Positions 1 to 37,179 of a stretch of DNA of 37,179 nt are shown one piece after another (within the stretch, counting starts at the first letter, position 1; each line of letters begins with the position of its first letter). Both the position numbers and the translations under genes were made by a program. The notes beneath the pieces are model-generated. The model did no database searches. It saw nothing but the letters and a program-made list of their open reading frames with translations, and was not told the origin of the DNA. Source of the DNA: a virus; IMG/VR virus record IMGVR_UViG_3300035074_000063, positions 1 to 37,179 of that record; one strand, written 5' to 3'.

Positions 1-132
1 CTTAACAGAAACGGCTGGAAATATTCAATCCGATCAAGCTCAAGAGGAATCGATATGAAATATTCAATCTCAGCACACTCAAGAGGAACTTTCATGAAGC
101 ATTTAATGTCTCATGTTTTACCCTTATGTTGA
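1..132 (+). CDS. Possible 3' end of a tandem-repeat ORF, partial at window start
   Basis: An open frame enters from the left edge and ends at a TGA at 130-132. It contains a degenerate 39-bp repeat that begins at about 18, 57 and 96. Translated, each unit is 13 residues with a pattern like K-Y-S-I-x-x-x-S-R-G, and the third unit is degraded. The 39-bp period is a multiple of three and the frame is kept, which favours coding. The stretch is too short to assign a family. It may be the end of a host gene next to the prophage, or repeats in non-coding DNA that happen to be open. Confidence 0.3.
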   Translation, partial: LNRNGWKYSIRSSSRGIDMKYSISAHSRGTFMKHLMSHVLPLC

Positions 133-447
133 ATAATTAAAATTTGGAATCGAAGGCCGCTGCGACTGCTTGACGCCGCGCGCGATATTTGAAGCGGGTT
201 TTGTGCGATATTTGCGCAAGAACAGAATTTCGCATTTATAAACTAAATTACGCATTACGGAATTAACTACAACCACAGTCCTCCCCATCGGTAATGATAG
301 TCACGCGCCCCACTCACCAGGTTATTGCATCCAGATCGGTTGGCTGTGCAGCGTTATTACTTTCGATCAGTTTAGGCTCGTATTTATCATGACATGCCAT
401 CACGTGAGCAGAGAAAGCAACTGAGACCGTTCAACTCGCCTGTCGCG
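133..447. other. Left non-coding region, probably holding the left phage end
   Basis: No convincing gene is seen here. The stretch is AT-rich apart from a GC-rich patch near 155-185. The ten bases GCGATATTTG occur twice (182-191 and 204-213). A cluster of CGCATT-type motifs follows at 211-260. Such short repeats would suit transposase-binding sites at a Mu-like end, but the exact phage/host junction, a terminal TG and a target duplication could not be fixed. An ATG-initiated minus ORF at 400 is closed by a TGA after 28 codons. Confidence 0.4.
211..260. repeat. Candidate transposase-end repeat cluster
   Basis: Three related motifs are spaced 17-20 bp apart: TTTGCGCAAG at 211, TTTCGCATTT at 228 and TTACGCATTA at 248. 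Mu-like transposases bind several subterminal copies of a short site at each end, and this cluster lies outside the last phage gene at the expected place. No clear matching array was found at the right end, so the assignment is inference. Confidence 0.3.
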
Positions 448-894
448 TCATGAGAAACCTAAATCTAACATTAATTCCGGCACGGAATGCGGCATCGGAC
501 CGATCTCTGAGAAATCCAGCAGTTCCTCATCAACCATGTCGGTAACTAATGGTTTGCGGTCGTAATACAATCTCCAAAGCTCATTAGACCAATTTCGTAT
601 AGCCACCGCAATTGGACGGCCCTGAATTACACCGATAGTCAACAACCCGATAGCCATCCCGTTTATAAATTGATACTCATAATCATGAGCGGCACGCCAT
701 AGCGCGCCTATATTAGCTGCTTTTGCATCGGCGGCTTGTTGTTGTAATTCAAGTTTGGAGAATGCTGGCTCCGGGACATTACCGTGAGCAAGCCAATCGG
801 CAATAGCTTCGATAAAAGCCGATTCGCCAGAACCATCTTGGTTAACGCGCGATACTACTGTTCCTGCCTTATTTGCATACTTCCAATTGCTCAT
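448..894 (-). CDS. Tail fibre assembly-like protein
   Basis: This 148-aa protein is the last gene of the leftward tail operon. Its start overlaps the stop of the fibre gene by 4 bp. The N-terminal third (W-K-Y..., then an acidic stretch and A-D-W-L-A-x-G-N-x-P) resembles the segment found in small tail-fibre assembly proteins and fibre C-termini. The remainder has no recognised domain. The position directly after a receptor-binding protein fits a fibre chaperone or a fibre subunit. The family call rests on pattern and position and is tentative. Confidence 0.5.
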   Translation of the reverse strand: MSNWKYANKAGTVVSRVNQDGSGESAFIEAIADWLAHGNVPEPAFSKLELQQQAADAKAANIGALWRAAHDYEYQFINGMAIGLLTIGVIQGRPIAVAIRNWSNELWRLYYDRKPLVTDMVDEELLDFSEIGPMPHSVPELMLDLGFS

Positions 895-2504
895 AATCTG
901 GCCCCTTTAAAATAGATTATTTGCCCTGCGGTTGTTGTATACAAAATTTCAGCCGCATGACCTGCAACACCGGCACCACCAGCCGTTGAGACCGATAGAG
1001 TCGCCATTTGCTTACTTGACGATCCCAGTAATATAGAGGATATCGCAACACTCGTTCCTGATGCGTTTAGTATATGTGTTGGCGCTGATGAATATGCCAT
1101 TGAATTTGGAGGTATTCGGCATTCAACTGGGAACCGTATATCAACAGATGCATTATTATCAGAAATCCATTGGCCATTACCGACGATAGAATACGCGCCT
1201 CCAATGCCAACATTAATACATGGGAGATACCACTGACATGCTCTGAGCTTTTCGTTATACGTTTTTTTCCTGACATGGCTTCTCACTGATCCCATCGTTA
1301 ATCTAGGGTCACATAATTCAATCCAAACCCCGTTAGGTATTGCACCGGATAACGGAATAATTCGTAATTGTCCAGTTGCATCAGGGACGGTAGTGCATGA
1401 CAGGGTGAATAATTGCCAGGATGTTGTATAAGTTATAGATTCCGACCCCAGCGAACTCTGTCCAGTCAATGATGCGCCGACAGCAGGATAAACATCCGTT
1501 GTTAACGTTCCAGATTGAGCGGATAACGATTGGCTATATGTGCCAGAGCTACATCTCCCCCAAAAGCTAAAGGTTAATGACTTACCTCTAAGATATTTAA
1601 TGTCTCTATATTCAACAACGTATTCCAAACCGTTTAGTGAGTTAGTAGCACCAGTGTTAGATAATATTCGCAACACATCAGCCATAGGCGCATTAATGGG
1701 TGAATCATAGGTTTGATGCGATGCCGTGAAAGCGGAAGCCGCTCCGGCATTACTAAAACGCCACATATCAGCGCACCAGTCAACTGTAGAGCTGCCTGTG
1801 CTATTAATTGTATCGCCCAATTGCCATACGCTGAAATCATTGATAATAATATTGTCCTGATAAATATCAGTTAAAGCTGCCCCGCCAGCAGAAGATTGTG
1901 AAATCGTCCAATCCGAATGGGTTCCATAACCCTCAACAGTAATCACTCTAACAACTAATGCGCCTGATCCGCTGTTGTAACTAGTAATTTGTGCAAACAT
2001 TGAATTGGTACTTGGTTCCGCAGTATCCGCTATCACTAGATACATGCCACCCCGCCATCCTTTTCCGGTAGATACGGTAAATGATTTTGGGCCTATATCA
2101 ATGCTATTACTGGTCAAGCTGGTATCCATCAGCACGTTTAAACTCGCCCAGTTTGTCGCATCAAGAGACGGATCCGTTGTGCCGGCACCGGCCACTTTGC
2201 GCCGATACGACAAAAAATCAAGCGGCGACCAGACCACAACTCCATAACCATAAGTGGTACCGCTAACCCATTCGGTAGCACCACTTGCCGCGACAACAGC
2301 CGCCAAACTCGCAGCCGCGCCGACGGCGCTGTTATAGGCATCCACGGCATTGTTGTAACAATTAGTAACCAGCGCGATCATTCCGGCCCGGAAAGGAGCC
2401 AGGGCGGCCAAAAACGTATCCATAATGCCGGCAAAGGGAATGGGATTTTGACTGCTGGGCGCGTCCGGTAAAACATCTACCTCGGGAGGGGGTGTTTGTG
2501 GCAT
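891..2504 (-). CDS. Tail fibre / receptor-binding protein
   Basis: A 537-aa protein in the fibre position after the tape measure. The N-terminus is Pro-rich, followed by an Ala-rich helical stretch (about 30-75). A segment near residues 79-120 has the W-x-S-G-x-x-Y-x-x-G-x-x-V pattern of small chitin/carbohydrate-binding modules used in phage tails. The rest is beta-rich and Ser/Thr/Gly-rich, with a possible jelly-roll region (about 225-400) and a C-terminal region that may carry specificity. It probably binds the host surface. Base composition is more AT-rich than the head genes, as is common for exchanged fibre genes. No catalytic motif was recognised. Confidence 0.6.
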   Translation of the reverse strand: MPQTPPPEVDVLPDAPSSQNPIPFAGIMDTFLAALAPFRAGMIALVTNCYNNAVDAYNSAVGAAASLAAVVAASGATEWVSGTTYGYGVVVWSPLDFLSYRRKVAGAGTTDPSLDATNWASLNVLMDTSLTSNSIDIGPKSFTVSTGKGWRGGMYLVIADTAEPSTNSMFAQITSYNSGSGALVVRVITVEGYGTHSDWTISQSSAGGAALTDIYQDNIIINDFSVWQLGDTINSTGSSTVDWCADMWRFSNAGAASAFTASHQTYDSPINAPMADVLRILSNTGATNSLNGLEYVVEYRDIKYLRGKSLTFSFWGRCSSGTYSQSLSAQSGTLTTDVYPAVGASLTGQSSLGSESITYTTSWQLFTLSCTTVPDATGQLRIIPLSGAIPNGVWIELCDPRLTMGSVRSHVRKKTYNEKLRACQWYLPCINVGIGGAYSIVGNGQWISDNNASVDIRFPVECRIPPNSMAYSSAPTHILNASGTSVAISSILLGSSSKQMATLSVSTAGGAGVAGHAAEILYTTTAGQIIYFKGARL

Positions 2505-3575
2505 TTATATAGACTCCGTAGTTAACAATAACAGTGCTTCCACTGGGTTATCCAAATCAAATTCAAAACGTGTATAAAAGCCAACGATCAACAACGCATC
2601 AAAATAGCCGTCTGAATCATCATCCAGCCCGCTAAATGCAGCAACAGCGCCGTTTAAACTATCGATTAATTTATGCAACATACGCACCATGGACCTGTCA
2701 ATATGGATGGTCAGGTTATTGGTCGGCACATTACGCCGAGGAATCATTTTATTGATATTGCCGTCAAATTTACGGTCGACTGTTGAATAATTTTCGCCGG
2801 AACATTTTGCCTTGTATTCAACAGCCCCCACGTAAACATGAGTACCGATGAGACAATGCACCAGCTCAACATTACCTGTCGCAACTGATAGCGTTATAGT
2901 AAAGAGCGCATCCGAATAAGGCGGGATATCAAATCTAATGACGGACGGCTTGGTCGAGAACGGCTTAAAGCAATAATCGTACGCATCGAAAACCTCACGC
3001 TCATTCAAATCCTCAGAGTAGCTATAAATAACGACGCCAAGACTGGTGGTGCCAACGACTTCTAACATATTAGCAACCATGCCATAGAGTAAAATCGAAT
3101 TACAGCGCTCCCCAGGGGCGATTGTAAAAGTATGTAAACCTGGCGCGATTGTTGGGATGTTGCTTTTTAGATCGAACATTGCCCATTTATTCGTTGGGCC
3201 GTCTAGCAGCCATTTTGGCGGCTCGACAGCAGCAGTAAGTGCATTGCCCACATTGCCGTCGACCAGCGATTCATAAACCAGGTGCGCGACGGGATCAATG
3301 ACGCGCTCCCCCAGCCCATACGTGGCAACCATTGAAAAAACCTGATACGTATCCCCCAGTTTTTTCCACCACGTCGGTGACTCTGCCGGAGCATGCCCCG
3401 CATTTTCTGCCTGTAATGATTCATATTCGGTTATCAATCCCAGAACGCCAGCGACACTGCTTTTAGCGCCCAGCGCGTACGTTGTCGCACCGTTATAGGC
3501 AGCAGATGCAACCTCGGGCACAGCGCTGGATATGAACTTTTCGTCCGTAATAGTAACCGGCGGTATTATTCTCAT
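2505..3575 (-). CDS. Tail protein following the tape measure (unknown family)
   Basis: A 356-aa protein. I chose the ATG at 3575 because it forms an ATGA overlap with the tape measure stop; an upstream in-frame start at 3614 would lie inside that gene. The N-terminus (M-R-I-I-P-P-V-T-I-T-D) with a following A-Y-N-x-x-T-T-Y-A-L-G segment looks like the connector proteins that many siphophages carry between tape measure and fibre. The middle is beta-rich and the C-terminus acidic. A tail-tip or fibre-attachment role is inferred from position. Confidence 0.55.
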   Translation of the reverse strand: MRIIPPVTITDEKFISSAVPEVASAAYNGATTYALGAKSSVAGVLGLITEYESLQAENAGHAPAESPTWWKKLGDTYQVFSMVATYGLGERVIDPVAHLVYESLVDGNVGNALTAAVEPPKWLLDGPTNKWAMFDLKSNIPTIAPGLHTFTIAPGERCNSILLYGMVANMLEVVGTTSLGVVIYSYSEDLNEREVFDAYDYCFKPFSTKPSVIRFDIPPYSDALFTITLSVATGNVELVHCLIGTHVYVGAVEYKAKCSGENYSTVDRKFDGNINKMIPRRNVPTNNLTIHIDRSMVRMLHKLIDSLNGAVAAFSGLDDDSDGYFDALLIVGFYTRFEFDLDNPVEALLLLTTESI

Positions 3576-6500
3576 ACCGCCGTCGTCCTTACCGCGTCGC
3601 CGCCCAGCGTGCACTTTTTCAATACCGTCGCCGTATCACTGGTATTTGTTTTAGTCTCTCCGGTGTTTTTGGTAATTTTTTCGAGTTCCGACTGGAGCTT
3701 AGCCACAACACCATTTAGCCGCCTGATTTCAGTGACCAGCTCGCTATTATTGGATGGCGCAGGCTCACTTAGTCGCATCATCAACTCGCGGTTATCGGCG
3801 GCCGGCATGATGCGCTCTCCTGGATGGATTTTTGCCCAGCGCTCATCAACCACGTAATTAGTGCCGACCTCAAAACTATTGATGCCAGGAACGGCCGCTT
3901 GAGCAGCGGCGGTATATGCCTTAGCCGTTGCATAGGATGCTGCGGCTTGTGCTGCGGCTGTTTGATCGACAGATGCTGTTTGCTGGTAGCCTGGAATCAA
4001 AGCCGCCGTTGCATTAGCGAGGTTTTCCAATCCAGCGGCTTGTGCGGCCGCAGCTTGCGCCGCCGATGCCGACATGGAGTTGTACATCAATACCAGCTCG
4101 CTATATTGGCGCTGTGCGTCGCCGTCTGCGCTCCACGGCCGGTTCATGGTTATGCCGTAACGCTTCATGTGTTCGGCATTGAACCAGCTTAACACCTGCT
4201 CCCACACGGCATTGCCCGATTGCCCTGATTGCCACGTGGACGGAGCCGGGGCTATGGGCGCGGTTGACAATGCCCTTGCCGCTTGTGCTTGTGCTGAATA
4301 ATCCTGTGCAGCCCCGGAGACATAGTTCAGAATTTTAGTGGATTGTGCTGCTTGTGCGGCTGCTGCCTCATAGGTGTTTTTTGCCGCAAGCTCTGCTTTA
4401 TCGGCATATTGAGCGCTAGAGATAGCGTTGGCTGTCGCCATTCTTGCATCCATCGCAGCCGTCATATTAATGACGGCATCATTCACGGTCATGACAACCG
4501 CCGTAGTGCCATTGATTGCATCGATTTGTGCTTGTGCTGTTGTCACTAACGAATCAAGCCTAGCGTTTTCAGCGTTAAATCCGTCCGTGAGCGCCTTGGT
4601 TCCGGTATCGATTGCTAACAGGGTTTGCTCAGCCACGCTTATTTGTGACTGGGTATGATCGGCCAGGCCCGCTAATACGTTTCCGGTGCGCCCTTGATCG
4701 CGAACAAAATCAATAAACGACGTATAAAGCTGTTCGGACGGCTTTGCTATATCGATCAACGCCTGATCCAGTCCCGCGTAATTAGCAAGCGATCCCCCCG
4801 CTTTAGCCGATGATAGAGCGGACGCCAAAACAGCTTGAGCAGATAACCTGCGTTGTCGCGTAAACGCATCGGACTCAACAACCGTTGAACTCAGTGCCGA
4901 TTTCAGATTTGCCGCCACGGTTTTGAGCGATGACAGCAGATCGTTTGCCGCCTCCTTTTGCAAATTGTTTGCGGCAATAGACGCTTGATACGCCGTATTA
5001 TTTAGCGCCTTTTGATCCGATACCGATTTTTTCAGCACATTCATGGCATCGTCAACCGCCTTATTGGCCGCCGATAACGCCCAAACCGCTTGTTGACTAA
5101 ACCGCAAGCTGGCATCCATTGCTGCTAATTCATCTTTACGCTTTTCTGTCAGCGCTTCGATTGCCCGGCCTGACGCTTCCATCAGCTGGATATCCAACGA
5201 GCGCTGTTGCTCGGCGATTTGCCGCGCCGCGTTAGCTGCGGTCTCAACGTGTGAGTAATACGTATCAGCGGCATCGCTCAACTTGATCAGCAACGAGTAC
5301 CGTTCCTGGTCGGCGGCGTTGTTAATGTTTAATGCCTCGACCAAATGACGATAGCCGTCTCGGGTTGCCGGCAACAGTAAGTTGACATCGCCGAGCTGGC
5401 CGGCCAGTTGTTTTTGGGTAAATACATTGCGCTCGGCATCGGTATAAAATTTTTGATAGTAACTATCAAACTGCTTCTGGAACTCTTTCAGCCCGCCCGC
5501 CGCTTGCGCCAAGCCATCACTGATAGCAATGGCATCACCGGTAATACTCAACCCGGATTTTGCCAGCGCATCTTCAACAACCGCAATTTCCGCGACCACG
5601 CGCACCGCTGTTTCAAGCATGCCCTCACCGAGTTGTTGATATTGACCCAGCCGATCGCCAAAGACTGAGGTTGACATGGTATCGAGTGCAGTGGACAAAA
5701 CGCCGTTCAGCTTTTTGGCCGCCGCCTCGCCATCCAGGCCTTTAAGGTCAACCGTCAGGCCGGGAATGATGTAGTTTTTAACCCGGTCCGATAATCCCAT
5801 GCCCAGATTATCGGCCAATCCCAGCATAGTAGAGCCCATGCTGTTAAACACATCGTTGAGCGCTTTTTGGGTGGCCGCGTCAATGGCCGCGTATTGCTGA
5901 CTGTAAGACACTTTATCTTTACTAAACAGCCCGCCTTTTGTTTTTGTTTCGATGGTCGCGAACTGTTGAGCCGATAGGTTACCGCCGTTCATTATGTCGC
6001 TGATGGACGTAGCGCCGGTCTGGATGCCTTGAGCCGTTATAGTACTGGTTTGCTTACCACCGAACAGGAAGCCAAGCACTTTGTTAGCAATAGGATCAAA
6101 CTTTGCCAGCCCACCACTGCCCAGCATTGCTCCCATTTGTATTGTGTTACCGACCATACCGAATGATTGCGCACTTGCTGCTGGCATGGTGGCGAAGTCT
6201 TTTAGACCGCCAGCTTGAAACAGCCTCGTAATAACATCGGTTATGCCGGAGTGCAAATCTGCAATACCTTTGTCGATGCTACGCAATGTTGCATATTCAT
6301 CGGCATGAATGTCTTTTAATAGATTGTAGGTTTTATCGATTGATTCAGATTTTGCCGTTGGATCGCCCAACACGGTACCGGTGTCTTTGGCATATTCGGG
6401 AGGTGGACTACTTTTACCAGAATTAGACATCATTCCGTAACCTAGCCCCGCCATCACTGCACCCATTGCCGCGACACCGGCAAAACCCGCCCAACCTGAC

Positions 6501-8884
6501 TGCGCGAAAAACTTTGCGGCGCCTGCGGCCAGACTGACGCCGGTCGCCGCTAAATCTTTCGCCATCTGCGCACCTTGCATCGCCATCTGCGCGACCGCAA
6601 TGCCCGTTTCGACCGTGTGCAATGCCTTTGCCGCGCTGCTTTTTTCGTCGAACATTTTCGTGGTTGCCGCGATTATTTGCCGGGTTCCAGTCAAGGCGGA
6701 TTTAGTTTTATCGTCCTCATACTTCTGATTGAGTTTGATATACTCAGCTTCTTTGACGCGCATCAAATTATATTTTTGCTGTGCATCAAGGTCTGAACGC
6801 TTGCCGATGTCGTTCTTTTCCTGAGCGTAAGCTTTATTTAGTTCTTCCTGCTGCTTAGTGGTCTTGCCCAGCTCATCGCCCAAATCCTGAAACACGCCGA
6901 CCAAGGTGTTAATGCCGCCTAACGCACCATCGAAAACCGCTGCATTGGTCGCCCCCAGGCGGTTAGTGCTGTCATTGACACGATTAATCAGGTCATCGTA
7001 TTCCTGCATCCTACCTTTGGCTGCTTCAACAGCTTTTTTATCGGCTTCTATCTTGTCGTTTACCGCCGACAGAGACACGGTTTCAACCGCTTCACCGGGA
7101 CTCACGCCTTTTAGCAACAATTGTGTGTATAGATATTGCTGCGCCGACATTGTCAGCTTATCATATCGATCCTGCTCGGCGTCCAATGCAGACCGGGCTG
7201 CGTCCATACCTGCTTTTTGAGCCTCCAGGGCTTTGTTGGAATCCCATATCGCCATCGCATTGTCTTTAACGGCTCCGGTCATGCCCAGCGCCGCTAATTT
7301 ATGCTCCTCATAAGCGCGCTCGGATAACGCCAGCTTTTGGTGTTGGTCATTTAACGAGTCGATTTCTTTAGCGATAGCATCCGCATGTTTTTTGGCTTCA
7401 GCCGCCGCTTTTTTTGTTGCTTCAGCCGATTGGCCGACCGCATTGCCATGGCTATTGTGCGCCGCCGCTGCTTGCAGTGTTTTTGCGGTGGCTTGTTCGG
7501 CCGCATCGGCTGCTTTTTTCTGCTCGTTGGTAAGATTTTGCTGAGCTACCGCAGCACTATTGACATCAGCAATGTAAGTCCCGATCCAATCCGTGCTAAT
7601 GTCCTCCTTGAATTGCTTGGCGGCATCCGCAAAGCCGTTAACCATGGGCTGAACGACCACGGCTTTGGACGAGGAAAAACTAAAGTCGCCAACGCCCATT
7701 CTAGCGACGTCGCCGGCCGCTGCGCTCGCTCGGGCGATAGCGTTATCGATCGTGTTGCCGACATTAACCGTCAAAGCGCCGAAAATAATCCCGACCGAGT
7801 GGCCCAGGCCGACAAACAGCCCGATCATATCGTTAACCAGGAATTTGACATTGCTTTTCATCTGGTCGCCGGACACGATCCAGCCGGATACCGTATCAGT
7901 CGCTGAGCCAAGACCGGCCTCTTTTAATACAGCCCAGCCTGCGCTGATTGCGCTGGTTGTAACATCCCAAGCGCCTTTAGCTAAATTACTGGCCGAAACG
8001 TTAGTATCGCCCACGGTAATGGCCGCTTCATTAAACTCCCTGATGCTATCGAGCGCGTCTTTAGCGCCATCCTGTATCGGCGTCCACAGCGCCGATGTCG
8101 TCGGTTCAACCGACGTGATCAAGCGCGTCCAGGAGTTGCCGATATCGGTTGATTTGGCATTGACGTTTTGCGCAGTTGCCGCCGCTGCGCCGTCAAAGTC
8201 ATGCAGCGCTTTAACCAGCGTTTCGGCGAACATTTGCGACGTCACTTTGCCGTCATTGGTTAACCGCCTGAAGCCGCCCGCGCCTTGCCCGAGCGCCTTA
8301 TCCAGGCTGTTCATTAAGCCCGGCATCGGTTCGGTAACCTGGTTTAACTCTTCGGCATGCAGTACACCCGCCGCTAAGCCTTGCGCCAAACCGAAGAACG
8401 ATTGTTTCAGTTGGTAATTACCCGCCCCCAGTTCGCTGGCCGCATTATTCAGCCCTTCAAGCAGGCCTTTGGTTTGCTGGCCGGAAATAATGCCGGAATT
8501 CTGCAACACGCGCAGTTTTGCGTAGCTATCGGAGAGATCGTTGATTTTTTTATGTTGGGCATCGGCAACGGTCGTAATGTAATCCACGGTTTGGGCATAG
8601 TCGCCGGCCGTTTTGGTCAGAGAGTGCAGCCGGGTATCCAAATCCTGAACCGTGGCCGTATCTTCAACCACTTTATGGCCGAAGCTGATCAGCTCATAAA
8701 TGCCGAGCAGCGGCGCAATCGTCCGGATCAAACCTGACGCCGCCGATTCCATACCGCGCAAGGCACGGCTGGCATTGCCGGACTCGGTCGATACCCGCCG
8801 AATACCGTCGCTGGTCTGACCCAGAACCTGGGCCGAGCCGTCGGCATTAGCGCGGATGCGTAGATTTAATACGAGATCAGTCAC
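3572..8884 (-). CDS. Tail tape measure protein
   Basis: At 1770 aa this is the largest gene. It sets tail length and is thought to be ejected with DNA. The start is a GTG at 8884, just after the chaperone stop. Residues about 50-250 look like the tape-measure N-terminal domain (Q-D-L-D-T-R-L, then an A-E-E-L-N-Q-V-x-E-P-M-P-G segment). Long Ala/Lys/Glu-rich coiled coils follow, a hydrophobic Gly/Ala segment spans about 765-820, and Ala/Gln-rich repeats precede the C-terminus. Near residue 1691 the H-P-G-E-R-I-M-P-A-A-D-N motif is typical of these proteins. At roughly 0.15 nm per residue it predicts a tail near 265 nm. Confidence 0.92.
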   Translation of the reverse strand: MTDLVLNLRIRANADGSAQVLGQTSDGIRRVSTESGNASRALRGMESAASGLIRTIAPLLGIYELISFGHKVVEDTATVQDLDTRLHSLTKTAGDYAQTVDYITTVADAQHKKINDLSDSYAKLRVLQNSGIISGQQTKGLLEGLNNAASELGAGNYQLKQSFFGLAQGLAAGVLHAEELNQVTEPMPGLMNSLDKALGQGAGGFRRLTNDGKVTSQMFAETLVKALHDFDGAAAATAQNVNAKSTDIGNSWTRLITSVEPTTSALWTPIQDGAKDALDSIREFNEAAITVGDTNVSASNLAKGAWDVTTSAISAGWAVLKEAGLGSATDTVSGWIVSGDQMKSNVKFLVNDMIGLFVGLGHSVGIIFGALTVNVGNTIDNAIARASAAAGDVARMGVGDFSFSSSKAVVVQPMVNGFADAAKQFKEDISTDWIGTYIADVNSAAVAQQNLTNEQKKAADAAEQATAKTLQAAAAHNSHGNAVGQSAEATKKAAAEAKKHADAIAKEIDSLNDQHQKLALSERAYEEHKLAALGMTGAVKDNAMAIWDSNKALEAQKAGMDAARSALDAEQDRYDKLTMSAQQYLYTQLLLKGVSPGEAVETVSLSAVNDKIEADKKAVEAAKGRMQEYDDLINRVNDSTNRLGATNAAVFDGALGGINTLVGVFQDLGDELGKTTKQQEELNKAYAQEKNDIGKRSDLDAQQKYNLMRVKEAEYIKLNQKYEDDKTKSALTGTRQIIAATTKMFDEKSSAAKALHTVETGIAVAQMAMQGAQMAKDLAATGVSLAAGAAKFFAQSGWAGFAGVAAMGAVMAGLGYGMMSNSGKSSPPPEYAKDTGTVLGDPTAKSESIDKTYNLLKDIHADEYATLRSIDKGIADLHSGITDVITRLFQAGGLKDFATMPAASAQSFGMVGNTIQMGAMLGSGGLAKFDPIANKVLGFLFGGKQTSTITAQGIQTGATSISDIMNGGNLSAQQFATIETKTKGGLFSKDKVSYSQQYAAIDAATQKALNDVFNSMGSTMLGLADNLGMGLSDRVKNYIIPGLTVDLKGLDGEAAAKKLNGVLSTALDTMSTSVFGDRLGQYQQLGEGMLETAVRVVAEIAVVEDALAKSGLSITGDAIAISDGLAQAAGGLKEFQKQFDSYYQKFYTDAERNVFTQKQLAGQLGDVNLLLPATRDGYRHLVEALNINNAADQERYSLLIKLSDAADTYYSHVETAANAARQIAEQQRSLDIQLMEASGRAIEALTEKRKDELAAMDASLRFSQQAVWALSAANKAVDDAMNVLKKSVSDQKALNNTAYQASIAANNLQKEAANDLLSSLKTVAANLKSALSSTVVESDAFTRQRRLSAQAVLASALSSAKAGGSLANYAGLDQALIDIAKPSEQLYTSFIDFVRDQGRTGNVLAGLADHTQSQISVAEQTLLAIDTGTKALTDGFNAENARLDSLVTTAQAQIDAINGTTAVVMTVNDAVINMTAAMDARMATANAISSAQYADKAELAAKNTYEAAAAQAAQSTKILNYVSGAAQDYSAQAQAARALSTAPIAPAPSTWQSGQSGNAVWEQVLSWFNAEHMKRYGITMNRPWSADGDAQRQYSELVLMYNSMSASAAQAAAAQAAGLENLANATAALIPGYQQTASVDQTAAAQAAASYATAKAYTAAAQAAVPGINSFEVGTNYVVDERWAKIHPGERIMPAADNRELMMRLSEPAPSNNSELVTEIRRLNGVVAKLQSELEKITKNTGETKTNTSDTATVLKKCTLGGDAVRTTAV

Positions 8885-8887
8885 AAA

Positions 8888-9660
8888 TCAGCTCTTCTTT
8901 TTTTGTTGCTCAAAAAAGTGGGTTAACACGCCGTTGGCAAAGGCTTTGACTTCTTCCAGCAGTCGCAATTGCTTGGCCGGTTTTTTATGCAAGCGTTCGA
9001 TAACGCTCAACGCCTTGCTGACATCTAAAGCCGCCGGACCGCCAAAGCTGTAGGTCCACTGATCGGATAAGTACTGACGAAAAATCTGTATGGCTTCATG
9101 CGCCTCTTCCCAGTATTCAAACGGTTCGTTGTCGGCTGGGGCCGGGGCGTCGGGCATGATGACCTCAACCCCTAACCCGGCCGCGTTAAGTTCTAACGCG
9201 TCGCCATCATCCCGGCTACCGCTGTATTTCGCCCAGTGGCAGCCGGCGTCAGTTAGTTTTTTAGCAATTGCCTACGATAGGCATCGGAGCGTTTACCGCT
9301 GTTAATTGCCAGCAACGCCGCCCACAGCTCATCAATAATCCACTGATGTTTTAAGACCAGGTCCATAGCCGATGCGTCGAATTCTGCGGGGGCGCCGGCG
9401 CGAGCCAAAGGCAGACCTTTAATGTCTTTAATTTTTTGGCGTAACAAAATATGGATGCCTTTTTCCTCTGACGATGCGTCTGCGGCTTCCGCTTCACGAT
9501 CCCAATCTTCCTTATCGGTTTTCACAAAGGTCACTTTCAATTTCAGCTTGGTAATGACTTTGTCGTCATCACCAAACTGCTCACAGGTAACAGGCACCGT
9601 GACAGTACCAGGCGTTGCTATGTTTAAAACTAAGGGTGCTTCGTTTGCGCTAGTGTCCAT
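8888..9660 (-). CDS. Tail assembly chaperone, -1 frameshift fusion product (G-T type)
   Basis: The predicted 257-aa product arises when ribosomes slip back one base at A AAA AAC (9262-9256), immediately before the TAA of the upstream chaperone ORF. The new frame has no stop and adds 33 codons before the ATG at 9157, then 89 more residues to 8888. The downstream part (W-E-E-A-H...F-G-G-P-A-A-L-D) fits the DUF1799 pattern. Lambda-like phages make G and G-T proteins this way at the same place before the tape measure. The slip site and open frame are visible; use of the site is inferred. The ORF from 9157 could also be translated alone. Confidence 0.75.
9253..9660 (-). CDS. Tail assembly chaperone (G-like)
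   Basis: A 135-aa protein between the tail tube and tape measure genes, the usual place for the G-type tail chaperone that coats the tape measure during assembly. It is acidic and mixed alpha/beta, with a long charged middle (K-x-K-L-K-V-T-F). Its last codons are CTA AAA AAC TAA, which embed a canonical slippery heptamer, so most ribosomes should stop here and a minority should make the longer fusion product. Confidence 0.75.
   Translation of the reverse strand: MDTSANEAPLVLNIATPGTVTVPVTCEQFGDDDKVITKLKLKVTFVKTDKEDWDREAEAADASSEEKGIHILLRQKIKDIKGLPLARAGAPAEFDASAMDLVLKHQWIIDELWAALLAINSGKRSDAYRRQLLKN
9256..9262 (-). promoter_or_regulatory. Programmed -1 ribosomal frameshift site A AAA AAC
   Basis: The heptamer AAAAAAC on the minus strand is in the exact X XXY YYZ phase relative to the chaperone frame and is followed at once by TAA. 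The -1 frame is open into the next gene. GC-rich sequence downstream could form a stimulatory structure, which I did not fold. Confidence 0.75.
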
Positions 9661-9678
9661 GTGGATTCCTAAAGGTAA

Positions 9679-10860
9679 TTACTCAAAAATATACATAATT
9701 TCGTTATTGCCGGCATCGGTCGGCTTAACGTCAAAGGTGATTTGGTGATCGGCGATATTGTCGTCCTTGGCGTACTTAATCCCGGTCGGCTGCACGCGCG
9801 GACAAAATATCCCCACCGTATTGCCGGCCGTCGTTCCGTGCCTGAGCGCCAAGATGCCTTCGCCATTGGTTTTGATTTGCGTGTACCAATCCATCGTTGC
9901 AATTTTTTGCGCACGGGTCGTCACGCTCAGCGTAGTGCTGCGATCCAGGATATGCACCGCTTCTTCGTTAACGAGATTTTTGTATTTGACCTCGTTACCC
10001 TGGTCGAACGAAAACTCCGTAAACACCGGGTTCCTCAGCGAGAACAACGACACATCGCTGGTGATGGACGTACCGACCGGTACCGGCGTTTGCCAACCGC
10101 TGAAATCGGCGGTCGGTAACGCAATATCGGCAATCGTGCCCAGCAAGCCTTGAAACTCGAACTGGATAGCCGGGATAGCGTTGGCTTTTAAAGCGGGCTT
10201 AAACGTACCGCGTGCGCCCAGCAGAATATGCCGCACGCCATCCAAATAAAAATACAACGTGCCCGACGTGCTGGCCGCCAACGCCGAATTTGAGTTGGGC
10301 AGATAGATCGCATTCGCATCGATTGAATAGCTGCTGGTGACGTCCGGCGCCAAGGAAAACGCGCCCGTTACTGTCGCTACTTTGGAGGTGCCGTTATAGG
10401 CGGTAATCCTGCCTTTATAGCCATCGCCCGCACCGGCGGTAATACGCAACGTCATACCGACGTAATAACCGTCAATAGCGGATGCCTCGGCGGCCAGTTT
10501 AACCGTTGTCGTCGAGCCTCCGGCTTGCGCCGTGCCGGTCACGGCCGCGGCTAATAGCTGCTCGCTCACATTACACATTTTCATCAGTGGCGCCAGCGTT
10601 GGCGCAGTTCCAGCCGCGCCGGCCCCGGCCCATTCAACCGAGAAACTGATCTTGACGTAGTTAGACACCCGGATGCTGCCGTTATTGCCCATGTTCGGCC
10701 TGATAATGTCTCGCTTAACCGTTTCACCTTCCAGCGGGTCAATGCTAATCTCGCCGCACAGGATGCTACCGGCGCTGGTCGGCACCGCATCGACGCCATA
10801 GCCTGCCGCCTCCAAAGCCGCGAAAAGCACTTGTTTTCTTAAATTTAAGGTATCTGACAT
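9679..10860 (-). CDS. Major tail tube protein
   Basis: A 393-aa protein located just upstream of the tail chaperones and downstream of the neck genes, as in siphophages. It is Gly/Ala/Thr-rich and probably mostly beta. The N-terminal part carries a G-E-I-S-I-D-P-L-E-G segment and the C-terminal part V-Q-P-T-G-I-K-Y-A, both reminiscent of large tail tube proteins of phages such as B3/D3112. A central segment (about 110-170, with D-G-Y-Y-V-G-M-T-L) resembles a small surface-exposed beta insertion. It would polymerise into the tail tube. Confidence 0.75.
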   Translation of the reverse strand: MSDTLNLRKQVLFAALEAAGYGVDAVPTSAGSILCGEISIDPLEGETVKRDIIRPNMGNNGSIRVSNYVKISFSVEWAGAGAAGTAPTLAPLMKMCNVSEQLLAAAVTGTAQAGGSTTTVKLAAEASAIDGYYVGMTLRITAGAGDGYKGRITAYNGTSKVATVTGAFSLAPDVTSSYSIDANAIYLPNSNSALAASTSGTLYFYLDGVRHILLGARGTFKPALKANAIPAIQFEFQGLLGTIADIALPTADFSGWQTPVPVGTSITSDVSLFSLRNPVFTEFSFDQGNEVKYKNLVNEEAVHILDRSTTLSVTTRAQKIATMDWYTQIKTNGEGILALRHGTTAGNTVGIFCPRVQPTGIKYAKDDNIADHQITFDVKPTDAGNNEIMYIFE

Positions 10861-10865
10861 AACGA

Positions 10866-11108
10866 TTACTCAGGTTTAGTGGCGTCGACAACCGCTTTTT
10901 CGGTCGCTTTTGGCGCGGGTTTGGTTTTTTCCGCGACCGGTTCCGGCGCAGGACGCGGAGCTTCTGCCGGAGCGGGTTCTTGCGCTTTCGCTGTTGGCAG
11001 CGGCGCTAACGTGACCGGATCAACCGCAACCCGCTCACCGTCTTTTAAAATAAATGTGCCGGGGCCTGCATAGCCGCCGTGTGTGCCTTTATTAGCTTGA
11101 TTCATCAT
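10866..11108 (-). CDS. Small Pro/Ala-rich tail-region protein, unknown
   Basis: 80 aa. The first half (G-G-Y-A-G-P-G-T-F-I-L-K-D-G-E-R) is compact and looks folded. The second half is a Pro/Ala/Glu/Lys-rich tail without structure. It lies between the gp37-like neck gene and the tail tube, 17 bp downstream of the former. No family was recognised. Small proteins at this position may be capsid or tail decoration or assembly factors; that is a guess. Confidence 0.6.
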   Translation of the reverse strand: MMNQANKGTHGGYAGPGTFILKDGERVAVDPVTLAPLPTAKAQEPAPAEAPRPAPEPVAEKTKPAPKATEKAVVDATKPE

Positions 11109-11125
11109 TCCCCCACTGTTAAAAA

Positions 11126-11554
11126 CTATCTAGCGCCAAGCAGCATGCTCAGCTCGATCTCATAATAAGGATGCCGCCCGCCCATGTCGGTGACGGTGCG
11201 GCCATCGCCCAAATAAACGGCTCCGTTACCCAGCTCTCCGCCCTCCAAACAATCAAAGACCAATTGCGCGGCCAGCTCGGTTTGTATCACCCCATCAAAG
11301 ACATCATCGGTAACGTCTTTTTCCAGGACGCCGATCACAAGGCTGACCCGTTCCTTGTTCATGCCGCCGACCGTATCGGGACGGCGGGACATAACGGGGA
11401 CATAACACAGCACGGGACAATCGTTGGCATTGGCAGGCTGACGATAACCGATGACGTGCTTAGCCGGTTTGCCGTAGCGTTCGGTAAAAAAGGCCGTCAA
11501 TGCCGCATCGGCCATTAATTTTGTGCGCGCCGCCAGCAAGCCGCTAATACTCAT
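11126..11554 (-). CDS. Mu gp37-like protein (DUF1834), tail terminator candidate
   Basis: A 142-aa protein whose N-terminal arrangement and short beta-rich C-terminus fit the Mu gp37-like family. It directly follows the gp36-like gene with a one-base overlap of stop and start, the same order as in Mu. By position and size it may act at the head-tail joint or end the tail tube. The middle includes the Tyr-Arg-Gln and Cys-Pro-Val-Leu stretches around residues 38-50. Confidence 0.65.
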   Translation of the reverse strand: MSISGLLAARTKLMADAALTAFFTERYGKPAKHVIGYRQPANANDCPVLCYVPVMSRRPDTVGGMNKERVSLVIGVLEKDVTDDVFDGVIQTELAAQLVFDCLEGGELGNGAVYLGDGRTVTDMGGRHPYYEIELSMLLGAR

Positions 11555-11907
11555 CAGCCGCGCCCCAGGGTTACCGTGCCGAAACCGCCGGAACCGGCAA
11601 CCGCCGCCAGTCCTAATGACTCGCGGGTGATCTGCCGGGCCAACAGCTCGGCGGTTTTCTGATACGCCTTGGCTTTATCCATGAGCAACGAGTTATCGAA
11701 CAGGGCGCCCTGGATCGCGGCCAAGCGAATGGCCCAGGTTGCAGCCAAGGCGGTGAGGCGGGCATGGGGTAAGGTCACATCGTCCGGATTAATGCCGCGC
11801 TCCCATAACACACCGTCCACATAGACGTCGGCCTCGTCGACATTCGCTTGACTCACGGTGACCGACGGATCGACGCAATCGGTTATTTGCGCGTATTTAC
11901 TAGCCAT
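11554..11907 (-). CDS. Mu gp36-like protein (DUF1320), head completion/neck
   Basis: A 117-aa protein starting M-A-S-K-Y-A-Q-I-T-D-C-V-D-P, the typical opening of gp36-like proteins. It is largely helical, with W-E-R-G-I and the A-L-A-A-T-W-A-I-R-L-A segment expected for the four-helix neck connector fold. It overlaps the upstream gp10-like gene by 8 bp and touches gp37-like downstream, so the three are probably made together to form the head-tail connector. Confidence 0.75.
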   Translation of the reverse strand: MASKYAQITDCVDPSVTVSQANVDEADVYVDGVLWERGINPDDVTLPHARLTALAATWAIRLAAIQGALFDNSLLMDKAKAYQKTAELLARQITRESLGLAAVAGSGGFGTVTLGRG

Positions 11908-12376
11908 GACTCCCCCCGGCTTGCGCCATTCGGGACGCCAATACCGACCGACCGCGCTCTTGCATGTGCTGTTTGCGGTTGTCCATGTCGGCGAAAAAGA
12001 ACGGATGGGCTTTGCTGCCGGGGTGATTAATCACTCTAGCGAAGCCAAAACCGGCACCGCCGCCGACCGGAAAGCGTAAAGCCTGGCGGTCTTTTGGACG
12101 GATGACATGCGGCTCGGTGCCTTTTTCAACATAACCGGCATATTCGGCATTAGCATAAACCTCGGCACTGCCATTACCCGCAGGCCGCCAGCCGATAGAC
12201 TGTGCTAATTGCCCGGTACGCGTAGTAAATGCATGTCCAGCCCCGATCCAATCCAGCGTGTCATCGGTGTAGCTCTCGGCCATCGCATTAGCGACCAACT
12301 GGACATTATGCGGATCGCCCAACGCGGCCAGCACGGACGGGGCGTTACCGATATCAAAAATAATGCCGCCGCTCAT
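11900..12376 (-). CDS. HK97 gp10-like neck/tail completion protein
   Basis: 158 aa. The central part has R-T-G-Q-L-A-Q-S-I-G-W followed by E-Y-A-G-Y-V-E-K-G-T-E-P-H, and a later K-A-H-P-F-F-F-A-D segment. This matches the usual gp10/virion-morphogenesis pattern (R-x-G-x-L-x-x-S-I, Y-A-x-x-V-E-x-G-T, H-P-F-x-x-P). Its ATG abuts the stop of the preceding gene. It is expected at the head-tail joint. Length is normal for the family. Confidence 0.75.
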   Translation of the reverse strand: MSGGIIFDIGNAPSVLAALGDPHNVQLVANAMAESYTDDTLDWIGAGHAFTTRTGQLAQSIGWRPAGNGSAEVYANAEYAGYVEKGTEPHVIRPKDRQALRFPVGGGAGFGFARVINHPGSKAHPFFFADMDNRKQHMQERGRSVLASRMAQAGGSHG

Positions 12377-12700
12377 CTAGCCCCCGGCCTCATCTGAATC
12401 CGAGGCCGCCCCATTGACGGGATCCACGTCAGCCACAGCCGCTGTTGATGCGTCATCAGCGGCAGCAGCATTGCTATCAGGAGTTTTCGCATCATCATGA
12501 CCCTCGCTCTGTTGATCGATAACCCAGCCGCCAGCCTTCCAGTTTTCAACTTCATCCGGATGCACGTCGGCAGTGGTCGGGCCGGTATAACCCTCCCGCT
12601 CCGAGTCATCCAGGCGCATGCGTACCAACCCGGAACTTTCAACGGTGGCTGTTTCTGCTTGTGAACCCCGCGCCGGTTTACCTTTCTTAATAGCAGCCAT
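12377..12700 (-). CDS. Small acidic protein after the coat gene (gp35-like?)
   Basis: 107 aa. The N-terminus is basic, then comes a short core (R-M-R-L-D-D-S-E-R-E-G-Y, H-P-D-E-V-E-N-W-K-A-G-G-W) that recalls the small FluMu gp35/HI1506-type proteins encoded right after the coat. The last 45 residues are an Asp/Ala/Ser-rich acidic tail. Stop and next ATG are adjacent (TAGATG), so it is co-translated with the neck gene. The role is unknown; capsid-associated is likely from position. Confidence 0.55.
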   Translation of the reverse strand: MAAIKKGKPARGSQAETATVESSGLVRMRLDDSEREGYTGPTTADVHPDEVENWKAGGWVIDQQSEGHDDAKTPDSNAAAADDASTAAVADVDPVNGAASDSDEAGG

Positions 12701-12705
12701 GACGA

Positions 12706-13851
12706 CTAACCCAACAACAGCGTAATGTGTTCCGACTTGATGGCTTTCCAGCCCCAGGCCAGCCGTACATGGATGACGTTTTGCAAATATTGCTTATAAA
12801 GCGCAATTTCAAACGTTAAACCGGTAACCGGATCGGTCAGCATGAAGGTATCGGCCGCCGAATCGCCGCTTTCCGGCAAGGCAGGCGGACGCGTCGCTAA
12901 AACAATCGCGCTCCGATGGAACGCCAAATTAGCCCGGTAACTATTACCCAGCGCCATGGCGACACCATCGGCCAACGTTTTACGCAAGCCGGGCTTGTTC
13001 AGCGCCAGCGATCCGGCCGACAACGCCGTGCCGACAACGTACTTATCAGTATCGCCGGTAAACGTAACCACATCGCCGCCCAACACCGTACCGGTTCCGG
13101 TATCGACAGCGATCGAGGTGTCGCCGACCGCGTAACCGGCCAGCAAATTAGTCTGGAAATCAGCGCCGGTGCCTTTGGTGTGAGCCAGCACTTGCGCGGA
13201 ATTATGTAACGCCAGCCCTTCCACTTCGGTCAATGTGCCTTTACGCAGCAGCTCATCAGTGCCGGCTTCATTAGCCTTAAAGAGCCCGGATTGTTTGCCG
13301 CGAATATTGAACATGCCGGCCGATCCGATCACTAAATGCCGGTCGCCTTTCGGCGCGCCGTTGTCATCAAGGATTTGCTGCACCCCGGCGAAGTCGGTCA
13401 AATCGCCCGCCGTACCGAATGGCGCAGTGCCGGCTGTACCATAGGCGCGAGATGCAAATTTATACGCACCGGCCAGGTCGGTTTCGATTTCGTTTACCAA
13501 CTCTCGAATGGCCTGCTCAAACTGTTGCTGCACGACATCGCCATAAGTACCGGCGTTTTTCATGCCCAGCGTTTGCTCACCGTTCCAACGGATCACTCTA
13601 TGCCGGGATTTGGTGATTTTGATGCTGACATTATCAACAGCCTGGTCGCCGGTATCCGGCGGCGTGGCGCCCGGAGTGTTGTTTCCTGCCACTCCAGGCC
13701 CGACAACCGGAACCAAGACCTCTTGATCCAACGCCGCGCGCTCAAGCTTGGAGTCTCGTGATACCGCAGGAATAAAACCGACCAATTCGCGCGAAACCAC
13801 ATTCAGCGCAGCATACATAGTCGGGATAAGATTGGTTAACGTATTAGCCAT
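12706..13851 (-). CDS. Major capsid protein, P22 coat (gp5) type
   Basis: 381 aa. The opening M-A-N-T-L-T-N-L-I-P-T-M-Y-A-A-L-N-V-V-S-R-E-L and the D-x-A-V-D-N-V-S-I-K-I-T-K-S-R segment are hallmarks of the P22 coat-like family. The region near 225-300 (A-G-Y-A-V-G-D-T-S-I-A-V-D, V-V-T-F-T-G-D) corresponds to the inserted domain of that family. The HK97 fold is expected, with no cleaved propeptide. A scaffold gene lies immediately upstream and no maturation protease is seen, both consistent with a P22-style assembly path rather than the Mu one. Confidence 0.85.
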   Translation of the reverse strand: MANTLTNLIPTMYAALNVVSRELVGFIPAVSRDSKLERAALDQEVLVPVVGPGVAGNNTPGATPPDTGDQAVDNVSIKITKSRHRVIRWNGEQTLGMKNAGTYGDVVQQQFEQAIRELVNEIETDLAGAYKFASRAYGTAGTAPFGTAGDLTDFAGVQQILDDNGAPKGDRHLVIGSAGMFNIRGKQSGLFKANEAGTDELLRKGTLTEVEGLALHNSAQVLAHTKGTGADFQTNLLAGYAVGDTSIAVDTGTGTVLGGDVVTFTGDTDKYVVGTALSAGSLALNKPGLRKTLADGVAMALGNSYRANLAFHRSAIVLATRPPALPESGDSAADTFMLTDPVTGLTFEIALYKQYLQNVIHVRLAWGWKAIKSEHITLLLG

Positions 13852-13882
13852 TGTGCTTGCCTATCTGTCGGAGTAAGGGGAG

Positions 13883-14503
13883 TTAAACGACGCTGCCGCC
13901 GTCTTTAATGAATTTGTCTCTAGCGGCAGCGTCCAGCTTTTCGAAATCCGCTCGGGCAAGCTGCTTGCCGCCGCCTGCGTTTTGTGGAGCACCTGAACCT
14001 GTGTCGCCTTGGGCTTTAGCCAGGAACGGGTTTTCCTCCAACAACGCCTTAACGGCTTCACTTACTGGCTTGCCGTCGATAGTGACATTATCTTTCTCGT
14101 CAACCACTGCCTTACCGGCCAACAGGTCTTTAATAATCGCCGGATTAAGTGCCGCTGAAGACACTGCAAATAATGCGTTACTAATCGCCGCCTGCTCGAA
14201 CTTGGTTTTGTATTTTTGCTCTCCGGCCGCGCGGCTGTCCGCCAGTTCCTGCAACTTGCCTTGTTGTTGTAGCTGGGCCTCGGTAAACGCTTTCAGGTCA
14301 CTGTGGCCCGTGACCTCTTTAAATTGCGCATTGAATTGCTCTTGCTGTTTTGCCAATGCCTGGTTGATTTCCGCCTGCACGTCAACCGCCGCCGGAGCTC
14401 CGGCGGCGGGGGCGGTAATCGAGGCTGGGTTATTCTGGGGTGCAGCTCCGGCGCCCGGTTGATCGGGGGCGGCGTTGCGTAGCGAGTATTTGGTTTTGAA
14501 CAT
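13883..14503 (-). CDS. Capsid scaffolding protein
   Basis: 206 aa, helical and charged. A Pro/Ala/Gly-rich N-terminal linker (about 10-40) precedes a Gln/Lys/Glu-rich coiled-coil region (about 43-105) and a C-terminal segment with L-A-R-A-D-F-E-K-L-D-A-A-A-R. This matches phage minor structural GP20/scaffold-like proteins. It directly precedes the coat gene and is the first gene of the leftward capsid-tail operon, with an AGGA ribosome-binding site before ATG 14503. Confidence 0.7.
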   Translation of the reverse strand: MFKTKYSLRNAAPDQPGAGAAPQNNPASITAPAAGAPAAVDVQAEINQALAKQQEQFNAQFKEVTGHSDLKAFTEAQLQQQGKLQELADSRAAGEQKYKTKFEQAAISNALFAVSSAALNPAIIKDLLAGKAVVDEKDNVTIDGKPVSEAVKALLEENPFLAKAQGDTGSGAPQNAGGGKQLARADFEKLDAAARDKFIKDGGSVV

Positions 14504-14572
14504 GCTCGGAATCCTGTGCGATGGAAAAAATAAATTTCCAGCACAGGTTACCGGGCATCATCGTCCGGTGAA

Positions 14573-14589
14573 ATGAGAAGGGCTTCGCA
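14573..14589. promoter_or_regulatory. Late-operon 17-bp motif, copy 1
   Basis: ATGAGAAGGGCTTCGCA is identical to 29082-29098. It lies 70 bp upstream of the scaffold start. Its core GAAG..CTTC is a dyad, so it could be a binding site for a dimeric activator such as the Mor-family protein encoded next door. Confidence 0.5.
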
Positions 14590-14611
14590 GGGGTGTTTTT
14601 CGGAAAGGATA

Positions 14612-14641
14612 GACCATTGCGAGGTTATCCTCACAATGGTC
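14612..14641. promoter_or_regulatory. 30-bp dyad upstream of the scaffold gene
   Basis: Arms GACCATTG-x-GAGG and CCTC-x-CAATGGTC pair with one mismatch around a TTAT loop. No T-run follows on either strand, which argues against a simple intrinsic terminator and leaves an operator or a factor-dependent terminator. Confidence 0.5.
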
Positions 14642-14778
14642 AGATGAAATAGTACAGGATGCAGTCGCCGGGCGATACCCGAATACGTTTATAAACGATT
14701 TATGAGACTGCTTAAGCTTATATAAGTATTTTTACTGGTCGTTATGATGGGCCATATCGTTTTCGCGCCTTAAATCGC

Positions 14779-15174
14779 CTATATTTCGAATAAATCCATA
14801 TTGAGCATCATCGGCTCGACGGCATGAATAATCGTGCTGATCTGGCGGTCGGTTAAGCCGTATTTACGCACCAGGTTACCCATGCTAAAACCCTCGCGAT
14901 GGTCCTGCCGGATCATCTCGTTCCTGACTGCCCGGCGGGCGGCTTCGGCCTTAGCGATCGTCAATTGCTCAGCCCCGCCAAATACCTTGCTGAACTGGCA
15001 CGCCGCCGCATAGCCTAACAACTGGCTCAGGGGATGCTCCGGGGTCATATTGACCGGCACAGACAACCGCATGCCGGCGTAAGTACTCCAGATAAGCCAC
15101 ATGATATCGTCGCCGCAATATTCGGCGATTTCCAGCAGGCTGGCCGGCAGCAGATGGCGGGGCAGCTCGCTCAT
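14779..15174 (-). CDS. mor: Mor-family transcription activator
   Basis: 131 aa from the ATG at 15174, which overlaps the gemA stop as ATGA; a longer frame exists but would run into gemA. The C-terminal half carries the helix-turn-helix expected for Mor/C proteins (M-G-N-L-V-R-K-Y-G-L-T-D-R-Q-I-S-T-I-I, about 97-115). The N-terminal half (L-P-A-S-L-L-E-I-A-E-Y-C-G-D-D) matches the dimerisation part. It is the last early gene and sits just before the capsid operon. No separate C gene is seen, so it may activate the late promoters directly. Confidence 0.85.
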   Translation of the reverse strand: MSELPRHLLPASLLEIAEYCGDDIMWLIWSTYAGMRLSVPVNMTPEHPLSQLLGYAAACQFSKVFGGAEQLTIAKAEAARRAVRNEMIRQDHREGFSMGNLVRKYGLTDRQISTIIHAVEPMMLNMDLFEI

Positions 15175-15668
15175 TGTTGTGCGGCGCTCGCGGTTGTCTT
15201 GATGCAACGGGCTTGCCATTTCTTCAGCGCTTCGATGACGCCGGACGCTTGCTTGCTGCTGAGCCACTGCAAGGCCTCAACGCCGGTCAAGCGCTTGACG
15301 TAGTTCGCCAGGCTGGCCTCGGACGGATCGCGAACAATGCCCTGGCCGTGCATTTCCAGCCACAAGGCGCGAATTTTTTTAGACTGCGCATCACCGGCCA
15401 GCTTACGGGTTGATGTGTCCTTGCGGGACTTAACCTTGAAACCCAGCCGCTTCATCTCTTCGACAGCTGTGCTTAATTGCGCGATCGTCATCGTCGATGC
15501 GGAATAACGGCGTTTTTTGGGGCAAATCGTCGCGCCTTGCATCGGCAGCCAGATGCCGTAATAGAACTCATCATCAAAGCTCAGCTGGTCTTTGCCGATT
15601 TGCAGCAGAGTATAGTAGTTTTTGCGGTTATCCGTCTCGGAGCGCGGTTTGTAATGTCTTCGATTCAT
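15171..15668 (-). CDS. gemA: GemA/gp16-like regulatory protein
   Basis: 165 aa. The N-terminal Y-Y-T-L-L-Q-I-G-K-D-Q-L-S-F-D-D-E-F-Y segment and the later K-K-I-R-A-L-W-L-E-M-H-G-Q-G pattern are typical of the Mu gp16/GemA family (DUF1018). Mu GemA alters host gene expression and DNA topology during lytic growth. It is coupled by ATGA overlaps to both neighbours, and it precedes mor exactly as in many Mu-like phages. Confidence 0.85.
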   Translation of the reverse strand: MNRRHYKPRSETDNRKNYYTLLQIGKDQLSFDDEFYYGIWLPMQGATICPKKRRYSASTMTIAQLSTAVEEMKRLGFKVKSRKDTSTRKLAGDAQSKKIRALWLEMHGQGIVRDPSEASLANYVKRLTGVEALQWLSSKQASGVIEALKKWQARCIKTTASAAQQ

Positions 15669-16231
15669 GAGTTAGCCTTTTTAACCTTGCCCTGCCAACC
15701 GTGTGGCGGGGCGGATTTTGGTTTAGGTTCCGGTTTAGATGCTGCCGCTTTGCCAACCACCGCACCGACCGATTGCATACCCGTTTGAGCGCCGACCTGT
15801 CCACGGTTGCGCTGCGCTTCGATCTGCTGCGCCTCGGCGGCGGCCAGGTTCTTTTCAACCCGGCCGACCATGATCGACATCAGGTAGCCGTTGGATTTCA
15901 AAGGCAGAACTAAGGAAGGCGGCTTGTTGCTGACCAGCTTCATCATTTCGCCTTCCCAGGCTTGCATCGGCATCGCGTATTCGACGCCGTGGCGCTTCAC
16001 GGTGCCTGATTTAATCATCGGCATCAGCTCTTGGGTCAACGCCAGCCGCCGCGACCAGCGCAACGATTGCTTTACCGGCTTAAACAGCTCCAAATAACGC
16101 AGCAGAGCGCCGATCATGCTCGGCGGTATGCTTTGGATCAGCGCCGTCCACTCGTTACCCGCAGCCAGCTCCATGCCCTGGATGATGTCGATCGCTTTGC
16201 CGCAGTAGGGGCAATCAAAACTGCAACTCAT
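15665..16231 (-). CDS. Early protein with N-terminal CxxC, unknown
   Basis: 188 aa. The N-terminus has C-P-Y-C-G-K, half of a zinc-ribbon, followed by a helical region of about 120 residues and a basic Pro/Lys-rich C-terminal tail. Starts and stops overlap both neighbours by ATGA, so it belongs to the early operon. Similar small proteins accompany gemA in Mu-like phages but have no known role. Only one CxxC pair is present, so metal binding would need a partner or dimer. Confidence 0.65.
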   Translation of the reverse strand: MSCSFDCPYCGKAIDIIQGMELAAGNEWTALIQSIPPSMIGALLRYLELFKPVKQSLRWSRRLALTQELMPMIKSGTVKRHGVEYAMPMQAWEGEMMKLVSNKPPSLVLPLKSNGYLMSIMVGRVEKNLAAAEAQQIEAQRNRGQVGAQTGMQSVGAVVGKAAASKPEPKPKSAPPHGWQGKVKKANS

Positions 16232-16656
16232 TGCGCCGCCTGTTGGCTCGTCTTTTTACCTCGACGCTCGCCAAAACCGTCGTATGCGCCGCCCCGGATT
16301 TCGACGCGCTGCGTTGGGCGCGGCGCATGCCGGGCGGCGATCTTGCGCAATTTATAACGCTGGAGCTGGGCGCCGGATACGCCCAGGTTGCCCGACAAGA
16401 ACGCCAGGCGCAGGCCGGCGAGCTGTTGTGCTACGGGAACCTTTTTAACCCGTTGCTTCCAGGTGATGTTTTTCAGTGGCTCTGTCGCTACCCAGGCCAA
16501 CATGATCTCGCGGTCATAGACCAGCTGCCGACTCTCAAAGCGCAACGGCTCAGGCACCTCGGCGTCGGTGTAGCGGATTATGTTGACCAGATGGGTAATG
16601 CTGACGCCCAGCAGCTCGGCGATTTCCGGGCGGGCTATGGTGTTTGTTACACTCAT
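16228..16656 (-). CDS. Early HTH protein, unknown
   Basis: 142 aa from the ATG at 16656, which sits two bases after the stop of the DUF3164 gene and has a G-rich ribosome-binding stretch. Residues about 9-30 (R-P-E-I-A-E-L-L-G-V-S-I-T-H-L-V-N-I-I) form a plausible AlpA/MerR-like helix-turn-helix. The C-terminal part is strongly basic, with two K/R-rich patches, and could bind nucleic acid. The family is not recognised with certainty. Confidence 0.6.
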   Translation of the reverse strand: MSVTNTIARPEIAELLGVSITHLVNIIRYTDAEVPEPLRFESRQLVYDREIMLAWVATEPLKNITWKQRVKKVPVAQQLAGLRLAFLSGNLGVSGAQLQRYKLRKIAARHAPRPTQRVEIRGGAYDGFGERRGKKTSQQAAQ

Positions 16657-16658
16657 CC

Positions 16659-17273
16659 TCACACCCCCGCAATATCCAGCGCCAACTGGTCAAATTTACC
16701 CTCGGCATTACGCTCATAAATCCGTAAATAGGATTTGGTGCCAACCACCTGCATAGAGTCGCGTAACGCTTGCATCGCCAACTGCCATTGCTCATCCTGT
16801 ATATCGTATTGCAACAGCGTATAAATCCGGCCCAGGCTGATTTTGCCCTCCTGGTCTGTTTGAAACGCATGCTCAACCAACGCGATAATCTCTACCCGAC
16901 TGCCTTCCGCCCAACGGTGAATACAGTCATCGACCAGCTTTTTGGCCGACTGCAAACGCTCGTCAAATATTTTTATTTCGGCTTGAGAAACCTTGATTTG
17001 ATAGCGCCCGTCGAACGAGCATAAAGTGATATTGCCCTTGATGCCGCCGAGCTTGACTTTATATCTCTCTGCGGACAATTCGGAAAACGCCTGGATTTCG
17101 CCGAAGGTATCGGCTTTAAAACCGCCCAGCAACTCCCGCAAATCAGAGACTTTTCCGATAATCTCCATCACTAAATCATTGCGAAGTTTGTCGATTTCGC
17201 TAACCAGCTGTATCGGCACCAAGTGGCCCAAGCTGTTTTTTAAATAGCCATTGGGTATTTCGTTTTGTTCCAT
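16659..17273 (-). CDS. DUF3164 family early phage protein
   Basis: 204 aa, all-alpha with heptad-like Lys/Glu/Leu spacing. It opens with G-Y-L-K-N-S-L-G-H-L-V-P and contains the conserved-looking K-G-N-I-T-L-C-S-F-D-G-R-Y segment near 80-92, which fits the DUF3164 family of Mu-like early regions (often mislabelled as sulfate transporter). It has no membrane segments. Biochemistry is unknown. A GAGAGAG ribosome-binding site precedes the ATG. Confidence 0.75.
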   Translation of the reverse strand: MEQNEIPNGYLKNSLGHLVPIQLVSEIDKLRNDLVMEIIGKVSDLRELLGGFKADTFGEIQAFSELSAERYKVKLGGIKGNITLCSFDGRYQIKVSQAEIKIFDERLQSAKKLVDDCIHRWAEGSRVEIIALVEHAFQTDQEGKISLGRIYTLLQYDIQDEQWQLAMQALRDSMQVVGTKSYLRIYERNAEGKFDQLALDIAGV

Positions 17274-17304
17274 TGTCGTATCTCTCTCTTGTTAAAAAAT
17301 CTTA

Positions 17305-17370
17305 TTACCAAAACCGAATCATCACCGGCACAATCGCCAGCACCAGCGCCAACACCATCAGGCCGTGCAT
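17305..17370 (-). CDS. Possible 21-residue membrane peptide
   Basis: A tiny ORF starts within the last codons of the 113-aa gene (ATG inside AAATGC) and ends at TAA 17305. The product is almost entirely hydrophobic (L-M-V-L-A-L-V-L-A-I-V-P-V-M-I) and could be a single membrane helix. There is no good ribosome-binding site, so expression would depend on coupling. Chance is quite possible. Confidence 0.25.
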   Translation of the reverse strand: MHGLMVLALVLAIVPVMIRFW

Positions 17371-17699
17371 TTGCGTGACGCCCGGCGATAGCCTTGCCCA
17401 GGCCAGCGGATGACCTTGGACGCTTCCGGCGCCCGCATTGGCTTATGCCAGACGATCTTGACGCCATCGACTACCGCCGCATAGGAACGGTACATCTGCC
17501 CCGTCTCCCAGCCCTGGCCGGTATAGGCCGATTGCAACAGCCGGGTTGCGGCTGTCGGCTGAACATGGATCGACGGTGTCCGTCCAGGCTGAGCACTGAT
17601 GATGACCAGCCCCAAAAAATGCAGCTTGTCGACCACCCGGCTGATTTGTTCAACAGCTTCAGGACCGTGGTTTGTACCGATGAGTTCATAGCTTTTCAT
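17358..17699 (-). CDS. Early protein, unknown (113 aa)
   Basis: A 113-aa protein whose ATG overlaps the stop of a 59-aa gene as TAATG. The first 45 residues look like a small winged-helix or alpha/beta segment (E-A-V-E-Q-I-S-R-V-V-D-K-L-H-F-L-G-L), then P-S-I-H-V-Q-P-T and a basic C-terminus. It lies between the B ATPase and DUF3164 genes. No family was recognised. Confidence 0.55.
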   Translation of the reverse strand: MKSYELIGTNHGPEAVEQISRVVDKLHFLGLVIISAQPGRTPSIHVQPTAATRLLQSAYTGQGWETGQMYRSYAAVVDGVKIVWHKPMRAPEASKVIRWPGQGYRRASRKCTA

Positions 17700-17878
17700 T
17701 AGTCTGTTCTCACATCAGGGAGTTGTAGAAGGGTTTCCATTAAGGATTTACCGCGCCGCTTGCGATTTAATACCGCCAAAAAACGCCGTCCTAATTTCCA
17801 ACAAAAACGTTTATTAACGGGCAACTGTAGCTGAGGACGGGGTTTGAATTTGCCCTGAATTAATGATGCTCTGTTCAT
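17699..17878 (-). CDS. Small basic early protein (59 aa), coupled between B and the 113-aa gene
   Basis: A 59-aa ORF fills the gap after the B gene. Its ATG at 17878 lies two bases after the B stop, and its TAA overlaps the next ATG as TAATG. The product is very basic (R-R-F-L-A-V-L-N-R-K-R-R-G-K near 31-44), suggesting nucleic-acid contact. Perfect fit at both junctions is good evidence that it is real. No homolog is recalled. Confidence 0.65.
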   Translation of the reverse strand: MNRASLIQGKFKPRPQLQLPVNKRFCWKLGRRFLAVLNRKRRGKSLMETLLQLPDVRTD

Positions 17879-17880
17879 TG

Positions 17881-19038
17881 TTACGACTCCATAATCAGTT
17901 CATGGTTGACCTTGACCAAACCCAGCGTTGCCGCCATGTTCAGCGACGCCGTGACCAGGTTATTGATCATCAACGGGTACATCAGGCTGACCGATTCGCG
18001 GGTTTTACCGGCTTTGGTAAAGATCAGCCGTGACCGGATGCCGTCCAGCGCGCCCTTGTCGAAAACCTCCTCCAGCGGCTTACCGACGCGCTGAAACTTG
18101 AATGCCAGGTATTGATCAAGCTGGGCGTCCAGCGGCGGCAGCTCGACCACCTCGCAGCGCTGCACCACTTCGCGCACTTCGGGCGAGCGCTCGGAGAGCT
18201 TGATCTTTAACTCGGTCTGGCCGATCAGCACGATGCTCAACAACTTTTTAAAGCCGTCCTCCAGCTCGAAAAAACGTTTCAAATGCTTCAGCGTGGCGAT
18301 GGGCAGTCCGTGCGCTTCTTCAATAATCAGGCAGTGGTTCATCCCAGAGCGCTTGCTGTCTTTTAAAATTCGGTGCAATTGGCGGGATTTAGCTTCCATC
18401 GTCACGCGGGGTTTTTCATTGGGCGCTAAGGTCAAAATAATGCTGTCGGCAATCGCCGAGGCTTTCAGGGTTTTGCCGCGCACATCGTTATCCTCCATGC
18501 CCAAGACATACGGTTCGATGATAATAATCGGCGCATCCTCGCGGGCGATGCGGTCGTTCAGGTCGCGGCGTAGCGTGGTCTTGCCGGAACCACTTTCCCC
18601 GACCACCGCGACAAAGCCGCCATGCCGGGCGGTCGACCACAAATACTCGCGCACATAGCGAATATCCGGCGAGGTGAACACATCCTCGGCTTCGTTAACG
18701 TCCTCGCTGAACGGATCGCGAAATAACGAAAAATGTTTTCTAGCGGCTGGCGTCAGGGTTTGTTTGCGTAGTAACATATCTATACCTTCTTGGTTGGGGG
18801 TGACAAAGGTTGCAGACGTAGAATCTGCAACCGCTTCAAACATTGCCGCATCAACGGCAATTTCTCGGGCGGCCAGCGCGTCGGTAATTTTCCCCTTCAG
18901 GGTGGTTTTATCGATGCTGGCCGGCCATTTCTCATGATTCAACAACTGCGCGACCAGGGCGGGCGATAGGTCGATATCGCGGGCCAGTTGCGCCTGGCTG
19001 ATGCCGTGCTGTTGCAGTAGGTTTTTTAACGCCAGCAT
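17881..19038 (-). CDS. B: Mu B-like AAA+ ATPase, target capture / transposition activator
   Basis: 385 aa. An N-terminal lambda-repressor-like helix-turn-helix (about 5-35, H-G-I-S-Q-A-Q-L-A-R-D-I-D-L-S) is followed by the ATPase domain: Walker A G-E-S-G-S-G-K-T-T at 147-155, Walker B C-L-I-I-E-E-A-H at 236-243 and a sensor L-I-G-Q-T-E at about 271-276. This is the Mu B/TniB/ExeA architecture. B binds target DNA as ATP filaments and activates the A transposase. Unusually, five small genes separate it from A. Length is somewhat above Mu B (312 aa). Confidence 0.9.
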   Translation of the reverse strand: MLALKNLLQQHGISQAQLARDIDLSPALVAQLLNHEKWPASIDKTTLKGKITDALAAREIAVDAAMFEAVADSTSATFVTPNQEGIDMLLRKQTLTPAARKHFSLFRDPFSEDVNEAEDVFTSPDIRYVREYLWSTARHGGFVAVVGESGSGKTTLRRDLNDRIAREDAPIIIIEPYVLGMEDNDVRGKTLKASAIADSIILTLAPNEKPRVTMEAKSRQLHRILKDSKRSGMNHCLIIEEAHGLPIATLKHLKRFFELEDGFKKLLSIVLIGQTELKIKLSERSPEVREVVQRCEVVELPPLDAQLDQYLAFKFQRVGKPLEEVFDKGALDGIRSRLIFTKAGKTRESVSLMYPLMINNLVTASLNMAATLGLVKVNHELIMES

Positions 19039-19040
19039 GG

Positions 19041-19253
19041 TTAGTGTTGCGCCGGTGAATGCAAGGGCATGACATACGCATCAAAATTGTGCCCGGCTAA
19101 ATATCTCTTCAATGCCATTTCGATGACGCCGCCTAACACTTTGGCGGGGGTATCGGTGTCCGGCTCGCCCAGCTTGTTGAATTTAATCACTTGTGCACTG
19201 ATGAGCGAGGTGGCCGTGTCTTCGTCTTCCAGGATGATTATTATTTTTGCCAT
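19041..19253 (-). CDS. Small early protein, unknown (70 aa)
   Basis: 70 aa, starting M-A-K-I-I-I-I-L-E-D-E-D and ending two bases before the B start codon. The beta-strand-like opening and V-L-G-G-V-I-E-M-A-L-K-R-Y-L-A-G-H helix recall a small family of early Mu-like phage proteins of similar size. Function is unknown. It has similar character to the 83-aa protein at 34746-34997 (beta opening, then a helix), though I see no clear sequence match. Confidence 0.6.
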   Translation of the reverse strand: MAKIIIILEDEDTATSLISAQVIKFNKLGEPDTDTPAKVLGGVIEMALKRYLAGHNFDAYVMPLHSPAQH

Positions 19254-19279
19254 TGTCGTTATCTCTTTGGGTTGGGTTG

Positions 19280-19540
19280 TTATTTGATTACAGCAGCAAG
19301 CCGAATGGCTTCGACCTGTTCAAAAACTAATTTGTCAGCAGCCTGATAGCCGAATTCATCAACAAACGTTGAAAAGGTTGAACCGCGGTTATTTTCCTGG
19401 AGCCATGCCTCATATTTGGCCGCCGTCTCCATGGCAAACAATCGTTGTCGTTGTATCGTTTTTCGGTTGGCCTCATCTCGCCTCATCTGTAGGATCAACT
19501 TTTTTTCGTGCTCTGTAACTTCAAAAACTTCAAGTGTCAT
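19280..19540 (-). CDS. Small helical early protein, unknown (86 aa)
   Basis: 86 aa from the ATG at 19540, chosen because it overlaps the previous stop as ATGA; a longer frame upstream would run into that gene. The protein is helical and charged (E-H-E-K-K-L-I-L-Q-M-R-R-D-E-A-N-R-K). No recognised domain. Part of the small-gene block between A and B. Confidence 0.6.
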   Translation of the reverse strand: MTLEVFEVTEHEKKLILQMRRDEANRKTIQRQRLFAMETAAKYEAWLQENNRGSTFSTFVDEFGYQAADKLVFEQVEAIRLAAVIK

Positions 19541-19896
19541 GGGCTTATCTCTCTTAGTTGGGTATAACGGCGAAGCGTAAAACGCCCGCAGTGCTGGCAC
19601 TTCACTTTGCTCTTCGCTTCAAGCTCATTAATCTTTTCTTCGGTATCCCGTTTTTGCTCCTTCAGCCGCTCATACAGCCGGGCTATCCTGTGCCACTCTT
19701 CAGTCATCATAGATATCCATTCAATAGGATTAAGCTGAACTCCACAGGTATTGCATTGAATGTTCGCTAACGCCGTATCAACAGTGATGTTATGGTGAGA
19801 GCATGTTTTTCTTAGCCTGCGCTCGAACCGGCTAATCCTCAGTATCTCTATACTGATGACATTGCCGCCGTCTGAGTCGGGTAGATCAATGCGCAT
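19537..19896 (-). CDS. Small early protein with two CxxC pairs, zinc-ribbon-like
   Basis: 119 aa. I prefer the ATG at 19896 over the one at 19923 because a strong GGAGG lies 8 bases upstream and it follows the previous stop by one base. C-N-T-C sits in the middle and C-Q-H-C near the end, separated by a Lys/Glu-rich coiled coil of about 40 residues. Two CxxC pairs would suffice for one zinc site bridging the helices. Function unknown; a nucleic-acid-binding role is a guess. Confidence 0.6.
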   Translation of the reverse strand: MRIDLPDSDGGNVISIEILRISRFERRLRKTCSHHNITVDTALANIQCNTCGVQLNPIEWISMMTEEWHRIARLYERLKEQKRDTEEKINELEAKSKVKCQHCGRFTLRRYTQLREISP

Positions 19897-19897
19897 T

Positions 19898-20080
19898 TCA
19901 CGATTCCTCCCATTCATAGCCACCGCTCAAAAGTTTTTTTTCATCCAGGTCAGAAATTTCCACAGAGATATTCATTAACGCTTTCTGTGCTGCGGTGAAC
20001 ATTCTGAGCATTTGATCAACACTCTTGATTTCATGATTCAGCATGTATTGCTCGATTTTGTTTTTATCAATTTCATCCAT
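19898..20080 (-). CDS. Small acidic early protein, unknown (60 aa)
   Basis: 60 aa, helical, acidic at both ends, with AGGAT before its ATG. It is followed after one base by the zinc-ribbon-like gene, whose ribosome-binding site lies within its last codons. No family recognised. Confidence 0.55.
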   Translation of the reverse strand: MDEIDKNKIEQYMLNHEIKSVDQMLRMFTAAQKALMNISVEISDLDEKKLLSGGYEWEES

Positions 20081-20098
20081 CGTTTTATCCTTGGTTAA

Positions 20099-20281
20099 TT
20101 AATCTTCGCTGTAATCTCGTTTCAGGCATTTCGTGCAATAGCGTCCTTCCCCGACTATTTGGTGCCACTTCCAGTCGTGATCGCAGCGGTCTTGCAATTG
20201 CCTTTTGACCTTGTAAATTTTGAGGTCTAATTCGTCACGTTCCGCTTGTAACGCTTCTAGCTGTTTGTGGAGATCGTCCAT
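20099..20281 (-). CDS. Small coiled-coil protein with C-terminal Cys/His cluster (60 aa)
   Basis: 60 aa. A coiled coil (L-E-A-L-Q-A-E-R-D-E-L-D) is followed by C-D-H-D-W and Y-C-T-K-C, a likely single zinc site. The ATG touches the A transposase stop (TAA-ATG), so it is translated right after A. Similar small proteins are frequent in phage early regions. Function unknown. Confidence 0.6.
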   Translation of the reverse strand: MDDLHKQLEALQAERDELDLKIYKVKRQLQDRCDHDWKWHQIVGEGRYCTKCLKRDYSED

Positions 20282-22045
20282 TTAAACCGCCTGCAATTTA
20301 GCTCGACCTGTGGCGCTTCTACCCGCCGCCAGATCAGCCAGAACATTCTCTAAATCTTCCTCAGTCGCCCCTTCCGGAAACCTTGCCTGCACATCCGCTA
20401 GCAGCTCCGGACGATACTCACTGCCCAGACGTCCCAGCAGCCATTTGCCCGCCTTTACCTGATTCATGCGCTCCAGCTCTCGTATTGGTGCAACCAACTC
20501 CCGCTTAGTCTCACGATTAGGAAAATACGCCGGATGCTGAAACTCGCTCATTTCCTTATACGGATCGATACTGCCGCCGAATGGCGCCACCTTGGCCTTA
20601 CGGTTAGCTTCCGCCTCGCTATCGGTTGCCGCATTCATAGCCAAGCGCTCCAGCTTTTTGCGGGCTGTTTGCGCCGGGGTGTCGGCATGGCGGCTATGGC
20701 TCTCGCCAATCACCGCCCCATCGGTATACCAGCCCCAATCGGCATCTTTCACCTTGACCGGCAGCTGATGAAACACATCGCTGCCCTCGGCATCGACCAA
20801 CACCGCTTGCGCCATATCGGCCTGGAAGGCGCAGCGGCATACAGCCAGCTTTTCGCCGACCATCACCCCCGGCACTTTCGATACATCGTAATCCGAGCCT
20901 TTAAAGTCAACAGTTAGATACGGCGTCACCTTGCACGCCTTGGGGGTTTCCGTTGCCAGCAATAACAATTGCTCGGTCGTCAAATCGGTGGTAATTAGTT
21001 GATCCGGCTTAATCAACTGCCACGCCGCATAACGGGTTTTGCCGTGGCGGCTGTGGATTTTTTTGCCGTTAAACCAGTGCATCCACGTTTGGCCCAGTGT
21101 ATTCAGTTGCTCGACACTGCGGATATCGACAGCCATCTTCAAGCCGCTTTCCAAACCCAACTCAGTCACATCGTGCATTTTTTCCACTTGCCCTTTGGCT
21201 CTGGCCCGTTGCGAAAACTCCAGCTTAATGCCCAACGCCTTGCATAGATTCCGAAACGTGGCGCTACGGTTGGCGCTACCGCGATCCAGCATGATAATCA
21301 CCGGTATGCCGTAAAACGGGAATTGGGCGCGCTGCTGTATCGCCTGTATCAACAGCATGCATAAACTTTCCGTGCTTTCTCCGCCGAACGCGTAATAGAC
21401 AAACACAGCGCAACTGGCGTGATCGGTAATCAGGTAACGCTGCACCAGGCGATGCTCGATCTTGGCAAAATGCGACAATTTGTTTTTATAACGCTCAGTG
21501 GTGCCGACCTCCTCGATGCGCGTACCGCTACCGTCGGGCAGCTTGTACAACACGCATAGCGACGCATCGATTTGCCAGCACCAGTTAGGGTGCTTGCTAA
21601 TCAGCGGCGTCACCGGTTCCGGCGCCAGCAGTTGATCCGGATGCACCCCATAGCCGCGCAAGGCGCATTGAATAGCACTGTTGGACAGGGGCTTTATTTC
21701 TCCAGTTTCGGTATTGACAGTGCCGGCCATAATCTTGCCGTTGGTGCGCAACTCGGCAACCGCCATGGCCATCGGCTTAGTGCGTTTACCGTTTTTACGG
21801 ATATGCTCAAGGTAATAGGCGCTGATCAGCTCGGCCTCTTCGCGGGTTAACCCGGTAGTGCCTGCATCGTTGCGGCGTTTACGTGACGGCCTGACCGTAA
21901 TCTGTTGCAGTTTTCGGTGCAAGGTTTGCAACGATATGCCCAGCTCAGCACAGGCAGCCTGATAAATCTTGCCGCGCTCGCCGTGGCCGGCATTTTGCGC
22001 CGCCACCGCTACGGCCGATAACCGTTCTATGATTGCCGCGCTCAT
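20282..22045 (-). CDS. A: Mu A-like DDE transposase
   Basis: 587 aa. An N-terminal helix-turn-helix region (about 25-60) precedes an rve/RNase H core with the catalytic triad D160 (W-Q-I-D-A-S-L-C), D254 (I-M-L-D-R-G-S-A-N) and E288 (A-K-G-Q-V-E-K-M). A Mu-type C-terminal beta-barrel follows (about 370-450, with V-P-G-V-M-V-G-E-K), then a charged helical tail that in Mu contacts B. It cuts the phage ends and joins them to target DNA for integration and replicative transposition. The start at 22045 lies after the upstream TAA by three bases. Mu A is 663 aa, so this is slightly short. Confidence 0.93.
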   Translation of the reverse strand: MSAAIIERLSAVAVAAQNAGHGERGKIYQAACAELGISLQTLHRKLQQITVRPSRKRRNDAGTTGLTREEAELISAYYLEHIRKNGKRTKPMAMAVAELRTNGKIMAGTVNTETGEIKPLSNSAIQCALRGYGVHPDQLLAPEPVTPLISKHPNWCWQIDASLCVLYKLPDGSGTRIEEVGTTERYKNKLSHFAKIEHRLVQRYLITDHASCAVFVYYAFGGESTESLCMLLIQAIQQRAQFPFYGIPVIIMLDRGSANRSATFRNLCKALGIKLEFSQRARAKGQVEKMHDVTELGLESGLKMAVDIRSVEQLNTLGQTWMHWFNGKKIHSRHGKTRYAAWQLIKPDQLITTDLTTEQLLLLATETPKACKVTPYLTVDFKGSDYDVSKVPGVMVGEKLAVCRCAFQADMAQAVLVDAEGSDVFHQLPVKVKDADWGWYTDGAVIGESHSRHADTPAQTARKKLERLAMNAATDSEAEANRKAKVAPFGGSIDPYKEMSEFQHPAYFPNRETKRELVAPIRELERMNQVKAGKWLLGRLGSEYRPELLADVQARFPEGATEEDLENVLADLAAGRSATGRAKLQAV

Positions 22046-22048
22046 GGT

Positions 22049-23038
22049 TTAGGCCTCGGTGCCTGCATTTTTGATATCGTCCAGTGCCTCTTGGCTCAGC
22101 CATTCCGGCATCAAACTCTCAGAGACGCTGGCCGGCAGATTGTAATCGTCGCGCAAGATAGCCAGTTCAAGACCGATTTCGATCAAGCAGCTCGCCATAA
22201 AGGTTTGTTCGTTATCGCCTTCCAGTTCTTGCTCGTACAGGTTTTTAACCGCCTTGCGCAGCCGGGTTGTTACGTTGGCCTTAATGTCGGCGGTGACCAT
22301 TTGCAAATGGCTGCGAGCATCGAGCAAGCGTTGTTCGGCGCTGACCGGTTGGTCATTTTCTTTACGCTGGGCGTTTTCAAGTTTCGCAAGGCGCTCAGCT
22401 TGGCTATCGAGCATCTTGGTTTTGTCTTTGATGACGTTGTCTTTGGCTTCCAGAGTATCGGTTAAGTCGACCAGTTGTTTGCTTGTGGTTTCTTTTTCGC
22501 GATGGTGTTTAGCGGCTAATTGCTGCATCAGGTCGAGGGCTTTTTCCAGGTCTTCGGATTCTATAGCCTGGGCGATGATTAGCCGGTCATCGTTTGGCAA
22601 GGCTTTAAGGGCGTTGTAGTCGCGTTGCCTGAAACCGATGCGCTCGGCTTGTTCATAAAGATCGGGGCCCAGTTGGTTGTAGTTGCTCATCAATTGCTGG
22701 ACTCGGCGAGCCGACTTGCCTAAAAACATTTCGCAGAATTCCTCAAACCCCGAAACCTGTTTCGGGTTGCCGTTTTGGTCTTTTCCAATCAATCCCTTGT
22801 ATTTCTTGGTGTCGCGGATGTTTATCGCCGTTTCTGCTAGTAATTTTTCCGAAACGGTTGCGTAAAAATTTGCGGCTTTAATGACTCCTAATGCCTCAAT
22901 AACATCAAATTTATCTGCAACAATCGCATTGGCTATATCATTCGCGTTCAGCGAAACCGCCAATTCAGCGGTATTCTTTTCAATGGCGTCAGTCACTGGA
23001 AACGCTTTAATGCTGGGTTCAATCGGTGTGTTGTCCAT
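22049..23038 (-). CDS. Early HTH/coiled-coil protein, unknown (329 aa)
   Basis: 329 aa. Residues about 98-125 (F-E-E-F-C-E-M-F-L-G-K-S-A-R-R-V-Q-Q-L-M) look like a helix-turn-helix of the ParB/plasmid-replication kind. A long coiled coil follows (about 180-235), with the rest helical. A GGAGA site precedes ATG 23038. Its place just upstream of transposase A suggests a DNA-binding partner in early functions; this is inference. I do not recognise the family. Confidence 0.65.
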   Translation of the reverse strand: MDNTPIEPSIKAFPVTDAIEKNTAELAVSLNANDIANAIVADKFDVIEALGVIKAANFYATVSEKLLAETAINIRDTKKYKGLIGKDQNGNPKQVSGFEEFCEMFLGKSARRVQQLMSNYNQLGPDLYEQAERIGFRQRDYNALKALPNDDRLIIAQAIESEDLEKALDLMQQLAAKHHREKETTSKQLVDLTDTLEAKDNVIKDKTKMLDSQAERLAKLENAQRKENDQPVSAEQRLLDARSHLQMVTADIKANVTTRLRKAVKNLYEQELEGDNEQTFMASCLIEIGLELAILRDDYNLPASVSESLMPEWLSQEALDDIKNAGTEA

Positions 23039-23041
23039 GTG

Positions 23042-23350
23042 TTATCTCCGGGTTATACGGTTAATCGATTCTTGGGCGGAACGCTCAAGCTCATTCAATG
23101 ACTGTACGACTTGCCCAAACTTCTGGGCGACTCTATGGCTGGGCCGGTAACGCTTGGTTCCGTTTATTTCCTCGGCATAGCCGACCTCAATCAATGTCTT
23201 GATATAACGGTGCACTAGAGTTGCGCTCAACCCCGTTGCCTCGCGTATTTCAGTCTGGGTAAAGCCGGTACCGAAATTGAGAAACAGCACATCCAGCACA
23301 GTAAATATCTTCACCGCCGATTTGTTGTCTTGCTTAAGAGGGGTATTCAT
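23042..23350 (-). CDS. Winged-helix regulator (IclR/MarR-like)
   Basis: 102 aa from ATG 23350, which follows the previous stop by four bases and has GAGGA upstream; an upstream in-frame ATG (23365) is possible. The T-Q-T-E-I-R-E-A-T-G-L-S-A-T-L-V-H-R-Y-I-K-T-L segment is a clear winged helix recognition region, followed by a wing (Y-A-E-E-I-N-G-T-K-R-Y). It lacks an effector domain. Probably a phage early-gene regulator or DNA-binding accessory protein. Confidence 0.7.
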   Translation of the reverse strand: MNTPLKQDNKSAVKIFTVLDVLFLNFGTGFTQTEIREATGLSATLVHRYIKTLIEVGYAEEINGTKRYRPSHRVAQKFGQVVQSLNELERSAQESINRITRR

Positions 23351-23354
23351 CCGG

Positions 23355-23831
23355 TTAATCCTCATCAAACGGCAGCTCAGGCTGCCGGTATTTTTCAATA
23401 TTGCCCTTGTGCCAAGCCATGCGCTCCAGGGCGGTTTGTACTGCGGCCAGGGTGTCCTCGGCATTGCTCTTATCCTCATAAAACTTCATCAGCGCCCCGA
23501 TCGCTTCATGGGTAGAGGCTTGCAGCGCCTGAATGTCCGCCGGGCCGCCTTTGCGGCCTTTGGGGATATCAATCACTAGCTTGCCGCCGCTGACCACCAG
23601 CCACCGGCTGACAAAATCAATACCGCAGGCATGCTCAAAGCCCTTTATCGACCGCGCCGGCATGCTTGCTTCCTGAATCCATTTGTATAACGTCCATTTG
23701 CTGGCCAAGCCCATCAGGTCAGCAACACTGTCTACAGAGCGGTTGTGCTTGGCCTTGGCGTATTCCAGGCAGAGGTCCATCGCGTCCCGTAAATCACGGG
23801 GTTGAACTCGTTTCCAATTTCGTGCGCTCAT
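23355..23831 (-). CDS. Early phage regulator-like protein, unknown (158 aa)
   Basis: 158 aa from ATG 23831 (M-S-A-R-N-W-K-R), with AGGAG upstream. Residues about 35-60 (V-D-S-V-A-D-L-M-G-L-A-S-K-W-T-L-Y-K-W) could be a helix-turn-helix, followed by F-E-H-A-C-G-I-D-F-V-S-R-W-L. Proteins of this look occur next to transposase operons in Mu-like phages of gammaproteobacteria. A basic Gly/Lys segment (P-K-G-R-K-G-G) follows. The role is unknown. Confidence 0.65.
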   Translation of the reverse strand: MSARNWKRVQPRDLRDAMDLCLEYAKAKHNRSVDSVADLMGLASKWTLYKWIQEASMPARSIKGFEHACGIDFVSRWLVVSGGKLVIDIPKGRKGGPADIQALQASTHEAIGALMKFYEDKSNAEDTLAAVQTALERMAWHKGNIEKYRQPELPFDED

Positions 23832-23944
23832 TGGGTATAGCGCTCCTGGTGGGCTTCCAAACAAAAACCATTCTTGTGCATTGTGAAAGCATGTTTCATA
23901 ATGCAAAAATAACCCCGACTTAAAGCAACTCGGGAGAGCAGTAC

Positions 23945-24346
23945 ATGAGCACCAAGACTAATCACGGAATGACCTATGTTTGTCCGCATTGTGACCATCA
24001 GATGAAAACGTCAATTCCAGAACCGGGCCACTGGCCAGCGCAACATGCAGAACTAGATTCGACATATCGCCATTTATGCGAACGCTGCAATCGGTTTGCG
24101 GTGCCGCTACCGTACTGGCTGGCAATCGGTCAACGGGTTCTGCCCGCCGCATTTTTTTCCGCTTGCCCCAACGCAACGGAGTGCCATATGGCTGGGCAGT
24201 ATGATGCAGCGTGTGAAAAGGGTGTGATGAGACCGGCGTGTCTGGTGTCGATCCATCGAACGTTGGCGCTGATGTTTGAGCATATTGGCTACATTCAAGC
24301 CCGCGTAGATACCGATCGTAAAGGTCGGGACGGCGCGAAAAAATGA
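23945..24346 (+). CDS. Cys-rich zinc-ribbon protein, plus strand in early region
   Basis: 133 aa with a good ribosome-binding site (GGGAGAG) before the ATG. It has C-P-H-C (13-16) and C-E-R-C (45-48), forming a standard zinc ribbon, then further Cys (74, 80, 90, 99) and His residues. It runs against the leftward early operon and completely overlaps most of the minus ORF at 23958-24479. The cysteine spacing and site argue that it is real. A single-gene insertion (moron) is likely; function unknown. Confidence 0.6.
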   Translation: MSTKTNHGMTYVCPHCDHQMKTSIPEPGHWPAQHAELDSTYRHLCERCNRFAVPLPYWLAIGQRVLPAAFFSACPNATECHMAGQYDAACEKGVMRPACLVSIHRTLALMFEHIGYIQARVDTDRKGRDGAKK

Positions 24347-24479
24347 GCAGATGCGCCTGCATGCCGGTTAAACCAAAACGGTCGGCAAGTTCCCGGATAT
24401 TCCCGCCATGGTGAGGAGTAAATGCGTTGGTAGCGGCGCTTATGGCGGCATCAAAGTTGATAACATGTGCTGTGCTCAT
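23958..24479 (-). CDS. HTH-like early ORF, antisense-overlapped at its 3' part
   Basis: 173 aa from ATG 24479, which forms ATGA with the stop of the 50-aa gene, good evidence for a true start. The first 60 residues (N-I-R-E-L-A-D-R-F-G-L-T-G-M-Q-A-H-L-L) look like a DNA-binding helix-turn-helix. The rest is Ser/Thr/Pro/His-rich and lies opposite the zinc-ribbon gene, so it may be only an open shadow. The true gene may be short, or its original end was replaced by an insertion. Confidence 0.4.
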   Translation of the reverse strand: MSTAHVINFDAAISAATNAFTPHHGGNIRELADRFGLTGMQAHLLIFSRRPDLYDRYLRGLECSQYAQTSAPTFDGSTPDTPVSSHPFHTLHHTAQPYGTPLRWGKRKKMRRAEPVDRLPASTVAAPQTDCSVRINGDMSNLVLHVALASGPVLELTFSSDGHNADKHRSFRD

Positions 24480-24628
24480 TTCGCTACCCGTTGCATGTAG
24501 TGGGTATGCCAATCGATGTTGGGCATCGCGGCTCTGACCGGCTGTTTGGGCAAGTTTTGCATTTTGCGCCGAATTTCCAATTGCTTGGCTCGTGCAGCTT
24601 CCAGTGGGGTTATGCTTGGTTGGGGCAT
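24476..24628 (-). CDS. Small early protein (50 aa)
   Basis: 50 aa, starting M-P-Q-P-S-I-T-P-L-E-A-A-R-A-K-Q-L and ending in R-V-A-K. Its stop overlaps the next ATG as ATGA, typical of a coupled pair. The opening is helical and basic. There is only a weak ribosome-binding site. No family is recognised. Confidence 0.5.
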   Translation of the reverse strand: MPQPSITPLEAARAKQLEIRRKMQNLPKQPVRAAMPNIDWHTHYMQRVAK

Positions 24629-24685
24629 GGTGAGTTCTCTCAGTAGTTTTACTTAGGTATTGCTGCGTACGTACTTGTGCGTAGG

Positions 24686-24904
24686 TTAGGCGGCATGCCT
24701 ATCAACCGAGTCATCATCGGCTGATGGCTTGAGGCCCAGGGCCACGGCAATTTTGTGGGCTCGGCCGTAATTGCATTTGTAATAGCCGTTGAGGACCAAA
24801 ATGACTTCGCGCGGCGGAAAACCGTGGTCTCTGGCCCAGCCAGTGGTGGTGATGCCCTGTCTTGCAAACTCGGCTTTAACTTGTTCGGGGGTTTTAACGT
24901 TCAT
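24686..24904 (-). CDS. Small HTH DNA-binding protein (Ner/BcepMu gp16-like)
   Basis: 72 aa. It opens T-P-E-Q-V-K-A-E-F-A-R-Q-G-I-T-T-T-G-W-A-R-D-H-G-F-P, then V-L-N-G, then A-H-K-I-A-V-A-L-G-L-K, the pattern of the small HTH proteins found after the early promoter of Mu-like phages. In Mu the comparable Ner protein shuts down early and repressor transcription. It sits second or third in the leftward operon, the place of ner. GGAGATACC lies upstream of its ATG. Confidence 0.75.
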   Translation of the reverse strand: MNVKTPEQVKAEFARQGITTTGWARDHGFPPREVILVLNGYYKCNYGRAHKIAVALGLKPSADDDSVDRHAA

Positions 24905-24912
24905 GGTATCTC

Positions 24913-25437
24913 CTAGTGTAATAAGCCGGCGTCGCGCATGCGGCGCTTGTTGGCGGTGATGGTGTCGGGTGATTTATGGCCGGTCAGGGCGCAGAGGTCG
25001 CGGCGGGATAGACCGTCGTCAGCCCCTTGCTCAATGGTCAGCCAATGCGGACGAAGATAACGCAGCGCATTGGCTCGGCGTTCAACGCGCTGCTTGAGAG
25101 CGGTTTCCATGCTGCGGAAGGCGGTCAGGAAGTCGATCTTCCATTGCAGGGCTTGTTTGCCGGTGAAGCCCATCGCCAAGAGGGCAAAACCTTCTTCGGT
25201 CAGGCAGTACATTGGCAAGGTTCTACCGGTTGAGTCCTGGTATGAGCTGGGCTGAAAATTCAGCCCAGCAAACTCTTTATCAGGGCAATCGGTCAACAGC
25301 TTTTCGATGGATTGCAAAACGTTTTTATGGCGCTTTTGAAAGTGCTCGGCGACTTTAAGCGACGTAGTAAAAGTATGACCGTCGACAATATCGACCAGCA
25401 GGGTTTGGGGGAAACAATCGATTTGTTTAGTAGGCAT
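24913..25437 (-). CDS. rha: Rha family phage regulatory protein
   Basis: 174 aa. F-T-T-S-L-K-V-A-E-H-F-x-K-R-H-K-N-V-L-Q-S-I (about 22-45) and the later F-A-L-L-A-M-G-F-T-G-K-Q-A-L-Q-W-K-I-D-F-L-T-A-F (about 83-106) are the standard pRha signature. Rha interferes with growth of some phages in hosts lacking IHF. The C-terminal part has an extra helix-turn-helix-like segment (L-S-R-R-D-L-C-A-L-T-G-H). A second copy of its 5' end lies at about 25861-25926. Confidence 0.85.
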   Translation of the reverse strand: MPTKQIDCFPQTLLVDIVDGHTFTTSLKVAEHFQKRHKNVLQSIEKLLTDCPDKEFAGLNFQPSSYQDSTGRTLPMYCLTEEGFALLAMGFTGKQALQWKIDFLTAFRSMETALKQRVERRANALRYLRPHWLTIEQGADDGLSRRDLCALTGHKSPDTITANKRRMRDAGLLH

Positions 25438-25475
25438 GAGCGTTCCTGGTTTAATTTTCTTGAGGCACTAAATTA

Positions 25476-25838
25476 ATGACAACGTCTACACATGACGATG
25501 AACGAATGAAAGAAATCGAGAGATTACGCACCCAAATCGATGACGCAGAAAACTGGTCCAATGGGGTGTTTTTACTGTTAGAGCAGGTTCTGCCATTCTT
25601 GCTGCGCGGCCATCCCGAAGTAGAGAAGCTTCAAAAGCTCCTGCAATCGAGTGATGACCGCTATGAAGAGCTGCTGAAGTATCCGCATCGTGCCGAACCT
25701 GACGAACCGGCTGGGCTGTATGAGGCGAGCAAGATGATGAATCGTCAATTGGCGCTGCTGGGGGTATGGCCGAATATTGATCCGCAAGAGGCCGCGCGGA
25801 AAACGCTTGAACGAGTCGCTCAGCAACAGTCTGAGTAA
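25476..25838 (+). CDS. Plus-strand helical protein between two rha 5' ends, unknown
   Basis: 120 aa with TGAGG about 11 bases upstream of the ATG. It is a charged helical protein with a coiled-coil opening (M-K-E-I-E-R-L-R-T-Q-I-D-D-A-E-N-W) and a hydrophobic L-L-E-Q-V-L-P-F-L-L segment. It runs against the early operon. It is flanked by rha and by a fragment of rha-like sequence, suggesting an inserted cargo gene. No recognised family. Confidence 0.6.
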   Translation: MTTSTHDDERMKEIERLRTQIDDAENWSNGVFLLLEQVLPFLLRGHPEVEKLQKLLQSSDDRYEELLKYPHRAEPDEPAGLYEASKMMNRQLALLGVWPNIDPQEAARKTLERVAQQQSE

Positions 25839-25926
25839 ACAAGCGTTTGCCGTTGGCGCGGATGCCGGATTCGACCAATAGGGTTTGGGGGAACAGGTCG
25901 TTATTTTTGGTTGGGGTGGTTGGCAT
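25486..25926 (-). pseudogene. Rha-like 5' fragment continued as antisense ORF
   Basis: The frame opens with L-F-P-Q-T-L-L-V-E-S, matching C-F-P-Q-T-L-L-V-D-I at the start of rha, and the DNA match includes GGGTTTGGGGGAA in both. After about 38 residues the similarity ends and the frame runs opposite the plus gene with Ser/His/Arg-rich, shadow-like composition. It is the first ORF after the early promoter. I read it as a truncated copy of rha, though a short real leader protein is possible. Confidence 0.4.
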
Positions 25927-25991
25927 GGGGTGCTCCTTAGCGTCTGGTGTTGTTGGTTTTGTGTTTTGCTGTGTTGCTTTAGTGCGTGTTA

Positions 25992-26020
25992 ATTATTGTA
26001 GAGAATTCTCTACATGTCAA
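25992..26020 (-). promoter_or_regulatory. Early leftward promoter
   Basis: On the minus strand TTGACA (26020-26015), a 17-bp spacer and AATAAT (25997-25992) make a near-consensus sigma-70 promoter. It points toward rha, transposase A and mor. It lies just upstream of the divergent repressor gene. Predicted transcription start is near 25985. Confidence 0.8.
25997..26014. promoter_or_regulatory. Perfect 18-bp palindromic operator
   Basis: TGTAGAGAATTCTCTACA is a perfect palindrome. It fills the whole spacer of the early promoter and touches its -10 box. It lies 25 bp before the XRE repressor start, with a further TGTAG half-site at 26029-26033. It is the obvious binding site for that repressor. 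Confidence 0.8.
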
Positions 26021-26038
26021 TTTTTAATGTAGGAAATA

Positions 26039-26404
26039 ATGAACATTTGTGATCGTCTAAAAGAAGAGCGCGAGCGATTAGGCTTCGATCAAGAAGGCTT
26101 TGCCGCATTAGGCGGGGCTTCTAGGCACTCTCAAATTGACTGGGAGAAAGGCAAATCTTTTCCAAACGCAAAAGTTTTGGCTGCAATCGCCGCAGCCGGT
26201 GCCGATGTGCAATACATCCTGACCGGCATACGTTCTGGCGCTGCGCCCAGTGCGCCCGCGCTCAACCCCCGTGAATCGGCACTACTGGATAACTATCGGC
26301 ATATCGACGATGAGGAGGGCAAGCGCTACGTAGAACGATCAGCGCAAATGGCCGCTAAAGCGGACAAGGATGAAGCGAAACCAGGGAAGAAAAAGAGGGC
26401 TTAA
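26039..26404 (+). CDS. c: XRE-family phage repressor
   Basis: 121 aa. N-terminal helix-turn-helix: R-L-K-E-E-R-E-R-L-G-F-D-Q-E-G-F-A-A-L-G-G-A-S, then Q-I-D-W-E-K-G-K-S-F-P-N-A-K-V-L-A-A-I (about 5-52), as in Cro/CI-like proteins. The C-terminus is a basic Lys-rich tail, with no peptidase domain, so it is not cleaved by RecA like CI. It is the only gene directly divergent from the early promoter and probably holds it off through the 18-bp operator. TAGGA precedes the ATG. Confidence 0.85.
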   Translation: MNICDRLKEERERLGFDQEGFAALGGASRHSQIDWEKGKSFPNAKVLAAIAAAGADVQYILTGIRSGAAPSAPALNPRESALLDNYRHIDDEEGKRYVERSAQMAAKADKDEAKPGKKKRA

Positions 26405-26488
26405 ACCGGCCCAATAAGCAACTTATCTTAGGCGCTTACCTAACGTAAATTGTTTTGCATCTTTACTATTAAAAAAAAGGGGGGCTCT

Positions 26489-26821
26489 ATGAACGATGAT
26501 CCTGTTCAACAAAATCAACGCACATTCAAACAAGCAGATGTAAGGCTTTTAATTTTGCAGTTTCTTTGCCAACAGCCATCTTATATGGCTAATCAAGAGG
26601 TTTTATTGTTTGCATTACGTGAGCACGGTCATGCAATTAGCCATGAACATTTGTATATCGAGCTATCGTGGCTAGATCAGGTTGCCAATGTGTTAGTTGA
26701 TAAATTAGTTGGCGAATTACACGTTGCAATACTAAATACAGCGGGATTAGATGTAGTAGAAGGGTCGCGTGTTATACCAGGTATCCGCTATCCGTTGCCC
26801 CATGAGATTCATCAGCGGTAG
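26489..26821 (+). CDS. gp26-like (VpaChn25_0724 family) paralog in immunity region
   Basis: 110 aa from ATG 26489, preceded by a strong AAGGGGGG; an upstream in-frame ATG is less likely. It aligns throughout with the gp26-like protein at 30915-31217 (L-R-L-L-I-L..., A-N-Q-E-V-L-L, H-A-I, I-E-L-x-W-L-D-Q-V-A, V-V-E-G, I-P-G-I-R), about half identical by eye. This winged-helix-like family normally sits before the terminase. This copy is more AT-rich and follows the repressor, suggesting separate acquisition and perhaps a regulatory role. Confidence 0.75.
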   Translation: MNDDPVQQNQRTFKQADVRLLILQFLCQQPSYMANQEVLLFALREHGHAISHEHLYIELSWLDQVANVLVDKLVGELHVAILNTAGLDVVEGSRVIPGIRYPLPHEIHQR

Positions 26822-26847
26822 GTTGGGCTGAGGCACGAAGCCCAACA
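26822..26847. repeat. Palindromic repeat GTTGGGCT...AGCCCAAC
   Basis: Eight-base arms around a 10-base loop, right after the stop of the gp26-like paralog. A related hairpin with changed but still paired arms lies at 26992-27016, and the left arm recurs at 27377-27384. It may be a host-type intergenic repeat and could serve as a transcript end. Confidence 0.7.
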
Positions 26848-26864
26848 CCTCGGCGCCGCGAGTT

Positions 26865-26891
26865 GTTAGGCAGCGGAACCCGCCGCCTAAC
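26865..26891. repeat. Hairpin GTTAGGC...GCCTAAC
   Basis: Arms GTTAGGC and GCCTAAC with an inner GCGG/CCGC pair form a strong stem-loop. Its left arm can also pair, with one mismatch, with the AGCCCAAC arm of the previous repeat, giving two mutually exclusive folds. Non-coding; function unknown. Confidence 0.6.
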
Positions 26892-26991
26892 CCCCTCAAA
26901 CCAACCTCAAAGCCCCCTGAAATTAAGCTGAGTTTTTGGTTAATTTTTTGAGATTAAAACAAGCTTCGATACTGAAAATAGAAGGCGGTAG

Positions 26992-27016
26992 GCTGGGCTC
27001 AGGTAAGAAGCCCAGC
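26992..27016. repeat. Palindromic repeat GCTGGGCT...AGCCCAGC
   Basis: Variant of the 26822 hairpin. The second base pair changed from T-A to C-G on both arms, so pairing is kept. It lies 45 bases upstream of the plus-strand ORF at 27061. Confidence 0.65.
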
Positions 27017-27060
27017 TCAAAATTATTTTAACGTTAAAAATAACCTAGATGAGGATATGT

Positions 27061-27282
27061 ATGAATGACGAAGTTGCTCGCGAAATGATTGATTTAATGA
27101 GACAGGTTATAAAAAACAGTGAAGCGCATCAGCAATTGCTTCTATCGCAACGACTATTGCTTCTGGCTGTTGCGGAGACTGTTTCAGATGCGCCGCAGCT
27201 AAATTCACGTTATCAAGCGCTTCTACGCGAGCACGAGCATTTGACTGGATCTTCTCTTCCAGTGATTTCGCTTGAGCAGTAA
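27061..27282 (+). CDS. Small plus-strand helical protein, unknown
   Basis: 73 aa from ATG 27061, preceded by GAGGATATGT; an earlier in-frame ATG at 27049 lies upstream of this site. Helical with Leu-rich stretch (L-L-L-S-Q-R-L-L-L-L-A-V-A-E-T). It overlaps the minus ORF 27107-27346 on the opposite strand over most of its length. Both have good starts, so at least one is real. No family recognised. Confidence 0.45.
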   Translation: MNDEVAREMIDLMRQVIKNSEAHQQLLLSQRLLLLAVAETVSDAPQLNSRYQALLREHEHLTGSSLPVISLEQ

Positions 27283-27346
27283 GTTTAGCTTGGCTATCAA
27301 TAAAACACCGACAAGGTCGCATTTTACACATTGGACATGCTGACAT
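27107..27346 (-). CDS. Small Cys-cluster coiled-coil protein, antisense to previous ORF
   Basis: 79 aa from ATG 27346, with AAGGA seven bases upstream. It opens C-P-M-C-K-M-R-P-C-R-C, a zinc-knuckle-like cluster, followed by a coiled coil (L-T-A-Q-A-K-S-L-E-E-K-I) and a helical end. This orderly layout looks like a real protein. It is antisense to 27061-27282. Confidence 0.5.
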   Translation of the reverse strand: MSACPMCKMRPCRCFIDSQAKLTAQAKSLEEKIQSNARARVEALDNVNLAAAHLKQSPQQPEAIVVAIEAIADALHCFL

Positions 27347-27368
27347 AATTAGTTCCTTCAAAAAAAGT

Positions 27369-27390
27369 AGCGGTAGGTTGGGCTGAGGCA
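27369..27390. repeat. 22-bp direct repeat, second copy
   Basis: These 22 bases are identical to 26814-26835, which span the end of the gp26-like paralog and the left arm of its hairpin. Here the right arm is missing. The pair brackets the two antisense ORFs at 27061-27346. Confidence 0.65.
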
Positions 27391-27404
27391 GGCAAGACCA
27401 CTAT

Positions 27405-27447
27405 ATCGGTGCCCGACGTGGAGTATCACGCCCGAACAGGCACCGAT
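27405..27447. repeat. 43-bp two-part hairpin
   Basis: Outer arms ATCGGTGCC and GGCACCGAT enclose an inner CGTG/CACG stem with a GAGTAT loop. It is in the non-coding gap between 27346 and 27499, and no T-run follows. It could be a structured RNA or protein-binding site. Confidence 0.5.
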
Positions 27448-27498
27448 TTAACGTTGCTCTTTAAGACTTGCGTGAGTCAGGTGGAAAATCAATACCGT

Positions 27499-27681
27499 TC
27501 ATTGCTTAGCGATGCCCAAGAGGCGAACGAATCCGGTGAATCCTGACAGTTGATGCAGCGCCAGTAGCGTGGCTTCAATGCCGATGTCATCGTGCAGATC
27601 GGTATCGTTGCAAGTTTGTTGCACCAGCTCGGTAATACGGTCGGCGAGTTGTTTGATTTCGACTTGTTTGCTCGTTGTCAT
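27499..27681 (-). CDS. Small helical protein, unknown (60 aa)
   Basis: 60 aa with CAGGAAAA before ATG 27681. Helical: I-K-Q-L-A-D-R-I-T-E-L-V-Q-Q-T, then G-I-E-A-T-L-L-A-L-H-Q-L-S-G-F. It resembles small accessory proteins in phages. Flanked by repeats on both sides. Confidence 0.55.
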   Translation of the reverse strand: MTTSKQVEIKQLADRITELVQQTCNDTDLHDDIGIEATLLALHQLSGFTGFVRLLGIAKQ

Positions 27682-27721
27682 GAGTTTTCCTGATTAAGTT
27701 GATTATTGAATGCGTTGAAAC

Positions 27722-27751
27722 GGTGCGCGGTGCGCACCCTACCTGATTATT
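27722..27751. repeat. 30-bp repeat with GGTGCGC palindrome, copy 1
   Basis: Identical over 30 bases to 28213-28242. It contains a GTGCGC/GCGCAC palindrome followed by CCTACCTGATTATT. This looks like a dispersed host-genome palindromic repeat. Confidence 0.75.
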
Positions 27752-27804
27752 CAGAATCACCGGTTCCGACATCCCGGAAAGCGATAAAAAGCGCCTTATT
27801 GACC

Positions 27805-28176
27805 CTATCCGTTCCCTTTCCGCTGAGGGGCTAAAGACGGCAACAACACATCTTGTTGAGCAGGCGCTTGATCATTTGCCTGACGCCATTCCGCTGCTGC
27901 AAAAATTGCTTGGTTTTTGAGGTTAATTAAATGAGTAAACCGCATCCACCCTATAAATTCTCCAGCGGGTGCGGTAAATTCGAGCCAAAAGCCATTCTCC
28001 AGCGTACTTCTCGTCGGGCGATCAATAGAAATCATTAACTCAAAACAAGCCTCTTTGGTTCGGCCATTCTCTATCCAAGCGTCATATCCGGTTATGGATG
28101 GAAATCCGGACAACTGCTGTTTTTCCTCAGCGTGTTTGAGTCTTTCGGGGGGTGTTAGGCATCTGTCGTCGGTCAT
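27805..28176 (-). CDS. Hypothetical protein (123 aa)
   Basis: 123 aa from ATG 28176, which has GGAG six bases upstream. An ATG six bases earlier overlaps that site and is less likely. Predicted mixed alpha/beta with Trp-rich middle (F-W-L-E-F-T-A-P-A-G-E-F-I-G-W). The C-terminus is Pro/Gln-rich. It lies between two copies of the 30-bp repeat. No family recognised. Confidence 0.55.
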   Translation of the reverse strand: MTDDRCLTPPERLKHAEEKQQLSGFPSITGYDAWIENGRTKEACFELMISIDRPTRSTLENGFWLEFTAPAGEFIGWMRFTHLINLKNQAIFAAAEWRQANDQAPAQQDVLLPSLAPQRKGNG

Positions 28177-28212
28177 GATCATCTCCGTGTAGAGGTTATG
28201 TTGTTAGTAAAG

Positions 28213-28242
28213 GGTGCGCGGTGCGCACCCTACCTGATTATT
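28213..28242. repeat. 30-bp repeat with GGTGCGC palindrome, copy 2
   Basis: Identical to 27722-27751. It includes the stop codon of the 48-aa gene at 28238, so the repeat marks the end of that gene. The two copies bracket the 123-aa gene, a possible footprint of repeat-mediated insertion. Confidence 0.75.
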
Positions 28243-28384
28243 TGCTGCCGGGTTCATTACCGCCTGGAAAAGCGATCCACACGGTCACACACGGCACAAG
28301 ATTAACGCACAGCCGCCGGTTATACGGCGACCAATGCGCACCAATCCAGCAGCTGCCTAATCTGAATAAAATCCCTATCTTCAT
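28238..28384 (-). CDS. Small phage protein (48 aa)
   Basis: 48 aa, starting M-K-I-G-I-L-F-R-L-G-S-C-W-I-G-A-H-W-S-P. It resembles a small conserved phage protein I recall from Mu-like lysis regions, with the N-R-R-L-C-V-N-L-V-P segment. Its ATG overlaps the stop of the frameshifted gene as ATGA. A Cys/Trp-rich, partly hydrophobic sequence; function unknown. Confidence 0.6.
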   Translation of the reverse strand: MKIGILFRLGSCWIGAHWSPYNRRLCVNLVPCVTVWIAFPGGNEPGSK

Positions 28385-28609
28385 CGTCTAAACGCCTCCG
28401 GTGGCGGCATGTCGCCGGGCGGAATCTGTAGCATTTCCCGCCAGACCTGGTTGAATTTTCGCGAATCGGCACTCACGGCTTGCCAATCCTGTTCGGTGTT
28501 GCCTTTTCTTCAAGTAATAGCCCCGGATCGAGGCATAGCGCAGGCTGGCCCGTTGCAGCCGTGCTTGCACGGCATACGGGCTAAGCGATACCGGCGCTTG
28601 CTCAGGCAA
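28381..28609 (-). pseudogene. Lysis-region gene with a frameshift at an A run
   Basis: The frame starting with TTG at 28609 (overlapping the endolysin stop) reads well to L-R-Y-A-S-I-R-G-Y-Y-L-K-K. At the AAAA run (28507-28504) the sensible protein jumps frame: skipping one base gives G-N-T-E-Q-D-W-Q-A-V-S...V-W-R-E-M-L-Q-I-P-P-G-D and ends at TGA 28381, which forms ATGA with the 48-aa gene. Without the shift the frame runs on as a basic, shadow-like tail to 28388. Loss by mutation, a sequencing error, or +1 programmed shifting are all possible. Intact length would be about 75 aa; no family is named. Confidence 0.65.
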
Positions 28610-29018
28610 GGCGTTTGCCCGCTTGCAGGGCGGCCAGTGTTAATCCTCCGGTGTATTGGCAGTGCGCCAATTCTTGGAACCCTTTCCAACGTCCCGCCCA
28701 CTCTAAACCCAAACTTTCAGCAATTTTTCCGCATTGATTAAACCGTGCCGTATCGCTCCAGACGGCCTTGCCGTTTACGATCGGGCAGAAATCAAAGGCT
28801 AAGCGATAGTTGTGAAACGATTGTCCGGCGCCTGCCTTGGTCACGATTTTGCCGGGTTGGGTTCGCCCTTGTGCATAGAGCGCTGCTTGCGATTCGTTAT
28901 CTCGGTAAGTGCTGGTGATGATGACATCGATACCTCGCTGTGCGCAGGCGGTAATAAAGGCATGGCACAGGGCGGCGACGTGGGGGTGTAGGTCTTCAAT
29001 TTTGCGGCTGTTAATCAT
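28602..29018 (-). CDS. Endolysin, M15C L-alanyl-D-glutamate peptidase
   Basis: 138 aa from ATG 29018 (GGAG nine bases upstream). It has the DD-carboxypeptidase-like fold motifs: S-T-Y-R-D near 36-40, the zinc-binding S-F-H-N-Y-R-L-A-F-D (H69, D76) and a C-terminal E-L-A-H (H119). T5-type and Ply500-like enzymes cut L-Ala-D-Glu in peptidoglycan. It has no signal peptide, so it needs a holin. It is transcribed leftward, away from the holin/spanin genes. Confidence 0.85.
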   Translation of the reverse strand: MINSRKIEDLHPHVAALCHAFITACAQRGIDVIITSTYRDNESQAALYAQGRTQPGKIVTKAGAGQSFHNYRLAFDFCPIVNGKAVWSDTARFNQCGKIAESLGLEWAGRWKGFQELAHCQYTGGLTLAALQAGKRLA

Positions 29019-29081
29019 TGTGTGTCTCCAGTAGACGTAGTTATCCGTTCTGGAGTCTACGCATCTGTCACTAAGCTGGGC

Positions 29082-29098
29082 ATGAGAAGGGCTTCGCA
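29082..29098. promoter_or_regulatory. Late-operon 17-bp motif, copy 2
   Basis: ATGAGAAGGGCTTCGCA is identical to 14573-14589. It lies 64 bp upstream of the endolysin start on one side and 70 bp upstream of the secreted-protein start on the other. A divergent control point is likely. Confidence 0.5.
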
Positions 29099-29167
29099 TA
29101 CGAGCTAATGGCGCTGACGCCTATCATCTCCTCGCGCTGTTGATTAACCACTATGGGAGGAAACCTG

Positions 29168-29503
29168 ATGCGCAAATCCACCTGGGCAATTTGCCTATTT
29201 TTAATGACGCTGGTTGCACCGATTTTACAAGCGCAACCGCTTTTTCCTGATTCGCCGCCGATGTTCGAAAAAGGCTTGGCCGCAGCGGAATCGCCTTCTG
29301 ACGTGCGGGCATGGGCTGCGCCGGATACGCCGTTTTTTATTCTGGCGTCCCGAGACGTAGCTACTGAGCGTTTGAGCCTGCAAAACGGCGGCGCTTTTCA
29401 TCCATCCGCGCTAATGGCGCTGGGGAGAGAGTCCGAAGGCGACGGATATACAGATCATGTCGCGTTTAAGCCCGGTCATCCGGTTGATTACGGGGGTATT
29501 TAG
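29168..29503 (+). CDS. Secreted protein, single-gene unit
   Basis: 111 aa from ATG 29168, with GGGAGGAAACC upstream. It has a clear signal peptide (R-K-S-T, hydrophobic I-C-L-F-L-M-T-L-V-A-P-I-L, cleavage near A-Q-A). The mature part has no known domain. A strong intrinsic terminator follows at once, so it forms its own transcript, unlike the lysis genes downstream. This is typical of a moron, possibly acting in the lysogen's envelope; that role is inference. Confidence 0.7.
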   Translation: MRKSTWAICLFLMTLVAPILQAQPLFPDSPPMFEKGLAAAESPSDVRAWAAPDTPFFILASRDVATERLSLQNGGAFHPSALMALGRESEGDGYTDHVAFKPGHPVDYGGI

Positions 29504-29514
29504 CGGTAATCCAT

Positions 29515-29544
29515 GCAGGGGCGCTTGATGCGCCCCTGCTTTTA
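29515..29544 (+). terminator. Intrinsic terminator after the secreted protein gene
   Basis: A perfect 10-bp GC-rich stem (GCAGGGGCGC / GCGCCCCTGC) with a TTGAT loop is followed by TTTT. It is read on the plus strand, 12 bases after the stop. Confidence 0.85.
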
Positions 29545-29616
29545 GCTTTCTTACCGTTTCCGTCAATCGCCCTGCAAAGGTACCGGCAATTTTAAAATTA
29601 TCGAGGACTCTAAATC

Positions 29617-29805
29617 ATGAAAAGTTGGATCACAAAAACCGCCGGTTGGCTGGCGATTATTTTCGGTTTGGCCGGTTATGCTTTCGGCCTGTTCGATGGC
29701 GGGATGGCGGGGCTTCTCGTCACTAATGGTATGGGCTATATCGGCGTCGATCGCAAATTTCAACGCTTGGCCGACAGCCCGAGCAATAGCCAGGCGGGCG
29801 TATGA
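29617..29805 (+). CDS. Small membrane protein, holin candidate
   Basis: 62 aa with one or two hydrophobic stretches (W-L-A-I-I-F-G-L-A-G-Y-A-F-G-L-F, G-L-L-V) and a short basic/polar C-terminus. GAGGA precedes the ATG. Its stop overlaps the Rz start as ATGA. Position before the spanins and absence of another candidate suggest a holin, but it is small and the family is not recognised. Confidence 0.5.
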   Translation: MKSWITKTAGWLAIIFGLAGYAFGLFDGGMAGLLVTNGMGYIGVDRKFQRLADSPSNSQAGV

Positions 29806-30158
29806 CACCGCTGCTTATCCTCATGCTATTAGGCATTGCCGGTTTGGCCTTGTCAGCACTATGGATTTGGACTTACCGGAAAGCCGCCGCCAAATATCAG
29901 GCCGAAGTTGATCGGCAGGCGCAGCGGGCCAATCAGGCAGAAACCCGGATCGCTGGCATGCACAAGCTGGCTACCAACCTTGAACAATTACAACAAAAAC
30001 AACGGGCGGAGACGATCAATGCAAGCACACCGCAACATCTGGATTTACGTAATGATTTTGATAATGACTGGTCTGACCGGATGCCCGAGTCCACTGCCGG
30101 CGCAAATCATTCAGGAACCGCTGACACGACCGCCGCGTCCGGTGCTGCCGGCGATTAA
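29802..30158 (+). CDS. Rz: Rz-like inner-membrane spanin
   Basis: 118 aa. An N-terminal membrane anchor (about 4-25) is followed by a coiled-coil periplasmic segment (Y-Q-A-E-V-D-R-Q-A-Q-R-A-N-Q-A-E-T-R) and a polar C-terminus. This is the i-spanin layout. The Rz1-like lipoprotein gene starts within it in another frame, the classic nested arrangement. It joins inner and outer membranes at the last step of lysis. Confidence 0.75.
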   Translation: MTPLLILMLLGIAGLALSALWIWTYRKAAAKYQAEVDRQAQRANQAETRIAGMHKLATNLEQLQQKQRAETINASTPQHLDLRNDFDNDWSDRMPESTAGANHSGTADTTAASGAAGD

Positions 30159-30285
30159 GGCAACAGATTTGCAATGTTTGAGCGATGCGACCTATGCACG
30201 GCTGGCTGAACGCAACCGCTTGGCCCGGCAGTATGCCGAGCAGTTGGAGCTAATTATCGACTCGACTCAGGGCGAGGGCCAATGA
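30019..30285 (+). CDS. Rz1: Rz1-like outer-membrane lipoprotein spanin
   Basis: 88 aa starting at ATG 30019 inside Rz, with GGAG upstream. A signal sequence ends in a lipobox L-T-G-C (Cys22), then a Pro-rich stretch (P-L-T-R-P-P-R-P-V-L-P) as in Rz1 proteins. It extends past the Rz stop and overlaps the next gene's ATG by 4 bp. The upstream extension of this frame to 29836 is inside Rz and is not the real start. Confidence 0.8.
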   Translation: MQAHRNIWIYVMILIMTGLTGCPSPLPAQIIQEPLTRPPRPVLPAIKATDLQCLSDATYARLAERNRLARQYAEQLELIIDSTQGEGQ

Positions 30286-30545
30286 AAGGACTGGAATCAC
30301 TGCTTAATCCTCCTGAGCACATGAACGAGGATGAGCGAATTGAGCAAGCCGAGCAGTTCTACCAGGATTTATCGTTATTGCAACACCAACAGGCGACGGC
30401 GGTAGATCCTGATGCGGTATCGGCCGAATTTTGCGAGGAATGCGGCAATGCCATTCCTGAACAACGGCGTAAAGCGATGCCGGGCGTGGAATTATGCGTG
30501 GCCTGTAAGCGAGTACAAGAACAACAAGAAAGGATGTACCGATGA
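30282..30545 (+). CDS. TraR/DksA-type zinc finger protein
   Basis: 87 aa. C51-E-E-C54 and C72-V-A-C75 form the four-Cys zinc finger of the short TraR/DksA family, with the E-x-R-R-K-A-x-P-G-V-x-L-C pattern between them. Short phage members bind RNA polymerase without ppGpp and adjust transcription. ATGA-type overlaps link it to Rz1 and the DUF2730 gene. Length is normal for the short class. Confidence 0.85.
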   Translation: MKGLESLLNPPEHMNEDERIEQAEQFYQDLSLLQHQQATAVDPDAVSAEFCEECGNAIPEQRRKAMPGVELCVACKRVQEQQERMYR

Positions 30546-30922
30546 GTGTCAGTTTTGATTTTAATTTTTGGACCATCCTGCTGTTTGCGATGAATTTTGG
30601 GCTGGCGTTGTTTGTCGCGATCAGTAATCGCAGCAAGGTGGCTGAAGACGAACTCAAGGACATGAAGAAGGACCTTCAAGAGGATATTAAGAAGTCTAAA
30701 GAATCCATCACTAAGCGCATTGAAACGCATGGCGAGCGGTTAGCGCGGATTGAATCGGATATCGAAAACAGCATCGGTGACGATGACATCAAAGCGGTCC
30801 ATCGGCGGGTTGATGAGTTATCGGCCAGTTCCAACGAGATGAAAGGCCAGCTATCCATGATTATTAAGGGGCTGGATGAAATTCAAAAGATCATGTTATC
30901 CGGGAGGCTCAATCATGGCTGA
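30542..30922 (+). CDS. DUF2730 (Mu gp25-like) protein
   Basis: 126 aa. A single N-terminal membrane helix (F-W-T-I-L-L-F-A-M-N-F-G-L-A-L-F-V) and a long charged coiled coil match the DUF2730 family. Its place between DksA-like and gp26-like genes is the same as in Mu. The role is unknown; a membrane-anchored assembly or lysis helper has been suggested by layout only. Confidence 0.8.
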   Translation: MSVSFDFNFWTILLFAMNFGLALFVAISNRSKVAEDELKDMKKDLQEDIKKSKESITKRIETHGERLARIESDIENSIGDDDIKAVHRRVDELSASSNEMKGQLSMIIKGLDEIQKIMLSGRLNHG

Positions 30923-31217
30923 CAATAACCGCGCCGATCTTCGGCTCCTCATTTTACGGTTGCTCCGCGGCCAATCCGGCTATGTCGCTAACCAAGAGGT
31001 ATTGCTGGCTAAACTGCGTGATCAAGGTCATGCAATCAACCGCGATCAATTACATATCGAACTGGCCTGGCTGGATCAGGTGGCTGATGCGATTGTCGAT
31101 CAAGTATCCGGGGGCGTGCATATCGCGACCTTAACCGGTGACGGCCTGGAGGTGGTGGAAGGCCTGCGGGATATTCCCGGTATTCGCCGTCCTCGTCCTG
31201 ATGAGTTGAAAGGCTGA
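30915..31217 (+). CDS. VpaChn25_0724 family (Mu gp26-like) protein
   Basis: 100 aa from ATG 30915; an earlier in-frame ATG at 30876 would lie deep in the DUF2730 gene. A winged-helix-like fold is suggested by A-N-Q-E-V-L-L-A-K-L-R-D-Q-G-H-A-I-N-R-D-Q-L and I-E-L-A-W-L-D. This family always precedes DUF3486 and the terminase in Mu-like phages. A paralog lies at 26489-26821. Confidence 0.8.
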   Translation: MADNNRADLRLLILRLLRGQSGYVANQEVLLAKLRDQGHAINRDQLHIELAWLDQVADAIVDQVSGGVHIATLTGDGLEVVEGLRDIPGIRRPRPDELKG

Positions 31218-31816
31218 TGGCTAAGCGCTCAACGATCAAAACGCAAGTGCCGCGCGAGATACAAGAAGAGTTTAATGCTCGTTTGGTTGCCGGGGGCTTT
31301 GCTGATTACGAGGGCTTGACCGACTGGCTGAATGATCGTCTGGCCGACGATGGTTTATCGGTCCGGATCAGCAAAACGTCGGCGTTCCGTTATGGCGCTG
31401 AGTTCCAGGAGCAATTTGAGCGTGACATGGCCGAGCAGCGACAGCTGTACCAAATCGCTAAAACCTCGTTGGCTGATAACCAGGACCCCGAAGGCGTGGT
31501 ACGCGAGGCGACGATACGCACTATGCAAACGCGCTTGTTGAGAATATCAATCGCGCTGCGCGATGCCGAGGAAGCGGGTGACGATCCGCATTTGCTGGCA
31601 GAGACGAGCAGCAAAATTGCTAAAGCAATAGCTGACCTGGGGCGGACGGATATTTTATCCCAGAAATATAAGGCCGAACTTGAAGAGGCCGTTTACAAGG
31701 CCCGCATGGACGTGATTAAACGCCTGCGCGACTTCATCAGCGATCAGTTTCCGGGCATGAAAAAATCCTTTGCCGTCGTTTTAAAACCGTTTGCTGAGCT
31801 ATTAGCCAATGGCTAA
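31217..31816 (+). CDS. DUF3486 (Mu gp27-like), small terminase candidate
   Basis: 199 aa. It opens M-A-K-R-S-T-I-K-T-Q-V-P-R-E-I-Q-E-E-F-N with an HTH-like N-terminal region and L-T-D-W-L-N-D-R-L, then a helical body, as in DUF3486 proteins. The gene lies directly before the large terminase, with an 8-bp overlap, so a small-terminase role in recognising phage ends is likely. Confidence 0.8.
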   Translation: MAKRSTIKTQVPREIQEEFNARLVAGGFADYEGLTDWLNDRLADDGLSVRISKTSAFRYGAEFQEQFERDMAEQRQLYQIAKTSLADNQDPEGVVREATIRTMQTRLLRISIALRDAEEAGDDPHLLAETSSKIAKAIADLGRTDILSQKYKAELEEAVYKARMDVIKRLRDFISDQFPGMKKSFAVVLKPFAELLANG

Positions 31817-33263
31817 ACGCATCCGCAAGGAGTTTTTGGGCGAAGTATCGGACATTGCCGAAGCGGTCCGGGCCGAGGCCGAGAATGCCGAAAGCGACAG
31901 TACGCTGTCGTTTGGCGACTGGTGCCGCGAGGCCAGCCCGGAATTTCGCTGGGACTGGCCGCATTTGGCCTTCATCCGCTCCAAGCTGGAACCGATTACC
32001 GAGATGCTGGAGCAGTCGCTACGCGGCGAGGTTTCCGAGCACAAGCCCCGGCACTTGATTCTGTCGGTGCCGCCCCGGCACGGCAAGTCCGAACAAGTGA
32101 CGGTGCGCTTTCCGGCCTACCTGATGGAGCGCTGGCCGAAGCTGCGCACCATTGTCGGCGCTTATAACGCCGCCCTGGCGTTGAAATTTTCCCGTAAAAC
32201 CCGGCGCATTGCCGCGCCGCGTGTCGATTTAGCTAAAGACGCCAATACCACCAGCGAATGGGAAACGTCCGGAGGCGGCGGCTTGCGTGCCGTCGGTGCC
32301 GGTGGCGGGGTGACCGGCCACGGCGCGAATCTGATCATCATCGACGACCCGGTTAAGTCCCGCGAAGAAGCCAACTCGGAGACCTACCGCGAGAAAATCT
32401 GGGACTGGTTTACCGACGACATCTTCACCCGGCTGGAACCCGGCGGCGTAATGATCATCATCATGACCCGCTGGCACGAAGACGATCTGGTCGGCCGCAT
32501 CCTGAAAAGCGACTTTGCCGATGACTTTGAGGTGATCAACCTGGCGGCCGAAGCTGAATACGGCGACCCGTTGGGGCGGCCGGTCGGTGCGGCGTTGTGC
32601 CCGGCCCGGTTTAATGAAGCCGCGTTGGCTAAGCTGCGTACGATCCTGGGCCGCAGTTACTACTCGCTGTACCAGGGCCGCCCGGCGGCGGTCGAAGGCG
32701 ACATCATCAACATCACCTGGTTTAAGCGCTACCGGTACAAGCCGCGCTTTACCCGGATTGTGCAAAGCTGGGACACGGCGCAAAAAGCGGCACTGAAAAA
32801 CGATTACAACGTCTGCACCACCTGGGGCGAAACCGAAGAAGGCGATGATTATTTGCTCGATGTGTACCGGGAAAAGCTGGAATATCCGAAGCTCAAGCGG
32901 GCGGCCATCGAGCAAAAGAAGCGCTGGAGCCCGAGCGCGATCCTGATCGAGGACAAGGGCCACGGCACCGCCCTGGGCCAGGAATTAAAAGAATTGCCGG
33001 GTTACAGCGTGATCATGATCGAGCCGGAGGGCGATAAGGTCACGCGGATGAGCGTGGAATCGTCGGCTATCGAATCCGGCCGGGTTTGGCTGCCTGACGA
33101 GCATACCGTGCCCTGGTCGGCCGAGTTCGAGAACGAATGCACCAATTTTCCGGCCGTTAAACACGATGACCAGGTGGACTCGATGTCGCAATACCTGTTC
33201 TGGAAACGTAACCCTAACAAGAAAAAGGCCGATTATCGGGCCTGGAGTTTGCCGTGGCTATAA
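31809..33263 (+). CDS. terL: Large terminase subunit (TerL)
   Basis: 484 aa. The ATPase domain has Walker A P-P-R-H-G-K-S (88-94), Walker B L-I-I-I-D-D (175-180) and T-R-W-H-E-D-D-L (220-227). The nuclease domain has S-W-D-T-A (D322), I-E-D-K-G-H-G and a final H-D-D-Q-V-D-S. It packages phage DNA into the head and cuts it, in Mu-like phages after host flanks. Size fits the Mu gp28 and related large terminases. Confidence 0.92.
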   Translation: MAKRIRKEFLGEVSDIAEAVRAEAENAESDSTLSFGDWCREASPEFRWDWPHLAFIRSKLEPITEMLEQSLRGEVSEHKPRHLILSVPPRHGKSEQVTVRFPAYLMERWPKLRTIVGAYNAALALKFSRKTRRIAAPRVDLAKDANTTSEWETSGGGGLRAVGAGGGVTGHGANLIIIDDPVKSREEANSETYREKIWDWFTDDIFTRLEPGGVMIIIMTRWHEDDLVGRILKSDFADDFEVINLAAEAEYGDPLGRPVGAALCPARFNEAALAKLRTILGRSYYSLYQGRPAAVEGDIINITWFKRYRYKPRFTRIVQSWDTAQKAALKNDYNVCTTWGETEEGDDYLLDVYREKLEYPKLKRAAIEQKKRWSPSAILIEDKGHGTALGQELKELPGYSVIMIEPEGDKVTRMSVESSAIESGRVWLPDEHTVPWSAEFENECTNFPAVKHDDQVDSMSQYLFWKRNPNKKKADYRAWSLPWL

Positions 33264-33415
33264 GTCTTTACATCGAAATTGGCAGCCTGTACGTAATGTA
33301 TTGGTTAGGTCGTTTTCACGAGCGAGGACAATCCAGTTTTAAAAGTATGGGCAAGGCCATGTTAATCGGCCTTATTTGGCCAATTCATCTATTAATCATA
33401 TTAATCAGTAAATAA
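33254..33415 (+). CDS. Small membrane protein between terL and portal (53 aa)
   Basis: 53 aa from GTG 33254, overlapping terL by 10 bp and ending two bases before the portal ATG. It has a hydrophobic N-terminal stretch (Y-I-E-I-G-S-L-Y-V-M-Y-W-L-G) and a longer C-terminal one (M-L-I-G-L-I-W-P-I-H-L-L-I-I-L-I), so one or two membrane helices. The exact fit in an otherwise tight operon suggests it is real. It may be a second lysis/holin-type or superinfection protein. Function unknown. Confidence 0.6.
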   Translation: MAISLYIEIGSLYVMYWLGRFHERGQSSFKSMGKAMLIGLIWPIHLLIILISK

Positions 33416-33417
33416 AG

Positions 33418-34749
33418 ATGGCTATAAACCGCACATCCGATCAATTCCTGCTGGACGCCTACTCCGGCCAAGGTGGCTTTGCCACCGGCGACTACCTGGT
33501 TGCGCATCCGCGCGAATCCGAGACTAAATTAGAGCGGCGCAAAGAGCTGGCCGTGTATCCCAATTTCACCCGCAAGATCGTCGATGTGTTTATGGGCTTT
33601 CTCTGGAAACAAGCCCCCAGCCGCGAAACCGACGATCTGTATGCGCAATTTGCCGCCAATGCCGACGGCGCGGGCGGCAAGCTGGATACGGTGTTGTCCA
33701 GCTATCAGCGTCTGGCGATGATTTTGGGTACGGTGTACGTGATCGTCGATAAGCCGCCGACACAAGGCCGCACCAAAGCCGACCAGGCGATGCCATATCT
33801 AGCCTTGCGCTTGAAAAGCCAGTTGGTCGCGGAGACCAAGAACGCCGCCGGGGTGTGGCAATCGGTGACCTTTAGCGAACAGGCCGGCAACGAAACGGTG
33901 TACCGCACGTTTACGGTGTCTGGTTGGAAGTTGACCAAGGACATCAACGGCGAAGAAATTATTGTCAACGATGGGCAAGCCGGGCAAGGCGTCTACAGCC
34001 TGGGCCGGGTGCCGGTGGTGCGTCTGCATATCGCCAAGCCGTTGAATCCGACCGACAGCAGCAGCCAGTCTTGGGTTTACGATTTGGCGCAACTGAATTG
34101 GGACTTGTTTAACTTGCGCTCGGAACTGCGTGAGTTATTGCGCTCGCAAACCTTTGCCATTCTGGCGCTGCCGGTGGTGGATGGTAGCGAGCGCGAAAAG
34201 CTCCAGGATATGACCATCAGCACCGAGAATGCCTTGACCTACAACCCGGCAGGCGGCGGCAAGCCTGACTTTATCGCGCCGCCCGCCGACCCGGTCGAGC
34301 TGTACATGAAGCAAATCGCCGCGACGATTGAAGATATTTACCGGATCGCCAACCTGGAGTTTGTCGGCGGCGTGCAGCAATCCGGCGTTGCCCTGTCCTT
34401 TCACTTCCAGGAAGCCAACAGCAGTTTACGCGGCATGGCCGAGATGTGCGAGAGCGCCGAAACCGACATCGCAGCGCTGGTGTACTTATGGCAGGCCGGC
34501 ACCTTTAGCGGCAATATCGCCTATTCGAACGATTTTAATTTATCGGACGTGTCGGCAGCCATTGCCACGGCGCTGGATACAGTCACCCTGGGCATGGGCA
34601 GCGAGTTCGACAAGGCTATCAAAAAACGCCTGGTCAAGCAGATATTGGGCAACGATACCGCGGCCGGCACGATGGCGGCGATTGATAAGGAGATTGATGC
34701 ACAGGGGGATGAGTACGGGGATCGACTGGCACGGCAGGCGGGAGCATGA
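33418..34749 (+). CDS. Portal protein (DUF4055-like)
   Basis: 443 aa in the portal position between terminase and MuF genes. It contains Y-P-N-F-T-R-K-I-V-D-V-F-M-G-F-L-W near the start, a long mixed middle and Y-R-I-A-N-L-E-F-V-G-G, S-G-V-A-L-S-F-H-F-Q-E-A-N-S in the last third. This is closer to DUF4055-type portals than to the Mu portal (DUF935). It forms the dodecameric ring at the head vertex. Its stop overlaps the next start by 4 bp. Confidence 0.75.
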   Translation: MAINRTSDQFLLDAYSGQGGFATGDYLVAHPRESETKLERRKELAVYPNFTRKIVDVFMGFLWKQAPSRETDDLYAQFAANADGAGGKLDTVLSSYQRLAMILGTVYVIVDKPPTQGRTKADQAMPYLALRLKSQLVAETKNAAGVWQSVTFSEQAGNETVYRTFTVSGWKLTKDINGEEIIVNDGQAGQGVYSLGRVPVVRLHIAKPLNPTDSSSQSWVYDLAQLNWDLFNLRSELRELLRSQTFAILALPVVDGSEREKLQDMTISTENALTYNPAGGGKPDFIAPPADPVELYMKQIAATIEDIYRIANLEFVGGVQQSGVALSFHFQEANSSLRGMAEMCESAETDIAALVYLWQAGTFSGNIAYSNDFNLSDVSAAIATALDTVTLGMGSEFDKAIKKRLVKQILGNDTAAGTMAAIDKEIDAQGDEYGDRLARQAGA

Positions 34750-34997
34750 GCAATATTACCTATTTAGCCGATAAACTCGATAACGCTCTGCTGGATACGC
34801 CGCTGCATGCCCTGGAGTTGGTTAAGGAGCGCATAGAAACCGGCCAGCAGTCGCCGACCAAGTTAATCGTAATAAGTCTGGATGATAGCGACGGTCTGTA
34901 TGATGTTAAGTGGCAGCAAGCCGGGATGACCATGTCGCAATTGCTGGCTTTGTTGGAGATTGTCAAGTCAATAGCTATTAACGAGATGGGCTATTGA
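34746..34997 (+). CDS. Small protein between portal and MuF, unknown (83 aa)
   Basis: 83 aa, acidic. T-K-L-I-V-I-S-L-D-D-S-D-G-L-Y-D-V-K-W-Q-Q-A-G-M-T-M-S-Q-L-L-A-L-L-E-I suggests strands then a helix. Similar small proteins occur near phage portals. The ATGA overlap with the portal shows joint translation. It has no known role. Confidence 0.6.
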   Translation: MSNITYLADKLDNALLDTPLHALELVKERIETGQQSPTKLIVISLDDSDGLYDVKWQQAGMTMSQLLALLEIVKSIAINEMGY

Positions 34998-35003
34998 CCG
35001 GAA

Positions 35004-36446
35004 ATGACCGACTACCCCGAACTCTACCAACGCCTGGCGCAAGAAATCCTCAAGCGCGACGGCCAAATAACCGCCGACACCGGCGCTTTCATCAAGCAAT
35101 TTCTAACTCAGTTGCAAGCGGAAGGCTGGCAACTGTCAGGCGACGCTGAAACGGCCCTGAATAGCCACTTAAGCGGCATTAATACGGTCATTCAGGACGC
35201 TATCGGTAGCGCCGTCGCTGTCGCCTCCGGTTTGCCGTTGACGCCCGCCAATCTGCAATCAGAAACGGTGCTGAAGCTGGCCGAGCAAGCGTTTGTTGAA
35301 AGTTGGCCGGATGGCTTGACCTTATCCGATCGGGTTTGGCGCTGGCAAAAAGATACCCGTACCGGCGTGCAACAGCAATTGCAAGCCGGTATCCGCCAGG
35401 GCAAAGCCGTTAATGCCGTGCTCTACGACATGCAGCGGGTCATCGAGCGCGGCGGCAACCGCTTCAAGATCGTCACCGATCACGCCGACGACTGGGTCAC
35501 GGAACTGCACGCGTCGGCCACGGCGCTGATTCATGATCCGGCCGCCAAAGCCGCCTGGAAAGTGACCGTCGGCGAAGCGGAAGAGCGTATATCGATGCTC
35601 AAGGCCACGGGTTCCCGTCATGCCGCTGAGCGGGTCCTGGATCAAGTCAAGAACGCGGTCGCAAAAGGTTCCGAAGAACTGGTCGATAAAGCGGTGAAAT
35701 GGTGGTTGTATGATAAGCAGTTGTACAACCTGAAGCGCATCGCCCGGACCGAAATGGCGACCGCCGGGCATCGGGCGGTGATTGCCTCGGTGGAGGGCGA
35801 CGAGTCGATTATCGGCTTTCAATGGCGGCTATCCGGCAGTCATCCAACAGCCGACATTTGCGATTATTACGCCAACATCGAGATGGGCCTGGGCAAAGGT
35901 GTGTGGACTAAAGAGGCGGTGCCGCATCACAAGGCCCACCCGCATTGCATGTGCCTGTTGATTCCACGGGTGACGCCGATCCAGCAAAAAGGCTCGAAGA
36001 ACTACGCCGAGTTTGTCAATAACGCTACGCACGGGCAACGGCAAACTTTATTGCCGAACTGGGCGCAAAGCGCCTTGCAAGCCGGTGTGCCGCTAAACGA
36101 CTTAATCCGGCCGGACGGTTTGGGACTGGTGACGCATAAAGCCCTAAAAGCGCAATCACCTTTTGAAGCGGCTCGCTATAAAGGCGGCGCGCATCACGGC
36201 TGGTATCGGCAACAACAAGAACTAACTGATGCCGAGCTGAAAAAAGGCATAAAATCATTGCAGAAGCAGATAGAAAAACACCGGCTTTGGATTAGCGACC
36301 CGACTACAAAAATCCCCGGCTTTGCAAACTTTCATCCGGATAGACAATCAAATTTAATTGAACGAAAATGGCCGCAAGACATTCAGCGGCAACAAGAACA
36401 GATCGGCATACTTGAAGGCATTTTACGGAAACGCAACCATGACTAA
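35004..36446 (+). CDS. MuF-like minor head protein with C-terminal extension
   Basis: 480 aa. The helical N-terminal two thirds lead to the MuF domain: R-T-E-M-A-T-A-G-H-R-A (about 248), Q-W-R-L-S-G-S-H-P-T-A-D-I-C-D (about 273) and K-A-H-P-H-C-M-C-L-L (about 310). After about residue 385 there is a separate basic domain (G-G-A-H-H-G-W-Y, then a Lys/Gln-rich coiled helix, then N-L-I-E-R-K-W-P-Q-D-I) that resembles C-terminal add-ons of MuF and polymorphic-toxin proteins. It is ejected or sits inside the head in related phages. The toxin idea is inference. Confidence 0.75.
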   Translation: MTDYPELYQRLAQEILKRDGQITADTGAFIKQFLTQLQAEGWQLSGDAETALNSHLSGINTVIQDAIGSAVAVASGLPLTPANLQSETVLKLAEQAFVESWPDGLTLSDRVWRWQKDTRTGVQQQLQAGIRQGKAVNAVLYDMQRVIERGGNRFKIVTDHADDWVTELHASATALIHDPAAKAAWKVTVGEAEERISMLKATGSRHAAERVLDQVKNAVAKGSEELVDKAVKWWLYDKQLYNLKRIARTEMATAGHRAVIASVEGDESIIGFQWRLSGSHPTADICDYYANIEMGLGKGVWTKEAVPHHKAHPHCMCLLIPRVTPIQQKGSKNYAEFVNNATHGQRQTLLPNWAQSALQAGVPLNDLIRPDGLGLVTHKALKAQSPFEAARYKGGAHHGWYRQQQELTDAELKKGIKSLQKQIEKHRLWISDPTTKIPGFANFHPDRQSNLIERKWPQDIQRQQEQIGILEGILRKRNHD

Positions 36447-36654
36447 AGAAACTAGATACGCATCCATTCTGAACATTGTGATTGAAGTAGCTAAGGCCCG
36501 AGGGCTGGAGAACCCCGGCAGCGACGAGGCGGCTTTGTGTTACGACTTACTCGAAGCGGCCATATCGGAAGCCGAGGTTTGGGGTGTACCACTGGAGGAG
36601 ATCGGGCTGTATCAGTTCGATACGCAGCAGCTGCTCAGTAAAAAAATCGCTTGA
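36439..36654 (+). CDS. Small acidic protein after MuF (71 aa), possible partner
   Basis: 71 aa from ATG 36439, overlapping the MuF stop by 8 bp; an upstream frame start at 36358 lies inside MuF. The protein is acidic and helical (S-D-E-A-A-L-C-Y-D-L-L-E-A-A-I-S-E-A-E-V-W-G-V). Its charge is opposite to the MuF C-terminal domain, and it is co-translated with it. An immunity or chaperone partner is possible but not shown. Confidence 0.55.
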   Translation: MTKETRYASILNIVIEVAKARGLENPGSDEAALCYDLLEAAISEAEVWGVPLEEIGLYQFDTQQLLSKKIA

Positions 36655-36835
36655 AAAAATGCCAGGCCGAAAAAGCGCCGTTAATCGTGGTGTTTAAATT
36701 TTAAATAAGATTTAAGCTCCTAAAATCAAGCACCGGCGCAAAAAATGGCGTTTTGCGGTGTTGGCTGAGGTTGGGTTTAATCCAGTCTTGAAATTTAGCG
36801 GTTTAATCGCTAGTTACGTCTTTATACTTAGGTGA

Positions 36836-36857
36836 AAATACCTATCTACTTTTCAGC
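36836..36857 (+). repeat. AAATACCTATC direct repeat, copy 1
   Basis: AAATACCTATC followed by a TTTTC-x-GC block matches 37026-37048 with one indel. The two lie 190 bp apart. The reverse complement GATAGGT occurs again at 37172-37178. Confidence 0.45.
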
Positions 36858-36884
36858 CAAAAAAGGCAAATTTTTTTGCTCTTT

Positions 36885-36917
36885 TTTGTTTCACATTATG
36901 AAACAAATTTTTATTTC
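36885..36917 (+). terminator. Possible late-operon terminator
   Basis: TTTGTTTC and GAAACAAA form an 8-bp stem around a 7-base loop, then TTTTTATTTC follows. The stem is AT-rich, so the strength is doubtful. It is the first hairpin with a T-run after the last plus-strand gene. Confidence 0.4.
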
Positions 36918-36970
36918 TCATTCCGTATAATTCCCTTTTATTCCGTTTTATTTCGATTTATCTCACCGAT
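36911..36970 (+). repeat. 10-bp phased tandem repeat
   Basis: About five degenerate units with consensus near TTCCGTTTTA repeat every 10 bp (starting 36911, 36921, 36931, 36941, 36951, and a weaker 36961). The period matches the DNA helix turn. Confidence 0.6.
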
Positions 36971-37025
36971 TACGGTTTAAATATCTCACTCCTGAACAAC
37001 TGCTGAGAAAAAACATAAGCCGCAG

Positions 37026-37048
37026 AAATACCTATCAAAGTTTTCGGC
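37026..37048 (+). repeat. AAATACCTATC direct repeat, copy 2
   Basis: Second copy of the 36836-36857 element, with one extra base in the middle. It lies in the right non-coding end, outside all phage genes. Confidence 0.45.
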
Positions 37049-37179
37049 TTGTAAGCCAATAGCCAATGTCGATATGGGTATTAGTGCGTATATTGCTGAT
37101 TTTATTGGTGTGTTATAAAACATCCAGCGTGGGCATATCGCCGGGGACGTGAGTTGTCACTTAAGTTTATGGATAGGTC

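Follow-up and report, generated by a model that had tools for sequence, protein, structure and literature searches.

A probable programmed -1 ribosomal frameshift joining a tail assembly chaperone to a DUF1799 domain in an apparently Mu-like siphophage

The DNA analysed here, referred to as the window, comprises the 37,179 nucleotides of the IMG/VR virus record IMGVR_UViG_3300035074_000063 (positions 1 to 37,179). On its minus strand, a pair of overlapping open reading frames sits between the gene of the major tail (tube) protein (9679..10860), some homologues of which are annotated as tail tube proteins, and the gene of the tape measure protein (3572..8884; 1770 aa, GTG start; TMP_3, E 2e-37). 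Tail assembly chaperone pairs are usually found at this location. The upstream member, ORF1 (9253..9660, minus strand), encodes in the zero frame a protein of 135 aa with the C-terminus ...LLKN, whereas the downstream member, ORF2 (8888..9157, minus strand), gives 89 aa when read from its conventional ATG. Elsewhere in the window, a MuB-like ATPase (phrog_296, E 6.5e-73) adjoins a 587-aa ORF resembling a Mu-type transposase (17881-22045, minus strand), and the phage appears to be a Mu-like transposable siphophage. At 31217-36446 on the plus strand, ORFs resembling a portal, a Mu F-like protein and both terminase subunits (small and large) were recognized by eye; all of these run opposite to the head and tail genes, which occupy 0.4-15 kb on the minus strand.

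The 3' end of ORF1 reads CAA TTG CTA AAA AAC TAA on the minus strand. It contains the heptamer A_AAA_AAC (9256..9262), phased X_XXY_YYZ relative to the zero frame of ORF1, and the zero-frame stop TAA (9253..9255) directly abuts it. The zero and -1 frames overlap by 19 nt, the first codon past a -1 slip is CTA, and from there 122 codons stay open down to position 8888. This -1 frame extension (8888..9256, minus strand; 122 aa) matches DUF1799 (PF08809; E 1.1e-7, 32.4 bits, above the Pfam gathering cut-off of 26) and would form the T-like domain of a fusion of 135 + 122 = 257 aa, with the predicted junction peptide ...QLLKNLTDAGCHWAK.... Its first 33 codons (9158..9256), which precede the conventional ATG, encode LTDAGCHWAKYSG.... 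The original prediction, made from the letters of the window, had described a correctly phased heptamer with an immediate stop and a -1 frame open for 122 codons through a DUF1799-like protein; the end of ORF1 bears out the one, and the translation together with the PF08809 match bears out the other.

The assignment of ORF1 as a gpG-like tail assembly (tape-measure) chaperone draws on its relatives, its position and a modest structural model, since its own protein matches no Pfam or PHROG family. Six of eight aligned members of its family, the window protein not being one of the six, match a PHROG tail family, and some of them match tail assembly chaperone families; the families hit by homologues (phrog_569/313/8233) are of the tail assembly chaperone or tape-measure kind. 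The AlphaFold model of ORF1 (mean pLDDT 76) matches predicted phage tape-measure chaperones in BFVD, including a 236-aa entry of Serratia phage Scapp (E 0.005) and, weakly, a 129-aa entry of the same phage. A fold search of the PDB with the models of ORF1 and of the -1 extension gave no significant match.

Searches that used the major tail protein or DUF1799 yielded a set of relatives, comprising phages (including RcapMu, RcWaterboi, ThpS-P1, Vibrio ZX4290, S-CBS1, S-LBS1 and T1-like phages), IMG/VR contigs and one prophage of Methylobacter. Searches of the phages collection with ORF1 or ORF2, and of viral_contigs with ORF2 or with alignment A1 (too divergent), returned no match. Among the homology-reached junctions, which belong to proteobacterial and cyanobacterial phages and prophages, 49 of 51 carry AAAAAAC, GGGAAAC or, in one case, GGGAAAT in phase with the stop directly after it. 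The closest relatives, L002 (81% ORF1 identity), L010 and L012, have AAAAAAC TAA exactly as in the window. L010 is the prophage, found in a Methylobacter MAG; its major tail protein is 78% identical to that of the window, which suggests a methanotroph-type host for the window's phage. Two junctions depart from the pattern: Klebsiella phage Re28-1 (L048) reads CAA AAG CCT TAA and has no canonical heptamer, and in Microcystis phage yong1 (L055) a T_TTT_TTC precedes the stop by 20 codons. Outside the window's clade the upstream proteins are only ~13-25% identical to ORF1, yet all end in Asn, and this invariant residue is the AAC of the heptamer. The alternation between AAAAAAC and GGGAAAC, the latter standing in the same place at 41 of 82 junctions, is what tandem tRNA slippage predicts. 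In Alteromonas phage P24 (L056:4038-4345), AAAAAAC TAA is followed by a 101-codon -1 frame that carries no annotated gene; as it lies between the ORF in the chaperone position and the tape measure gene, it is likely a missed second half.

To avoid choosing relatives by their closeness to the window, an independent sample was drawn by searching genomes of Proteobacteria (369 at class level and 398 at phylum level, with a few in common) with the Pfam DUF1799 model alone. Once L057, which is the L010 locus again, and L061, truncated at the end of its contig, had been excluded, 35 loci were readable, and at all 35 an in-phase heptamer connects DUF1799, read in the -1 frame, with the ORF upstream. 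Retention of the heptamer by relatives, which had been named beforehand as a check, is hence found in both sets. The heptamer is X_XXA_AAC at 34 loci and AAAAAAG at one. The stop abuts it at 27 of the 35 (TGA 20, TAA 3, TAG 4), while at the other eight the heptamer lies 1, 1, 1, 3, 6, 9, 18 and 35 codons upstream of the stop; the 35-codon case (L093) scores under the Pfam cut-off and is the weakest locus of the sample. In the sequences of these DUF1799 loci, then, the heptamer is near-universal and the abutting stop is frequent yet not required.

Three stricter rules for the stop were considered and rejected: that it must abut the heptamer (the eight loci just listed), that it is weakened by a conserved +4 base (all four bases are found after it), and that it is read by RF2 only, with TAG avoided (TAG occurs four times among the 35 loci). 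In the set of homology-reached junctions with an abutting stop, an Arg as second -1 codon is encoded by AGR in 7 of 7 cases, against ~10% AGR locally, a figure that relatedness inflates; from this codon usage, the A of the stop looks to be under selection in that set.

The window belongs to an A-rich phage, and the background of such heptamers was counted over 13 of its genes. Their 4781 codons contain 21 in-phase XXXYYYZ heptamers, four of them AAAAAAC, and the in-phase rate of AAAAAAC/GGGAAAC is ~8e-4 per codon. The probability of an accidental in-phase heptamer within the 19-nt overlap is estimated at ~0.5%; the decisive evidence is the conservation among relatives, not this figure.

Beyond what had originally been claimed, a stem-loop (9212..9246, minus strand) starts 9 nt 3' of the heptamer, the usual distance for a stimulator of -1 frameshifting, and is a putative stimulator of this kind, an element that tail chaperone frameshift signals often have but do not require. 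Over the 72 nt past the site, the folding z is -3.5 in the window, -2.5 in L002, -3.6 in L010 and -3.3 in L012. Compared with L002, two pairs of the stem-loop have changed in a compensatory way, one has changed on one side only and one is broken, and RNAalifold on the four sequences gives a consistent inner stem with modest covariation. Across 46 loci set against synonymous-codon shuffles, the mean z is -1.32 at the stem-loop position and -0.5 to +0.4 elsewhere; with dinucleotide shuffles the folding peak, at a mean z of -1.6 to -1.8, falls 3-6 nt past the heptamer. Family-wide, mean z values of ~-1.2 to -1.8 are confined to 0-9 nt past the heptamer, and the independent set repeats the peak (mean z -1.3 to -1.6 at 0-6 nt), with individual loci not all significant and several T1-like ones weak. 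An Rfam search gave no match. A possible second stimulator, a Shine-Dalgarno-like AGGAGG, lies a few nucleotides upstream of GGGAAAC in L004, L015 and L019, and upstream SD-like pairing reaches ~-6 to -12 kcal/mol in many alphaproteobacterial-type relatives. For the window's own clade such an element is not claimed, as the corresponding values of -2.6 to -3.1 kcal/mol are ordinary for the gene.

The 33 codons ahead of the conventional ATG were compared among the window, L002, L010 and L012. In the -1 frame their pN/pS is ~0.3; the two remaining frames, which contain stops, give ~0.8-2.7 for the diverged pairs, so that purifying selection on this stretch is confined to the -1 frame. The wider family shares the motif LxAAARAWAxAR within it, and in the AlphaFold model of the extension residues 2-11 are confidently predicted to form a helix directly past the shift site (mean pLDDT of the first ten residues, 87). 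The expectation that these codons read as sensible protein is upheld, the stretch being free of stops in the close relatives, and so is the suspicion that the ATG is probably not the main start of the second frame, to which the comparison of relatives below also speaks.

Taken together, these observations make it highly probable that the tail assembly chaperone gene of the window undergoes programmed -1 ribosomal frameshifting in the arrangement of lambda gpG/gpGT, yielding a 257-aa fusion of chaperone and DUF1799. The basis is the sequence of the site and its phase, together with conservation, selection for coding in the -1 frame, a conserved structure suitably spaced from the heptamer, and the gene order; that frameshifting occurs is what we infer from these sequence features. 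The most obvious alternative, that ORF2 is a gene in its own right, translated from the ATG at 9157 or through coupling to the termination of ORF1, with the heptamer incidental, is very improbable. The ATG of the window is preceded five bases upstream by an SD-like GAGG (GAGGTCATCATG), so lack of such a sequence is no argument against it; conservation is. Although L002 and L012 retain the ATG, and some internal initiation could add a short product in the window, the Methylobacter prophage has CTG at this position and its -1 ORF contains no ATG at all, and 21 of 82 junctions lack any ATG that would leave at least 60 codons. A separate gene would also leave unexplained why the codons before the ATG carry purifying selection and a conserved motif, and why heptamer, stop position and stem-loop are all conserved.

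Slippage of the RNA polymerase, rather than of the ribosome, on the run of six A present in the window could in principle produce the same long form, and we consider this slightly less probable still. Six A is short for transcriptional slippage, half of the 82 junctions have at the same place GGGAAAC, with no run longer than three, and the structure is conserved at a ribosome-pausing distance. Adjacent ORFs in a -1 relation also resemble a single gene split by an indel, be it a sequencing error or decay; with the break at the identical codon in dozens of independent genomes, this reading has a negligible probability, and no in-frame fused gene was seen among the loci read in relatives.

Under programmed frameshifting, most ribosomes would stop at TAA and release the 135-aa chaperone. 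A minority, whose tRNA-Lys and tRNA-Asn are paired with AAA AAC, would slip one base back onto AAA AAA, assisted by the stem-loop 9 nt downstream, and would read 122 more codons to give the 257-aa product in which DUF1799 is fused to the chaperone. If the two forms act as gpG and gpGT do in lambda (reviewed in PMC5009743), many copies of the short one would cover the tape measure protein, and the rare long one would recruit the tail tube protein. The shift rate would be a few percent, if lambda and HK97-type genes are a guide.

The annotation of the locus changes accordingly with the comparison of relatives, in that the second product is likely to be made mainly as part of a 257-aa fusion and not as an 89-aa protein. 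The same correction applies to many DUF1799 "hypothetical proteins" beside proteobacterial tape measure genes, for which the family-wide signal offers a simple annotation rule, and it links DUF1799, a domain named in a single paper of the literature searched, to that half of a frameshift fusion which corresponds to T. The loci also provide a set of natural variants for how an abutting stop and an AAC A-site codon set the rate of shifting.

Frameshifting in tail genes is reportedly a long-established phenomenon, with Xu et al. in 2004 named as a source. The window resembles lambda gpG/gpGT in pairing a short chaperone with a -1 fusion in tail assembly, a likeness of arrangement; lambda itself uses G_GGA_AAG, with the stop several codons further on. 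In lambda, the gpG:gpGT ratio of ~30:1 matters in tail assembly (PMC5009743), and measured shift rates in two HK97-type tail chaperone genes are 6% and 7% (PMC3711429). For Pseudomonas Mu-like siphophages of the PaMx73 group, which are likewise transposable siphophages, a -1 shift has been proposed in the tail assembly genes (PMC4378225). No description of a DUF1799-wide frameshift signal was found, a weak absence as most subscription journals lay outside the search, and PMC8541194 contains nothing on a tail frameshift.

Among systems with a DUF1799-type second part, Rhodobacter phage RcapMu (RcapMu49/RcapMu50) shares with the window the gene order, DUF1799 in the -1 frame and a heptamer abutting the stop, and its GenBank record (JN190960) notes a "potential -1 frameshift" at this site; it differs in its heptamer GGGAAAC, its stop TGA and a strong SD-like AGGAGG upstream, which the window lacks. 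Chaperones of T1-like phages (Drexlerviridae), for example Stevie, Webervirus VAC2 and Cronobacter CS01, also have a DUF1799-type second part, and in Stevie a conserved translational frameshift in the tape-measure chaperones has been described (PMC4319613). In VAC2 and CS01, A_AAA_AAC abuts TAA as in the window, whereas downstream folding is weaker.

Heptamers listed as shift-prone in E. coli end in A_AAG (A_AAA_AAG, C_CCA_AAG, G_GGA_AAG; PMC5009743). Rous sarcoma virus and barley yellow dwarf virus are known to have a stop directly past the slippery site, and when an abutting stop was tested artificially with HIV-1 it reduced shifting and conferred release factor sensitivity (PMC4373837). Judging from their sequences, DUF1799-type chaperones may share a common signal, consisting of a heptamer with, almost always, AAC in the A-site instead of the AAG of the most shift-prone E. 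coli sites, usually a stop as the next codon and a stem-loop a few nucleotides on, in which the abutting stop could set a low, release-factor-sensitive rate; we put this forward as a tentative and rather doubtful idea, under which the output of tail assembly would depend on release factor supply. The frameshift site itself is very probably genuine, though it belongs to a well-known kind, which lambda and many other tailed phages share; less familiar are the almost exclusive use of AAC as A-site codon and the frequency with which a stop abuts the heptamer.
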